From contig CAIVEW010000101.1 in assembly GCA_903905065.1 (NCBI GenBank), positions 1-64,000 on the forward strand: a stretch of 64,000 bases of DNA, written 5' to 3'. The stretch comes from an uncultured Bacteroidota bacterium. GTDB lineage: Bacteria; Bacteroidota; Bacteroidia; Chitinophagales; Chitinophagaceae. Of the stretch, positions 1 through 64,000 are shown piece by piece. The position numbers were made by a program, and so were the translations under genes. The notes below the pieces were generated by a model, which saw nothing but the letters and a program-made list of their open reading frames with translations, had not been told where the DNA came from and did not search any database. Position 1 is the first letter of the stretch, and each line of letters starts with the position of its first letter.

Positions 1-486
1 ATTTATTTTTTAATCATTTTCTTGCCTATTTTTTTTCTTTACAAAACTCCCGCCATTTCTTCCAAAAACCCCAAAAAGTGGTAAAGGTGAGGGTGAAAAT
101 AACTAATCCCGTGGTGGGTGGTTGTTGAATGTGAATATTCGTAATTTTTAATGAAAATTAAAAAATGTCGAAATAGCGGCTGATTTACAGTTGTAGTAAA
201 CATTGCTATTAAATTTCTTTGTTAATTGGTTGTAAAATTGAAAACTACGGTCTAACTTGCAGTTAATTAGTAAATCATTAGCAAGTCATTTACCAATTGA
301 TAACAAAAGTGAAGTTTGATAAAAATTGTTTTTAAGGCACCAATCTAAAAAACAGAGCGTATGAGAAAATCTACTCAAATTGTTTCCGACCAACACACAG
401 CTTCTTTCGCAGAGGCATGCACGCCATCCCGTTTATCCACACGTTCATCGGTTTCATCATCTCGTTCATTTCTTAAATATACGGAC

Positions 487-3400
487 ATGAAAAAAAATCT
501 TCTTTCCGGCATAATAGCAATATTGCTGTTGATGACCGGGTACGTAGTAAAGGCCAGCAGCACCATATCGCAGGGCTTCAACAGCACTTCGATCTCTGCT
601 GGCAAGAAAATATGGTTTAGTGCGGTAGTTAATGTAAGCGGTACGCCTACATACCCACTTACCATTAATTTCACCAACCAGGTAATCTCGAGTTCGGCAT
701 TTTCACTTTCTGTGCCAAACGGAGAGTTGATACTGGATCCAACCGTAACAACGGCGACAACAGTTTTCAACGGATCGGCCTGGGTGACAACGGTAGCGCC
801 AAACGCGGCAGGCCACTATTTTATATCCGGCTATAGCGATTCGCTGACCACTAACATATCCGGCGGGCTGAACCCAGTATCCTGGACCGGTACATTCTCC
901 ACTTGTGGAGCTAATGTATCTATAAGCTGGGAATGGGCGGCGGCTGTTTATTCTTCTTTCAACAGCAACTTGAATGACCTTGGCGTAAAGCCATCTGATT
1001 GTACTTCATGTTCAGCTTATTCAAATGCGGACCATGCAGGTTCTCCGGAACATTATATGTCGCATGTGATCACCGGCGCAACGGGCAGCACCAGCGGTGG
1101 TGGTGGCATGTGCGGATCAGGATCAGGCACCAGCTATACCGGCAGCTATTCTGCATCACAGTCATTGACAATCACTGGCAGCAGCTTCTCGGCTGCCGTT
1201 TGCGCAGGCGGTACAACAACACTGAACGCTGGTGTAAGTGGCGGTACATGGAGCAGCAGCAACACATCAGTAGCTTCGGTAAATGCGAGCGGTGTTTTAT
1301 CCGGCGTTTCCGCGGGCACAGCAAGGATCACCTATGCTACCGGCAGTTGCACTACAGCCCAGACAGTTACCGTTAACGCAGCGCCAACAGCGGGCGCTTC
1401 ATCGCCTGCTTCTGTTTGCCAGGGTGCATCACTTCCATTGACCGGCACTACCAGTGGCAGCACCGGTGGCGGCACCAGCGGTGGCGGCACCTGCGGCGGT
1501 GGTAGCGGCAGCGGCAGTTCTTCAACTTTTTCATGGCAGGGGCCAGCAGGGTTTACATCTGCTTCTCAGAATCCAACACGGACAGGCATGACTACCGCTA
1601 TGGCTGGTACCTACAGCTTTACAGTAACTAGTTCAAATGGTTGCAAGACAACGGCAACAACCAATGTAGCTGTGAACTCCGCGCCATCTGCAGGAACAGT
1701 TAACGGGTCATCAATAATATGTGCGGGAACAACAACCACTTTCAACGACGCTGTGAGCGGCGGTGTATGGAGCACCAGTGCAGCAGGTGTTGCCACTGTT
1801 AACTCCGGCGGTGTTGTAACCGGTGTTAGTGCGGGTACTGCTACTATATCTTATAAAGTAACCAACAGTTGCGGTAATGCAGTAGCAACCAAGGTTATAA
1901 CCATCAGTGCTGCGCCAAATGCCGGCGTATTGAACGGCCCAGCCAGCGTATGTGTTGGTGGATCAATTACTATAGGCCATACAGGCACAGGCGGTACATT
2001 TAACTCTGGCGCAGCAGTGATTGCAACCGTTAGTTCGGGCGGTGTTGTAACCGGCGTAGCCGCTGGTACAGCAACGATATTTTATACAGTAAGCAACAGT
2101 TGCGGTACTGATATAGCTACAAAAGTTGTAACCGTGAATGCTTTACCTACAGTGTCCGGCGGGTCAACCGGTACAACTTGTGCTGGTGGAACCTTTACTT
2201 TGACCGCTACTCCAGGCGGCAGCGGCAGCGGTAGCGGCGGCAGTTGTGGTGGTGGCAGCGGATCGGGCTGCGGCGGTGGAACTGGTGGCGGCTGCGGCGG
2301 TGGCAGCGGAAGCGGCGGTAGTTGCGGTGGTGGTAGCGGAAGCGGAAGCGGCGGATGGGGCTACTGCGGCGGTGGCAGCGGATCGTCTTCCTTTACGTGG
2401 AGTGGTCCATCGGGCTTCGCCTGCGGGTCGCAGAATCCAGTACGCACCGGTGCATGCTCATCAATGAATGGCGAATATAATGTAACTTATACAGACGCAA
2501 ACGGATGCCAGGCAAATGCAACAACTACGGTAAATGTGAACCCTGTGCCAAATGCAGGGACCATCACCGGCAGTTCGACTATCTGCGTTGGCGCAACAAC
2601 GAACATGGCTGACGCAGCAGCGGGCGGAGTTTGGCACTCAAGCGCTGCAGGTATCGCATCGGTGAGCGCAGCCGGCGTAGTTACAGGTGTAGCTGCCGGT
2701 ACCGCAACTATATCTTATGTAGTTACTAATAGCTGCGGTACAGCAACCGCTACAAAAACAATAACTGTAATTGCTGCACCTGGTGCAGGCACTGTAACCG
2801 GGGCGAGCAACATCTGCGCCGGATCAGCAACAACCTTTGCCGATGCAGTAAGCGGTGGTGTATGGAGCTCAGGGACAACAAGCATAGCTGCCGTTAGCGC
2901 CTCTGGTGTTGTAAGCGGCATGGCAGTGGGCAATGCTACTATATCTTATAGAGTAACCAATAGCTGCGGTAATGCTGTGGCCACTAAGGTGATAAGCGTG
3001 GGTGCAGCGCCAAGTGTAGGTGTAATAACCGGCGGCGCAACTGCATGTGCAGGAGCAGTAATAAATATGGCGGACGCAACAAGCGGCGGTGTTTGGAGCA
3101 CAAGTGCACCAGCGATAGCAACAGTTGACGCAAGCGGAGTTGTTACCTCTGTTACTGCAGGAACTGCCACTGTATCTTATAAAGTAACAAATAGCTGCGG
3201 CAACGCTACTGCTACAAAGGTGGTAACCGTAGGCTCTTTGCCAAATGCAGGCGCAATAACCGGCAGCGGCAATATATGTGCAGGTGCAACAACGAGCCTG
3301 GTTAACGCAGCAGGCGGCGGTGTATGGAGCAGCAATGCAACAGGCATAGCTACCGTTAGCGCGGCAGGTGTTGTAACTGGTGTAGCTGCAGGTGCTGCAA

Positions 3401-6400
3401 CTATATCTTATGTTGTAACCAACAGCTGTGGTTCTGCAGTTACCAGCAGCCCGGTCATTGTTAACGCATTGCCTGATGCCGGAACAATAAGCGGCCTTAG
3501 TGCGATCTGCGGAAGTGCAACTACAACTATTAACAACACAGTATCGGGCGGCGTATGGAGCACAAGTGCAGCTGCCGTAGCTACTGTAGATGCAAGTGGG
3601 GTTGTTACAGGCGTAGGTGCCGGTTCAGCTAGCATCTCTTATACAGTTGTCAATAGTTGCGGCACAGCGGTTGCAACTACCGGAGTAACCGTTACATCAA
3701 TACCGGATGCAGGTATAATAGCCGGCACCACAACGCTGTGTGCAGGTGCAACATCAGCGCTTAACAATGCAGCAGGTGGCGGCGTATGGAGCATTGATGC
3801 ATCTGCGATCGCTACCATAGATGCGTCCGGCGTGGTGACAGGCGTATCTGCGGGTGTAGCAAATGTATCGTATACAGTAACTAACAGTTGCGGATCAGCG
3901 GTAGCAAATGGTGCGATCACTGTTAATCCGCTGCCAAACGCTGGTGCGATCACCGGTGGTACAGTGGTATGCGCGGGCGCAACAATAGCAATGAATAATA
4001 CAACAAGCGGCGGTGTATGGAGCACAAGCGATGCCACCGAGGCTACTGTCGATGCGAGTGGTGTAGTAACAGGTGTTTCGGGTGGTGCTGCTACTATATC
4101 TTATACTGTTACCAACAGTTGCGGAACTGCAACAGCAACTATCCCGGTTAATATTAATGCACTACCCGATGCCGGCACAATCACCGGCGCTACAATAGCC
4201 TGTATGGGTACACCAGTGGCCCTTGCTACTACAGTGAGCGGTGGTGTTTGGAGCGCTGATGCAACTGGTGTTGTGAATGTAGATGCAACCGGTGTTGTTA
4301 CGGGTATTTCTGCCGGTGTTGCCAATGTGTCTTACGTTGTAACAAACAGCTGCGGCTCATCTATGGCTAACAGTACAGTTACAGTGAGCGCAAGTGCCGA
4401 TGCCGGAACAATAAGCGGCGGCGCCGCGATCTGCACTGGTACTACAACAGTATTGAACAGTACAGTGAGCGGTGGAGTTTGGAGCACAGGTGCAGCAGGA
4501 ATCGCTACTATAGATGGTTCTGGTGTTGTAACCGGCATTGCAAGTGGCATAGCCACAGTGACCTACACCATCGTGAACAGTTGCGGCAATGCAAGCGCTA
4601 CCAAAGTTATCAATGTTACCGCTATACCTGATGCGGGAACTATCACCGGTACTAATGCCTGCCTGGCCACAACAAACACCCTTGCAAATGTGGCAAGCGG
4701 TGGCGTATGGAGCACAAGTGATGCAACAATAGCTTCAATTAGTGCAAGCGGTGTTGTGACTGGTGTTGCGGTTGGTAACGCGATCATAACTTATACAGTT
4801 GCCAACAGCTGCGGTACAGCGATGACTACCTTCCCAATAATAGTAAATGCCCTGCCTCCCACAGCAGGCGTGGTTACTGGTTTTGATAGTGTATGCATCG
4901 CGTTAACAGGAACTTTAGTTGACACAACAGCGGGCGGTGTATGGAGCAGCAGCGACCCGACTCATGCAACCGTGGATGCAATAACTGGTGTTGTAACCGG
5001 TGTTCTGGCTGGTAGCGCTACGATCTCCTACACAATTACCAATGGTTGCGGCTCAGTAACTGCTAGCAGGTGGATACATGTTAAGCCTCTTCCTGATCCA
5101 GGTGTGATCACAGGCCCATCGCATGTTTCTTACCAGTCAACTATAGTTTTGACAGATGTAACAGGTTACGGAACATGGAATACCGACAACTACTATACCA
5201 GCGTTTCCGGTGGCATAGTATATGGAGTAGAGCCAGGTGTAAGTACTATTACTTATTCACTGGATAATCTTTGTGGAACAGCTTATGCTACAAAAGTGAT
5301 CACCGTTGATAGCCCGGTTGTTGGACATTTGTCAGGTATTCAAGGTACTACTAATTTGGCCTGTGTTGGCGGAACAGCAGCATTCTGGACAGCCTATTCA
5401 GGTGGTGTATTTACCATAGACCCAGCAGACGCCGCCATCGCTTCTGTAACACCAACCGGCCTTGTAACCGGTCTGAGCGCTGGTACCGCGATCCTGAGCT
5501 ACAGTTACTGGGGTGCTACTACAACAACTATTATTACAGTATACCCGGCTCCAAATCCTATTGTTGGACCGGCTACATTTTGCAACACTCATTCCATAGA
5601 ATTGTCTGATGCTACCCCAGGTGGAGTTTGGTCGAGCGGTATCCCTTCTACTGCAGCGATAAGCACAACCGGGGTATTAACCGCAAACAATCCGGGAGTG
5701 GTGCCTGTTTATTATACCCTGGTGGCTCCTGCGGGCTGCAGTGTAACAATGAACATAACTGTAAACCCTCTTCCTGCCGGTATAATGGGAGCGAGCGGCG
5801 TTTGTGCAGGTTTAACAACAACATTGCATGATTCTACCGCTGGTGGCGTGTGGAGCGGCAGCAATGCTCATGCAACAGTGGATTCAGTAGGAAATGTGAC
5901 CGCTATCTCTGCAGGTGGGATCGCAGTTACCTACACAGAAAGCACAGGTTGTTCTTCACTTGATCTCATTACTATATACCCAGCGCCCGGGCCTATCACC
6001 GGCAACCTGAGTGTTTGTAACGGAGCAACTACCTTTGTAATTGATACAAGCACAGTTAAGTTGTCATGGACCAGCAGTAACCCTTCAGTTGCTTCTGTGA
6101 ACCCAGCTGGTGCTGTCGTTGGTTTGTCAGTGGGAACTACCGTGATCACTTATACAAAGACAACCGGTTGTTATACTACAGCGGTAGTTACTGTTAATCC
6201 GGTGCCAGTTGTTACGCCTATCTTAGGGTCATCTTCAGTGTCCAGTGGTACACCGGTAACTTTGTCTGATCTTACACCCGGCGGTATCTGGAGCAGCAAC
6301 AACTCTGTCATAATTAATATAGGCAGCGCTACCGGTACATTTACCCCAACGTTTCCACATACGAACGCTTCAGCTTTTTATACAGTTACCAACTCATACG

Positions 6401-6933
6401 GTTGCACAGGCCAGGTTTCAATGCTGATAACCGTAGGCGCTGCACCGCATAGCCATGGAAGCGCTACTACCAATGTAGGCGGTACTGTAAATGTAGCAGA
6501 TGAAACAGTTGGCGGAGATTGGACCTCCAGTGATAATGGTGTTGCAACAGTAGATGGTAATGGCATTGTTACAGCGCTTGCACCAGGCAGCACAACCATT
6601 ACCCACACCACAACAGGAAGTGATGGCGTTGTTACCGAAGCAGTCACACAGGTTATCGTAAGTGCCCTGCCTTTTGACGTAAGGCTTTTCCCAAGCCCTA
6701 ACAATGGTTCGTTCAGTGTAACAGGCATTGCCGGCACAGACCAGGATGTCAATGTAACTATTGAAGTTGCAAATATGCTGGGACAGGTTGTTTATACTAA
6801 TCAGTCTGTTGCGACTGCGGGTATGATCAACAACCAGGTATCGATTGGCAGCAATCTTACTACTGGTAATTACGTACTGATCGCCAGCAATGGTACTGAA
6901 AACAAGACAATCCATTTTGTGATCGAGAAATAG
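487..6933 (+). CDS. Giant secreted BIG2 (bacterial Ig-like 2) repeat protein with T9SS type A C-terminal sorting domain
   Basis: ORF 361..6933. An internal ATG at 487 (MKKNLLSGIIAILLLMTGYVVKA) gives a classical signal peptide, so it is the likelier start. More than 15 repeats of the type 'GGVWSTSAAGVATVxxxGVVTGVxAGTATISYxVTNSCG', then C-term 'LFPSPNNGSFSVTG...GNYVLIASNGTENKTIHFVIEK'. Confidence 0.9.
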   Translation: MKKNLLSGIIAILLLMTGYVVKASSTISQGFNSTSISAGKKIWFSAVVNVSGTPTYPLTINFTNQVISSSAFSLSVPNGELILDPTVTTATTVFNGSAWVTTVAPNAAGHYFISGYSDSLTTNISGGLNPVSWTGTFSTCGANVSISWEWAAAVYSSFNSNLNDLGVKPSDCTSCSAYSNADHAGSPEHYMSHVITGATGSTSGGGGMCGSGSGTSYTGSYSASQSLTITGSSFSAAVCAGGTTTLNAGVSGGTWSSSNTSVASVNASGVLSGVSAGTARITYATGSCTTAQTVTVNAAPTAGASSPASVCQGASLPLTGTTSGSTGGGTSGGGTCGGGSGSGSSSTFSWQGPAGFTSASQNPTRTGMTTAMAGTYSFTVTSSNGCKTTATTNVAVNSAPSAGTVNGSSIICAGTTTTFNDAVSGGVWSTSAAGVATVNSGGVVTGVSAGTATISYKVTNSCGNAVATKVITISAAPNAGVLNGPASVCVGGSITIGHTGTGGTFNSGAAVIATVSSGGVVTGVAAGTATIFYTVSNSCGTDIATKVVTVNALPTVSGGSTGTTCAGGTFTLTATPGGSGSGSGGSCGGGSGSGCGGGTGGGCGGGSGSGGSCGGGSGSGSGGWGYCGGGSGSSSFTWSGPSGFACGSQNPVRTGACSSMNGEYNVTYTDANGCQANATTTVNVNPVPNAGTITGSSTICVGATTNMADAAAGGVWHSSAAGIASVSAAGVVTGVAAGTATISYVVTNSCGTATATKTITVIAAPGAGTVTGASNICAGSATTFADAVSGGVWSSGTTSIAAVSASGVVSGMAVGNATISYRVTNSCGNAVATKVISVGAAPSVGVITGGATACAGAVINMADATSGGVWSTSAPAIATVDASGVVTSVTAGTATVSYKVTNSCGNATATKVVTVGSLPNAGAITGSGNICAGATTSLVNAAGGGVWSSNATGIATVSAAGVVTGVAAGAATISYVVTNSCGSAVTSSPVIVNALPDAGTISGLSAICGSATTTINNTVSGGVWSTSAAAVATVDASGVVTGVGAGSASISYTVVNSCGTAVATTGVTVTSIPDAGIIAGTTTLCAGATSALNNAAGGGVWSIDASAIATIDASGVVTGVSAGVANVSYTVTNSCGSAVANGAITVNPLPNAGAITGGTVVCAGATIAMNNTTSGGVWSTSDATEATVDASGVVTGVSGGAATISYTVTNSCGTATATIPVNINALPDAGTITGATIACMGTPVALATTVSGGVWSADATGVVNVDATGVVTGISAGVANVSYVVTNSCGSSMANSTVTVSASADAGTISGGAAICTGTTTVLNSTVSGGVWSTGAAGIATIDGSGVVTGIASGIATVTYTIVNSCGNASATKVINVTAIPDAGTITGTNACLATTNTLANVASGGVWSTSDATIASISASGVVTGVAVGNAIITYTVANSCGTAMTTFPIIVNALPPTAGVVTGFDSVCIALTGTLVDTTAGGVWSSSDPTHATVDAITGVVTGVLAGSATISYTITNGCGSVTASRWIHVKPLPDPGVITGPSHVSYQSTIVLTDVTGYGTWNTDNYYTSVSGGIVYGVEPGVSTITYSLDNLCGTAYATKVITVDSPVVGHLSGIQGTTNLACVGGTAAFWTAYSGGVFTIDPADAAIASVTPTGLVTGLSAGTAILSYSYWGATTTTIITVYPAPNPIVGPATFCNTHSIELSDATPGGVWSSGIPSTAAISTTGVLTANNPGVVPVYYTLVAPAGCSVTMNITVNPLPAGIMGASGVCAGLTTTLHDSTAGGVWSGSNAHATVDSVGNVTAISAGGIAVTYTESTGCSSLDLITIYPAPGPITGNLSVCNGATTFVIDTSTVKLSWTSSNPSVASVNPAGAVVGLSVGTTVITYTKTTGCYTTAVVTVNPVPVVTPILGSSSVSSGTPVTLSDLTPGGIWSSNNSVIINIGSATGTFTPTFPHTNASAFYTVTNSYGCTGQVSMLITVGAAPHSHGSATTNVGGTVNVADETVGGDWTSSDNGVATVDGNGIVTALAPGSTTITHTTTGSDGVVTEAVTQVIVSALPFDVRLFPSPNNGSFSVTGIAGTDQDVNVTIEVANMLGQVVYTNQSVATAGMINNQVSIGSNLTTGNYVLIASNGTENKTIHFVIEK
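2212..2388 (+). repeat. Low-complexity Gly/Ser/Cys-coding (GGC/AGC) repeat inside the giant protein
   Basis: DNA is degenerate ggcggcagcggtagc units; translation GGSGSGSGGSCGGGSGSGCGGGTGGGCGGGSGSGGSCGGGSGSGSGGWGYCGGGSGSSS. Confidence 0.9.
2600..4800 (+). repeat. Tandem ~231-bp (77-aa) BIG2-encoding repeats
   Basis: Recurring 'GGTGTATGGAGCACAAGTGCA...ACTATATCTTAT...ACCAACAGTTGCGG'. Antisense ORFs in the track recur at 4101, 4332 and 4563, exactly 231 bp apart. Confidence 0.8.
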
Positions 6934-7001
6934 CCTCACCCCGGCCCTCATCCTGAAGCAAAGGTTGGGGTCGGGTGAGTAGACTGGAAATTGCAATTAA
7001 G

Positions 7002-7033
7002 AACAAGGGCTGGTGGAAACACTGGCCCTTGTT
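7002..7033. terminator. Candidate terminator hairpin downstream of the giant BIG2 gene
   Basis: AACAAGGGC...GCCCTTGTT 9-bp inverted repeat followed by a T-rich tail. Confidence 0.5.
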
Positions 7034-7093
7034 TATGTATAGATAGAACATTTGAAGTAATCGCACCCGCTATTTTTCCTATTTTTACATCTC

Positions 7094-7597
7094 ATGCGGA
7101 GCAAACTCATCTTATTGCTGGTGCTGCCTGTGCTGCTAATGGCTGCCGGTTGTCACGTGTATAGTTTTTCTGGGGCTACTATTGAGGGTAAGACCCTGAA
7201 TATACACCAACTGGAAAATAAGGCGCGCAATGTGGAGCCGAGCCTGGCTTCCACGCTTACGGATAAGCTACGAAGCCGGATATTGTCGCAAACGGGCCTT
7301 TCACCCGTTACCAGGGATGATGCGGACTATGATATGAGTGGCGACATAACTGCATATGAGGTAACGGTGACCGGGGCGACTAATGTGCAGGTGGCCTCGA
7401 AAAACAGGCTTACCATGAGTGTGAAGATCACGTTCAAGAACCGACTGAACGAAAAATCCAATTTCAGCCAGACATTTACCCGTTTTTCCGATTTTGACGC
7501 CTCACAAATACTTGACAATGTGAAGGCTGCGCTGATAGACGATATCGGAAATCAGCTTGCAGATGATATTTTTAATAAAGCTTTTGTAAATTGGTAG
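7094..7597 (+). CDS. lptE: LptE family LPS assembly lipoprotein
   Basis: Lipobox 'LLMAAGCHVYSFSGATIEGKTLNI'; LptE-like length; Bacteroidota-like synteny just before secG. Confidence 0.75.
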   Translation: MRSKLILLLVLPVLLMAAGCHVYSFSGATIEGKTLNIHQLENKARNVEPSLASTLTDKLRSRILSQTGLSPVTRDDADYDMSGDITAYEVTVTGATNVQVASKNRLTMSVKITFKNRLNEKSNFSQTFTRFSDFDASQILDNVKAALIDDIGNQLADDIFNKAFVNW

Positions 7598-7610
7598 CCG
7601 GTTACGCATA

Positions 7611-8825
7611 ATGACAGACCAATTTTCCATACAATACATATCCCGACTGCTGGATAGCCCCGCCTTGATCACTGAGGGCGACCGTAGCAGTGTGGAGTCA
7701 TTACTCCGGTCGTATCCCTACCTGGTGCCGCTACGATATATTGAAGCTGCTGAAAAGCGAACGCCACATGCGTTCTCTACGGAAATGCTGGCGAAGGCGC
7801 GGCCCTATATTGGCAACTGGATAAAATATTGCGATTTTGCGGACGCTGCAAGCCAGGCCATTGTGGTAACTGACCTAGAAAGTGAAGGTGATCGATACGA
7901 GGAACAACCCGAAACCCCGGAGGTGCAGGTGGAGCGCGAGGAAGTGCCTGGACAGGTTATTGAACCTACACCAGGTATACTGCTGACTGAGGAACCTTTT
8001 TTCGCTCCTGATCCAATTATTGAGCCGGAACCGGAGGAAATTATGGCTGATGAAATAGTCGCGGAAATACTGCATGAGCCAGTTGCGGAGCCTTCAGAAC
8101 CGATGGTAAAGGTGAGTGAAGAGTTTTTACAGTTGATAAGGGAGGAGCCGTCCGTTATTCCGGAGCCCATAGGAATAGCACCACGACCTGTTTTTGACTC
8201 CGCCGACGTTCATAACGAGGCTAGCGACGAATATGAGATCACAGAAGATGCGACGCCAACCGCTGAGCCGGTAGCCCTCCATTTGGTTACACCCCCGTTT
8301 GAAGAGCCGGCTAAGGAAACAACAAACGATAAGACGGCAGAAGCATTAATATCTCCTATATATACGCAGGACTATTTTCTGCAGCAGGGCGAGAAGATAT
8401 CAGAAGAAATTCCGGTAGAAATTGAGGACTTAAAAGAAAGCCCGGATACGGACGACGTTGATAAATCGCTGATGGTGATGATGAGTTTCTCTGAATGGCT
8501 GCTTCATTTTAAGAGCACCACCCGGAAGCACGAAGAGGAAAAGAAAGACCAGCGGGCCCTGAAAACGATGTGGCAGAAGGAAAAACTGGCAGCAGTGCTG
8601 GAGGAAGAGAACGAAGAAATACCCGAAAATGTATTTGAAATGGCTGTGAACTCTATCGCAAAAGAGGACGGCCTCGCCAGTGAATCCCTGGCGGAAATAT
8701 ATATAAAACAGGGTAAATATGACAAGGCGATGGACATGTACCGGAAATTAAGTTTGCGAAATCCTCAAAAAAACGCTTACTTTGCCCGCAAAATAGAGGA
8801 AGTTTTAAAGGAAAAGCAATCATGA
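7611..8825 (+). CDS. Hypothetical protein, acidic middle region, TPR-like C-terminus
   Basis: 404 aa; C-term 'LAEIYIKQGKYDKAMDMYRKLSLRNPQKNAYFARKIEEV' is TPR-like. The stop overlaps the secG start. Confidence 0.7.
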   Translation: MTDQFSIQYISRLLDSPALITEGDRSSVESLLRSYPYLVPLRYIEAAEKRTPHAFSTEMLAKARPYIGNWIKYCDFADAASQAIVVTDLESEGDRYEEQPETPEVQVEREEVPGQVIEPTPGILLTEEPFFAPDPIIEPEPEEIMADEIVAEILHEPVAEPSEPMVKVSEEFLQLIREEPSVIPEPIGIAPRPVFDSADVHNEASDEYEITEDATPTAEPVALHLVTPPFEEPAKETTNDKTAEALISPIYTQDYFLQQGEKISEEIPVEIEDLKESPDTDDVDKSLMVMMSFSEWLLHFKSTTRKHEEEKKDQRALKTMWQKEKLAAVLEEENEEIPENVFEMAVNSIAKEDGLASESLAEIYIKQGKYDKAMDMYRKLSLRNPQKNAYFARKIEEVLKEKQS

Positions 8826-9112
8826 CATCTCTCGTTGTAATACTAATATTGTTGGCCTGTGTGGCATTGGCGTTTTTTATTCTTATCCAAAACCCTAAGG
8901 GTGGTGGCCTTACCGGTAGCTTCGGGACTATGAGCTCGCAGGTAATGGGCGTAAAGCAAAGCACAGATGTAATGGAAAAAGGTACGTGGATACTCATCAG
9001 CACTGTCGCCGGGCTGTGTATCATTACCGTTGCGCTTTTCCAGAAACCTGAAGGGCCTGTTAAGAACGGAAACGCTGCCCAGCAGAATTCTGCGCCTGCC
9101 AAGAAAAAATAA
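8822..9112 (+). CDS. secG: Preprotein translocase subunit SecG
   Basis: 96 aa, two TM segments, 'ILIQNPKGGGLTGSFG'. Confidence 0.9.
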   Translation: MTSLVVILILLACVALAFFILIQNPKGGGLTGSFGTMSSQVMGVKQSTDVMEKGTWILISTVAGLCIITVALFQKPEGPVKNGNAAQQNSAPAKKK

Positions 9113-9135
9113 TAACTGATTTATAGAAGTTTTCT

Positions 9136-9163
9136 GAAAGGTCCTGCATTAGCGGGACCTTTC
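9136..9163. terminator. Hairpin terminator after secG
   Basis: GAAAGGTCC...GGACCTTTC perfect 9-bp stem. Confidence 0.6.
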
Positions 9164-9309
9164 GTTCATTTTGATGGGCCGGGTAAGGTAGTCAAACAAA
9201 AAAGCCCTCGCAAAGTCGCAAAGGCGCGGCTTCAATGTTTTGTTTTCAAGGTCGCAAAGCACGAGTACATTTGTTAAGACAACTGAAAGTGTTCAAAGAA
9301 TAGCCGAGA

Positions 9310-11421
9310 TTACTTCCCTGTTTTCTCTTTTTTCCGCACTACTACCCATTCTTCCAGGTTTATGTTGAAGGGCATGTTGCCGATCTTCACGAGGGCGCGT
9401 TTGTCGCGGAGTATCTCGGTGAGGGCGCCTACCTGGTGGTTAGTTTTGTTTCTCAGCAAGTCTCCGGGTTTTGGGGCGCCGCCAATGGTATCGTAGTTTT
9501 TGTCGGCCTTCTTTGCGGCGGCAGCGTTGGTGGCCACTTGTTTTTTGCGGAACAGTACGCTTTCTGCAGCATTGATCACTTCCTGTTTGTTCTCTGTTTT
9601 TTTCCAGTCGTGGATTATCTGCTTGAATTTGCGTTCGGTGTCCCGGAGGTAGTCGAGCTCTTCTTTTTTAATAACGTTCTGGAGGCGTATGGTTTCGTGT
9701 TGCTGCCTTAGTTTTTCCCTATCGGTTATCTCTTCGTAGTGCTTTTTGAGGCGTGTATTTTCCTTCAGGAGCTTATCCAGTTCTTTTTCTTTGTCGGAGA
9801 GCTTCACCGATTGCTGCTCGGTATGGTGCAGCATTTTGTCCAGTTTGAAATGTTCGCGGGCGGTGAGCTGTCTTGCGCGTTCTATGACGGGGGCAGGCAA
9901 GCCACTACGCTGTGCTATGGCAAACGTATAGGAACTTCCGGGCTTGCCTATGGTGAGGCGGTAAAGCGGCTCCAGTTTTTGTTCATCAAATGCCATTGCA
10001 CCGTTAAAAATGCCACGAACTTTACCCGCCATTACCTTAAGATTCAGGTAGTGGGTGGTGATGATGCCCAGTGCATGTTTTGCCGCCAGGTCTTCTACGA
10101 TGGCCTCGGCAAATGCGCCGCCAAGGTCGGGGTCTGAGCCGCTGCCCAGCTCGTCAATAAAGAAAAGGGTTTTGCCGTTGGCAAAGTCCATGAAGTGTTT
10201 CATGTGCTGAAGGTGGGCACTATATGTGCTGAGCTCGTGTTCTATGGATTGAGTATCGCCTATCTGCACCATCAGCTGGCGAAAGATACCTATCTCGGAA
10301 TTTTCGTCGGCCGTTATGAGCAACCCAGCCTGCGCCATGAGCTGCAACAAGCCAATGGTTTTCATGGCCACTGTTTTTCCTCCTGCATTTGGTCCGCTGA
10401 TAATGAGGATACGGTTTTGCCGGTCCAGCGTGAGGTTGAGCGGCACCGTTGTTTTATTGGTATGGCTGTTTAGCAGGAATAAAAGTGGATGATATGCCTT
10501 TACTAATTGCACACCGGGGTGGGGGCTAAGGCGCGGCATGCTTGCTTTCATGTCCACGGCTAGCAGTGCTTTTGCCCTGATGTAATCATATAGGCCACCT
10601 ATCTTAAAGTACGCCTCCAACTGTGGTGAAAATTCCGAGAGATCTTTTGCAGCCTGTACCAATATCCGGTGTATTTCCTTTTGTTCGGCGCGCTCCAGTG
10701 AGAATATCTCGTTGTTAATATCTATGGTTTCTTCGGGCTCAATGAATACTGTCTTTTGTGTATCGCTTTCACCGTGCAATATGCCTTTCACTATTCTTTT
10801 GTACTCCGCCAGTATAGCGGCGGTGCGGCGGCCATTGAGGAAGCTCTCGGAAATATCGGCGAGGTAGCCGGCCTTATTCAGTTTGCGCAGTACGGATTCA
10901 AATGTACGACGGGCTTCATGCCGAGCTTTGCCGAGTTCAGAGCGTATGATCATCAGTTCACGTGAAGCTGTATCACGAACAATACCGGAGTCGTCTATAA
11001 CCGAGGTGATGATGTCGGTTATTTTCTTTTCGTAAGTAATGTCGTTGCATAGCAGGCGAAGGGCAGGAAAGAGCTCATCGTGTTTTTTGAACCACAGCAA
11101 TACATCCTTCATATTGAGCGCAAGCTGATGGAATGCCAACAATTGTTCGCCGGTAAGGACACCGCCTGCTATGGACAATAACTTCAGCTCCTTCTGCATA
11201 TTGCGGGTGAAGTCATTTGGGAAGTGGTCACCAGCCTGCAGTATGTTTTTAAATTCATTTGCCTGTGCCAGCTCCCGTTCCATGTGGTCCATGCGGGTAT
11301 GGAAACGGATATTGCCTACCCTTTCGCGGGCGGCATCCGTCCGGCATTTCTGAAGGAGCAAGTCGCAAACTTTATGAAATTCCAGGGCTTCGGCGGCATG
11401 CGCCGGGTATAATTGCATCAT
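9310..11421 (-). CDS. mutS2: Endonuclease MutS2 (Smr-less/short form by inspection)
   Basis: 703 aa; Walker A 'ISGPNAGGKTVAMKTIGLL', 'FIDELGSGSDPDLGGAFAEAI', ABC-type MutS signature. Confidence 0.85.
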   Translation of the reverse strand: MMQLYPAHAAEALEFHKVCDLLLQKCRTDAARERVGNIRFHTRMDHMERELAQANEFKNILQAGDHFPNDFTRNMQKELKLLSIAGGVLTGEQLLAFHQLALNMKDVLLWFKKHDELFPALRLLCNDITYEKKITDIITSVIDDSGIVRDTASRELMIIRSELGKARHEARRTFESVLRKLNKAGYLADISESFLNGRRTAAILAEYKRIVKGILHGESDTQKTVFIEPEETIDINNEIFSLERAEQKEIHRILVQAAKDLSEFSPQLEAYFKIGGLYDYIRAKALLAVDMKASMPRLSPHPGVQLVKAYHPLLFLLNSHTNKTTVPLNLTLDRQNRILIISGPNAGGKTVAMKTIGLLQLMAQAGLLITADENSEIGIFRQLMVQIGDTQSIEHELSTYSAHLQHMKHFMDFANGKTLFFIDELGSGSDPDLGGAFAEAIVEDLAAKHALGIITTHYLNLKVMAGKVRGIFNGAMAFDEQKLEPLYRLTIGKPGSSYTFAIAQRSGLPAPVIERARQLTAREHFKLDKMLHHTEQQSVKLSDKEKELDKLLKENTRLKKHYEEITDREKLRQQHETIRLQNVIKKEELDYLRDTERKFKQIIHDWKKTENKQEVINAAESVLFRKKQVATNAAAAKKADKNYDTIGGAPKPGDLLRNKTNHQVGALTEILRDKRALVKIGNMPFNINLEEWVVVRKKEKTGK

Positions 11422-11425
11422 GGCG

Positions 11426-11809
11426 TTACCAAATACATTTTACCGGATAATGCGCAAAATTTTCATCTCTGGTAATAATGGTAAAATCTTGAGATACCCC
11501 TTGTGCGATAATTACTCGATCGAACGGATCACGGTGAATCAACTCGAGTTTTAAAAGTACTTGTAAATGGTCAAATTCTATAGGGAGAACCTTCAGCTCA
11601 TTTTTAATCAGGAAATCAGCAATTTTTCCAAAGCCTATCTTTATTTCCAATTTCCCGAGATTAATTTTGATCGCAATTTCCCAGATACTTGCAATACTGA
11701 CGTAGCAATAATTCGCTTCATTTTTGATTCTGGCAATATTCTCAGGAGAAAGCGAAGTATCTCCATTCATAAACCGAATCAAAGCATGAGTATCAACTAA
11801 GTATTCCAT
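11426..11809 (-). CDS. PIN domain toxin (VapC-like)
   Basis: 'MEYLVDTHALIRFMNGD...SIASIWEIAIKINLGKL...HRDPFDRVIIAQ...ITRDENF': canonical PIN acidic residues. Confidence 0.85.
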   Translation of the reverse strand: MEYLVDTHALIRFMNGDTSLSPENIARIKNEANYCYVSIASIWEIAIKINLGKLEIKIGFGKIADFLIKNELKVLPIEFDHLQVLLKLELIHRDPFDRVIIAQGVSQDFTIITRDENFAHYPVKCIW

Positions 11810-12018
11810 TACATATAGTCTTTGAAATCTTCCAGAGGTTCATCAAAATCAGGAGACATAATAAACATGCCTTTTAACCCACCAAATTCGCGCTCTTTAA
11901 TTTTCTTCTTTGGCTGGTGTTTTTGTTTAATGAAGGCTACAAAATCTGCCACTTCCGATTTTAAATTATCGGGCAATGAACCAATTTCAGCATATAACAT
12001 TGCGTCTGACATAATCAA
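11809..12018 (-). CDS. DUF2281-like antitoxin
   Basis: 69 aa 'LPDNLKSEVADFVAFIKQK...REFGGLKGMFIMSPDFDEPLEDFKDYM'; directly upstream of the PIN toxin. Confidence 0.8.
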   Translation of the reverse strand: MIMSDAMLYAEIGSLPDNLKSEVADFVAFIKQKHQPKKKIKEREFGGLKGMFIMSPDFDEPLEDFKDYM

Positions 12019-12171
12019 CCTTTTACGTTACAAATTTAAGAAAATACGGTCACATTTGAGGCTGACCGATGAAGTGTCTGTTACTGCAACCACTACGCAA
12101 TCCGATAAATGTCATAATTCCTCCTTTTTAACCTTTCTGCATCAGGAAAATCAGTTAAATTGCGTACCCTG

Positions 12172-15100
12172 ATGAGTACGAACAATTATGAGTGGCTGAT
12201 AGAGCGACTGGATGCATTTATACGGAAGTATTATGCCAACCAGGTATTGCGTGGCGGGCTGGTGTTTCTGAGCTGCCTTTTGTTCTATGTGCTTACTGTA
12301 AGCGTAGGTGAGTATTACCTGTATCTGCCGGTGTGGTCGAAAGTCTCCATCGTGTCCATTTTTGCGGTATTGGGACTTTCTTCATTGGTGGCATGGGTTA
12401 TCATCCCGCTTACTAAAATGGGGCGGCTGGGAAAGGTGATCTCTCACGAACAGGCCGCAAGCATAATTGGTAAGCATTTCCCGGAGATCAGTGACCGGTT
12501 GCTGAACATATTGCAACTGAAGCGGCACCCGGATAACAACGCCAGCCGTGAGCTTGCGGAGGCCAGTATCAACCAGAAGATAAGCGCCATATCTGTAGTG
12601 CCGATCACCAAGGCTGTAGACCTCTCTAAAAACAAAAAATATCTACCTTATCTTTTACCGCTTTTGCTGGCGGCCGTATTCATCGTTGTGGCTGCACCGA
12701 GTGTGTTTACCGAGGGTTCATCGCGGCTGCTGCAGCCCACTAAGGCTTTTGAAAAACCATCTCCCTTTCATTTTACGATTAAGAATCCATCACTGATTGC
12801 TGTTCGTAATGCTGATTACATACTAACTGCGGAAGCCACCGGAAGTATGTTACCTGCTGATGCTTCAATCGAGGTCAATGGCGAACGCTTACCCATGCAG
12901 CCATTGGAGAACCATACGTTCCAATACACTTTTAAGAATGTGACCGAAGCGGTGAATTTTCGTTTTTATGCGGCGGGCTTTTACTCATCATCTAATACAC
13001 TAAGGGTAATTCAACGGCCTGTGCTTAAGGCTTTTAAAATACAAGTAAATTATCCTGCTTACACGGGCAGGAAAAACGAAGTAAGAAACAGTCTCAGCGA
13101 TATGACACTGCCTGTGGGCACAACCGTAAACTGGACATTTGAGACCGATCATACAGACAATGCTACTATTCATTTCGGTAGTGGTATGCCGGTGTTGTTG
13201 CCCAACAGCTCATCTACGTTTTCCTACCAATACCGCTTCATGAGCGATACTGCTTATACGATAACACTGCATAATAAGGAAGCCGCCATTGCCGACAGCT
13301 ATCGCTACCAGGTACAGGTAATACCAGACCAGTACCCCGTGATACAGCTGCAACAGATTAAAGATTCTGTAACGGGGAAACAGATATTGCTTACCGGGAG
13401 TGCGGGGGATGACTATGGCATTACACGGGTATCGTTCAATTATGAAGTGAGTGATAAAGACAAACCGGTTGTTACCAAAAGTATACCTGTGAAAATAGCG
13501 GAGGGTGCGCTTACGACGTTCGAACAATATTTTGATATTGAGAGCCTGAAGCTGCAACCGGGGCAAAAAGTGTCTTATTACATAGAGGCCTGGGACAATG
13601 ACGGTGTGCATGGCAGCAAGGCATCCCGCAGTGAGATGATGACCTTCCAGATGTATGACCCCAAGCAACTGGACTCTGCTATAAACGAAAATTCGCAGCA
13701 GATAAATTCGGGCATTAGTAACAGCTCAAAGAAAACGGAGCAACTGCAAAGCGACTATAAGGATATGCAGAACAAAATGCTGCAAAGCAACAGCATGGAG
13801 TGGGAGCAGCAGCAATCGCTGCAGGAGATGATGAAGAAGCAACTGGAGCTGAAGACCAATGTGGAGAATATCAAACAGCGGTTTGAAGAGCAGATGCAGC
13901 AGAGTGAGCAGAAGAAACTTAGTGACGACCTAAAGGAAAAGCAGAAGGACATGGATAAGCAGCTGGATAACCTGCTGAACAATGAGCTGAAAGAAGAAAT
14001 GAAGAAGCTGCAAGAGCTGATGCAGAAATTGAATAAGGACCAGGCCGTAGACGCCATGAAGCAAATGCAACAGGACAATAAGCTCTTCAATATGGATATG
14101 CAGCGCATGGAAGAGCTGATGAAGAAGCTGGAAATGGAGATGCATATGGAGGACGTAGCCAATAAAATGGACGACCTGGCGCAGAAGGAAAGAGGCTTGC
14201 AAAAGCAAACTGAAGAGGGCAAGAAGGATAATGGAGCGCTGAGTAAAGACCAAAAACAACTAAAAGACCAACTGGACAAGGCGATGAAGGAAGATGTGGC
14301 CGACCTGAAAAAAGCGGCCAAGGATGCCAAGCAGCAGGACAGGTTGGAAAACGAAGAGCAGCAGGGCAAGGATGCGCAGAAAGATATGCAGGATAGCCAG
14401 GAGAGCCTGGACAAGAAAGAAGGTGGCAAAGCGGGTAAATCGGAGAAGAGCGCAGCAGACAACCTTGAGCAAATGGCAAAATCCCTTCGCAAAAAAGCCG
14501 GTGGCCAGAGCCCGGAGGAAATAGATATAGACATAAAGGCTACCCGGCAGATATTGAGTAACCTGATAAGGCTGTCATTTGACCAGGAAGACCTTATGGG
14601 GTCTGTGAAGGTAACATCCACATCGAGCCAGCAGTATGTTGTCAACCAGGAAGAGGAAAACAGGCTTCACCGCAATTCCCAGATGATACGCGACAGTATG
14701 TTTGCGCTGAGCAAGCGTGTGGAAAAGATAGCAGTCACCATAAACAAGGAGACGACGGAACTGGAGCACCATATGCAGAAAGCCGTGGACAACCTGGAAG
14801 ACAGGAGGGTAGACCTTGCACAAATGGATGAACAGTATGTGATGACCCATACCAACAACCTGGCGCTGATGCTGAACGAGGTGCTTGCCAACCTAATGCA
14901 GGCCCAGGCCGATGCCAATAAGCCGGGAGGGTCGGGTAGCTGTAGCATGCCCGGCGGAAAGAAACCGGGTAAGAGCCCTGGTGAACAGCTCTCCGACATT
15001 ATCACCGAGCAGCAGAAGGTGGGTGAAGGCATAGGGAAAATGCCGAAACCGGGTGGCAAGAAACCCGGGCAGAGCAGCGGACAAGGACAGGGCAGTGGCA

Positions 15101-15579
15101 GTGGCAGCGGCCAGGGTAAGCAGGGGGCACAAGGAGAATACGGAGATCCGGAGCAACTGGCGAGGCTCGCCGAACAGCAGGCCATGATCAGGCGGAAAAT
15201 ACAAGACCTGAGCAATGAGCTGAACAGCAAGGCCGGCCTTGGAAGCAGTGCCAAGGCGCTCAGAGAACTGGAGCAGAAAATGGACAAGAATGAAACTGAC
15301 CTTGTAAACCGCCGCATAACCGATGAACTGATGCTGCGGCAAAAGGAAATAACAACACGACTGCTGGAAACAGAAAAATCGCTGCGTGAGCAGGAACAGG
15401 ATGACAAACGCTCGTCTAAATCAGGAGAAGAGATAAGCAGGCCTGTGCCAGCGGCTTTACAAAAATACATAACAGATCAGAAACAGTTGCTGGAACTGTA
15501 CAAGACAGTCCCACCCCAGCTAAAGCCGTACTACCGGGATATGGTGGAGAGTTATTTTCATATTATTGGCAACAAATAA
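12172..15579 (+). CDS. DUF4175 family large membrane protein with Gln/Lys-rich coiled-coil region
   Basis: ORF 12160..15579, ATG at 12172. N-terminal TM segments, then long 'MQQSEQKKLSDDLKEKQKDMDKQ'-type coiled coil and Gly/Ser/Pro-rich linkers. Confidence 0.75.
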   Translation: MSTNNYEWLIERLDAFIRKYYANQVLRGGLVFLSCLLFYVLTVSVGEYYLYLPVWSKVSIVSIFAVLGLSSLVAWVIIPLTKMGRLGKVISHEQAASIIGKHFPEISDRLLNILQLKRHPDNNASRELAEASINQKISAISVVPITKAVDLSKNKKYLPYLLPLLLAAVFIVVAAPSVFTEGSSRLLQPTKAFEKPSPFHFTIKNPSLIAVRNADYILTAEATGSMLPADASIEVNGERLPMQPLENHTFQYTFKNVTEAVNFRFYAAGFYSSSNTLRVIQRPVLKAFKIQVNYPAYTGRKNEVRNSLSDMTLPVGTTVNWTFETDHTDNATIHFGSGMPVLLPNSSSTFSYQYRFMSDTAYTITLHNKEAAIADSYRYQVQVIPDQYPVIQLQQIKDSVTGKQILLTGSAGDDYGITRVSFNYEVSDKDKPVVTKSIPVKIAEGALTTFEQYFDIESLKLQPGQKVSYYIEAWDNDGVHGSKASRSEMMTFQMYDPKQLDSAINENSQQINSGISNSSKKTEQLQSDYKDMQNKMLQSNSMEWEQQQSLQEMMKKQLELKTNVENIKQRFEEQMQQSEQKKLSDDLKEKQKDMDKQLDNLLNNELKEEMKKLQELMQKLNKDQAVDAMKQMQQDNKLFNMDMQRMEELMKKLEMEMHMEDVANKMDDLAQKERGLQKQTEEGKKDNGALSKDQKQLKDQLDKAMKEDVADLKKAAKDAKQQDRLENEEQQGKDAQKDMQDSQESLDKKEGGKAGKSEKSAADNLEQMAKSLRKKAGGQSPEEIDIDIKATRQILSNLIRLSFDQEDLMGSVKVTSTSSQQYVVNQEEENRLHRNSQMIRDSMFALSKRVEKIAVTINKETTELEHHMQKAVDNLEDRRVDLAQMDEQYVMTHTNNLALMLNEVLANLMQAQADANKPGGSGSCSMPGGKKPGKSPGEQLSDIITEQQKVGEGIGKMPKPGGKKPGQSSGQGQGSGSGSGQGKQGAQGEYGDPEQLARLAEQQAMIRRKIQDLSNELNSKAGLGSSAKALRELEQKMDKNETDLVNRRITDELMLRQKEITTRLLETEKSLREQEQDDKRSSKSGEEISRPVPAALQKYITDQKQLLELYKTVPPQLKPYYRDMVESYFHIIGNK

Positions 15580-15865
15580 TGCCGCATTCAACCCTTTTTA
15601 ATCGCGGCTGTTAAAAAAAGTAGCTGTTACCGCGAATTTTTTTATTAACTGAGAGTTAATGATATTACTTCTTATTTGTATTAGTAAAAGATTTATAAAT
15701 TATCAAACCTGACTACAGTCGGTCTATGTACGATTATTTATCTTCTATATATTGCAATCTGGCACGGTTTTGGATTTAGATTATATTCAATTGAAGAATT
15801 TGAAATGCAAAAAATTAGGTGTATCTTCAATTTGCTAATTTGTTCTAACCATTAAAACTAAGCCT

Positions 15866-16366
15866 ATGTTTTTCACAAAGACGCACAATTTTAATTCCCC
15901 GGTATCCAAGGCAGATCTTAAAAAGCGACTGATGGGGAGCCACGTTAAGATCCATAACCTGGATTTTGAGATCATGGAAAGAGAGGGCGATGTGCTGATC
16001 ATACCTCATGCGGAGCAGGAAGAATCGATTAAGACACTTCCAATAACCCATGTGGACATGACCGAGCAAGGCGGTAAAACAAAAGTAAAAGTTACTTCTA
16101 AAATGCGTAAGGTAGATTCCGGCGGGCCTCAGCTCATCTTGATCTTTTGCATTTTTATTTTCCTTGCTGCGTTCGTATTACGCCTCGTGGGTGGAGACTG
16201 GAATGTGACTTTCATACTTTTAGGGGCAGACTTTCTGATTTTTAGTTTCTTTTTGTATCGTTTACAAAAAGGCTATTTCGATTATGTGCGGAAAGTACGT
16301 GCATACGTTGTTGAGAAGGGGGACGGTCTTGTATCCTCAAGTATGCATGCCCAGGTAGCGATATAG
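15866..16366 (+). CDS. Hypothetical membrane protein
   Basis: 166 aa with two predicted TM segments (LILIFCIFIFLAAFVLRL; FILLGADFLIFSFFLY). Confidence 0.65.
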   Translation: MFFTKTHNFNSPVSKADLKKRLMGSHVKIHNLDFEIMEREGDVLIIPHAEQEESIKTLPITHVDMTEQGGKTKVKVTSKMRKVDSGGPQLILIFCIFIFLAAFVLRLVGGDWNVTFILLGADFLIFSFFLYRLQKGYFDYVRKVRAYVVEKGDGLVSSSMHAQVAI

Positions 16367-16514
16367 TCGCTGTGGCGTGAAACTATTTACCTGGCACCGG
16401 TTGAGCCGTGCCTGAGATTCTTTTCTGCTTTCGTTTTGTGCTTTGGATCATTCCGGAGTCAGACCCCATCCCTTCAAAGGTCCCGATTTCGGCGACAGTA
16501 ATAATATAGAGGCG

Positions 16515-17108
16515 CTATTCTATGTATTGTTTCAGGCTGTCTATGGGCACTTCGCCGTTGTATATTTTCAGCAATTTACGGTTATGATCGTAAATATTGA
16601 TCTGCGGCAGCATTTGAAAAAGATAGATCTTATTGATAAAGTCTGAACTGTCAATGCCTATATTAAAGACAGGGTATTCATTAAGGTGCTGCCTGTTCAC
16701 GAAATCCGGCAGGTATTGTTTCATGCCGGGGTTGGCCATTAAAACAAGGTTCGTTTTTTTGAAAAGGCTGCTATTATTCCTCATTAATGCAGCCATGTCC
16801 TCGCAGTGTGAGCATGTGGGGTTAAACATCATAACAAACAAGTTAGCGCGGTTATCCACGTCGTCGTTAGTCAGGTAGACTTTCTCTTCTTCTTTTTTCT
16901 TTTTACGGGTCGATTCGGCATCCCCATTTTTTTTGGCAGTGTCTTTATACAGCATCACTTTGAGCCGAGGCATCGGGGAGCCCAGTTCCTTATAGTCTAT
17001 TTCAGCAGCCTGCTTTTCCGTAGTTTTGGTAGCTGGTTCCTTAGGTTTCTGGGCGATAACGTTCGTGGTTCCGGCAAGGCACACGAGTATAAGCAGATAG
17101 CGTAGCAT
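16515..17108 (-). CDS. Secreted thioredoxin-like protein
   Basis: Signal peptide; 'LFVMMFNPTCSHCEDMAALM' CxxC motif; 'YPVFNIGIDSSDF'. Confidence 0.7.
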   Translation of the reverse strand: MLRYLLILVCLAGTTNVIAQKPKEPATKTTEKQAAEIDYKELGSPMPRLKVMLYKDTAKKNGDAESTRKKKKEEEKVYLTNDDVDNRANLFVMMFNPTCSHCEDMAALMRNNSSLFKKTNLVLMANPGMKQYLPDFVNRQHLNEYPVFNIGIDSSDFINKIYLFQMLPQINIYDHNRKLLKIYNGEVPIDSLKQYIE

Positions 17109-17152
17109 GCAGCTAATTTAGGGAATTACTTCAAAAAATAAATATAATTTCT

Positions 17153-18420
17153 ATGCAGGGTTCAAATATACCGCTCGCAGAACGGGTAAGGCCCCGAACG
17201 TTGGATGAGTTCATAGGCCAGGAACACCTGGTAGGGCCGGGAAAAGTGCTGGAGCAAATGGTGCACAGCCACAAGGGGCATTCAATTATTTTCTGGGGTC
17301 CGCCGGGTGTTGGAAAAACTACACTTGCACAGATCATAGCCCACTCACTGGATATGCCATTCTTCACTCTGAGCGCGATAGACAGTGGTGTGAAAGATGT
17401 GAGGGCGGTAATAGAAATGGCGCGTAAGAGCGGGCATGCCCTTTTGTTTATTGATGAGATCCACCGGTTTAATAAAGCGCAGCAGGACAGCTTGTTGGGG
17501 GCTGTGGAGAAAGGAATTATCACGCTGATAGGCGCAACAACGGAGAACCCTTCGTTTGAAGTGATCGGTGCATTGCTGAGCCGGTGCCAGGTGTATGTGC
17601 TGAAACCACTTACAGAAGAGCACCTTATGGCGTTGGTACACCAGGCTATGAAAAAAGACCAATGGCTGGCCGAACAACATGTTGTAATAAAGGAGTGGGA
17701 AGCGCTGTTACAGCTAAGTGGCGGTGACGCACGCCGGCTACTGAACCTTGTAGAATTGGTAGCTGCCTCGCTGCCGGATGACGATAAGATATTTACCAAC
17801 GAGGCGGTGCAGGACATAGTGCAGAAAAAGATGGCGCTGTATGACAAGACGGGGAGCAGCATTACGATATCATCTCGGCTTTTATTAAATCAATGCGCGG
17901 CAGTGATCCTAATGCTGCAGTGTATTGGCTGGCGCGGATGATAGAGGGTGGGGAAGACCCTAAATTCATAGCCAGGCGCATGCTGATACTGGCAAGTGAG
18001 GACATAGGCAATGCAAATCCGAATGCGCTGCTGCTGGCTACAAGCTGTTTCCAGGCGGTAGAGATGATAGGCTACCCGGAATGCAGCCTGATACTCTCGC
18101 AAACCGCTATCTACCTGGCGTCGTCAGCAAAGAGTAATTCTGCTACCGTGGCCATTGGTATGGCCCGCTCCTTGGTGAACAAGACCGGAGACCTGCCCGT
18201 TCCGCTCGCCATTCGCAATGCACCCACGGGGCTGATGAAAAAGCTCGACTATGGCAAGGGCTATAAATATGCGCACGAATTCGAAGGTAATTTTGCGGAC
18301 CTCGAATTTTTGCCGCAGGAAATAAGTGGAACCAAAATCTATGATCCAGGAAATAATGCCAGTGAGGCCAGGTTGCGGGAATACCTGAAAAACTGCTGGA
18401 AGGAAAAATACAATTATTAG
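17153..18420 (+). pseudogene. rarA: Replication-associated recombination protein A (RarA/MgsA) split by a -1 frameshift
   Basis: ORF 17153..17941 (AAA+ 'FWGPPGVGKTTLAQIIA', 'LLFIDEIHRFNKAQQD') and ORF 17893..18420 ('[32 protein letters not shown]') are consecutive halves of one protein. Adding one G near 17851-17854 restores '[36 protein letters not shown]'. Confidence 0.9.
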
Positions 18421-18568
18421 GAATTGGTAGTTAGGAATTTGGATTGTTGTCCCTTGCATGAGGGAATGTACGTTTAGTGATCAAAAATAATATTTTGTTG
18501 ATGTTAGCTTAACATCGTCGGTGTCCGCTTCCTGTAATTTCGCATCCTGAAATTGAAACAATAAATAC

Positions 18569-19999
18569 ATGAAAAAAATACGCACCATTCCGTCTGTTAT
18601 TGCTTTCGCGGTTCTCCTTGTTAGTAACACTACATTCGGACAATCTAAGATCAAGGCATATTTTAACCAGCCCGTAAACACAGGTCTCGCGACTTTCGGT
18701 ATCGACGCTGCATATCTTCCATCCGCTACATTGGCAGATACGATCGCCGCCTATATCGGCCGTGCAAAATATACAGTAGACATTGCGCAGTATGATTATA
18801 ACCAGGATAATTCTAAGGGGAACTATACCAGCATTGCTGCTGCAGTTGATACCGCCTACGCTCATGGTGTAACTGTGCGCTGGATATATGACGCCAGCGC
18901 TTCCAACCATGGTTTGTCTTTGCTTGACCCAGGTATTCATACCCTTGGGCGCCCAGTAAATAGCTCGGGTAATATCATGCACAATAAGTTCATTATTATA
19001 GATGCTAATTCCGGTAACCCTGAAGATGCCATACTCTCTACCGGGTCAGAAGACTGGAGCAGCGAGATGTTCTACAAAGATTTCAATAACAGGTTATTTA
19101 TCCAGGATTCGGCGCTTGCAAGTGCCTACACCCTAGAATTTAATATGATGTGGGGAAGCACGACGGCGGTACCTGATTCAAGCCTGGCGGAATTCGGCAC
19201 AGCAAAAACGCCCATCGGAATCAATACGTTCCATGTAGACGGCCACCTGGTAGAGCTATATTTCAGCCCTTCGGATAACCCTGATTCGCACATTGCCAGT
19301 ACGATCCTGACCGCGAACAAGGATCTGTATGTTGGCGTATATGATATTACCAGGACCGGTGATGCCACCGATATTGTAAATATGTCGCGCAGCGGGGTCT
19401 ATACGCTAGCTGTTGTGGATCCCTATACGCCTACTTCATCTCCATCGGTAAACAGTATTTTAAGCACCGGGCTCGGCAGCAATTACGTTGTTTATAACGG
19501 CTATTATCTATACCACAATAAGATGATGATCGTTGATCCATCGGATACGTGTTCAGATCCGATGGTATTGACAGGTTCCGAGAACTGGACCAGCGCCGGG
19601 ACAAACTACAATGATGAGAATATCGTCATTATTCATAGCGATACTTTGGCCAATCTTTATTACCAGTACTTCATCAGCAATTTTACCACATTTAGTGGCG
19701 GCTCCTTTACTCCATCAAATGGCATCTGCGGGGGAAGTATGGCAACGACGGCTGTTCAGTCGGTTAATAGCAACCAAGATGATATTCTTATGTTCCCGAA
19801 CCCTGCAACAACTGAATTGACTATCTCAACCCATGGCCTTGTGAAAACAGTAGCCATTAACGACCTGGTAGGCAGAACGGTCTATACCGGCAACGATATA
19901 AATTCACAAAGTGTGTTTGTTGATGTATCGCGTTTGTCTGCAGGCGTTTACATGGTGAAGATAAACGGGAGTACGGTAAGAAAGTTTATCAAAGAATAG
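18569..19999 (+). CDS. Secreted phospholipase D-like protein with T9SS sorting domain
   Basis: Signal peptide; two HxKxxxxD motifs (HNKFIIID, HNKMMIVD); C-term 'MFPNPATTELTIS...GVYMVKINGSTVRKFIKE'. Confidence 0.85.
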   Translation: MKKIRTIPSVIAFAVLLVSNTTFGQSKIKAYFNQPVNTGLATFGIDAAYLPSATLADTIAAYIGRAKYTVDIAQYDYNQDNSKGNYTSIAAAVDTAYAHGVTVRWIYDASASNHGLSLLDPGIHTLGRPVNSSGNIMHNKFIIIDANSGNPEDAILSTGSEDWSSEMFYKDFNNRLFIQDSALASAYTLEFNMMWGSTTAVPDSSLAEFGTAKTPIGINTFHVDGHLVELYFSPSDNPDSHIASTILTANKDLYVGVYDITRTGDATDIVNMSRSGVYTLAVVDPYTPTSSPSVNSILSTGLGSNYVVYNGYYLYHNKMMIVDPSDTCSDPMVLTGSENWTSAGTNYNDENIVIIHSDTLANLYYQYFISNFTTFSGGSFTPSNGICGGSMATTAVQSVNSNQDDILMFPNPATTELTISTHGLVKTVAINDLVGRTVYTGNDINSQSVFVDVSRLSAGVYMVKINGSTVRKFIKE

Positions 20000-20012
20000 C
20001 CTGATCAATAAG

Positions 20013-20477
20013 TCAATTTCCTTTCTCAACAAATATCTGGGTATAATATAGCTGTCCGTCGGCGCCCTTCACTATACCTATGCCGGTGAAGCTGTATTTG
20101 CCTTCGATATTCTTTTTGTGGCCGGGGCTATGCAGCCACATATCTACAGCGCGCTCTGCGGTCTCCGCCCCAAGGGCTACATTCTCTGCCCAGCCGGTGG
20201 CGCCGCCCAGTTGCTGGCTGATGTTCTTCATTCTTTCGTCAAAACCATCATGGCCAAAGGGTATTTTTTGGGTGGCCATATTACGGCTATGCTGCTCCGC
20301 GGCTTTCTCTATCGCCTCATTCATTTTCAGCGGCTTCAGCCCCATACCCGCGCGGTGCTTGTTGACAAGTGTCAGTATGCCGGTCTTAATGGAAGTGTAG
20401 TTTGTTGATGTGCTCTGTGCGGCGCAGCTAACGACTGTGAAAAATAAGCTGGCGGTCAGTAATGTTTTTACGATCAT
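20013..20477 (-). CDS. CAP/SCP-like secreted protein
   Basis: 'LVNKHRAGMGLKPLKMNEAIEKAAEQHSRNMA...GWAENVALG...VDMWLHSPGHKKNI...TGIGI'. Confidence 0.85.
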   Translation of the reverse strand: MIVKTLLTASLFFTVVSCAAQSTSTNYTSIKTGILTLVNKHRAGMGLKPLKMNEAIEKAAEQHSRNMATQKIPFGHDGFDERMKNISQQLGGATGWAENVALGAETAERAVDMWLHSPGHKKNIEGKYSFTGIGIVKGADGQLYYTQIFVEKGN

Positions 20478-20489
20478 AATAATGGCGGA

Positions 20490-21230
20490 CTAATTCTTGC
20501 GTTCTTTTTTAGGATTGATGGCATTGAGCAACTCTTCCAGCTCAAAACTAAGGCCGAAATTTATGAGTGTATTGTAATATTGCCAGGGCACATTCGATAT
20601 GGGATTTGCGATCACGTATTGCGTTTGTACTTTGATGAATTTGTAACCGCCGCGAAAGGTGATGGCCGGTTCTGCGAAAAGATAATCGGTATTGTCTATC
20701 CTCCTGTTGCCATAAACGAGATTGTGCTGCTGCAGGTAGGTGATGTCATGTCCGTTTGTGTTCAGGTCATAATATCTGATGGCTGAGCAGCGGTAGTTTA
20801 GCGACATCTCGAACCAGGGGGTGCGTATGCCTGCCCCAGGCTGGACAAAAGCACGAATGAAACTCATGTTTACATCGCTTTTCATGGTGCCGCCGCCTGC
20901 GCCGGCATAAACATCATAGATAAGTTTTACTTTTTTCCCGTTTGCATAATAATATCCCGCACCCAATTCGGCCAGGTGCGCTTTTGCATCTACATTGCCG
21001 GAAGAAACATCAGCATCTGATGCTTGGTAAGAAAACGTACTGAAGTTGCCAATAATGCCTAAATGGTTGATGGGGGAGTAAGCGGCTTGCACATCGGTAA
21101 AGGCCCCGTCGGGTGTGGCGCAGGCGGCGAGATGGACCTGTTTCGCTCCGGTAAAAAGCGGGGCATTCACTCCATTGGGTTTATAATAATACCTGTTGCA
21201 ACTGCAGAGCCCGCAGGCAAGTAGAAGCAA
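20490..21230 (-). CDS. Hypothetical lipoprotein/outer-membrane protein
   Basis: N-terminal lipobox-like 'LLLACGLCSC' followed by alternating beta-rich sequence. Confidence 0.55.
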   Translation of the reverse strand: MLLLACGLCSCNRYYYKPNGVNAPLFTGAKQVHLAACATPDGAFTDVQAAYSPINHLGIIGNFSTFSYQASDADVSSGNVDAKAHLAELGAGYYYANGKKVKLIYDVYAGAGGGTMKSDVNMSFIRAFVQPGAGIRTPWFEMSLNYRCSAIRYYDLNTNGHDITYLQQHNLVYGNRRIDNTDYLFAEPAITFRGGYKFIKVQTQYVIANPISNVPWQYYNTLINFGLSFELEELLNAINPKKERKN

Positions 21231-21290
21231 TATGTACCCGGCACTTTTGATAACAAAATGGTTTTATCAAAAATAAGAAAAATACAGCTA

Positions 21291-22493
21291 TCAGCTATAC
21301 GCATAATCGCTCAGGTACTCATATTTCTTCGTCAGCCGCCCGTTCTCGCATATTGTGGCCCTGTTCAGTATGTCGCTATGCTCTTTCAGCAATTCAGGCA
21401 GTATATGTTTTTCAAAGTGTATGCCAAAGTATCGTGAAGCGTCGCGCGGCAGTTCATTGGGCAGGTTATCTACAGCCATCACATCTACCGTGTCCTTTGT
21501 ATTCTGAAAAGGGGTAGTACGCGCAACAGTGTCCCTGTCTACACCGTATACAGGATCTGCGATAGTAGTAGAGCCAAGGTTGATAGGCACTGAGCCATCA
21601 ATGTCGCAGGTAATATCTGAGATCACGCTAATGCGCCAGTCATTTCTTTTGATCTCTTCTTTTTCAAACAGCCTTGCTATCCTTTGTTCCCAATATATGC
21701 CGTTCATCAGTATATCCGCCTGGTTTACATAGGAAGTAAACAGGCATTTGTAAGCCTCGGGGTGTGCGTGAAAATCATCGCGGAAAAATAGGTCATTGTC
21801 TTTGCGCGCATATAGATTTGCCCCCTTGAGGTGCGTGAACACCGGGTAGTCATATTCGTGCGTCAGGAAGTCATTTGGCTCTACCGCTTCAATGTCCAGT
21901 TGTGTAAGCACTTCCAGCACCCCAGCGGCCACCTTGCCTGATCCGGTCATCACTATTTTTATGTTCGGCAACTTTACGTGTTCATATGCCGCCATTAGTT
22001 CTTTAAAGCCTTTTACGTTATGAGCGGCAGGCAAATCATACAAACCAAATTTCTTGCCATAGGTGAAAAGGCCGTTATGTGCCCCCACGATACCTGCGTA
22101 CAGGCCGAAGCCCAGTATGCGCTGCTCGTCCCGGTGTGTGAGGCACTCATAGTCTATCATACGGATGCGCTTTTCTATAAGTGCATGCATGAGGCCCTGG
22201 TTATATGGCTGTTTCTTCTTGGTGTGAGAGAAGAAAAAGTAGGTTTTATCCGGTATTATGTTGGCTACAGGCACTTCCTTTACACCCAGCAGTACGTCGC
22301 AGTCGCTGAGATCATCGTTCAGCTCAATGCCTTCCACCTGGTATTCGGCATCGGTATAACAACGAATGGGTGATGGCTGTACCACTATTTTTATACCCGG
22401 ATAGTTAGACTGAATATAAGTACATTGGCGTGGTATCAGCGGCACACGATCGTCCTGCAGTTTTTTCATTTCCCGTATCAGCCCTATGCGCAT
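21291..22493 (-). CDS. Alanine dehydrogenase/PNT-like NAD(P)-dependent oxidoreductase (saccharopine dehydrogenase/LOR-like)
   Basis: 'MRIGLIREMKKLQDDRVPLIPRQC', 'IKIVMTGSGKVAAGVLEVLTQLDIEAVEP'. Confidence 0.7.
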   Translation of the reverse strand: MRIGLIREMKKLQDDRVPLIPRQCTYIQSNYPGIKIVVQPSPIRCYTDAEYQVEGIELNDDLSDCDVLLGVKEVPVANIIPDKTYFFFSHTKKKQPYNQGLMHALIEKRIRMIDYECLTHRDEQRILGFGLYAGIVGAHNGLFTYGKKFGLYDLPAAHNVKGFKELMAAYEHVKLPNIKIVMTGSGKVAAGVLEVLTQLDIEAVEPNDFLTHEYDYPVFTHLKGANLYARKDNDLFFRDDFHAHPEAYKCLFTSYVNQADILMNGIYWEQRIARLFEKEEIKRNDWRISVISDITCDIDGSVPINLGSTTIADPVYGVDRDTVARTTPFQNTKDTVDVMAVDNLPNELPRDASRYFGIHFEKHILPELLKEHSDILNRATICENGRLTKKYEYLSDYAYS

Positions 22494-22525
22494 GATCTTT
22501 AGTAATTTGCGGCAAATATAACACC

Positions 22526-23071
22526 ATGACAGACTATTTCACACTATACCACCTCCCTGTTAGCTTCCAGCCCGACCAGGCTGCAGTAAAAAGCGCCTTC
22601 TATGAGCTTAGCCGGCAGTACCACCCTGACCGCTTCGCCCAGGCCGGCGGCTCAGAACTTGCAGAAGCACTGCGCATGGCTGCCCTGAACAACGAGGCCT
22701 ACAAAACCCTCAAAAACAGTGACGCGACGATGGCCTACATACTGAAGCAAAACCACCTGCTGGAAGATGAGGAAAAATATGCGCTGCCGCCCTCCTTCCT
22801 TATGGAAATGATGGACCTGAACGAGGCCATAAGTGACTACGAGACCAACCATGACAAAAACGACCCCAATGACGATGATGCAATGATGGGCGCTACAGAT
22901 ATGCTCAACGAACAAATGGAGCTATGGGAGGATGCAACCAAAGTATTGGTGCAACGGTTTGAACACGGAGATAAAAGCAAAGAACTATTGCAGCAGGTAA
23001 AAGACCAGTATTTCAGGAAAAAATACCTGTTGCGCATTAAGGAAAGAATTGATAGATTTGCAGCCCGGTAA
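22526..23071 (+). CDS. hscB: Fe-S assembly co-chaperone HscB
   Basis: J domain 'MTDYFTLYHLPVSFQPD...FYELSRQYHPDRF', C-term HscB helical region. Confidence 0.85.
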   Translation: MTDYFTLYHLPVSFQPDQAAVKSAFYELSRQYHPDRFAQAGGSELAEALRMAALNNEAYKTLKNSDATMAYILKQNHLLEDEEKYALPPSFLMEMMDLNEAISDYETNHDKNDPNDDDAMMGATDMLNEQMELWEDATKVLVQRFEHGDKSKELLQQVKDQYFRKKYLLRIKERIDRFAAR

Positions 23072-23076
23072 AAAAA

Positions 23077-23204
23077 GTCGTAAGTCATAAGTCGTGAGTC
23101 GTAAGTGCTGCAAGCACCAAACCCTCATAACTATTTTTTACGATGGGCAATTTAGCAGTAAGGAATATTCGCGGGCTTATGACTGACGACTTATGACTTA
23201 CGAC
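23077..23204. repeat. Long imperfect inverted repeat (28-nt arms, ~72-nt loop)
   Basis: Left arm GTCGTAAGTCATAAGTCGTGAGTCGTAA (23077-23104) vs reverse complement of 23177-23204 GTCGTAAGTCATAAGTCGTCAGTCATAA: 26/28 match. Confidence 0.85.
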
Positions 23205-23210
23205 TAAAAC

Positions 23211-23294
23211 GCCTCGATGGCGGAATTGGTAGACGCGCTAGACTCAAAATCTGGTTATCGCAAGGTAGTGCAGGTTCGATTCCTGTTCGGGGCA
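23211..23294 (+). tRNA. tRNA-Leu (anticodon CAA)
   Basis: Acceptor GCCTCGA/TCGGGGC, D-arm 'TGGCGGAATTGGTAGACGCGC', anticodon arm CTAGA-CTCAAAA-TCTGG, variable arm, T-arm GCAGG-TTCGATT-CCTGT; CCA not encoded. Confidence 0.93.
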
Positions 23295-23306
23295 CATTGA
23301 AAATCA

Positions 23307-23332
23307 AGCAGTTATACATTAGTATAACTGCT
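23307..23332. terminator. Terminator hairpin directly after tRNA-Leu
   Basis: AGCAGTTATAC-ATTA-GTATAACTGCT followed by TTTTTG. Confidence 0.8.
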
Positions 23333-23551
23333 TTTTTGTTTTAGTCAAAAACGTCTTGCACTAAATTTTGCACTATACTCTGCTGAAAATAGCCACCAAA
23401 GCAGTTCTTAACGATTCTATTCAGAAAGAAAGTTTACGGTTCGATATCGGCAACAGTTCTCACATTATAACTTCGTCACTAAATTTAATGATTTTGATCA
23501 ATGTCGGACCGTGATTTATAGTTTAACTTGTGTTGATAATCAAAAATACCA

Positions 23552-24268
23552 TTGATACAGGCCAACAATAAGATCGTTGCAAAACTCATAGGCGCGGGTA
23601 AAGAGTACAAAGCAGGCGATACAGTGATAACGGCACTCCAGGCCAGCTCGGCTGATCTGCGGTCCGGTGAACTTACGCTCATAATTGGACCGTCTGGCTC
23701 CGGAAAAACAACGCTTTTATCTCTTTTAGGCTGCGTCATCTATCCCAGTTTTGGCGAGGTCTGGATTGATAATATTAAGGTGAACGATCTGAATGAAAAA
23801 AGTCTGGCGCAAATCAGGTTGAAAAAAATAGGTTTTGTATTCCAGAAGTTCAACCTGATCGCTCCGTTAACCGCCCTCGAAAATGTAATGATGCCTCTCA
23901 TTTTGCAGGGTATCTCGGATAAGGAAGCTAAAGTAAAGGCTACCGCTGCATTGGACAAAGTAGGCATGGGCGACCGCATGAAAAACCTGAGCAACGACCT
24001 TAGCGGTGGCCAGCAACAGCGTGTGGCAATCGCAAGGGCGTTGGTAACAGACCCCGAAATGATGCTCTGTGACGAGCCCACTGCATCGCTGGATATTAAG
24101 AGTGTTGGCATTGTGATGAAAGAGCTGAAACTGCTGGCCACACAGGGAAAGGCCGTGGCTGTGGTAACCCACGACACCAGGCTCACACCATTTGCCGACC
24201 GCATCATTTACGTAACAGATGGCCATATATCCGATCAACCGATTGAAGAAGAAATACCTCAAAAATAA
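23552..24268 (+). CDS. ABC transporter ATPase (DevA/MacB/LolD-like)
   Basis: Walker A 'GPSGSGKTTLLSLLG', signature 'LSGGQQQRVAIARAL', Walker B 'MMLCDEPTASLD'. TTG start, no nearby ATG. Confidence 0.85.
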   Translation: MIQANNKIVAKLIGAGKEYKAGDTVITALQASSADLRSGELTLIIGPSGSGKTTLLSLLGCVIYPSFGEVWIDNIKVNDLNEKSLAQIRLKKIGFVFQKFNLIAPLTALENVMMPLILQGISDKEAKVKATAALDKVGMGDRMKNLSNDLSGGQQQRVAIARALVTDPEMMLCDEPTASLDIKSVGIVMKELKLLATQGKAVAVVTHDTRLTPFADRIIYVTDGHISDQPIEEEIPQK

Positions 24269-24274
24269 ACTTCC

Positions 24275-25231
24275 ATGAAGAAACAATTTGTTTGGTTATC
24301 ACTGCTGCTGTACATGCTGAGTTCGTGCAGCAATAATGAGGCCAAAGACAAGACCGCCGCTGATAAACTGAAGGCTGCGAGCACCGTGACCCAGGTAGTG
24401 GGCATAGGCAAAATAGAACCGGAAAGCGACATTATCCAGTTATCATCCGCGGTAAGCGGCATCGTTCAGAAACTTCTGAAAAAGGAAAATGATTCGGTAG
24501 CGGCCGGATCGGCAATACTGGAATTAGACCACCAAGTGGAAGATGCAAAAGTGCGCCAGCTCAGCAGCCAGGTAAATACCCAGGCGGACCAGATAAAGGC
24601 GGACGAAGCGAGCATAGAGGAGTTTGCAGCGAAGTATAGCAATGCAGTGTCTGAAGTGCAAAGGTTGCAGCAACTACTCGCCAGGGGTGCAGAAACACAG
24701 CAGGCAGTAGATGATGCCAATACCAATCTAAGATCCTTTCAATCGAATATGAAACGCCTGCAGGCAGATGTTGCGGTGTCAAAAAGCAAATTGTCGGAAG
24801 CAAAGGCTGGCCTGCAACTGGCAGAAGCAGAGCTTGACCAGAAAATAATCAAATCGCCTGTTGCCGGAAAAATACTGGAAATAAGCACCCTCATAGGCGG
24901 CGCTATCGATACCCGCCAGTCGTTCGTGCAGATCAGCCCAGTCAGCAAAACAATTGCTGTTTGTGAGATCGACGAACTGTATGCGGATAAAGTTGCCGTT
25001 GGGCAGCGGGGCTGGGTGCGCAATGTGGGCTCGTCGGATACGCTTTCTGCCGGCACTGTTTACTTCGCTTCCTCCTTTCTTAAAAAGAAATCGCTGTTCA
25101 CAGACCAGTCGGGGGAGAAAGAAGACAGGCGCGTAAGAACAGTAAAGATAATGCTGGACAACCCGGACAGATTGCTGTTGAATGCCCGCGTGGAATGTGT
25201 GATAGATATTTCAACCGGACCTAAAAAATGA
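24275..25231 (+). CDS. HlyD/DevB-like membrane fusion (periplasmic adaptor) lipoprotein
   Basis: Lipobox 'LLYMLSSCSNNE'; long coiled coil; 'VVGIGKIEPESDIIQLSSAVSGIV', 'KSPVAGKILEIST'. Confidence 0.8.
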   Translation: MKKQFVWLSLLLYMLSSCSNNEAKDKTAADKLKAASTVTQVVGIGKIEPESDIIQLSSAVSGIVQKLLKKENDSVAAGSAILELDHQVEDAKVRQLSSQVNTQADQIKADEASIEEFAAKYSNAVSEVQRLQQLLARGAETQQAVDDANTNLRSFQSNMKRLQADVAVSKSKLSEAKAGLQLAEAELDQKIIKSPVAGKILEISTLIGGAIDTRQSFVQISPVSKTIAVCEIDELYADKVAVGQRGWVRNVGSSDTLSAGTVYFASSFLKKKSLFTDQSGEKEDRRVRTVKIMLDNPDRLLLNARVECVIDISTGPKK

Positions 25232-25235
25232 AACA

Positions 25236-26363
25236 ATGTTAAAGATCGCGTGGAAATTCATACGGTTCGACAAAGCCAAGAGCATTGGTGTTGTGGTGGG
25301 TATTCTCATCAGCACCTTCCTTATTGGGCAGCAGTTGGGTGTATTTTTCTTTCTCTCAGGGCTCATGGGCGCACTGGCTACCGATGTGCGGGCGGATATA
25401 TGGGTGGTAGACAGTAAGACGGATGACGTAAACCAACTGGGCAGGCTCGACATAAGAAATCTCCGCGCGGTGCAGGGTATCAATGGCGTGAAAGAAGCTT
25501 TCCCGCTCATCATCAGCGGCGCATCCTGCAACTATAAAAACGGAAGTAGCGGAGCTATTACTTTGATAGGTGTGGATGCCAGCCAGGTAAATGCCGTTAT
25601 CAGTCCGGGCAAAATAGCAGCCGGTAAAACTATTGATCTGCAGTTGGATGGGGCTGTGAGCGCAGAGTTTTTTGAAAAGAAAAACCTTGGTGGCAATATT
25701 GACCTGGGCACAGCCTTTGAGATCAACGGCAAACGCGCATTTTTCGCACTGCAGACAAAGGGTTTCCGTGGCTTTGGCAGCAGCTTTTGCGTCACTACCA
25801 TAGAACGGGCAAGGTTTTTCTCTAACCAGTCGGTAAATACCATAAGTGCAGTATTGGTGAACCTGCAACCGGGTGTTAATGCCACTGATGTTGTTGCCAA
25901 TATTAATAACAGCATAAAGGGCGTGCACGCATGGCCGGCCAAAGAGTTGGCGGCTTCTTCAGTGAAGAAGATATTGTCCAGCAGCGGCATAGCATTGAGC
26001 ACTGGTACACTGATAATTTTTGCTTTGATCGCCGGTTTCTTCATCATCGGGCTAACCATGTATTCCTCTGCGCTGGACCGGTTGAAAGATTATGGTACGC
26101 TGAAAGCCATTGGCGCCGGGAATGGCTACATCAGCCGCCTCATCCTTACCCAGGCCCTTTTATTTTCTATTGTTGGTTTTCTCATCGGGCTATCTCTGCT
26201 GGAGGGTTTCCGTGCAGGGGTGGCCAATTCCGGTCTTATCTTTTCTTTCTCACCGCTGGTGCTGCTCGGGATGTTCGGCACCATCGCATTGATCTCCCTC
26301 AGCGGAGCGTCTTTTGCGTTGAGCAGAATAAGAAGTGTAGAGCCTGCGGCTGTTTTCAGATGA
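25236..26363 (+). CDS. ABC transporter permease (DevC/FtsX-like)
   Basis: N-term TM, large periplasmic domain, three C-term TM segments with FtsX-like 'RLKDYGTLKAIGAGNGYISRLILTQALLFS'. Confidence 0.8.
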   Translation: MLKIAWKFIRFDKAKSIGVVVGILISTFLIGQQLGVFFFLSGLMGALATDVRADIWVVDSKTDDVNQLGRLDIRNLRAVQGINGVKEAFPLIISGASCNYKNGSSGAITLIGVDASQVNAVISPGKIAAGKTIDLQLDGAVSAEFFEKKNLGGNIDLGTAFEINGKRAFFALQTKGFRGFGSSFCVTTIERARFFSNQSVNTISAVLVNLQPGVNATDVVANINNSIKGVHAWPAKELAASSVKKILSSSGIALSTGTLIIFALIAGFFIIGLTMYSSALDRLKDYGTLKAIGAGNGYISRLILTQALLFSIVGFLIGLSLLEGFRAGVANSGLIFSFSPLVLLGMFGTIALISLSGASFALSRIRSVEPAAVFR

Positions 26364-26380
26364 CCGTTTAAAATGCTTTT

Positions 26381-27766
26381 ATGAATCGTTTACTTTCTTT
26401 TAAAAATGGGTTGCTCTTAAATTTTCGCTGGTGTATTGCGCTTTTACTGGTGCTGGTCCTTACGGTGCCCGCCGTGGCCCAGAGAGCTTTGACTTTGTCG
26501 CAAGCCATAAACAATGCATTTCAGAACCGGAAGAATATTCAGGCCGGAAGATCAGACCAGGTGATTAGAAAACTGCAGACCGATGCCCTATATCGCAAAT
26601 ACTGGCCGCAGGTGAGTGCAGAATATACGTATCAGTACAACCCCATTTTGCAAACTTCTATTTTGCCTATTGGAGTATTCAATCCTTCTTATCCTCCCGG
26701 CGCTACAGAAGCTATACAGGTTGGCACAAAATGGTCGCAAGCAGCCGGACTGACTCTCAACCAGCCATTGATAGATTTATCAGTCAACCGGCAGATCAAT
26801 GAGGCGAAACTGCAGGAGCGCATTGTTGCAGCCGCTCAGGCCCAGACCGAATATGATCTCGCCTATACTGTGGCACAGGCGTATATTGACATTAATGTAC
26901 AAGAGACAAAGGTTAGGTCGGCTATTGCGGATACTAGCAGAACATGGGTGAGCTATCAGCTGTTGCAAGATAAGTTTGACCAGAAGCGCTTGCTGAGGTC
27001 TGAGCTAAACAAGGGTAAGATCAATCATAATAATGCCTTGCAACAATACCAAAAGGCTGTATCCCAATTGATAGAAGACAAAGTGTACCTGTTGTTCTTG
27101 ATTGGCCGTAAAGACATTGACAACGCAGATATTGTCCTCGATACCAGCTTCATGGCAACACCGCTTCTCGCTGTTGCCACCCATCAGGCAACGGCTACCT
27201 CCATACCCGAGTTGCAGCAACTGGAGCTGAATAGCGAAGTGTCCGCAAAGCAAATAAGGACCGAGCGGGCAAAATACCTGCCAACGCTTAGCCTCAAGGG
27301 TTACCTGGGTGCAAATCAATACACGAATAACCTGGATCCCACCGCACCCAATTCATGGTTTGGCCTTAGCTATGTGGGTATCGATCTTAAGTATCCACTG
27401 CTGTTTGGAGAAGATAAAAAGAAGAAGATACAACAGCTCCAATTGCAAGCCAGCCAATACGAGCAGCAAAAGGAAGACAAAGCTGCTCAATATGATAAGG
27501 ACGCAATTACGGCAAAAATCAGGATGGAACGTATCTTAGCTGAGTTAAGATTACAGGAGGAAAATATTTTGCTAAGCAAACAGTCTGTTACTATTTTCCA
27601 GGACCGTGTTTCTGAAGGACAGGAATCAGCATCCAGCCTGAATTTGGAAGAAGCCGACCTGCAAAAACTTGAAGCCGATTACCAAGGCAACAGGAAACAA
27701 TACTGGCTGTACTATCTGGATTTTCTTAGGGCAACGGGTAAATTGAATCTGTTGTGGGCGCAATAG
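26381..27766 (+). CDS. TolC-like outer-membrane efflux protein
   Basis: 'ALTLSQAINNAFQNRKNIQAGR', 'QVSAEYTYQYNP', heptad-rich helices, 'ARGKLNLLW'-type C-terminus. Confidence 0.85.
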   Translation: MNRLLSFKNGLLLNFRWCIALLLVLVLTVPAVAQRALTLSQAINNAFQNRKNIQAGRSDQVIRKLQTDALYRKYWPQVSAEYTYQYNPILQTSILPIGVFNPSYPPGATEAIQVGTKWSQAAGLTLNQPLIDLSVNRQINEAKLQERIVAAAQAQTEYDLAYTVAQAYIDINVQETKVRSAIADTSRTWVSYQLLQDKFDQKRLLRSELNKGKINHNNALQQYQKAVSQLIEDKVYLLFLIGRKDIDNADIVLDTSFMATPLLAVATHQATATSIPELQQLELNSEVSAKQIRTERAKYLPTLSLKGYLGANQYTNNLDPTAPNSWFGLSYVGIDLKYPLLFGEDKKKKIQQLQLQASQYEQQKEDKAAQYDKDAITAKIRMERILAELRLQEENILLSKQSVTIFQDRVSEGQESASSLNLEEADLQKLEADYQGNRKQYWLYYLDFLRATGKLNLLWAQ

Positions 27767-27794
27767 CTATTCAGGTCGGGATGCCCAATTTCCC

Positions 27795-27843
27795 AATCTG
27801 GTTATCGCAAGGTAGTGCAGGTTCGATTCCTGTTCGGGGCACA
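27795..27843 (+). repeat. Partial tRNA-Leu 3'-end copy (att-like remnant 2)
   Basis: 49-bp identical to 23248..23296: aatctggttatcgcaaggtagtgcaggttcgattcctgttcggggcaca. Confidence 0.95.
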
Positions 27844-27852
27844 AAAATGAGA

Positions 27853-27885
27853 GCGGAGAAACAGAGCGACGAGCGGTTTCTCCGC
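27853..27885. terminator. Terminator hairpin right after tRNA-Leu fragment 2
   Basis: GCGGAGAAAC...GTTTCTCCGC then CTTTTTG. Confidence 0.75.
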
Positions 27886-28201
27886 CTTTTTGTAAAATTC
27901 TGACATAAGTTATTGCGGTAGGTCCCGGGGGGTGATATCCCGGTTTAAGCATTCCCGGATTTTTGAGGATAATTTCGTCAATTCTGAATGGGTGTTGATG
28001 TGTGCGTTCTATATAAAAACAACAATCGTATATTTTGAGAAATTTTGTTGGTGTTGCAGGTTCTTATCAAATGTTAGCAATGCCTCAAATCCATCCGCCA
28101 ACATCAGTCGTAACAACTCGCAATTTTTAATGCTATTCCAGGAATCAACGGGCTCCCCGCCCCACAATAAAAAATTACAACGAAAGTGTAATTGACATAC
28201 A

Positions 28202-29188
28202 ATGTTTGACAAAATATTTTTGCACAAAAAACGTATGAAAAAGACAACTACATTTTCTGTGCTTACAAGCATTTACCTGTTGATATCGGGGACCGCTTTA
28301 TTTGCCCAACCGATCCTCGTCAATACAATGACGCCATTTCCGGTAGGAACTGTTGACAGCGTTTACAGTGCGCCCCCGGCGGTTGCTCCAGGCAGTGGCG
28401 GCGCAGGGGTTACCTGGAATCTCAGCACCCTGGCACCATACCTGCAAGGCTATGTATCCGTAGTAACTCCTTCAGCAACTCCTTATTTTTCCACTTTCCC
28501 AACCACTACTTTTTGCGCTGAACTGACAGTCGGCATTAACAATGTATATATTTACGAAAGATTATCGGCTAGTAAATGGGAACAGCTGGCCGAAAACTAT
28601 TACGGACCCGGAACAGGATCAGATTATACGCCCAATCCGGAGTCAGCGTTGGAATTCCCGATGGCCTATCTGGACACGCTTATCGACACATTCCAGAAAA
28701 CGGGAAGCGGCCCAAGCACCGTTACTATTAAATATGATGGTTACGGAACGCTTATAACCCCATGGGAAACTTATACAAATGTGGTGCGCATCTATAAATA
28801 CTGGGGCCCCGGCGACTACGATTATAACTGGTACACGACGTCTCCAAACCTTGGCATTGTTGCCAGTTTTGACGCACAGAATAACGCGTACACGATCCTC
28901 AGGCATGATACAAGTACTACTACCGGTACAAAGACCATTCGGGCCACTAATACCACGCTGTATCCAAACCCATTTTCCAGCACAGCAACTTTAAAAATTG
29001 ACGGTTTCAACACATTAACTAATGCAACGCTGATCATAACTGACCTTGTAGGCAAAGAAGTCAAAGCAGTTCACATTACCGGTAATGAAACTACAATACA
29101 AAGGGACGGATTAAATCCCGGATTGTACTTCTACCACGTTGCTAACAACGAAACCGCCGTTGCAAATGGTAAGTTCATAATCGAGTAA
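28202..29188 (+). CDS. Secreted protein with T9SS type A sorting domain
   Basis: Signal peptide from internal Met (MKKTTTFSVLTSIYLLISGTALFAQ); C-term 'LYPNPFSSTATLKID...DLVGKEVKAV...GLYFYHVANNETAVANGKFIIE'. Confidence 0.8.
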   Translation: MFDKIFLHKKRMKKTTTFSVLTSIYLLISGTALFAQPILVNTMTPFPVGTVDSVYSAPPAVAPGSGGAGVTWNLSTLAPYLQGYVSVVTPSATPYFSTFPTTTFCAELTVGINNVYIYERLSASKWEQLAENYYGPGTGSDYTPNPESALEFPMAYLDTLIDTFQKTGSGPSTVTIKYDGYGTLITPWETYTNVVRIYKYWGPGDYDYNWYTTSPNLGIVASFDAQNNAYTILRHDTSTTTGTKTIRATNTTLYPNPFSSTATLKIDGFNTLTNATLIITDLVGKEVKAVHITGNETTIQRDGLNPGLYFYHVANNETAVANGKFIIE

Positions 29189-29280
29189 ATACATGCAGGA
29201 AATACGGCAGAGATAACTTCAAACTCCGATCTGTAGGCATGGGGTGAATTTGGCCATGGGGATAGGGATACAGGGTTTGT

Positions 29281-29342
29281 CTGGTTATCACGAAGTAGTG
29301 CAGGTTCGTTCTCCCGATAGCTATCGGGATGTTCGGGGCACC
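29281..29342 (+). repeat. Degenerate tRNA-Leu 3'-end copy (att-like remnant 3) interrupted by an 18-bp palindrome
   Basis: ctggttatcacgaagtagtgcaggttcgttc[TCCCGATAGCTATCGGGA]tgttcggggcac versus tRNA ctggttatcgcaaggtagtgcaggttcgattcctgttcggggcac. Confidence 0.85.
29312..29329. repeat. Perfect 18-bp palindrome TCCCGATAGCTATCGGGA
   Basis: Self-complementary over its full length. Confidence 0.95.
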
Positions 29343-29355
29343 TGGGTGAAATTTA

Positions 29356-29381
29356 AGGAGTTGCATTCATATGTAACTCCT
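29356..29381. terminator. Candidate terminator hairpin after tRNA-Leu fragment 3
   Basis: AGGAGTT...AACTCCT followed by a T-rich tail. Confidence 0.5.
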
Positions 29382-29480
29382 ATTTCTTTGTTCTAAAAAA
29401 TGCACTTTACAGTAAAAATTGCAAATGTATGAGGCTGTTGCGTCAATGAATGCATGCAACAAAAATTGATCACGCGTATA

Positions 29481-30854
29481 TCAGTGCGCATCGCGCGGCC
29501 GGATGTGGTTTAATATAGCTGCCAAAATAATTGTAAAGGCCACATAACCCACGAAAATAAAATACCCTGGCTGCAGTGATGTATAATTCCCGGTTGTAGT
29601 ATTTAGATTGCTGGTATGAAATTCAATTTCACTAAGCTCACTTCTTAAAATGCCGTTCAGGCCAATATAGGTCATCAGGGTGCCTACCACCATCACATCG
29701 GCCATATCCCATTTGGCGGCGTCGAAGGCGAAGTAGAGCACTGCCTTATTTTCAGCAAGTGCTTCGTTGCCCAGTATGTGGATACCTTTGGCAACAATTC
29801 TCATTATCGGCAGTATGATAATAAATAGCAGCATTAATACGCCTACAACTACGGTATCCGGCTTTGGCTGCCTCACCAGCGTTTGTATTATTTCAACTAT
29901 ACTTTTGCTTTGAAAGAACAGGTCCTGGTTGGTGAAAGAAAGGTTATGGCCCGCGACGGCCAGGCTGAATGACTCTAGCTGCGCATCCACCTGTATTATA
30001 GACGATGTTATGCCCACCACCAACAATACCAGCGCAAACAATAAAGACATAAAAAAGAGCGTAGTATGCAGGTGTGCCATGTTTCGCATCAGCAGCCATA
30101 GTAACAGCGCAGCTAAAACACACCCAAGCATAAAATACAAATCATTATAGCTGACTACACTGATCGACGCCAGCCTGGTGCTGATCTCCTTGCTAAATTG
30201 CGTTGAATCTGCTACGTTATATTTATGGTACATATAAGCAGCTACCGCATTAGAGATTACCTCTGTGCTGTCGTAGGTTTGTGACTGTAGTTCGTTTACC
30301 TTGCTTGTTACGATATTCTTTATGCGCGTGGTGCTCTTAGGGCTAGTCGCATTGTCTACTATCGTCTTTGCAAATGACGGGACCTGGGCATATATCTGAT
30401 CTTCATCTACAAATTTATTTACAGCCAGTTTTTCAATTCTGCCTTTCAGGCTTTTTTGTGGTTTATTTATATCGGCAAACGCCTTACTGATAAGGCCGTG
30501 AAGCTGCTGTTCCACCTGCACCTGGAGTGCTTTTTTCTGTTCGGGGGAGACATTAAAATCGCTCACCTGTCCATTGACTATATTCCCTATCTTATCGCTC
30601 CACTTATCAATAGAAAACAAGCCAAAAGAAATGCTGTTCATCGTACTGTAGTCGCGCTTTATCTGTTCCTGTTGTTCAGACAACGCCTGCAGGTGGTAAC
30701 CATACCATGCCTCCCCGCATAGCAGGATGCCAAGCCTAAGGATGAGTATAATGTTAGCAAGTCCAAATTTTCGTGGCACGTGATTATGCTGCTCCCTTCT
30801 ACGCTGTAGCATTTTGGGGGTGTTATACTGAATATGGTGTTTGCTAATGAGCAT
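29481..30854 (-). CDS. Membrane protein with PqiA (paraquat-inducible protein A)-like C-terminal half
   Basis: N-term TM + periplasmic helical domain, several TM segments, 'KWDMADVMVVGTLMTYIGL' resembling the PqiA K-x-S/D-M-x-D-V motif. Paralog of the next ORF. Confidence 0.6.
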   Translation of the reverse strand: MLISKHHIQYNTPKMLQRRREQHNHVPRKFGLANIILILRLGILLCGEAWYGYHLQALSEQQEQIKRDYSTMNSISFGLFSIDKWSDKIGNIVNGQVSDFNVSPEQKKALQVQVEQQLHGLISKAFADINKPQKSLKGRIEKLAVNKFVDEDQIYAQVPSFAKTIVDNATSPKSTTRIKNIVTSKVNELQSQTYDSTEVISNAVAAYMYHKYNVADSTQFSKEISTRLASISVVSYNDLYFMLGCVLAALLLWLLMRNMAHLHTTLFFMSLLFALVLLVVGITSSIIQVDAQLESFSLAVAGHNLSFTNQDLFFQSKSIVEIIQTLVRQPKPDTVVVGVLMLLFIIILPIMRIVAKGIHILGNEALAENKAVLYFAFDAAKWDMADVMVVGTLMTYIGLNGILRSELSEIEFHTSNLNTTTGNYTSLQPGYFIFVGYVAFTIILAAILNHIRPRDAH

Positions 30855-32169
30855 CGTAAGGGGTTATGAACTTAAGAATAGTGGACAGTATAAGTCCGTA
30901 CAGCACAAAACAAATGAAGATGATATAGCCGGGTTGCAGGGCTGTGTTATTCGTACTGATGACGCTCAGCCCCTCACTGGGAATGTTCATGTTTTGCAGG
31001 CGGTTTTCCAGTGGCGCTGTGAGGCCTACATAGGTCATCAGTATAGCTATAACTATTACATCGGCCATGCTCCATTTGCCAGATTGAAAAGCGAAGTATT
31101 TGACAACTTTATTTTCAGCAATTCGTCTTTTGCTTAACAAGTGAATCCCTGTGGAGCTCAGCTTCATGATCGGAAAAAGGATACTGAATACCAGTATTAA
31201 GATGCCTACCCCTATAGAATCGGCATGATGCTGTTTTATCAGCACGTGTACCACATCCAGGATGCTTTTACTCTGAAAGAAAAGTACCTGGTCCTTGAAG
31301 ACTACATGCTCGCCCAGCAGCACAAAGTCAAACGACCTGATTCTCGCGTCCACCTCAATCATCGATGCCGTAAGCCCTACGCCGAGCAGGATAAAGGCAA
31401 ACAATAACGACATCACAAATAGCGCCGCGTGCAGGTCCACCCGCTTCCTCAATACCCACCACACCAGCAGCACCACTATCACACAACCCAGCATAGCAAA
31501 GGAATAGTTGTAGGTTTCTGTTCTTATAGGTCCAAGCAGCCCCAATAATTTATTGTTTAAATCGTCGTGTGATGATATGTTATACTTAGATAACAACGCG
31601 GCAGAGAGCGAGTCGCTGGTCATTATGGTACTATCTATGTAGCCGTGCTTCTGAAGGTCACTGAACTTGGACAGGGCCATGTCGCTTAGCTTGTTCTTAT
31701 TTGTCGGGTTGTCTACCTTAGCCATTATCGACCTGGCAAAATCAGGTACTTGTGCCTTTATTTTATCAATATTGACGAATTTTTTGACCGCGAATTTCTT
31801 TATTCTGCCTCCTACCGATGTCTGGGGTTTATTGATCATCACTTCCGCCTTATTGATCAGCGCAAGGATGATATCTTGTATTTCCAGTTGTAGTTCCTTT
31901 TTTTGTGCAGGCGTCATTCTGAAATTACGGACCTGGTGATCTACAATGTTGGCTACCTGCTCGCGCCAGTTTTCAACAGAAAACAGCCCAAGCTCAATAT
32001 TGTTGACACTGGCATAATCTTCTTTTACTTCCTTTTGCTGATCCGATAACTTATGAAGCCGGTAACCAAAGTATCCCTCCACAGCCAAAAGAATACCAAG
32101 AAATAGTATAAGTAGCAGTTTTGCACCAGTAGATCCACGATGTTTGAGACTATCTTGATCTTTAGTCAA
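30844..32169 (-). CDS. Membrane protein, PqiA-like, tandem paralog of 29481..30854
   Basis: 'GKWSMADVIVIAILMTYVGL'; same layout and conserved blocks ('FMSLLFA','DLFFQSKSI/VLFFQSKSI','LQPGYFIF'). Confidence 0.6.
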   Translation of the reverse strand: MTKDQDSLKHRGSTGAKLLLILFLGILLAVEGYFGYRLHKLSDQQKEVKEDYASVNNIELGLFSVENWREQVANIVDHQVRNFRMTPAQKKELQLEIQDIILALINKAEVMINKPQTSVGGRIKKFAVKKFVNIDKIKAQVPDFARSIMAKVDNPTNKNKLSDMALSKFSDLQKHGYIDSTIMTSDSLSAALLSKYNISSHDDLNNKLLGLLGPIRTETYNYSFAMLGCVIVVLLVWWVLRKRVDLHAALFVMSLLFAFILLGVGLTASMIEVDARIRSFDFVLLGEHVVFKDQVLFFQSKSILDVVHVLIKQHHADSIGVGILILVFSILFPIMKLSSTGIHLLSKRRIAENKVVKYFAFQSGKWSMADVIVIAILMTYVGLTAPLENRLQNMNIPSEGLSVISTNNTALQPGYIIFICFVLYGLILSTILKFITPYDAH

Positions 32170-32285
32170 ATTTTTCTAATTGAAAGTATGATTGTAAAGC
32201 AGACAATAAATTGATATATTCAGTTGGCTACAGAATAGATAATAAAATTTATGCCAGTAAAAAATTAAAGCGTCAAAAATGGCCT

Positions 32286-32307
32286 GTTCGGTTCCTTTTC
32301 GGGGCAC
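32286..32307 (+). repeat. Short degenerate tRNA-Leu 3'-end copy (att-like remnant 4)
   Basis: gttcggttccttttcggggcac vs tRNA gttcgattcctgttcggggcac: 20/22 identical. Confidence 0.65.
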
Positions 32308-32643
32308 TTTATATCAGGCGGCCGGGTCCAGGCCTAACTGTTTTCTATTTTCCTTAGAAAATCTGCACCAGGCATTGCAGTATGGTTGAAAGAAGCGCGT
32401 TTCGGCTCTTAAGTTGTTTGCTCCTGAATGCGGCTATTAAGTGCATCTTGTGGTGCCTGCATAAGCCACATTGCCGATTTTACTGCAGCGGATGAGGCCA
32501 TCCGCGCAAATTCGTGAATGTGATTGCCATATAGGTTGAAACAAAATATATAAATATAATGATTCCGGAAAATCTAATGTTGAAAAAATAGTTATAATTT
32601 GCGTCGAATAACAGTACCCATGTCGTATAACTAACTGCTGAAG

Positions 32644-33123
32644 ATGGTCCGCAATCATTTTTGGCCATTTCTGTATAGATTACTCTTCGCACTGTGCGTG
32701 TCGCATGTAAATTGCTTTGCCCGTCAGAATAGTGACCTAAAGTTGCTTGAAGCCCGCTTCGAAACGCACAGCAGCGGAACTATGATGAAAGGAACTAATG
32801 GTAGTAATAGCTTGAATTTGTACCACTTTAAAATCAAGATCCTGTCGGATAAGACAATAACTTTTGATTCGTTGTGGGTTAATGGCGGGGTGTGTCGTAC
32901 TAAAGTCTCAAAAGAGAACTCCGGTTCTAATGGTTCGGCGGCATTTAAAAAAAACGCTGCTGTTACACTGGATGCAACCAAGGTTAATGAGAAAAATAAA
33001 GCAAAGATCAGTCCTCCAATACGTTATGAGGGAGCCGCGCTGCTAAGATATTATAAAGATGGAAAACCGTTTTTTTTGACGATAAAAAATATTCAATTTC
33101 AGGAAAGTCCAAACAGGCCCTAG
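32644..33123 (+). CDS. Small secreted hypothetical protein
   Basis: Hydrophobic N-terminus, 159 aa; 12-bp gap to the next large CDS suggests an operon. Confidence 0.55.
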   Translation: MVRNHFWPFLYRLLFALCVSHVNCFARQNSDLKLLEARFETHSSGTMMKGTNGSNSLNLYHFKIKILSDKTITFDSLWVNGGVCRTKVSKENSGSNGSAAFKKNAAVTLDATKVNEKNKAKISPPIRYEGAALLRYYKDGKPFFLTIKNIQFQESPNRP

Positions 33124-33135
33124 AAGGCAAAAATT

Positions 33136-36100
33136 ATGAAGAAATATTTATTCGCAGCATTCTTTTTTGCAGTTCCGGTTTTTGCTACTTACGGGCAAAA
33201 AATCACCACAACGCAAAAAGATTTTCAAAAATCAGATCCTACCTTTTTTGATATTCAACGGGAGTTTTATGCTCATTACGATCCCGCCCATGCTGCGGAG
33301 CCGGAAGACGAGGACGGGAATAAGGACGGGGAGTTCGAAAAGTTCAAAAGATGGGAATGGTATTGGCAACCGAGGGTGGGTACGACCGGGAAATTTCCGG
33401 CTCCGGATGTGCTGCTCACTGAATGGAACAAGTACGTTCAGTCACATCCGAATGCTGCGAGCCGCATCAGAACTGTTGCTGGCTCAGGCGGCTCGGGCCA
33501 CCATGCGTACGCGCCTTCAGTTTCAGGTTCGTGGACATCCCTGGGGCCAACCACGAGCCCAAGCAACTACCAGGACATTGGTAGGGTGAATTGTATCGCA
33601 TTTGATTCTTTGATCTCGACAACCTTTTGGATCGGGTCGCCGGATGGCGGTTTATGGAAAACAACAGATGGGGGAACAACATGGACAACGAATACAGATA
33701 ACCTCCCGGTGCTGGGTGTAAGCGATATAGCTATAGATAATCAGCATCGCGACACAATGTACATTGCTACCGGAGATGGCGATGGCGCCAATACAGGCTC
33801 GGGTGGAGACTCAAAAAGTGTGGGTGTATTGAAAACGACAGACGGAGGGGTGACCTGGAATACTACGGGCCTATCGTGGACTCTGGCGAGTGTGAATTTT
33901 ATTAAGCGATTGATCCTGGACCCAACTAATCCTTCGGTACTTATTGCCGCTACTTCAAACGGTATTTACCGCACGACCAACGGGGGAACAACATGGACGA
34001 ATACGCGTACGGGTTATTTTATGGACATGCAGATGAACCCCGGCAACCATAACATCCTGTGTGCCACCACGTATAGCTATGGCGGCGGTGCCCAGATATA
34101 CCAGTCAACAAATAATGGCGTAACCTGGACATCAGTTTATACCGGAGCTGGTATCGCAAGGATCAAATTGGCCGTAACACCCGCCTCGGTGAATAAGGTT
34201 GATGCATTGTGTGTTGATGCCACCAGTTGGGGTTTCAATAGTATTATGCACTCAACCGATGGCGGAGCGACATGGGTAACAGCACTGACAATTAATGCCG
34301 GTTGCACTAATGACTACATGGATGATGCAAACAACGCATCCGGATGCTATGGACAAGGATATTATGATGTAGGGTTTGCATGCAGCCCTACTAATCCGAA
34401 TGAGCTGTACCTGGGTGGTGTCAATACATGGAAAAGTACAGATAATGGCGCTACATGGACGATAAAGAATTACTGGTCTGGTGGTGGTGGAGTACCGACG
34501 GTTCATGCGGATAAACATTGGTTTACGTATCAGCCATCTACAGGTGTGTTTTTTGAAGGCAATGACGGAGGCATATACAAGACGGCAGACGGCGGCACCA
34601 CCTGGACACATCTTTCAAATGGATTAGTCATCAGCGAGATATACAGGATCGGCACATCGGCAACGTCTGCAGGTGATGTTATCTGCGGGTTGCAGGATAA
34701 CGGATCCAAAGAAGATGTTGCCGGCACATGGAGCAACCGGACCGGTGGCGACGGGATGGAGGCGCTCATCGACTATACTAATGTGAACATACAATATTCG
34801 ACTTACGTGCAAGGGCTGATCTACCGGACAACCAACCACTGGGGCAGCAACACGACGCTTGTAAACAACAATGCGGCATCAGGGGTGAACAGCGCAGGGC
34901 TTTGGGTGACGCCATACGTGGAGAATCCATTGAACCATAATGGGCTTTATGTGGGTAAGGATCAATTATACCGAGGGTTCAATGCCGGGTCTGCCGCAAC
35001 GGCAGGAGCTGTTACATGGGTTTCTATCAGTTCCAGCCTCACCTTTCCGACCAGTTCGTCGCAACTTATCAATGCTATTGCGGTTGCACCAACGGATTCA
35101 AACACTATCTATATCGCTTGTGACAACTATTTGTACCGGACAACCACTGGTGGCAGTTCATGGACGCTCGTTAACACCGCTGCGGAAAACATAACATACA
35201 TCGCTATCAACAATACTAACCCAAACAATGTATGGTTTACTCTTTCAGGGTATACCGCCGGGAGCAAGGTGTTTGTGACAACCACGGGCGGTGCAAGCTG
35301 GACTAATATCTCCGGAACGCTGCCAAATATTCCTGTTAATACAATAGTTTATTCAAATACCGGTTCCAATGGGGAATATATAGGTACCGACCTCGGCGTA
35401 TACTATCTGGGAACATCGGCTTCCGATTGGGTGCCATTTAATACCGGGCTGCCCAATGTGGTAGTAGATGAACTGGAGATCTGCTACGCCAACAGCAAGA
35501 TATATGCAGCAACATTCGGACGTGGGTTGTGGAGCTCTGATCTCTTCACCAATGTTGCCCCGATCACCGGGACATTTACAGTTTGTGTTAACTCAACAAC
35601 CCCACTCAGTGACGCTACTTCCGGTGGTACATGGAGCAGCAGTTCTGCAAATGCAACCGTTGGATCGACTGGCATCGTCACCGGGGTAACGGCGGGCACT
35701 GCTACTATTAGCTACACCGTCGGATCCACAGGTACTGTTACCGCGGTTGTTACCGTTGTTGCGTTGCCATCTGCCATCTCTCCTGCCGGTGCTTCGGTAT
35801 GTGTCGGATCTACGGTCAATCTAACCGATGTCACTACTGGCGGCACATGGAGCAGTGTGAACGCAACTGTTGGAACCATTTCTTCCGGGGGTACAGTTAC
35901 GGGCATCAGTACAGGGACCACTATTATATCTTATACAGCATCCACCGGATGCGCAGTAACAGTTGTAACTACGGTAAATGCGGCGCCTACCGCTGTGATC
36001 ACTCCGGCGGGCCCAACTACTTTCTGCTCACCGGTCAGTGTGGTATTGAATTCAAGCACCGCGGCCGGGTATACTTACCAATGGGAGCTGGGCGGCGTAA

Positions 36101-38019
36101 ACATTACGGGCGCTACGACTTCTTCGTATACAGCAAGTACCGGAGGAAGCTATACTATCTTCATTACCGGCAGTGGCTGCAGTGCTACCTCAGCGCCTGT
36201 TGCCGTAACTGTAAATTCTGTTTCTGTTTCCCCAATAACCGGTTCCGGGCTTGTGTGTATCGGGCAGACTACACCACTGTCGGATGTTACGACGGGCGGC
36301 GTATGGAACTCCGGGGCCCCTGGTACCGCTTCAGTATCTGGCACTGGAATGGTAACGGGTATCACTGCAGGTACCGCGACAATTTCATATTCGTATACCA
36401 ATTCCTGTGGAACTGCCATTGCCACGACCGTGGTCACTGTGAGCGCCGGTACCGCTGTGGCTCCCATTACGGGAACCGCGATTTTATGCGCTGGCGGAAA
36501 TACTCCGCTCAGCGATATTACTACCGGTGGCGCTTGGAGTTCCAGCAATGCTGGCGTAGCGGGTGTCTCAGGCACGGGGCTCGTTTCCGGAGTTGCCGGA
36601 GGCACTGCAGTTATCAGCTATGGTGTGACAAGTGGTTCCGGCTGTGTTACGAGCTCTGTGATCACTGTAACGGTTAACCCGAAACCTGCAGCAATAGTGT
36701 CACCCACCGGCCCTATCGTAATATGTCCCAGTGGCAGTGTATTGTTCACTGCTTCTTCGGGTGCAGGTTATAGCTACCAATGGCAGGATGCTTCCGTAAA
36801 CATTCCGGGTGCAACGACCGTCACCTATACTGCTTCCACGGCTGGCAGCTTTGATGTGGTCGTGTCCGCACTTGGCTGCAGCGCTACTTCTGCTACTGTT
36901 ATTGTAACAGTAGAAGTAGGAGCGGTTGTTGTGCCTTCAGTAAGCGTCACCTCCAGCCTGGGAACGGTACTCTGCGCGTCCGGTACTTCCGAAACATTTA
37001 CGGCCAATCCCTTAAATGGCGGGGCATCCCCAAGCTATCAGTGGAGTGTTAACGGAGTGGTAGTAGGCGCGGGGGCGAGCTATACCTACGCTCCGGCGAA
37101 CGGCGATGCGATCAGTTGCCTGCTCACCAGCAACGCTGCCTGTGCAATGCCTGACACCGCGAGTGCTACAGTGATCATGACGATAAGCCCGTTGATCACT
37201 CCTTCCGTAAGCATTACTTCGATACATAATGACAGCACCTGCATAGGTGATACCGTTCAATTCGCGGCTGTCCCCGTATTTGGGGGCACTGCGCCAACTT
37301 ATTTGTGGACGGAGAATGGAGTAAACGTGGCTACCGGCCCTTACTACATTTACGCGCCGCATGATGGCGACACATTGATCGTTACCATGACCAGTAACTA
37401 TCCGTGTTTGGCTACGTCAGTTGCGGTAAGCAATATGTTCATTATTCATGCATTTACGTCTTCAGCAAATGTGCTCTCTGTTTCGGTTTCTCAGTCGTCT
37501 ATTGTATCGGGAAGTGTCGACACATTTACTGCGGTGGCAAGCGGTGCGGGGGCCTCGCCGACATTCCAGTGGTTCATAAATGGCACCGCAGTGCCGGGTG
37601 CAACCGGAAGGCAGTATATCACGGATTCTCTCACTGACGGGCAGATCGTCAGTTGCGAGGAAACAAGCAGTTTTCTTTGTTCCTCGCCTCACTCGGTATT
37701 CAGTGGAGGTATTTCGATCATAGTAAGGCCAAGCGGTATAACACAGGTTGGGCTTAATGCAACGAAACTTCTGTTGGAGCCGAACCCGAACAAAGGTGCG
37801 TTCACCATAAAGGGTTTGCTACGAACATACGCTGATGAGCAAGTGGACATTGTTGTAACGAACGTACTTGGCCAAACCGTCTATAAGAATACTGCGACCG
37901 CAGCCAATGGTGCACTGGATGAGCATATTTCGCTTTCGGGTTCACTGCCGTCAGGCACGTACCTTGTCAGTGTGGCTTCGGGCTATGATTACGTGGTATT
38001 CCATGTGCTGATTGAATAA
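33136..38019 (+). CDS. Giant secreted BNR/sortilin-like beta-propeller protein with BIG2 and Ig-like repeats and T9SS sorting domain
   Basis: 'GGLWKTTDGGTTWT', 'VLKTTDGGVTW', 'MHSTDGGATW' BNR motifs; 'GGTWSSSSANATVGSTGIVTGVTAGTATISY' BIG2; C-term 'LLEPNPNKGAFTIKG...GTYLVSVASGYDYVVFHVLIE'. Confidence 0.88.
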   Translation: MKKYLFAAFFFAVPVFATYGQKITTTQKDFQKSDPTFFDIQREFYAHYDPAHAAEPEDEDGNKDGEFEKFKRWEWYWQPRVGTTGKFPAPDVLLTEWNKYVQSHPNAASRIRTVAGSGGSGHHAYAPSVSGSWTSLGPTTSPSNYQDIGRVNCIAFDSLISTTFWIGSPDGGLWKTTDGGTTWTTNTDNLPVLGVSDIAIDNQHRDTMYIATGDGDGANTGSGGDSKSVGVLKTTDGGVTWNTTGLSWTLASVNFIKRLILDPTNPSVLIAATSNGIYRTTNGGTTWTNTRTGYFMDMQMNPGNHNILCATTYSYGGGAQIYQSTNNGVTWTSVYTGAGIARIKLAVTPASVNKVDALCVDATSWGFNSIMHSTDGGATWVTALTINAGCTNDYMDDANNASGCYGQGYYDVGFACSPTNPNELYLGGVNTWKSTDNGATWTIKNYWSGGGGVPTVHADKHWFTYQPSTGVFFEGNDGGIYKTADGGTTWTHLSNGLVISEIYRIGTSATSAGDVICGLQDNGSKEDVAGTWSNRTGGDGMEALIDYTNVNIQYSTYVQGLIYRTTNHWGSNTTLVNNNAASGVNSAGLWVTPYVENPLNHNGLYVGKDQLYRGFNAGSAATAGAVTWVSISSSLTFPTSSSQLINAIAVAPTDSNTIYIACDNYLYRTTTGGSSWTLVNTAAENITYIAINNTNPNNVWFTLSGYTAGSKVFVTTTGGASWTNISGTLPNIPVNTIVYSNTGSNGEYIGTDLGVYYLGTSASDWVPFNTGLPNVVVDELEICYANSKIYAATFGRGLWSSDLFTNVAPITGTFTVCVNSTTPLSDATSGGTWSSSSANATVGSTGIVTGVTAGTATISYTVGSTGTVTAVVTVVALPSAISPAGASVCVGSTVNLTDVTTGGTWSSVNATVGTISSGGTVTGISTGTTIISYTASTGCAVTVVTTVNAAPTAVITPAGPTTFCSPVSVVLNSSTAAGYTYQWELGGVNITGATTSSYTASTGGSYTIFITGSGCSATSAPVAVTVNSVSVSPITGSGLVCIGQTTPLSDVTTGGVWNSGAPGTASVSGTGMVTGITAGTATISYSYTNSCGTAIATTVVTVSAGTAVAPITGTAILCAGGNTPLSDITTGGAWSSSNAGVAGVSGTGLVSGVAGGTAVISYGVTSGSGCVTSSVITVTVNPKPAAIVSPTGPIVICPSGSVLFTASSGAGYSYQWQDASVNIPGATTVTYTASTAGSFDVVVSALGCSATSATVIVTVEVGAVVVPSVSVTSSLGTVLCASGTSETFTANPLNGGASPSYQWSVNGVVVGAGASYTYAPANGDAISCLLTSNAACAMPDTASATVIMTISPLITPSVSITSIHNDSTCIGDTVQFAAVPVFGGTAPTYLWTENGVNVATGPYYIYAPHDGDTLIVTMTSNYPCLATSVAVSNMFIIHAFTSSANVLSVSVSQSSIVSGSVDTFTAVASGAGASPTFQWFINGTAVPGATGRQYITDSLTDGQIVSCEETSSFLCSSPHSVFSGGISIIVRPSGITQVGLNATKLLLEPNPNKGAFTIKGLLRTYADEQVDIVVTNVLGQTVYKNTATAANGALDEHISLSGSLPSGTYLVSVASGYDYVVFHVLIE

Positions 38020-38042
38020 TAGTAACAAAAACACAATATCCC

Positions 38043-38088
38043 AAGGGTAAAAACAGTACGCATAGCCGGTGCGTTTGTTTTTACCCTT
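38043..38088. terminator. Terminator hairpin after the BNR/BIG2 gene
   Basis: AAGGGTAAAAACA...TGTTTTTACCCTT then TTTT. Confidence 0.75.
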
Positions 38089-38263
38089 TTTTGTATCTAT
38101 CTATTTCTAAGTTCACAGAGACGCGTGCATTGGCGCCTGTTTTTTGACTAAAAGCTAGCCACTCACGATCACCCCTGGTTGTTTTGGTTTTCCCGTAAGT
38201 CACAGACCAGGTCCTGCTGGGTATTCTCCTGATCGGAGAAGATACAAGCGGCATACGCAAAGC

Positions 38264-38824
38264 TCACTGTTGAAAATAGCGAAGTGCAATACATCCTGAT
38301 TTGAAAACCTTTGACTCCACGAGTTTCAGCTGTAGTTTTTCCGGCAAGTTGGTATCGTCTAAAAAGCGTCTTCCTGCTCCGGCCATTATTGGCTGGACAA
38401 CGATATGGAATTCATCTACCAGGCCCAGCGCAATAAGTTGCGATGGTATATCTACGCCACCTGTCGAAATATTTCCGCCCGGTTGTTGTTTCAGTTTAAG
38501 TATTTCTTCTTTTAAGTTCTCCCGGATAATGCTTGTATTCTTCCCTTCCACTTTGTCCAGCGTCCTGGAGCAAACAACAATTTTATCTACGGAAGCAAAT
38601 GCATCGGCGAAATGGTTTATCGACTTTGTGGGGCCTGAATGGTTCTTTGCAATGTCGGGCCAGTAGGGCACCATTAGCTGATACGTTTTCCTTCCGTACA
38701 CCAGCGTGTCAGCATCTCTCATCAGCCGCGCAAAATATTCATGTACTTCTTCGCCTGCATCACCTTTGGTATGGTCACAGCAGCCATCAATTGTCAGGTT
38801 TATTCCGAATATCAGTTTTCTCAT
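38264..38824 (-). CDS. Dihydrofolate reductase family protein (RibD C-terminal-like)
   Basis: 'MRKLIFGINLTIDGCCDH...YGRKTYQLM...GGNISTGGVDIPSQLIALGLVDEFHIVVQPIMAGAGRRFL'. Confidence 0.85.
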   Translation of the reverse strand: MRKLIFGINLTIDGCCDHTKGDAGEEVHEYFARLMRDADTLVYGRKTYQLMVPYWPDIAKNHSGPTKSINHFADAFASVDKIVVCSRTLDKVEGKNTSIIRENLKEEILKLKQQPGGNISTGGVDIPSQLIALGLVDEFHIVVQPIMAGAGRRFLDDTNLPEKLQLKLVESKVFKSGCIALRYFQQ

Positions 38825-39318
38825 GTGATTGCTTTTAATTTTGATAGTACCCGAAAATAATAATTTTTTTTTCTGGATATGCCGGTAAGCGATTGGTTCA
38901 TTTTTTTGGGTTAGCCCCGTTTAATCTCAATCACGCGAATAGCGAACATTGTTTATTCAAATGTTCTTGGACATAAGCTCACTATTGCATTTTCGCCCAG
39001 GTTGCCGGGGACTTCTTTTCAGTAAGCTGGAACGGGAAAGAATTCATGAACCAGGACGACTATGGCCGTGACCTGCCATCGGGGTCTAGCTTTGATGGCT
39101 TTGGTGAATGTTAAAACCCTATTTTGATAGGGCTGCCCCTGGCGAGTTCGTTTTTCAAGCTACCCCACGGACGTTAAACGTTTTTTTAAGATCCCAGTTA
39201 AAGAGATCAGGCATTTTTGTTTTCCGGCTCGCATCTTAATGTAATTCCGCAGTGGCATTCATAAGCAGATTCGTTTAACTTTGTATTCAACACGTAAGTC
39301 GCTTCCGAACCTGTATTC

Positions 39319-40833
39319 ATGTATAAATTCCTTTTTGCTTTGCTTATTTCGATGTTTTCCTACAAAGGGCGTTCGCAAATATTGCCTGCAGAAGGGAGTA
39401 AATTGAATTACCGGCTTATTGGTTTTTCGTTTCCGGGTGAAATGGGTGGTAGCTATACATTGCAAATAGCATCGGGGAATTACAATTCGACAGATTCATT
39501 CAGCAAAAATATTGTGCTTATCCGCAAGACAAAACAGTCCAGGCTAGTTGTTGAGGTGCCATCTTTCGGCCGGGAATATTCGTGGCGCGTTGTCAGCAAT
39601 GATATAACGGCAGTTAATCCCGGATTTCACCATTTCAGCACAGGTACACTTCCATCCGGGGATACTAATATTGTCCGTCTAAAAATTCTAAAAAAGGCTG
39701 AAAAATATAAAGATGCTTATGTTTTTTTAGACGGCACTAAGACCCTCTATGACATGAACGGTAAGCCGGTGTGGTACTTGCCAGATATAAGAGGTGTTGG
39801 TACACGACCCCGAGACCTGAAGATGACGCAACAAAAGACGATTACTTTCTTGCTTGACAATTGTGCCTACGAGATAAGCTATAACGGAGCCGTCTTATGG
39901 ACTACTCCGGTTCCCGATGTTTCCAGGAAGAACCTGGGCGGGGGATATCATCATGAATTTACACGGCTTGCTTCCGGCAATTATATGGTGCTTGGAAAGA
40001 AGCAAGTGCAGTGGGAGTTGCCGGCAACAATAGACAGTAAAGTTCTGAACGCCCCAGGTGAAATAATAGTGCGAGATAGCGCCCAGAATAAATACTATCA
40101 GAAGATTGAATTAGGAACAGTCTTAGAATATGACAGAAAGGGAAATTTGATATGGTCATGGGATCCATCGGAATACCTAAAAGGGTCGGATCTCTATCTA
40201 CGGCGTACAGATGAAGGCCTATTCGACCTTGATGTACATGAAAATTCTTTTTTTTTCGATGATGCTAGTAGAACACTGCTGTTGAGCCTCAGAGATGTGA
40301 GCAGAGTGCTGAAAATAAAGTACCCCGAAGGTACAGTAACTGCTGCTTACGGCGGCACATACAAAAAAGACACCCGCGAAGTAGAAAGCCCGTTGTTCTG
40401 CTACCAACATAGCTGCAAACAGTCGCGGGAAGGGTATTTGTACCTTTATAATAACAATGGCTGCCATTTGAACCAATGTCCTAAGTTGATAATGATGAAG
40501 GAGACGGGGGGAGGCAACACTTCATTAAAAAAGGTTTGGGAATATGAATGCAATGTGGCCGGCATGAGAGAAAGAAATCCCCTTCATTCTATTTTTACGT
40601 CGGGTGGCAATGTAATTGAATTGCCGGATGGGTCTATGTTTGCCAGCATGAGCGTAAAATATGGCAACCTGTTAATCGTGGGCCGGAATAAAAGACTTTT
40701 ATGGAATGCTATATCAGAACGATGGAGCCCAACCGAAAAAAAATGGACGGTAGATGCCAATTACCGGGCCAGCATAATTCTTAGTCGCAAGGACCTGGAA
40801 GACCTGATATGGAATGACAGAAAAGATCAATAA
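39319..40833 (+). CDS. Arylsulfotransferase (ASST)-like secreted protein, paralog 1
   Basis: Signal peptide; 'LYDMNGKPVWYLPD', 'HHEFTRLASGNYMVLG', 'EYDRKGNLIWSWDPSEYL', 'DVHENSFFFD', 'GGNVIELPDGSMFASM'. Confidence 0.65.
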   Translation: MYKFLFALLISMFSYKGRSQILPAEGSKLNYRLIGFSFPGEMGGSYTLQIASGNYNSTDSFSKNIVLIRKTKQSRLVVEVPSFGREYSWRVVSNDITAVNPGFHHFSTGTLPSGDTNIVRLKILKKAEKYKDAYVFLDGTKTLYDMNGKPVWYLPDIRGVGTRPRDLKMTQQKTITFLLDNCAYEISYNGAVLWTTPVPDVSRKNLGGGYHHEFTRLASGNYMVLGKKQVQWELPATIDSKVLNAPGEIIVRDSAQNKYYQKIELGTVLEYDRKGNLIWSWDPSEYLKGSDLYLRRTDEGLFDLDVHENSFFFDDASRTLLLSLRDVSRVLKIKYPEGTVTAAYGGTYKKDTREVESPLFCYQHSCKQSREGYLYLYNNNGCHLNQCPKLIMMKETGGGNTSLKKVWEYECNVAGMRERNPLHSIFTSGGNVIELPDGSMFASMSVKYGNLLIVGRNKRLLWNAISERWSPTEKKWTVDANYRASIILSRKDLEDLIWNDRKDQ

Positions 40834-40839
40834 CACCGT

Positions 40840-42402
40840 TTGCGTACTATATTTACCGGAATTTCGGTGCCGGTCATGTATAAATTTATTGTTGCCCTCT
40901 CTTTTATTGCTGTGCCTCATTTTTTGTGGGCGCAGCTATTGCCGGCTGAAAACAGTAGACTTCATTACAGGCTTATAGGTTTTTCATTTCCTGCAGACAC
41001 CGGCGGTAATAATTACCAGCTAGAGGTCGCACTCGGCAACCATAACACCGAAGACGCTTTTCGAAGAGCGGTGATCGCCACGTATAACGGCCATAGAAAC
41101 GACCTGATTGCTGAGGTGCCTTACTTCGGTAAAGATTACACGTGGCGGGTGATTTATGCTGATAAAAATGCCGTTAAGACAAAAAGCGAATTCCATCATT
41201 TCAGCACATCCATTATCCCCGATATGGATACGGGTAATACGCGGGTAACGGTAACAAAAAATGTGGGTACCTATAAAGATGCGCTTGTTTGCCTGGATGG
41301 TAACAGGGCTATATATGATATGAACGGGCATCCGGTATGGTATCTCCCAACAATAGATGGATTGAATAATGAGAAACTGCGCGATGTTCGCGATATGAAG
41401 CTTACCGCAACAGGAACAATAACGTTCTTACTTAATAATGTGGGTTACGAAATCAATTATGATGGAAAGGTTTTGTGGAAAGCGCCTGACAATGGGGCAA
41501 TAAGCCATGACAGTCTGGAGCACTATCACCATGAGTTTACAAAGCTCAGGAATGGACATTACATGATTCTGGGCGCTGAATTTCCATTATGGAAATTGCC
41601 TGATCATGCAGATAGTAATGTGTTGCTTGATGCGCATACGATATACGATTCTGTTAACAGAGCCTTCTTTCAAAAAGTGGAATTTGGTACCCTGATAGAA
41701 TACGATGAAAAAGGAAATGTGCTATGGTCATGGAGGTCTTCCAAGTATTTTCAGAGGTCTGATCTTAAAGATAGTATCAATGCCCTCGGCAAATTCAAGG
41801 ATGTGCATGAAAATTCATTTTGCTTTGATGAGCAGAAAAAGGAAATTTTAGTAAGCTTTAGAAATGTAAGCCAGGTATTGAAAGTACGTTATCCCACTGG
41901 TGCAGTAGTTGCTACCTATGGCCACCACTACAAGATGAACAGCGGCGAGAGGTCAAGTAGTGATTTGTTTTGCAATCAGCACAGTGTCAAACGCTCGAAG
42001 CAGGGTTACATATACCTGTTCAACAACAATTGCTGCAACAAAGACGAAACACCAAGGATAGAGATAATGGAAGAACTGCCATTTGTCGGCGGGCGGTTAA
42101 GAAAGATATGGGAATATTCCTGTGTCCTCGACGGCTGGTCATTAAAGAGACATCCGCAGTTCCGATCGGGTGGAAATGTGATAGAACTATCCAATGGATC
42201 AATTTTCACGTCGTTGGCTACCGACCTGTACAGCAATATCTTTATTGTCGGCAGAGACAAAAAAGTGCAATGGAGCGGGATGCCCGAAAAATGGAATCAA
42301 CTAGAATCAAAATGGGAACCTGTGTTCCAATACAGGGCCAGCATCATCACTGATCAAAAAGATAAGGAGCGTTTAATATGGAATGGAACATTAAGAAAGT
42401 AG
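40840..42402 (+). CDS. Arylsulfotransferase-like secreted protein, paralog 2
   Basis: Same block order as paralog 1 ('IYDMNGHPVWYLPT','HHEFTKLRNGHYMILG','EYDEKGNVLWSWRSSKYF','DVHENSFCFD'). Confidence 0.65.
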   Translation: MRTIFTGISVPVMYKFIVALSFIAVPHFLWAQLLPAENSRLHYRLIGFSFPADTGGNNYQLEVALGNHNTEDAFRRAVIATYNGHRNDLIAEVPYFGKDYTWRVIYADKNAVKTKSEFHHFSTSIIPDMDTGNTRVTVTKNVGTYKDALVCLDGNRAIYDMNGHPVWYLPTIDGLNNEKLRDVRDMKLTATGTITFLLNNVGYEINYDGKVLWKAPDNGAISHDSLEHYHHEFTKLRNGHYMILGAEFPLWKLPDHADSNVLLDAHTIYDSVNRAFFQKVEFGTLIEYDEKGNVLWSWRSSKYFQRSDLKDSINALGKFKDVHENSFCFDEQKKEILVSFRNVSQVLKVRYPTGAVVATYGHHYKMNSGERSSSDLFCNQHSVKRSKQGYIYLFNNNCCNKDETPRIEIMEELPFVGGRLRKIWEYSCVLDGWSLKRHPQFRSGGNVIELSNGSIFTSLATDLYSNIFIVGRDKKVQWSGMPEKWNQLESKWEPVFQYRASIITDQKDKERLIWNGTLRK

Positions 42403-43952
42403 GCTCAGCTCTGCGTTATTACAAGGCCCTGGCCTGGTGTTCGTTTTTATTTTTAACGATATCCTTTTCGCCGCAGCTGTCTGCCCATTTGTTTCCGGCA
42501 GAAGGCAGTAAACTACATTATCGGGTCATAGGGTTATCAGGTCCTCAGATGACATCTGGCGCAAATTATACCTTCGAAATTGCCACTGGCAATTTCGGGA
42601 CCGAAGATTCCTTTAAAAAGAATATAATAGTAACCCGTTCAAGTAACGAGAACAAAACGATAGCTGAAGTACCTGCCTTCGGTGCGCAATATACCTGGAG
42701 GGTAATATCTGCAAGCAAGACAGGCGTTGCCAAAAGCGAATTTCACCATTTCAGTACCGGCATGATTCCCAATGTTGATACAAATGTGTCGCGGCTAAGG
42801 ATACTTAAGAGCTGCGATCAATGTAACGCCGCTTATGTTTTTATTGATGGCAAGCGTACGCTTTATGATATGAAAGGCCAGCCCGTTTGGTATCTGCCAG
42901 CGCTGCCGGGATTCAGCAAAGAAAAATTGAGTGACTTGCGCGATCTGAAGCTGTCGCCCAAGGGAACAATAACTTTTCTCCTCGACCAGCAGGCGTATGA
43001 GATAAATTACGACGGTGACATCTTATGGAAAGGTCCGAATACCGGTGTTGTCAGCGGGAAACGAATTGAGCATTACCATCACGAGTTTACCCGGCTGGCC
43101 AGTGGACATTATATGGTTTTGGGTGATGAAAAGGTATTATGGAAGCTGCCACCGACAACGGACAGTAGTGTATTGCATGATGACAACGTGGTATGGGATA
43201 AAGCAAAAAAGACAATTAACCAGAAAATAGATTTTGGTACGATCATCGAGTATGATGAAAAAGGCAAAGTAGTATGGTCGTGGAAATCTTCGGCTTATTT
43301 TAAAACCTCGGACCTCATTAATCGCAAAACACCCAAAGGCCTGTACGATATAGATACGCATGAGAATTCATTTTTTTTTGATGAGAAAACGAAAACTGTC
43401 TACATAAGTTTCAGGAATATCAGCAGGGTCGTCAAGATCAGCTATCCCGATGGAAGGGTATTAGGCGCTTATGGCAATGTCTATAACCCGGGACGATCAT
43501 TAACTGAAAACAGCCTGTTCTGTTATCAGCATAGCTGCAGGCGTTCACAAAAAGGGTATTTATACATATACAACAACAATAGCTGCAATTCCAATGCGTT
43601 CCCGCAAATATTAATGATAAAAGAACCAGTGTCTGATAAAGAGAAACTGAAAGCGGTTTGGGGATATGAATGTAATGATGAAATGAGGTCCGAGAAAAAA
43701 CAGACTAGTGACAGATATACAACCGGTGGAAATGTCTTAGAATTAGCTGATAACTCACTTTTTGTTTCCATGTGCAGCGGATATAGTGAGCTATTCATCG
43801 TTAACATAGATAAAAAAATACTGTGGAGCGCAGTACCGGAGAAATGGAATCTCGATGAAAAGATGTGGGAAGGAACAACGCAATATCGGGCTAGTGTCAT
43901 CAATATCCGAAAAGATCTTGAAAAACTGATCTGGCGAGTCGGTAAAAAATAA
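42378..43952 (+). CDS. Arylsulfotransferase-like secreted protein, paralog 3
   Basis: Same block order ('LYDMKGQPVWYLPA','HHEFTRLASGHYMVLG','EYDEKGKVVWSWKSSAYF','DTHENSFFFD'); start overlaps the paralog 2 end by 25 nt. Confidence 0.65.
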   Translation: MEWNIKKVGSALRYYKALAWCSFLFLTISFSPQLSAHLFPAEGSKLHYRVIGLSGPQMTSGANYTFEIATGNFGTEDSFKKNIIVTRSSNENKTIAEVPAFGAQYTWRVISASKTGVAKSEFHHFSTGMIPNVDTNVSRLRILKSCDQCNAAYVFIDGKRTLYDMKGQPVWYLPALPGFSKEKLSDLRDLKLSPKGTITFLLDQQAYEINYDGDILWKGPNTGVVSGKRIEHYHHEFTRLASGHYMVLGDEKVLWKLPPTTDSSVLHDDNVVWDKAKKTINQKIDFGTIIEYDEKGKVVWSWKSSAYFKTSDLINRKTPKGLYDIDTHENSFFFDEKTKTVYISFRNISRVVKISYPDGRVLGAYGNVYNPGRSLTENSLFCYQHSCRRSQKGYLYIYNNNSCNSNAFPQILMIKEPVSDKEKLKAVWGYECNDEMRSEKKQTSDRYTTGGNVLELADNSLFVSMCSGYSELFIVNIDKKILWSAVPEKWNLDEKMWEGTTQYRASVINIRKDLEKLIWRVGKK

Positions 43953-44242
43953 TATAATCCTATACCATACCAACCCGTGGTCCCTTTTTGTCTGTCTTTT
44001 AGTTCAATTAGGGTATTTTAACTGCGGCTTATTAACTTCTGATTAATAATATTCTCTTGCCTGCTTTAATGGTAGTCACAATATGTAGGCAATTAGTTTT
44101 ATTATTATAATTTTTGGGAATGGTGGTTGCAAATAATAAAAAACTGCATTACATTTATTATTGATTTTTGATTCGTGCCCTCAAGGAGGGAAACCGATAA
44201 GAACATTTTCTTTGCTGATCTAGTTTATTATTAAGTTGTTTT

Positions 44243-47200
44243 ATGAAAAAAAATCTATTCTACTCTATAAGGGTCGTACTAATTGCTTGTTTTTTACTGC
44301 TTACAAACATGAATTCGTATGCGTCTCATATCCTTGGTATGGACCTGTATTATACTTGGGTGTCCGGAAATACATACAAGATTACAGCTGTTTTATATGG
44401 TGATTGCTCCCCTTCATCATACACAGCATTTTCGTCATTGCCGTCTGCAGCTCCTGTTATATGCATATACAGAGGTTCAACTTATGTCACCTCTATCAGC
44501 CTTAATATCGAAGCGCCCACTGATGGGGTGGATATTACACCGGTTTGCCCTTCGGAAGTTGGCCATACTCAATGCGAAAACTCGTCATCAACTGTCCCCG
44601 GAATTAAAAAATTTGTCTACAGTGCCAATTATACTTTACCGGCGCCCACTGTTTCTAACTGCTGGCAGTTTGCCTATTTTGCCAATAATGGATATTATGC
44701 TTCATCTTCGGGAAGATCTGCCGCGATCACTAATTTTATTAACCCTTCGCTCACATCGATCGAGTTGGTAGATACCCTGGATAATTCGGTTTATGCGCAT
44801 AATTCCAGCGCGCAATTTTCGGTGATACCCACGCCTTTCTTCTGTCTTAATGAGGCCGACACCTATAACCCGGGCTGCGTAGACCCTGATGGAGACAATT
44901 TGAATATTGATCTTATCGCAGCAATGGACTGCGCTTATTCTTCCGGATGTGCGTTTGGTGTGCCGGTAACCTATACAGGCACTGCGTGGACTCCTCCTAC
45001 AACGCCGGTTTCAGCCACGACGCCGTTACAGGTAGCTGCGGGCACGTTTTCTTTTAATTCGTCAACAGGACAGCTGAACTTTACACCAAATGTAACGCAA
45101 CGATCCACTGTTGTTTATAACGTACAAGAGTTTCGCGGTGGTAGTCATGTAGGAAGTTGCCAGCGGGAAATGAACTTCCTGGTGCTTACTTGTACACACA
45201 GCGACCCGATCGGATGGATCGATTCCGCCTCCAATGGTACCGTTGTTGACAGTACCCATTTTACCGTGTGCGCGGGCTCAGGGCCATTTTCCATCTTTTT
45301 TGATCCGAGGGAGCCTGGAAGCAGCAATAATATTACAATCACTTCATCGGGATTGCCGGCTGGCTCAACGTTGACGGTAGTGGGTAATGGAACAACTACG
45401 CCGCATGGAACTTTTTCATGGAGCTCAACAGGGGTGGCTCCTGGTACTTATGTTTTCTATGTTACTTACACTGATAACAACTGTCCACTCGCCGGATCTA
45501 ATACGCAGGCAATTACTATAACGGTAACTCCTGCTCCAACTGTAACTTTTACAGTAATATCTGCTGCGACCTGCTCTGCACAGGAAGCTATATCTATAAT
45601 TCCAGGAGGCACGGGCTCTCCCTGGAACATCAATGTAACGGGAACAACGACGCAATCTTTTACAGGAGTCACAACTAGCTTCATCGATAGTTTGCCTCCA
45701 GGAACAGACACTATCCATATCGCATCGGCTGCAGGCAGCACGTGTAACACTTACGCAGTCATTACTATCGCGGGGCCTATCGCCATCACTATTGCAGCAA
45801 CTAACCCAACAGTATGTGCCCCGGCAAACGGTTCATTTACTGTGTCCGGACTTACACCGGGCGATTCGTACACTATATACTATACGGTAGGTGGGACAAA
45901 CTATTCGGTTGTCATGGTTGCAAATGCTGCGGGGCAGGTTACTGTCACCGGCCTGGCGGCGGGTAGTTACACAGGCGTGTATGCGGCATCAACTACCACC
46001 GGATGTACATCCAATATCGTGACCTTTACGCTTTCCAGCATTACGGTGACTATTACTGGTACTTTCACGAACCCTACTGTGTGCGCTCCGCCTGATGGGA
46101 CGATAACACTGTCAGGGCTTACTCCCGGAGCCTCATATACATTGAATTACACCGAAAGCGGAACTCCGCATACGATTACTGTAACTGCAAATGCAAGCGG
46201 GCAAATACTATTAACTGGCCTGCCGTCCGGCAACTACACGAATGTATATGTTATCGCAACAGCCAGTGGATGCACTTCAAATGTTTTGACTTTTGTACTG
46301 GTTAACCCATTGGATCCTCCGCCACCTGTACTTTCCAGCAATGGGCCGGTTTGTGCAGACAGTACTTTGTTACTAACGGCTACGGATGCTGCTACTGGCA
46401 TTGTTTATAGCTGGACAGGACCAAACTCGTTTTCTTCAACCATCGCCGATCCGTTTATCACTGATGTGCAAACGCTAGCCTCGGGAGTATATAATGTTAC
46501 GGTTACAAATACTACTACCGGCTGCAGTTCTACATCTTCCATAACGATAACTGTTAAGCCTACTCCTTCTGCGCCATTGGTGAGTGGCAATACGCCGTGT
46601 ACCGGAGGGGCCTTAAATCTTACTGCTAGTTCTGCCGCCGGATGTACGTATAGCTGGGCAGGCCCTGCAGGCTTTGTTTCACCGTCACAGAACCCAACAA
46701 TAACACCTGTTACCACTTCCAATTCGGGCACATACACGGTTGTTGCTACGCTAAACGGTTGTCCGTCATTGCCGGGTATTGGTTCATTTACAGTGTACCC
46801 AACGCCTCCCGCGCCGATCGTATCAGATACCAGCTATTGCCAGTTTGTCAATGCGCCGCAACTTACGGCAACCGGCAGTAATCTGCTATGGTACACCTCT
46901 GCAACCGGCACCGGATCAACCATAGCCCCGGTTCCTGCGGATACATCTGTTGGTACTACAACCTGGTATGTGAGCCAAACGATAAACGGCTGTGAGGGAC
47001 CGAAAGCGCCGATAAATGTTACCGTATTGTATCTGCCTGAGTTCAACATTGCAGGCAATACAACAATGTGCACCGGCGACAGTTCCACGTTCAGTTATTC
47101 AGGACCAGCGCTTAACACACCTGACTATACATGGTCGATACCCGCTAATGCTACGTTGGTTAGTGGTACAATTACAAGCAATGCGATCGATGTACAATTC

Positions 47201-48091
47201 AATTCTTCACAGGCGCAATTCATAACACTTACGGCTAGCGACTATGGCGGCAGGTGCAGCACTACAGAAACAATACCAGTAAATGTTGAAGCCCCACCCC
47301 TTTCAAATTTCTATGTTAAGCCGAATATTTGTGTAGACGACACGGTTGTAGTTGCATTGTCTTACAGATCCCCAAGTGCAACTGTATTTGCGTGGAATTT
47401 TGCCGGTGCGAATATCGTTGCTGCTAACTCAAATAGTGGCGGCCCGTTCAGTTTGTCATGGAACGACACAGGAATACATATTTTGTCGCTGATAACGACA
47501 ACCGACATTGGGTGCAGCACACCTCCTGTATTTGATACGGTCATGATACATGGCCTACCTAATGCCACAATAAAAGTGCCGGCAAAGGGTGCGGTTTGCA
47601 TTCACGACACGGTTGTACTCAGCGCAGCGACAGATTGCTACAATTGCTCTTACGCATGGTCGCCGGTGCATTTCTTTAGCTATAGGCTTGGACCGCAAAG
47701 CAATGATAATTCGACAGTCGAGGGTATCATTGATTATGCCGGTTATGTAAAACTCACTGTTATTGATCCGTTCGGGTGTAGGGCAACTGATAGTTTGTAT
47801 ATGAATCCAAAGCCATGCTGTGAAGTGCTTTTCCCGAATGCGTTCACCCCAAATGGAGATAACCATAACGATGTGTTCCGTCCTATATTAAGTGGCTATC
47901 ATAATTTCCACCAATTCCGAATTGTAAATCGTTGGGGACAAACGGTGTTCGAATCAGCGAATAGTGACGTTGCATGGGATGGTAATTTTAATGGCGTACC
48001 ACAGGACATGGATGTTTACTATTACTACCTGAAATATGATTGTGGTGGTGAAACCCTGGAGGCTAAGGGCGATGTAACGCTCGTGCGCTAA
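44243..48091 (+). CDS. Giant Ig/PKD-like secreted protein with gliding-motility-associated (CHU_C / T9SS type B) C-terminal domain
   Basis: C-term 'CCEVLFPNAFTPNGDNHNDVFRPILSGYHNFHQFRIVNRWGQTVFESANSDVAWDGNFNGVPQDMDVYYYYLKYDC'. Confidence 0.88.
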   Translation: MKKNLFYSIRVVLIACFLLLTNMNSYASHILGMDLYYTWVSGNTYKITAVLYGDCSPSSYTAFSSLPSAAPVICIYRGSTYVTSISLNIEAPTDGVDITPVCPSEVGHTQCENSSSTVPGIKKFVYSANYTLPAPTVSNCWQFAYFANNGYYASSSGRSAAITNFINPSLTSIELVDTLDNSVYAHNSSAQFSVIPTPFFCLNEADTYNPGCVDPDGDNLNIDLIAAMDCAYSSGCAFGVPVTYTGTAWTPPTTPVSATTPLQVAAGTFSFNSSTGQLNFTPNVTQRSTVVYNVQEFRGGSHVGSCQREMNFLVLTCTHSDPIGWIDSASNGTVVDSTHFTVCAGSGPFSIFFDPREPGSSNNITITSSGLPAGSTLTVVGNGTTTPHGTFSWSSTGVAPGTYVFYVTYTDNNCPLAGSNTQAITITVTPAPTVTFTVISAATCSAQEAISIIPGGTGSPWNINVTGTTTQSFTGVTTSFIDSLPPGTDTIHIASAAGSTCNTYAVITIAGPIAITIAATNPTVCAPANGSFTVSGLTPGDSYTIYYTVGGTNYSVVMVANAAGQVTVTGLAAGSYTGVYAASTTTGCTSNIVTFTLSSITVTITGTFTNPTVCAPPDGTITLSGLTPGASYTLNYTESGTPHTITVTANASGQILLTGLPSGNYTNVYVIATASGCTSNVLTFVLVNPLDPPPPVLSSNGPVCADSTLLLTATDAATGIVYSWTGPNSFSSTIADPFITDVQTLASGVYNVTVTNTTTGCSSTSSITITVKPTPSAPLVSGNTPCTGGALNLTASSAAGCTYSWAGPAGFVSPSQNPTITPVTTSNSGTYTVVATLNGCPSLPGIGSFTVYPTPPAPIVSDTSYCQFVNAPQLTATGSNLLWYTSATGTGSTIAPVPADTSVGTTTWYVSQTINGCEGPKAPINVTVLYLPEFNIAGNTTMCTGDSSTFSYSGPALNTPDYTWSIPANATLVSGTITSNAIDVQFNSSQAQFITLTASDYGGRCSTTETIPVNVEAPPLSNFYVKPNICVDDTVVVALSYRSPSATVFAWNFAGANIVAANSNSGGPFSLSWNDTGIHILSLITTTDIGCSTPPVFDTVMIHGLPNATIKVPAKGAVCIHDTVVLSAATDCYNCSYAWSPVHFFSYRLGPQSNDNSTVEGIIDYAGYVKLTVIDPFGCRATDSLYMNPKPCCEVLFPNAFTPNGDNHNDVFRPILSGYHNFHQFRIVNRWGQTVFESANSDVAWDGNFNGVPQDMDVYYYYLKYDCGGETLEAKGDVTLVR

Positions 48092-48110
48092 ACAAAATTC
48101 TTAACATAAT

Positions 48111-48145
48111 AGATGATCCCCGGTATCCAATACCGGGGATCATCT
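48111..48145. terminator. Strong bidirectional hairpin between convergent genes
   Basis: AGATGATCCCCGGTA-TCCAA-TACCGGGGATCATCT, perfect 15-bp stem. Confidence 0.8.
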
Positions 48146-48256
48146 ATTTATTAGCAGCCGATTCCTCCCGCTTTTTTGTAAAAGAGATGTTTGCGATCTG
48201 CAACTTTGAAGCGGCCGTAATCGACGAATGTTAAATGTCCGGAAAGAATACAGGAA

Positions 48257-49315
48257 CTATCGTATAAGATTAGCCAGTTTCTTCTCGTCGGCAATAATAA
48301 CCTTACCGCTTTTAATGTCTATGAGCTGTTCGCTTTTAAAATCGCTTAGTGTCCGTATCAGCGACTCAGACGCCGTACCGGCAATCGTCGCCAGGTCATC
48401 CCGGCTGATGTCGATCATGAAAGGTTCTTTTTTATTGGCATGGTACTTCTTATGCAGGCTTACCAGCGCCTCCGCTACTTTTTTACGAAGTGTATTATAA
48501 GCAATGCCCAGTAGTTGCTGCTCCTTGTCTACGACATTCTTTGCCAGTATTGAAACAAATTTGCGCGCTATGCTCGGGTTGCTGTTTACCAGCTCCTCAA
48601 ACTCTTTTTTGGGTATAGTGGCAACCTCCGTTTCTTCTATTGTTTCCGCGTTTTCTTTATAAGTACTACCTTCCAAAAGAGTAATGTAACCAAGGAAATC
48701 ACCGGCATTATAAAGGTCCATGACAAGATCTTTGCCATCGTCGTGTGTCTTGTAAGTTCTTACTTTTCCTTTTACTATATAGTACAGGTAATGCGGGTTA
48801 CTGCCTTCTTTGTAGATGAGTTGTTTTTTCCGGTAGGTGCTGGTATTGCTTTCCTCTGCAAGTTGTTCCAGACTTTTCTTGTTACCCAGGGTTTGTCTTA
48901 GTTCATTAATTCCTTCAATATCAGGCGCGAGGTTTTTCTTAAGGATATCCAGTTTTTTAAACCGACTTTCAATGGCATTGAGCAGTTCATTGCCTGCAAA
49001 GGGCTTGGTAATATAATCATCAGCACCCAGTTCCATGGCAGCTCGGAAGTCGCTACGCTCGCTTTTCGACGTCAGGAAAATGAAAGGAATATTTTGGGTC
49101 TCAGGAGTCTTGTGCAAAACATGGAGTACGCCATACCCGTCCACACCTGGCATCATAATGTCGCAAATGATCAGGTCCGGCAAATGCTTCTGAGCGGCTT
49201 CTATCCCCTCCTTGCCGTTTGGTGCGGTTAAAACTTGGTAATCAGACAGCGTTAGTATTTCCGCTACATTTTCCCGGATATCTTCATTGTCTTCGATGAT
49301 GAGAATGTTTTTCAT
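48257..49315 (-). CDS. Response regulator: REC domain fused to Crp/Fnr-type cNMP-binding and HTH domains
   Basis: 'ILIIEDNEDIRENVAEIL...LIICDIMMPGVDGYG...IFLTSKS...YITKPF', then cNMP fold 'GSNPHYLYYIVKGKVRTYK...GDFLGYITLLEGS' and HTH 'SRDDLATIAGTASESLIRTLSDFKSEQLI'. Confidence 0.9.
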   Translation of the reverse strand: MKNILIIEDNEDIRENVAEILTLSDYQVLTAPNGKEGIEAAQKHLPDLIICDIMMPGVDGYGVLHVLHKTPETQNIPFIFLTSKSERSDFRAAMELGADDYITKPFAGNELLNAIESRFKKLDILKKNLAPDIEGINELRQTLGNKKSLEQLAEESNTSTYRKKQLIYKEGSNPHYLYYIVKGKVRTYKTHDDGKDLVMDLYNAGDFLGYITLLEGSTYKENAETIEETEVATIPKKEFEELVNSNPSIARKFVSILAKNVVDKEQQLLGIAYNTLRKKVAEALVSLHKKYHANKKEPFMIDISRDDLATIAGTASESLIRTLSDFKSEQLIDIKSGKVIIADEKKLANLIR

Positions 49316-49318
49316 GGA

Positions 49319-51028
49319 CTAATTATGATTTAGAAATGTGATGGTAAATTTTGTTCCTTCACCCAGTTTGCTTTCGCATGTTATTCTGCCGTTTAGCAGT
49401 TCGGTGTACTTTGCTACAATATGCAGTCCGAGACCGGTGCCTTGTATATTGGTGACATTCGAAGACCGGAAAAACCGCTTGAACAGGTTCTCGATATCCT
49501 CTGCCGGGATGCCGATGCCGGAATCTTTCACAGAAACCACTAATTTTTTGTCGGTTTTCTCAGAGACCAGTTCTATGATTGATTTTTCCGGAGAAAACTT
49601 GATAGCATTCGACAGTAGGTTTGTCACGATATGCTTCATCATCGAAGGATCCAGGTAAGTGACTCTTTCCTTTCCGGTATGAACATAGGATATCTTCTGC
49701 TCTTTTTTCAACAGGTGATTTACTTCATGAAGGATCTCATTCATTAGTTCCTTGATGTCAAACTCCCGCGAATGGGCCTGGATATCGCCTTCTTCAATTT
49801 TACCGACGGAGAGGAAGTCGTTAAGTATTTCAGTAAGTGAGGTCACCGAGGAAACTATGCGTTGTATATGTTTTTCCCGCTGCGGTTGCTCTTCAGTTTT
49901 TGGATACTTCGATAAAAGATAGGCAGAAGACAGCACCGCGCTGAGCGGCGTTCTGAACTCGTGCGAGGCCATGGACACAAACCGGGATTTTAATTCGTTC
50001 AGTTCCTTTTCTTTTTCCAGCGCAGCAAGCAATTCCATCTCTGCTTTTTTCTTTTCGGAAATATCAATAGCTATACCCAGATAGCTGGAAATATTATTGT
50101 TGGCATCTTTCAACGGTGTAACATTGAGTGAAACAAAGAACGTAGTTCTATCTTTTCGTACATAGTGCCACTCCTGGTTGGTGTCTTGATTTAATTCCAC
50201 GGCAGTGGTAAAAACTTCAAAGCCAGGCTTTATCATCCTTCCTGTTCTCTCAGAGAGTTCCTCGGCCTTTTTCTCAAGTTCACTATTCATGTGGAAACTG
50301 GCAAGCGTCATTTTATTAACTACCTCGGCAGATGAGTATCCCAGCCATTTTTCGGCGGCAGGGTTAAAAAACTGGATCAGACCATCTGTATCACACACAA
50401 ATATTATGGCCCCCGCATGGTTCCAGATGTTATTCAGGAATGTGTTTACCCGTTCCAGTTCGGCATCTTTTCTTTCCGTCTCTTTTATCTGGTTGCCGAG
50501 TTGTTCAACGGTTATGGCTAACGATTGTGAACCTTCTTTTACTTTTTGTTCCAAATGCGCATTCAGCTGCACAATGGCATGTTCTGTCTCTTTTCTTTGA
50601 GTAATATCATTGATGAATGCCAGCGCATAACTTTCCTCTCCTATCTTGTAGTGCCCCAGGCTTACCTCTACCGGAAATTCAGTACCGTCTTTCTTTAGCC
50701 CCGCAAGTTCCATGCCTAACCCCATGGGCCGGCTGTGCGGGTCATGGCTGAATTTTTCCCGGTGCCCCACATGCCTTTTGGAAAAACGCGTGGGCACTAA
50801 TACTTCCACCTTCTTTCCTATCAGTTCCCCTTCCCCATAGCCAAATTGCTTTTCGATATACTTATTCGCCATTTGGATGTCGCCGCCAGAATTAGTTATC
50901 AGAATGCCGATACTTGCATAATTAAATAACGCTTCAAATGTATCATGGGTTAAAGTAGTGAACGGCATCCCTAAATATAAGGCATTATGATCAGATGGCA
51001 TATATCTATACTGCTTAGAACGTGACAT
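49319..51028 (-). CDS. PAS-domain sensor histidine kinase (FixL-like first PAS)
   Basis: Two PAS domains, H-box 'SMASHEFRTPLSAVLSSAYLL', N-box 'NLLSNAIKFSPE', G-boxes 'DSGIGIP', 'GTGLGLHIV'. Confidence 0.9.
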   Translation of the reverse strand: MSRSKQYRYMPSDHNALYLGMPFTTLTHDTFEALFNYASIGILITNSGGDIQMANKYIEKQFGYGEGELIGKKVEVLVPTRFSKRHVGHREKFSHDPHSRPMGLGMELAGLKKDGTEFPVEVSLGHYKIGEESYALAFINDITQRKETEHAIVQLNAHLEQKVKEGSQSLAITVEQLGNQIKETERKDAELERVNTFLNNIWNHAGAIIFVCDTDGLIQFFNPAAEKWLGYSSAEVVNKMTLASFHMNSELEKKAEELSERTGRMIKPGFEVFTTAVELNQDTNQEWHYVRKDRTTFFVSLNVTPLKDANNNISSYLGIAIDISEKKKAEMELLAALEKEKELNELKSRFVSMASHEFRTPLSAVLSSAYLLSKYPKTEEQPQREKHIQRIVSSVTSLTEILNDFLSVGKIEEGDIQAHSREFDIKELMNEILHEVNHLLKKEQKISYVHTGKERVTYLDPSMMKHIVTNLLSNAIKFSPEKSIIELVSEKTDKKLVVSVKDSGIGIPAEDIENLFKRFFRSSNVTNIQGTGLGLHIVAKYTELLNGRITCESKLGEGTKFTITFLNHN

Positions 51029-51062
51029 TATTAGCGAAATTATGTGTCGGGAAATGCAGGAA

Positions 51063-51080
51063 TTATGACTATGGTCATAA
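51063..51080. promoter_or_regulatory. Crp/Fnr-geometry inverted repeat upstream of the histidine kinase
   Basis: TTATGAC-TATG-GTCATAA perfect 7+4+7 inverted repeat. Confidence 0.6.
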
Positions 51081-51086
51081 TTTAAG

Positions 51087-51100
51087 CTGATTTAAATCAT
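51087..51100. promoter_or_regulatory. Crp/Fnr-like box CTGAT-TTAA-ATCAT
   Basis: TGATTTAAATCA palindrome; same sequence occurs at 60981-60994. Confidence 0.6.
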
Positions 51101-51804
51101 CTTTTATGACAGCAGGAGTGTATTTCGTTTTGTGCAACCACTACTTTAGGGCTGAGGTAGGGGATACCCAGGTTCATACCCCTTAATATGAACAAGCAAC
51201 CGAAAGAAAATACAATAACGGGAACTAATTTCTTAATGTGACCGCCGCGGAAAATATGAATTTTGTTTTTCAACAGGGTAATACTTACCAGCATAGGTAA
51301 TGTGCCCGCTCCAAATAAATAGATTAACCCGACTGCCTCGGCGGGGGAGTGCAATGTCATTGATGCAGAGAGCGCCATATATACAAGCCCACACGGAAGC
51401 AGTCCGTTCAATATTCCGGCGACCGTAATCGCACCCAACCCCGGTTGTCCAATGACTTTGCCCAGTTGCTTCTTAACAAATACCCCCCAAGGCAATTTTA
51501 TTTGCGCAAAGTGGCCGGGGAAAAAAGAAAAGATGCCGGTAATCAACAAGGCCGCACCAAGTGTTATAGAAATTCCTTGTTGGATTTTAGGATCAAACAG
51601 GCTCCTGAAAGAGTGCAATACCAAAGCCAGTGATGCATAGACAGATACCCGGCCGATATGATAAAGGGCAATTGCGAAAAATTTCCGAATACCTGTGAAA
51701 AGTTGAAAAGGCAGTATCCATACTATAGGCCCGCACATACCGGCGCAATGCAGGCTGCCAGTGAAGCCCATCAATATAGCCATTATTGCCACGGAAGTAT
51801 TCAT
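51097..51804 (-). CDS. SafE/TauE-family sulfite exporter-like protein of the cco locus
   Basis: 'IMAILMGFTGSLHCAGMCGPIVW', 'GILNGLLPCGLVYMAL', polytopic; C-term 'HSCCHKR'. Confidence 0.8.
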   Translation of the reverse strand: MNTSVAIMAILMGFTGSLHCAGMCGPIVWILPFQLFTGIRKFFAIALYHIGRVSVYASLALVLHSFRSLFDPKIQQGISITLGAALLITGIFSFFPGHFAQIKLPWGVFVKKQLGKVIGQPGLGAITVAGILNGLLPCGLVYMALSASMTLHSPAEAVGLIYLFGAGTLPMLVSITLLKNKIHIFRGGHIKKLVPVIVFSFGCLFILRGMNLGIPYLSPKVVVAQNEIHSCCHKR

Positions 51805-52247
51805 TAGGAGTGCAATGCTATTTCAGATTCCTGGTAATAATTTTTCCCATCTACCGCGCAACTAATTTTTATGGTGTAGGTTGTGTTGCGCAGCAATTTG
51901 CGTGATATTGTGACACTATTGTTATCAGTATTGATCTTGAAATTCTTATCCCATTCGGCATCTACTGGCGAATAGAACCAGATATCTCCCGACAACAATT
52001 TATTCTTGAACTCTTCAGGGAAATCAATGATCACAGTATTTACATCAGCATGAACGGAAACCGGTTTCGACAAGCTGGACTGATTTTTGCCGGCATCCAG
52101 CGTTTTCTGAAAACCCAGCTCGGCTTCGTAATAATTTTTTGTGACCAGGTCAAATTTTTGGTGACTGCTGGCAAGAACCAGTGTTGCCATGCCGATCACA
52201 AAACCGACATACAAAATTGCGATTTTCCATCCCCATCCTATTTTCAT
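51804..52247 (-). CDS. ccoH: FixH/CcoH family protein
   Basis: N-term TM 'GWGWKIAILYVGFVIGMATLVLASS', 'LVTKNYYEAELGFQKTLD'. Confidence 0.8.
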   Translation of the reverse strand: MKIGWGWKIAILYVGFVIGMATLVLASSHQKFDLVTKNYYEAELGFQKTLDAGKNQSSLSKPVSVHADVNTVIIDFPEEFKNKLLSGDIWFYSPVDAEWDKNFKINTDNNSVTISRKLLRNTTYTIKISCAVDGKNYYQESEIALHS

Positions 52248-52266
52248 ATGATTTCTGTTTTAGTGG

Positions 52267-53676
52267 TTAGTCATTACCATTAAATGGCCCAAGAAATGAA
52301 GTAGAGATCGTCGTTATCCTTTTGCCATCTTCATATACTCCTATCTTTATCGGTGTTTTTCTCCCTTTCACATCTTCGTTATTTACGTATACGAACATGG
52401 TGCCTGTTACTATTCCGTCTTTGGGTATTGTCAGTTTCGTTTCGCCCACAAGTTTTATAGATCCCCTGAAGTTCTCCGGCTGCAATATGATCTGCTTATC
52501 TTTGAATGTTTTGTTTAACAACTTATAGTTGTACAAATTGCTCATCTGTTGGTTTGGCTGCTCCTGGTAAAGTTGCCCCGGTGTCCTGAGCAAGGTTACG
52601 CCAACATCGGTCCGGCTGGCAAGTAGCCACACCAGCACACCAAGCAGCAGGCACATAACTATACTATATGCCTTCATTCTCCATGTAAACCGCCACGGCC
52701 TTTTCTTGGCAATGTTGTTCTCAGATGCATACCGGATAAGGCCGGTTGGCAGGCCTACTGCGTCCATCATTTTGTTGCAGGCGTCTATGCAGGCGGTACA
52801 GTTGATGCATTCCAGTTGGGTGCCATTGCGGATATCTATACCGGTGGGGCACACTTTTACGCATTGCGCACAATCTATACAGTCACCTATGGTGCGCTCT
52901 TCGTTTTTATGAAACTTGCCTCGCTCTTCGCCGCGTTTGTAATCATAGGCAACGATTACCGAGTCCTTGTCAAGCAACACACCCTGCATACGACCGTATG
53001 GACAGATCACCGTGCATATCTGCTCCCGCATCCACAAGTAAACGAAGAAGAAAACCGTTGTAAATACCGCCAGCGATATCAGGCTACCGAGATGCAACGC
53101 AAGTGGCTCCCGAATCATTTTATCCAGCTCATCTACTCCTATGAGGTATGCGAGAAAGGTGTTAGCTATTATAAAACTCAGTAACCAAAACGATACCCAC
53201 TTAAGGGTTTTTTTGGTGATCTTGTCTGTATTCCATGGCTGCTTGTCCAGGAGCTTCTGTTCATTGCCATTCCCCTCTATCCAGTATTCTACTTTTCGGA
53301 ACAGCATTTCCATAAACACCGTCTGCGGGCAGGCCCATCCGCAAAACACCCTGCCGAACACAACGGTGAACAGTGCTACGAAAACAATGAACACCGCCAT
53401 CCCTATCGCAAATATGAAGAAATCCTGTGGCCAGAATATCTGGCCGAAAAGGATGAACCTGCGTTGAAGAACGTTTATCAGGAAAATGGGGTGCCCGTTA
53501 ACCTTTAAAAAGGGCAGTCCAAAGAAGACCAACATGTAAATAACGGTCACCCATTTCCGCAGATCGTGTAATTTTCCTTCAGGCGCCTGGGGGTACACCC
53601 AGATCCGTTTACCGCTCTTATCAACCGTTGCTACCTTGTCTCTGAATGAATCCTGCCCTGTTCCTATCTCTGCCAT
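52267..53676 (-). CDS. ccoG: cbb3 oxidase accessory protein CcoG (polyferredoxin)
   Basis: 'CGWACPQTVFMEMLFRKVEYWIEG', 'CIDCAQCVKVCPTGIDIRNGTQLECINCTACIDACNKMM'. Confidence 0.92.
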   Translation of the reverse strand: MAEIGTGQDSFRDKVATVDKSGKRIWVYPQAPEGKLHDLRKWVTVIYMLVFFGLPFLKVNGHPIFLINVLQRRFILFGQIFWPQDFFIFAIGMAVFIVFVALFTVVFGRVFCGWACPQTVFMEMLFRKVEYWIEGNGNEQKLLDKQPWNTDKITKKTLKWVSFWLLSFIIANTFLAYLIGVDELDKMIREPLALHLGSLISLAVFTTVFFFVYLWMREQICTVICPYGRMQGVLLDKDSVIVAYDYKRGEERGKFHKNEERTIGDCIDCAQCVKVCPTGIDIRNGTQLECINCTACIDACNKMMDAVGLPTGLIRYASENNIAKKRPWRFTWRMKAYSIVMCLLLGVLVWLLASRTDVGVTLLRTPGQLYQEQPNQQMSNLYNYKLLNKTFKDKQIILQPENFRGSIKLVGETKLTIPKDGIVTGTMFVYVNNEDVKGRKTPIKIGVYEDGKRITTISTSFLGPFNGND

Positions 53677-53681
53677 TCTTG

Positions 53682-54869
53682 TTATTTTATTGCCACCTTT
53701 CCCGTCTTCGCAGTATCTGATTTTCCGTTTTCCGGAGCTGCGGGTGTTTTACCGCCCTCTATATATAAGTCGCCCTGTGGCGCTTTCGGCGTAGCGGGGT
53801 GGGTACCCTTCAGTGATTTTACAAAACTAGCCAGCTCCTGTATTTGCTTGGGCGAAAAGTCATCTTTCCAGCTTTTCATTCCTTTGTCCTGCCATCCGTA
53901 TTTTATCGACTTAAATACATCTTTAATATTACCGCCATGTAGCCAGTAGTCATCGGTAAGGTTTGGGCCTACAACCCCGCCGCCATCGGCGAGGTGACAA
54001 GCAGCACAATTCTTAGAAAACAATTCCTTGCCTGCAGCAATTTCACCGGCATCTGTAAGCATCACTACATTGCTTTCATCTACGTTGTTTGCTGAGGTAG
54101 CCAGGTAAGCGGCTTTATCTTCTTCTCCTTTTTGCATTTCAGCTGCATATTCTTCCTGCTGGCTGGGCCCGTCATGGGAGATGTGGTACCTGTAGAGATA
54201 TATGCATGCTACCACAATAGTGAGGTAGAAACCGTATTTCCACCACGGTGGCAGGCTGTTATCAAGCTCCTGTATGCCATCATAATTGTGATCCAGGAGG
54301 ATATCTTTTTCTTTTTCGATGGAAGCAGCCGCATTGAATTTATCCCAAAACCAGCTTTTCTTGATCGCAGCCTGCGCTTGCATCTTCGCCTGCAGCTCCG
54401 GTGTTTTCCTGATTGCCTTTATCAGTGAATTGATGTTCATCATCAATACAAATATGATGAGGAGCTCCAGGAAAAGAAAACTGGTGAGCACGTAAAAATC
54501 TGTCTCCGCAATGCCGCCGAAATTGTGAGCTACCTCAGCTACTGGAGCTGTAGCTGCTTTTTCTGCTGCAAATGTATGGAACGCAGGCAAGGCCATTGCA
54601 AAGAACAATAGCACACTTTTAATAACATTGGACCCTCCGGCCCGTTCTGTCAATGTCTTATCTCTTACAGCCAGGCTCAGTTGTTTCAAAACGCCTGCCA
54701 GCACTCCGATCACAAGTAACAATATCAGCATCAGGCTTACCAGGCTAATAAGTGTCATATTGTAGTTGGCGGCCTTGTCCTGCGGATTGGTTTCTGCTGC
54801 TATGCAAAATGCAGGGGAAATGATCAGCGCAATTGCAGTAAGGAGTTGTAATTTCTTTTTGGCTTGCAT
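53682..54869 (-). CDS. ccoP: cbb3-type cytochrome c oxidase subunit III CcoP (mono-heme by inspection)
   Basis: ORF track gives 53682..55142, but the ATG at 54869 (MQAKKKLQLLTAIALI) fits better because the upstream part covers ccoQ. Single CxxCH 'FSKNCAACHLADGGGVVGPNLTDDYWLHGG'. Confidence 0.88.
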   Translation of the reverse strand: MQAKKKLQLLTAIALIISPAFCIAAETNPQDKAANYNMTLISLVSLMLILLLVIGVLAGVLKQLSLAVRDKTLTERAGGSNVIKSVLLFFAMALPAFHTFAAEKAATAPVAEVAHNFGGIAETDFYVLTSFLFLELLIIFVLMMNINSLIKAIRKTPELQAKMQAQAAIKKSWFWDKFNAAASIEKEKDILLDHNYDGIQELDNSLPPWWKYGFYLTIVVACIYLYRYHISHDGPSQQEEYAAEMQKGEEDKAAYLATSANNVDESNVVMLTDAGEIAAGKELFSKNCAACHLADGGGVVGPNLTDDYWLHGGNIKDVFKSIKYGWQDKGMKSWKDDFSPKQIQELASFVKSLKGTHPATPKAPQGDLYIEGGKTPAAPENGKSDTAKTGKVAIK

Positions 54870-54895
54870 GTTGTTCTGTTTGGTATGAATGAATA

Positions 54896-55066
54896 TTATT
54901 CGTTTTCCTCGGGAAAAGGAATGTGTTTCAAAGCGTCGATGTATTTTTTGTCTGCTTTCAGCGCCCATGTTGCCACTACAGTAAAGAACAGGAAGAACAT
55001 GGCCAATGAAGTGAGCGGGTAAATCCCAACGCCCGTGATCGTTTCGAGATAATGGATGAATTTCAT
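54896..55066 (-). CDS. ccoQ: cbb3 oxidase CcoQ-like subunit (not in the ORF track)
   Basis: Hand translation: MKFIHYLETITGVGIYPLTSLAMFFLFFTVVATWALKADKKYIDALKHIPFPEENE*; one TM; between ccoNO and ccoP. Confidence 0.75.
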   Translation of the reverse strand: MKFIHYLETITGVGIYPLTSLAMFFLFFTVVATWALKADKKYIDALKHIPFPEENE

Positions 55067-55077
55067 TTGCTATGATT

Positions 55078-57267
55078 TTATTTGGTTGAAGTCGTTTTCT
55101 GTTCCAGCTTAATGTCTGTGCCCACACGTTGTAAGTATGCAATGAGGGCTACTATTTCCTTATTGCTTTTCACGGTGATTTTGTCCGTTGCAAGGTTGGC
55201 AGCAATACCGTCCGCTTGTTTCATAAGGTCTGCATTAGCTATCCGGTCGTAACCAGCGGCATATGGAACACCCATTGTTATCATAGCCCTGATCTTAGCG
55301 CCGGTGATAGCCGTGTCCAGGTCATTCTTAAACAGCCAAGGATAGTTGGGCATAATGGTGCCGGGCGAAATGCTTGAAGGCTCATACATGTGATTGAAGT
55401 GCCAGCTGTTGGGATACTTGCCTCCTATTCTCGCCAGATCGGGCCCGGTGCGCTTGCTGCCCCACTGGAATGGGTGATCATATACAAACTCACCTGCCTT
55501 GGAATATTCGCCGTAGCGTAACACTTCACTTCTGAAAGGCCTGATCATCTGGCTGTGACAGAGGTAACAACCTTCCCGAACATAGATGTCGCGTCCCTGC
55601 AATTCGAGTGGTGTATAAGGTTTTACGCTTGCTATTGTTGGTATGTTAGACTTTACCATAAACGTGGGGATCATTTCCACCATACCGCCTATTGCAACCA
55701 GTAAAAGGCTTAATACGAGCAACTGTATCGGGCGGCGTTCTATCCACCTGTGCCAATGTTGATTGCTGTGAGGTACATATACTTTTGTCAGCGGTGCTGC
55801 TTCAGCAGGTTCTTCATTCAGCGCATTGCCTGCCTTAACTGTTTTATACAGGTTGTAGCACATCATCAGTGCTCCTATGAGGAAGAGAACACCACCAACG
55901 CCGCGCATCGCATAGAAAGGTTGCATTTGCTTTACGGTGTCCAGGAACTGGTATTTCAAAGTTCCCTCGGGAGTAAATTCTTTCCATGCAAGGCTCTGCA
56001 TAAATCCAGCCCAATACATAGGCACTACATAGAACACGATACCAAGCGTACCTATCCAGAAGTGGCGGTTAGCAAGTTTTACAGAGTAGAGCTTCGTTCT
56101 GAATATTCTGGGTATCAGGTAATACAGGATGCCAAATGTCAGGAAACCATTCCAGCCCAGGGCGCCCACGTGAACGTGTGCTATCGTCCAGTCAGTAAAG
56201 TGGCTGATGGCGTTTACACTTTTCAGGCTTAGCATTGGGCCTTCAAATGTGGCCATACCATATGCGGTCACAGCAACAACCATAAACTTCAGAACCGGAT
56301 CTTCTCTTACTTTATCCCATGCACCTCTTAAAGTAAGCAGGCCGTTGAGCATACCACCCCATGATGGTGCAATAAGCATGATCGAAAACACCGTGCCCAG
56401 CGATTGCGCCCACTCAGGTAACGCAGTATATAGAAGGTGGTGCGGACCCGCCCAGATATACAGGAATATCAGCGCCCAGAAGTGGATGATGGACAGGCGG
56501 TATGAATATACAGGACGGTTCGCAGCCTTGGGTAGAAAGTAATACATCAGGCCCAGGTAAGGGGTTGTAAGGAAAAAGGCCACGGCGTTGTGCCCGTACC
56601 ACCACTGTACCAGCGCGTCCTGCACCCCTGCATACCAGGAGTACGATTTTATCCAGCTATAAGGAAGCTCAACCGAGTTTACAATATGAAGCATTGCCAC
56701 CGTTACAAATGTTGCTATGTAGAACCAGATAGCAACATAAAGGTGCCGTTCGCGGCGTTTAAGAATGGTGCCAAACATATTGATACCGAAGGTTACCCAT
56801 ACCAGCGCGATAAGAATGTCTATCGGCCATTCTAATTCGGCATATTCCTTTCCTGACGTAAAACCCGCCAAGAGAGTGATCGCAGCGAGTACAATTATCG
56901 ACTGCCAGCCCCAAAAATGCAACTTGCTCAGCTTGTCGCTGAACATCCTTGCCTTGCACAACCTTTGCAGCGAATAATAAACACCCATGAAAATACCATT
57001 ACCCACGAATGCAAATATGATAGCATTGGTATGCACCGGTCGTACCCGGCCAAAAGTAGTTGCGGCCATACCCATATTCAATACCGGGAATACCAATTGG
57101 AATGCAGCAAGCAACCCGGCAAGCATCCCCACTATGCCCCAAAACATAGTGGCATATGCAAACCATTTTACGATCTTGTTGTCATAAAAGAATTTGTCTG
57201 TTTGTAACGGCTCTGTTACGCCTGCCTGTCCGTTAGGCAGGTTTGATCCATCAAATGCTAAATTCAT
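55078..57267 (-). CDS. ccoNO: Fused cbb3 cytochrome c oxidase subunits I/II (CcoN-CcoO)
   Basis: CcoN part with heme/Cu histidines ('WWYGHNAVAFFLTTPYLGLMYY', 'WAGPHHLLYTALPEWAQSLG', 'HVHVGALGWNGF') followed by CcoO 'YVREGCYLCHSQMIRPFRSEVLRYGEYSKAGEFVYDHPFQWGSKRTGPDLARIG'. Confidence 0.95.
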   Translation of the reverse strand: MNLAFDGSNLPNGQAGVTEPLQTDKFFYDNKIVKWFAYATMFWGIVGMLAGLLAAFQLVFPVLNMGMAATTFGRVRPVHTNAIIFAFVGNGIFMGVYYSLQRLCKARMFSDKLSKLHFWGWQSIIVLAAITLLAGFTSGKEYAELEWPIDILIALVWVTFGINMFGTILKRRERHLYVAIWFYIATFVTVAMLHIVNSVELPYSWIKSYSWYAGVQDALVQWWYGHNAVAFFLTTPYLGLMYYFLPKAANRPVYSYRLSIIHFWALIFLYIWAGPHHLLYTALPEWAQSLGTVFSIMLIAPSWGGMLNGLLTLRGAWDKVREDPVLKFMVVAVTAYGMATFEGPMLSLKSVNAISHFTDWTIAHVHVGALGWNGFLTFGILYYLIPRIFRTKLYSVKLANRHFWIGTLGIVFYVVPMYWAGFMQSLAWKEFTPEGTLKYQFLDTVKQMQPFYAMRGVGGVLFLIGALMMCYNLYKTVKAGNALNEEPAEAAPLTKVYVPHSNQHWHRWIERRPIQLLVLSLLLVAIGGMVEMIPTFMVKSNIPTIASVKPYTPLELQGRDIYVREGCYLCHSQMIRPFRSEVLRYGEYSKAGEFVYDHPFQWGSKRTGPDLARIGGKYPNSWHFNHMYEPSSISPGTIMPNYPWLFKNDLDTAITGAKIRAMITMGVPYAAGYDRIANADLMKQADGIAANLATDKITVKSNKEIVALIAYLQRVGTDIKLEQKTTSTK
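57221..57241. repeat. Small palindromic hairpin CCTGCCT-gtccgtt-AGGCAGG inside the ccoN 5' end
   Basis: 7-bp perfect arms; encodes NLPNGQAG in frame. Confidence 0.75.
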
Positions 57268-57287
57268 ATCAGTGTAGTTGGTGTTAA

Positions 57288-57443
57288 CTATTTTGTTTTT
57301 TGTATTTCGTCATCAAATAACATGCGCATCGCAGCTCCGTCCCTGTCTTCATATTGGTCGCTTTTAACGCTCCATAAAAAAGCGAAAAGGAAACCGCCCG
57401 CTACCAATATGCTTACTCCTACCAGGACAAAAAATGCGCTCAT
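57288..57443 (-). CDS. ccoS: cbb3 oxidase maturation protein CcoS (not in the ORF track)
   Basis: Hand translation: MSAFFVLVGVSILVAGGFLFAFLWSVKSDQYEDRDGAAMRMLFDDEIQKTK*; matches CcoS 'FxWAxxxGQYxDLExPAxRIL'-like layout. Confidence 0.85.
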   Translation of the reverse strand: MSAFFVLVGVSILVAGGFLFAFLWSVKSDQYEDRDGAAMRMLFDDEIQKTK

Positions 57444-57514
57444 GATCTCTTCGTTAATTAATACACAAAACTATTTCGGTTGAAAAATGATTTTCATGAT
57501 CTTGCTCAAGGAGA

Positions 57515-57534
57515 AACATGATAATCGTCATGTT
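57515..57534. promoter_or_regulatory. Crp/Fnr-geometry inverted repeat upstream of ccoS-ccoNO
   Basis: AACATGA-TAATCG-TCATGTT perfect 7+6+7; core ATGAT-AATC-GTCAT. Confidence 0.65.
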
Positions 57535-57536
57535 TT

Positions 57537-57791
57537 TTATTGTTCGTGGCTGTTATAGACACCTGGGTGGGTAGATGTACTGTGTTGCTTTGTTTTTACG
57601 AGTTCGTCCTCGTCAAATGGCCGGTAGCGTACTTCCTCTTTCCCCTCGTTTGTTTTTGCAAACCAAATGCAGTCAAACTTGGTCTCACAGTATTCATTAG
57701 TGTCAACGTCATAATGCTGGCCCCTGATGGTCATTTCCGGCCCTCCGGATATCGTCTTCACCCTATCTCCCGCGATAAAATGCTTATTCAT
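57537..57791 (-). CDS. DUF2158 (YodC-like) small protein
   Basis: 'FIAGDRVKTISGGPEMTIRGQ...FDCIWFA' typical of the family. Confidence 0.8.
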   Translation of the reverse strand: MNKHFIAGDRVKTISGGPEMTIRGQHYDVDTNEYCETKFDCIWFAKTNEGKEEVRYRPFDEDELVKTKQHSTSTHPGVYNSHEQ

Positions 57792-57918
57792 GAATTGTTT
57801 TTTTTTAACAAAAATAGTTTCACCTAATTCAGCTTCAGTTGACTCCCGTCATGGCTCAATGTGTTTCTCGTCAGATTTATTGATTCGCTGAACAACCGCG
57901 GATGACGGCTCCTGGAGA

Positions 57919-60375
57919 CTATTCTGAAGCCCTCAATCTAAGGCCTGAACGCCAAGCTATAAGACTGCTGGCGCCACTGGTAATAATAACGATGCTAAGC
58001 GTGCTGCATGGCATCAATATTGCTGCAGAAACTGGTTTTAGCAGCCCTTGCATTGCAAAGAATAACCCGATCACATTGTATACAATTGAAATAGCAAAGC
58101 TCGTCCTGATGACAAGTCTTGCCGACCTTGCCACCTTCAGAATGGAGGGCAGCGAACTTAATTTTTTCGCATCAAGTATGGCGTCGCAGGATGGCGTGAA
58201 ATTATTTATGTCATCAGCCAGTGTCACGCCTACGTTACTTTGTTGCAACGCGCCCGCATCGTTGAGTCCGTCTCCTATCATCATTACGTGATTCCCGCTG
58301 CTCTGCTGTGTTTCTACATACTTCAGTTTATCCAGGGGCTTTTGCTCAAAAAGTAAACCACTTTTGTCACCAAAGGTTTTTTCCAGCAGAGAGCGTTGTT
58401 TATCGTTATCACCAGACAAAACGGATAATTGATAACGCTGGCCAAGCGAACCGATCATCTGCGGAACATCGTCCCTGAATACCGACTGAAGATGAAACGA
58501 ACTCACTTTGTCGTTGATTCTAACGTACGTGGTCGCTTTTTCTTCCTTCGCTTTTTCCTTTGGCATTCCCACGTAGGCTGCGGAACCTACCAGTATCCGG
58601 GTGGTCTCTGCCAGTGCGTCCAATCCCTTGCCCTCCGTTTCTTTCCAGGCTGATAACCGGACTGGTGTTCGGTCGCCTAGCCAGCGTGCAAGGCTCTTGC
58701 TATTAGGGTGTTTGCTTGATGAAACTACGGTGTACAGCAGGTCTTTTTCCCAATCAGATAATTGGTGCCCCGAGCAAACGAAATTTTCGCTGGAGCCAGT
58801 GGTTATCGTACCGGTTTTGTCAAAAATGATCTCGTTAATTTTTCCGAGCTGTTCAATAACTGAAGGGTCGCGCAGGTACAGGCCGTTGTCACTGAGGATG
58901 CGCATGATGTTGCCATTTGTAAAGGTGGCCGATAGCAATAGTGCGCAAGGGCAGGCAACAATGAGCATGGCCGATACGCTATTAATTATCTTTGATGGAT
59001 CAACATAGTACCAGTAGGCCGCAGTGATCAAAGCCAGCCCGAATAAAATAAAAGTGAAGTATTTGCTCAGGACGTGCACGGCACTCTCACGGTCATTTTT
59101 CTCCGCCTTATTTTTTGAAAATGCGTAGTGGTTCCACAAGGAGGTCAGGTAACTTCCCGCTACAGGTTTCACGATCTGTATGGTCAATTGTTCTCCTTTT
59201 TGTTTGCCGCCCGCATATACTACCTCGCCAATTGCAACCTTCATTGGTTCGCTTTCTCCTGTTACAAAGCTGTAGTCGATGCACGCATTACCCTTTATCA
59301 AAACAGAGTCAGCAGGTATTATCTCATCGTTATGCAATTGTACTACGTCCTTTTCTTTAAGGTCCTGCAGTTTCTTGCTGGTAACTCCTTCTGCACTCAC
59401 TACGTTCACAGCAAGTGGGAAATAAGATTTGTAGTCTCGTGTAAACGAAAGCGATTTATAGGTTCTTTCCTGCACGATACGCCCTACCAGCATGAAGAAT
59501 ACAATGCCGCTCATGCTGTCCAGGTAGCCGGCCCCGGTGTTCCCTGTAATTTCAACAATACTTCTTATGAACGTGATGATGATTGCCAGCGCTATGGGTG
59601 CATCTATATTCAGTGTCTTTTGTCTTATCCCTTTCCATGCCGTGACAAAAAACTCTGATGCACTGTAAAAGAAGACGGGAAGGGCAAGGGCGAGGTTCAG
59701 GTATCTGAAGAGGTGGGCGTATTGTTCGTCAATACCCGTTTTATGAGACAGGTATTCAGGAAAGCTCATCATCATGATATTGCCAAAACAAAACCCGGCA
59801 ACACCCAGCTTTAATATTCGCTGTTTATTGTAACTCTTTGTTTTTTTCTGGTCACTCTCTTTAAGGCTTATGTAGGGTTCGTAGCCAATGGTGGCAAGTA
59901 ATTCGGTTATCTTCCTTATCGTGGTCGTTTTCCTGGAGAAGTATATCGTTACTTCCTTGGTGCTGAAATTCAGCCGGCTCTCGCTGACGCCATTATTTAG
60001 CTTTCTCAAATGTTCCAGCAGCCACATGCAGGAACTGCAATGAACACCCGGAATGTAAAAAGTCACAATGCTTCGGTCTCCATCAGTGAACTGGTATAAT
60101 TGGTTGGCTATATCCTCATTATCCAGGTAGGCAAATTTGTCGTTCCTTAAACCCTTTATCTGGGATAAGCCGGGGTGCGATTGCAAATTGTAGTAGTTGC
60201 AAAGCCCATTCTCATTAAGTATTTCGTACACCAGTTTGCATCCTTCGCAACAAAATACTTTGTCCTCTGAAGTTATGCTATTTGTAATGCACGGTAAACC
60301 GCAGTGATAACATACAATCTCTGTCAGGGTTTGCCGTTTGCTCACATTGACCGCTATTTCACTAACTGCCGGCAT
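57919..60375 (-). CDS. ccoI: Heavy-metal (copper) translocating P-type ATPase, CcoI-type
   Basis: N-term metal-binding 'CYHCGLP...FCCEGCKLVYEIL', 'VHCSSCMWLLEHLRKL', 'CPCALLLSA', 'DKTGTITTG', 'GDGLNDAGALQQS'. Confidence 0.92.
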   Translation of the reverse strand: MPAVSEIAVNVSKRQTLTEIVCYHCGLPCITNSITSEDKVFCCEGCKLVYEILNENGLCNYYNLQSHPGLSQIKGLRNDKFAYLDNEDIANQLYQFTDGDRSIVTFYIPGVHCSSCMWLLEHLRKLNNGVSESRLNFSTKEVTIYFSRKTTTIRKITELLATIGYEPYISLKESDQKKTKSYNKQRILKLGVAGFCFGNIMMMSFPEYLSHKTGIDEQYAHLFRYLNLALALPVFFYSASEFFVTAWKGIRQKTLNIDAPIALAIIITFIRSIVEITGNTGAGYLDSMSGIVFFMLVGRIVQERTYKSLSFTRDYKSYFPLAVNVVSAEGVTSKKLQDLKEKDVVQLHNDEIIPADSVLIKGNACIDYSFVTGESEPMKVAIGEVVYAGGKQKGEQLTIQIVKPVAGSYLTSLWNHYAFSKNKAEKNDRESAVHVLSKYFTFILFGLALITAAYWYYVDPSKIINSVSAMLIVACPCALLLSATFTNGNIMRILSDNGLYLRDPSVIEQLGKINEIIFDKTGTITTGSSENFVCSGHQLSDWEKDLLYTVVSSSKHPNSKSLARWLGDRTPVRLSAWKETEGKGLDALAETTRILVGSAAYVGMPKEKAKEEKATTYVRINDKVSSFHLQSVFRDDVPQMIGSLGQRYQLSVLSGDNDKQRSLLEKTFGDKSGLLFEQKPLDKLKYVETQQSSGNHVMMIGDGLNDAGALQQSNVGVTLADDINNFTPSCDAILDAKKLSSLPSILKVARSARLVIRTSFAISIVYNVIGLFFAMQGLLKPVSAAILMPCSTLSIVIITSGASSLIAWRSGLRLRASE

Positions 60376-60931
60376 TTATCTTTTTTTGTGCTTCGATAAT
60401 TTTCGGAATGAGGTAGTGCTCCTCCAGGAAAAGGAGTTCTGTGAGCATATTTTCTATTAGTGCCATCTGGTTGCGCAGCACCCGATAAGTATCCGGGTAT
60501 ATCGTATCCGAATAGAGTGGCAAAGACACCATGTTTAGCTTGTTTATTATGTTTCTTAAGCTGGAGTGAGATACCTTCATTTCGATAAGCTGCATATCGT
60601 GATTTACTTTACAGCTTCCGGTGCACTCGCTGCAATTGTGATCGGCAACTACTTTTTCCGCCAGTGATTTGATGTAAGGCAGGTAGATATCCCTTCGTGC
60701 TTTAAGGCAGTCAATGATCTCTGTTATTAGTTTATCGCATAGGGTCGTATACTGAGATGTTGCCAATTGTGACTCAAGGCCTTCCAGTTTATGTACTTGT
60801 TTTTGTGCGCTTTCACATAACTTCTCGAGTGGATCATAGCATTCCAGGCCAAGCTTTTCCGCGCACAGGGATAACGCCATACCATTAAATTGTTCGTGTA
60901 AAATCCTACTCATGACATACTCTTTTGGCAA
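60362..60931 (-). CDS. Hemerythrin-like helical protein with Cx2Cx3C motif
   Basis: 'VVADHNCSECTGSCKVNHDMQLIEMKVSHSSLRN...LLFLEEHYLIPKI'; stop overlaps the ccoI start. Confidence 0.5.
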   Translation of the reverse strand: MPKEYVMSRILHEQFNGMALSLCAEKLGLECYDPLEKLCESAQKQVHKLEGLESQLATSQYTTLCDKLITEIIDCLKARRDIYLPYIKSLAEKVVADHNCSECTGSCKVNHDMQLIEMKVSHSSLRNIINKLNMVSLPLYSDTIYPDTYRVLRNQMALIENMLTELLFLEEHYLIPKIIEAQKKINAGS

Positions 60932-60980
60932 ATGTATTTTGAGTTTGCCCGAAAAAAGATGATATAAAGTGGTAAAGGAA

Positions 60981-60994
60981 CTGATTTAAATCAT
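60981..60994. promoter_or_regulatory. Crp/Fnr-like box CTGAT-TTAA-ATCAT
   Basis: Identical 14-mer to 51087-51100; about 50 bp upstream of the hemerythrin-like start. Confidence 0.6.
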
Positions 60995-61062
60995 ATATAT
61001 ATATGATTGCCATGCGTGGATGGAGTATTCGTGATCATTCGGTATCTTATCGCCATTGGCAT

Positions 61063-61101
61063 AAAAAAAAGGGCTGTTCCTTTTGGAACAGCCCTTTTTT
61101 T
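61063..61101. terminator. Strong bidirectional terminator
   Basis: AAAAAAAAGGGCTGTTCC-TTTT-GGAACAGCCCTTTTTTT. Confidence 0.92.
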
Positions 61102-61113
61102 GTTTCAAATTTC

Positions 61114-62289
61114 TTACATAATCATAACATACAAACTTCCGGCAGGTACAATTTTGGTGCTCGCCAGAACTGAGTAAGGCATATAATAGTAGCCTTTGTA
61201 ACCCCATGTCGTGTTCCAGGAGTTCTCAACGATGAAGTAACCGCCACCTGGAGCGGAAGCCTGATCGACATACCCGATTATTGCGTTTGCATGTCCGCCC
61301 AACAATGACAATCCGGAAATGATATTACCGGCTGAAGTAAGTGGGTTATATACAAAATTGTTTGGAGAATAACCAGTGACACCCAGGCCTTCAAAGTACT
61401 GATAAGCGCTGTTATCATAAACGTTAAAGCCCATCATTACTGGCTTGTTGTTAACCAGCGCTGTTTTAACATCTGTAACCGGTGTAGTGGAATTGATCAC
61501 ATAATAACCGTGTGTAGTAGTGCCTGTGCTGCCTGTTGTGCCAGACTGTGCGGCAATTTTGAAACTTGGAGCGTTAGCGATCGCGCTAGCGGAAGGAGCT
61601 GTTTTGTATTGTGTAGATGTTATTGCTCCAGTTGATGGATAAGGATAGTAGTTTTCTTCGCACTGACCGGCAAATGAATAAGAAACACCAGAGAGCGTCT
61701 TTTTAAGAGCAGTGCCCGAACCTGTATTGTTGGACAAGCCTTGTAAAGTCTGGCAGATATTTACCATGTTGGCACCAGGATCAGCAGTTATTGCTTTTCC
61801 TTCAATGATAACGCGCTCCACATAATAAATGAACAGTGGGCTTAACTCGCCGGTTGTTCCGAACAATGACGTACCGGAGAACTGGGTAGCTACTGCTGTA
61901 ACCAGGCCGTGTGCAGAATCAAGACCAGTTGAAGTAACCGGCGAAGTTGTGCTGTGATAATAGTTAAGTATTTCATTGGTTTCTGAGCCGCAAAAGCTGG
62001 TGCAACTGCCAATCTGGCCCTGATCTCTTACAGCCGGAGAAGCCAACAGGTAACTGGTGGGCAACGTAGCAGCAGGAGAACCGCTGGTCTTCGCATCTTT
62101 TCCCAGAACTTCTGGTTTGAAAACAGGAACGAAGCTCCACTCTTCCGCAGTCATGGGATTTAATCCATATTTATGCACTGTAAGCGCGGTTGTTGAGTCC
62201 GGACTAGGTGTTGATTGTTTTTTACATCCGTAAAAGATAACTGACGCGGCGGCTATGATCACCACTCTTTTAAATAATTTCCTTTTCAT
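61114..62289 (-). CDS. Secreted C1A (papain)-like cysteine peptidase
   Basis: Start at ATG 62289 (lipoprotein signal MKRKLFKRVVIIAAASVIFYGC); 'VRDQGQIGSCTSFCG', 'GGHANAIIGY', 'YFIVENSWNTTWGYKGYYYMPY' = Q/C/H/N layout of C1A. Confidence 0.8.
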   Translation of the reverse strand: MKRKLFKRVVIIAAASVIFYGCKKQSTPSPDSTTALTVHKYGLNPMTAEEWSFVPVFKPEVLGKDAKTSGSPAATLPTSYLLASPAVRDQGQIGSCTSFCGSETNEILNYYHSTTSPVTSTGLDSAHGLVTAVATQFSGTSLFGTTGELSPLFIYYVERVIIEGKAITADPGANMVNICQTLQGLSNNTGSGTALKKTLSGVSYSFAGQCEENYYPYPSTGAITSTQYKTAPSASAIANAPSFKIAAQSGTTGSTGTTTHGYYVINSTTPVTDVKTALVNNKPVMMGFNVYDNSAYQYFEGLGVTGYSPNNFVYNPLTSAGNIISGLSLLGGHANAIIGYVDQASAPGGGYFIVENSWNTTWGYKGYYYMPYSVLASTKIVPAGSLYVMIM

Positions 62290-62480
62290 ACTTTTTCTTT
62301 TTTGAGTTTTATAAATATCCTGCGAAAATATTGTGTCCTCGACAAATAACCAAAACATTGGGGTGAAACTGAAGATTTTTAACGAGTAGACTTTAATGCC
62401 TTGTTAAAAAAATCAGAAGTGCTAGTTTTAGTGCTAGTTGCTGATCATTTGTCAAAAGGAACCAGTGCCGTACAGTAAGA

Positions 62481-62981
62481 TCAGTGGCACTTAAAATGTT
62501 CAAAAGGTTCTTTGCAAGACAGGCATTTATACAGTGCCTTGCAGGAGGTAGCCCCGAAATGGCTTACGAGTTCTGTTTCCTCCGATCCACACCTGGGACA
62601 GCTTACTATGTCTTCTTCAAACAAGCCCAGTGGCTGAAATGCTTTCCTATGTGGTGGCGCTATGCCATAAGCCTTCAGTTTTCTTTTCCCTTCTTCCGTC
62701 ATCCAATCTGTTGTCCACGCGGGGCTTAGCTGAGGCTCTATGACCACCTTTCCGATTCCGCGGCTGAGCAATGCCATGCGGATACCAATAGATATAACGT
62801 CCATCGCCGGGCAACCGCTATAGGTAGGTGTGATAAAAATTGTGACCGTTGTATCAGGCCCGCTGCCGGTTATATCCACTTTGCGCACGATCCCCAGGTC
62901 CAGAATGGTGAGGGCAGGTACCTCGGGATCTGTAACGTTGGAAAGCCATTCAAACACCTGTTCTTTATTTATCGCTTCCAT
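62481..62981 (-). CDS. paaD: PaaD-like protein (phenylacetyl-CoA epoxidase operon PaaD/PaaJ, DUF59 + Cys cluster)
   Basis: 'VTDPEVPALTILDLGIVRKV', 'TPTYSGCPAMDVI', 'CPRCGSEETELVSHFGATSCKALYKCLSCKEPFEHFKCH'. Confidence 0.88.
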   Translation of the reverse strand: MEAINKEQVFEWLSNVTDPEVPALTILDLGIVRKVDITGSGPDTTVTIFITPTYSGCPAMDVISIGIRMALLSRGIGKVVIEPQLSPAWTTDWMTEEGKRKLKAYGIAPPHRKAFQPLGLFEEDIVSCPRCGSEETELVSHFGATSCKALYKCLSCKEPFEHFKCH

Positions 62982-64000
62982 TACTGTTGTTTTATTGCAC
63001 TGAATCTGTGGTTGTTCACCAATATATTTCCATCTGCGGCCTTAGAGATCACCATCGACTTTGCCGGCCGCAAAAGCAGCTCGTCCATCGCTCTGTAAGA
63101 CGGGGCGGGGTCATTTACGATTAAACACCTGACGGCGACGCAACCAGGTACTATATAAAAGTAACTTCCAGCCCGGAACCACATACCATAACTATCCGTG
63201 GCTTGCTTGGTAAGTGCGTCGCATGATGATATAATTTTACCTGCTTTGTCGAGCTGTAGCATGGTAATGTATGGAGAGCGTGGATCCTTGTTTCCCAGCA
63301 GGAACCAGCACGAAAGCTCGTATAATGTGCTGTCGTTCACCGGCCGCACAGGGATGGTGGTTAGCGTACATTCAACTCCATTTAAGGGCCTTGCTGCTCC
63401 AGCCCCAAAAAAGTGTTCCTTACCAGCTCCGGCATCATAGTGGTCAATGTACAGCGATCCTTTATCGCCGATACAGGTATCGCCTGACCTGAGATAAGGC
63501 AACATAGAATTTACAGAGTCAGCCACCCTTTTATCATTCGCAGCCAGCCTCGCTGGGTAGAATGCATAAACTTTCAATCCATCTCGCTCACCTATATAGT
63601 CAGCTGCTGCAAGCAGGTATTGCTGATCTGTATACAGGGGGTTTGTCCCAATGTCCAGAAGCAGGAAGGGTTTGTCGGTTTTAATGTCTTTCAATATTGC
63701 TTTTTCCGTAAATGGCCCGCCGGCAATTTTTACCTGTTTTTGTGCCACCGACCAAGACGAGCGCGACATCATCACATCCACCAGAGGCAAATGAAGCTGC
63801 AGAGCCGCAGAGCCGCCCAGTGTAATCATCCATCCCGGATCGCCAACCCATATTTTTTCGGTGCCGAGGTGAAAGAACGGAAGTGTCAATATTCCCTGGA
63901 ATCCATTTTTGTCAACTTTCTTCTCCTGCAAAAATGACTCCCAGCTTTGCCCGAATGTCGAGAACGTAAAGCCATAATTATAGATACCGCTATCTGCGAG
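62981..64000 (-). CDS. Hypothetical protein, 5' end beyond the window
   Basis: Track ORF 62981..63931 begins at TTG, but the frame stays open to the window edge: LADSGIYNYGFTFSTFGQSWESFLQEKKVDKNGFQG.... Confidence 0.7.
   Translation of the reverse strand, partial: LADSGIYNYGFTFSTFGQSWESFLQEKKVDKNGFQGILTLPFFHLGTEKIWVGDPGWMITLGGSAALQLHLPLVDVMMSRSSWSVAQKQVKIAGGPFTEKAILKDIKTDKPFLLLDIGTNPLYTDQQYLLAAADYIGERDGLKVYAFYPARLAANDKRVADSVNSMLPYLRSGDTCIGDKGSLYIDHYDAGAGKEHFFGAGAARPLNGVECTLTTIPVRPVNDSTLYELSCWFLLGNKDPRSPYITMLQLDKAGKIISSCDALTKQATDSYGMWFRAGSYFYIVPGCVAVRCLIVNDPAPSYRAMDELLLRPAKSMVISKAADGNILVNNHRFSAIKQQ

Follow-up and report, generated by a model that had tools for sequence, protein, structure and literature searches.

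The question raised by this locus is whether three diverged genes standing in a row in an uncultured member of the Chitinophagaceae encode working arylsulfotransferases (ASSTs), and what such a tandem array might serve. The genes lie in a stretch of 64,000 nucleotides (the window), for which an earlier note, made from the letters alone, had proposed a tandem of three secreted ASST-like paralogs at 39319-43952. All three open reading frames proved to be intact and to run on the same strand (Table 1), and alignment gave pairwise identities of 47-50% over ~500 aa. The order of conserved motifs given in the earlier note was recovered as listed, except that copy 1 reads QHSCKQS where a '-Rs-' element had been placed and copy 3 reads GGNVLEL. 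The 25-nt overlap reported between copies 2 and 3 was found at 42378-42402; the corresponding overlap measures 25 nt in the related array L033 and 31 nt in L031. The conserved ATG of copy 3 lends no independent support to that start, because it also falls within the conserved LIWNG codons of copy 2. The 7-bp gap described between copies 1 and 2 had to be corrected, since it amounts to 6 nt when counted from TTG 40840 and to 42 nt from ATG 40876. The latter is likely to be the true start of copy 2, a preference that comes from ATGTATAAATTTATT and the preceding TATATTTACC stretch kept in L031 and L033.

Table 1. Positions in the window of the ASST-like genes and of the residues and regions discussed in the text.
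Feature	Position	Strand	Remarks
ASST-like copy 1, exported	39319..40833	+	504 aa; PF05935 E 2.7e-12; orthologs in L031-L034
Copy 1 putative active-site residues H212, H307, N309, R325, H364		+	by alignment
Copy 1 Cys pair C361/C382		+	by alignment
ASST-like copy 2	40876..42402	+	508 aa from ATG 40876; PF05935 E 4.2e-17
Copy 2, alternative and less likely start TTG 40840	40840-42402	+	520 aa
ASST-like copy 3	42378..43952	+	524 aa; PF05935 E 9.9e-17
Copy 3 N-terminal signal peptide region	42378..42488	+	model helix 3-29; Sec-like; cleavage site by eye
Copy 3 H235, second His of HHEF, equivalent of H252	43080..43082	+	invariant in 118/118 homologues
Copy 3 H328-E-N330, equivalents of H356 and N358	43359..43367	+	His328 in 110/118 (Tyr in 7); N330 in 118/118
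Copy 3 R346, equivalent of R374	43413..43415	+	R in 75/118, K in 41/118 homologues
Copy 3 H385, equivalent of the sulfated nucleophile H436	43530..43532	+	invariant in 118/118
Copy 3 C382 and C403, co-occurring Cys pair	43521..43586	+	putative disulfide

All three proteins scored above the curated cut-off of PF05935 (46.8, 62.7 and 61.4 bits for copies 1, 2 and 3 against 24.2), although the match ends near position 280 of 374. PF14269, the other family against which a profile search had been proposed, was not matched (17.1-21.8 bits, curated cut-off 27), and a search of the three proteins against NCBIfam returned no useful family. The best profile match in the PDB was 9kf4 (E 4.5e-6), and 3elq was matched with E 2.1e-3. 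An AlphaFold model of copy 3, built from a 40-sequence alignment (mean pLDDT 87.3, pTM 0.85), predicted a signal helix, a beta-sandwich (~44-127) and six four-stranded propeller blades, the blades being counted by hand from the strand list. The six-bladed propeller anticipated in the earlier note thus appeared in the prediction, and the N-terminal helix agrees with its claim that the proteins are secreted. When this model was compared with the PDB using Foldseek, the top matches were the entries for E. coli ASST (E 1.6e-16, TM 0.56, 15% identity), followed by the Streptomyces sulfotransferase Cpz4 (E 1.7e-12); the ten best matches were all one or the other of these proteins, and later ones were generic propellers. 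A match to tetrathionate hydrolase at rank 47 was set aside as weak, generic propeller similarity. Together, the PF05935 scores and the predicted fold uphold the ASST-like identity of the three copies.

In the profile alignment to E. coli ASST, H356 and N358 fall within HENSF, R374 matches the Arg of SFRN and H436 lies in QHS. The remaining residue, H252, was placed by way of L097, a canonical ASST belonging to the same taxonomic order (3elq, E 8e-50), as the second His of HHE, which aligns with H235. By this alignment H252, H356, N358, R374 and H436 of the E. coli enzyme correspond to H235, H328, N330, R346 and H385 of copy 3, and all five residues are present in each of the three window copies. 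The histidines of HENSF and QHS, singled out earlier as catalytic candidates, retain that status in aligning with H356 and H436; beyond that set, conservation extends to a third putative active-site His (in HHEF, matching H252), an Asn and an Arg/Lys. R350 was considered as the equivalent of R374 and discarded, as the alignment places R374 at R346. The C418-C424 disulfide loop of the E. coli enzyme is absent here. Of the 118 homologues, 95 have both C382 and C403, 21 have neither and 2 have one of them (116/118 concordant), a pattern to which shared ancestry adds and which is consistent with a disulfide unlike C418-C424. Judged by sequence and structural model, the window proteins are probable sulfuryltransferases.

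The genome to which the window belongs carries 12 copies of the ASST-like family, spread over 10 contigs, as well as a T9SS-tailed PF05935 protein, making 13 ASST-family genes in total. L031, L033 and L034 have the three-gene array with its gene order unchanged, and each copy has an ortholog clade of its own. The 13 genes of these arrays formed a single clade in a tree of 120 rows (SH-like 99; only 59/4 in a smaller, careful tree), which fits triplication in place before these species split. Synonymous sites were near saturation; in those comparisons that allowed the synonymous rate to be estimated, dN/dS between orthologs was ~0.07-0.11; this value of ~0.1, the shared gene order and the per-copy clades bear out the old duplication for which the earlier note had argued. 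Of the 35 genomes examined within the genus, 28 carried the ASST-like family, at 1 to 13 copies each, and at E 1e-60 it was patchily distributed over the Chitinophagaceae sample (21/299 genomes). Its occurrence in 9 of the 104 sampled genera rules out a family limited to one genus. Many of the relatives' genomes are metagenome-assembled, and in-frame stops were seen in some relatives. A short ORF at L015:4518-4736, just upstream of an intact copy, matches the ASST-like profile (E 1.2e-5) and is probably a decayed duplicate; at L048:5534-12028 an ASST-like domain begins a 2164-aa ORF, a possible fusion.

Around the triplet, T9SS-type secreted proteins lie on both sides (33136-38019 and 44243-48091), and a RibD_C protein and a two-component pair are also near. 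T9SS-tailed proteins were found near 25 of 51 loci of the ASST-like family, a raw count to which we attach no weight, because such proteins are common in Bacteroidota. No DsbA/DsbB-like partner was present among the tested neighbours of the triplet, as had been noted, and a search for VKOR, a possible partner in oxidative folding, gave no match. A search of all contigs of the genome for a PF00884 sulfatase gave no match, as against the 13 ASST-family genes. A cbb3 oxidase cluster follows farther downstream (51100-60375), with CcoN and CcoO domains fused in a 729-aa ORF (55081-57267) and with FixP, FixG, FixH, a DsbD_2 protein and a heavy-metal P-type ATPase. Close to it, a 352-aa protein combining a response-regulator receiver, a cNMP-binding domain and a Crp-type HTH (48257-49315) adjoins a PAS histidine kinase (49319-51028). 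On the minus strand, at 29484-32169, two PqiA-domain membrane proteins stand in tandem.

At other loci of the ASST-like family a neighbour of ~340 aa recurs, a lipoprotein-like diheme cytochrome that matches the thiosulfate dehydrogenase TsdA (PDB 4wqc, E 8e-46). Equivalents of TsdA Cys96 and Met209, which are heme ligands in that enzyme, are kept in 40/40 aligned cytochromes of the high-scoring class; low-scoring cytochromes share both, so these residues do not mark the linked class. With a score split that is partly circular, as ASST-linked genes served as seeds for the TsdA profile, an ASST adjoined the high-class TsdA gene at 34 of 44 loci with usable context and the low-scoring class at 0 of 27 (20 controls with flanks of several kb and 7 others). 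No ASST was seen at 16 further phylum-level low-class loci with 1.5 kb flanks. Linked pairs also involve other ASST subfamilies, in three bacterial families, and in two families of the class beyond the Chitinophagaceae an ASST immediately precedes the high-class TsdA gene in 7/7 cases; neither this linkage outside the family nor the lack of any linked case in the low class rests on profile seeding alone. Six high-class or intermediate TsdA genes from more distant families had no ASST within 1.5 kb. The orientation of the pair varies by genome (divergent, convergent or co-directional), which indicates that the linkage survived rearrangement. Five genera show four co-directional genes, SusC-SusD-ASST-TsdA (L158-L162; for example L158:2576-9997), and the ASSTs of these loci carry a Tyr at the position expected for R374 (LLSFY).

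Presence of the two genes was also compared between genomes. Within the genus, the 21 genomes with a TsdA-type gene all had the ASST-like family (21/21), and the 7 genomes without the family all lacked the TsdA-type gene (Fisher p 5e-4). In G009 and G034, which have a single ASST-like copy, that sole copy adjoins TsdA. Among the 299 sampled genomes, high-scoring TsdA was found in 18/21 of those with the ASST-like family against 7/278 others (p about 1e-20 to 2e-20, uncorrected for phylogeny), and in 6 of those 7 the TsdA gene adjoins an ASST of a different subfamily. The window triplet itself has no TsdA-type gene beside it under a pair criterion of about 700 bp; the one TsdA-type gene of this genome lies on contig C79, next to another ASST-like copy. 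The array clade groups with the clade containing this TsdA-adjacent lineage (SH-like 92, 120-row tree), a kinship that is suggestive only. A limited literature search, which leaves novelty unproven, found no report joining arylsulfotransferase and thiosulfate dehydrogenase.

Several accounts of the array have to be weighed against these data. We consider it unlikely that the family has kept the ASST fold and lost sulfate transfer, so that its members would be propellers binding sulfated ligands or mere sulfate-ester hydrolases. The large size and fast turnover of the family, the stops in some relatives and the Arg-to-Lys and His-to-Tyr changes in several members would suit such a loss, and a hydrolase role would be possible in a genome with no sulfatase match; yet H235, N330 and H385 are invariant in 118 copies and each window copy has five of the five residues. 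That the array is a functionless accident of recent local duplication is hardly credible, since the same ordered orthologs occur elsewhere with dN/dS ~0.1 and purifying selection contradicts it, even if birth and death take place in such families, as the remnant ORF in L015 illustrates.

The cytochrome neighbours raise the alternative of inorganic sulfur, in which the family would take an SO3 group from thiosulfate, tetrathionate or sulfide, or hand one to them, as part of a pathway shared with the adjacent TsdA-type thiosulfate dehydrogenase. The contrast between 34/44 and 0/27, the Cys96 and Met209 equivalents in the 40 cytochromes, the co-occurrence across 299 genomes (phylogeny uncorrected) and the 7/7 linkage in two further families all favour it. 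We nevertheless regard it as very unlikely: the reaction is without precedent in ASSTs, no TsdA lies near the window triplet, the low-scoring cytochromes have the same residues, and the SusC/SusD genes of five linked loci suggest that the substrate is organic. A combined scheme, which we hold to be quite unlikely, would have a Bacteroidota ASST-fold subfamily and the TsdA-type diheme cytochrome form a periplasmic pathway joining sulfate-ester transfer with thiosulfate/tetrathionate chemistry, the triplet being an expanded branch; for example, an organic sulfate might donate SO3 to sulfide, or tetrathionate might donate it to an acceptor.

The explanation that we prefer is that the triplet probably consists of exported, PAPS-independent sulfuryltransferases of the ASST superfamily that arose by an old tandem triplication and have been held under purifying selection. 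In its favour are the PF05935 scores, the predicted fold, the residue mapping, the conserved array with its low dN/dS, and a genome that has 13 ASST-family genes but no sulfatase match. Against it count the ~15% identity to characterised ASST, the partial Pfam match, the missing E. coli disulfide loop and the Lys and Tyr swaps, although these swaps do not occur in the window copies. In E. coli ASST, transfer follows a ping-pong course through His436 (PMC13426309, a 2026 review). By analogy, in the periplasm or at the outer surface, a donor sulfate ester would be held in the centre of the six-bladed beta-propeller and its sulfuryl group would be taken up by the histidine of QHS (in copy 3, H385) with the assistance of H235, H328, N330 and R346, after which the sulfo-histidine would pass it to an acceptor. 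The triplication would have taken place inside the larger family, and its copies were presumably retained for different donor/acceptor pairs. Catalytic activity, the disulfide, specialisation of the copies and a wider periplasmic role in sulfate-ester and sulfur-oxyanion metabolism are what we infer from these data. The pairing with TsdA, and in some genera also with a SusC/SusD importer, gives ASSTs a concrete and testable pathway context, which bears on why some bacteria keep a dozen diverged ASST genes and on the natural donors and acceptors of these enzymes.

As a class, ASSTs are already known and fall into two sequence clusters (PMC13426309); the subfamily described here, with its Cys pair and its pairing with TsdA, appears to be a new form of that class. 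The E. coli CFT073 enzyme (PDB 3ELQ, 3ETS, 3ETT, 4P05; PF05935) is likewise exported and likewise combines a beta-sandwich and a six-bladed propeller with the five active-site residues. The window family differs from it in its low identity (~15%), in its many paralogs per genome, in having another Cys pair in place of the C418-C424 loop and in the absence of DsbL/DsbI among the tested neighbours. Within the Bacteroidota, BvAST of Bacteroides vulgatus is a PAPS-independent ASST with a sulfated histidine (PMC13426309); this gut species is described as having one putative AST gene of this kind next to another that is PAPS-dependent (PMC13426309), and the likeness is drawn from the published description. 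Known TsdA (PDB 4WQC, 4V2K) contrasts with the partner found here, which is lipoprotein-like and ASST-linked at loci other than the window triplet. Streptomyces Cpz4, the caprazamycin sulfotransferase (PDB 9KF4), has a similar fold, and its H-x-N, R-N and Q-H blocks align with those of the window family, but it is an actinobacterial antibiotic-pathway enzyme of low identity set in another gene neighbourhood.
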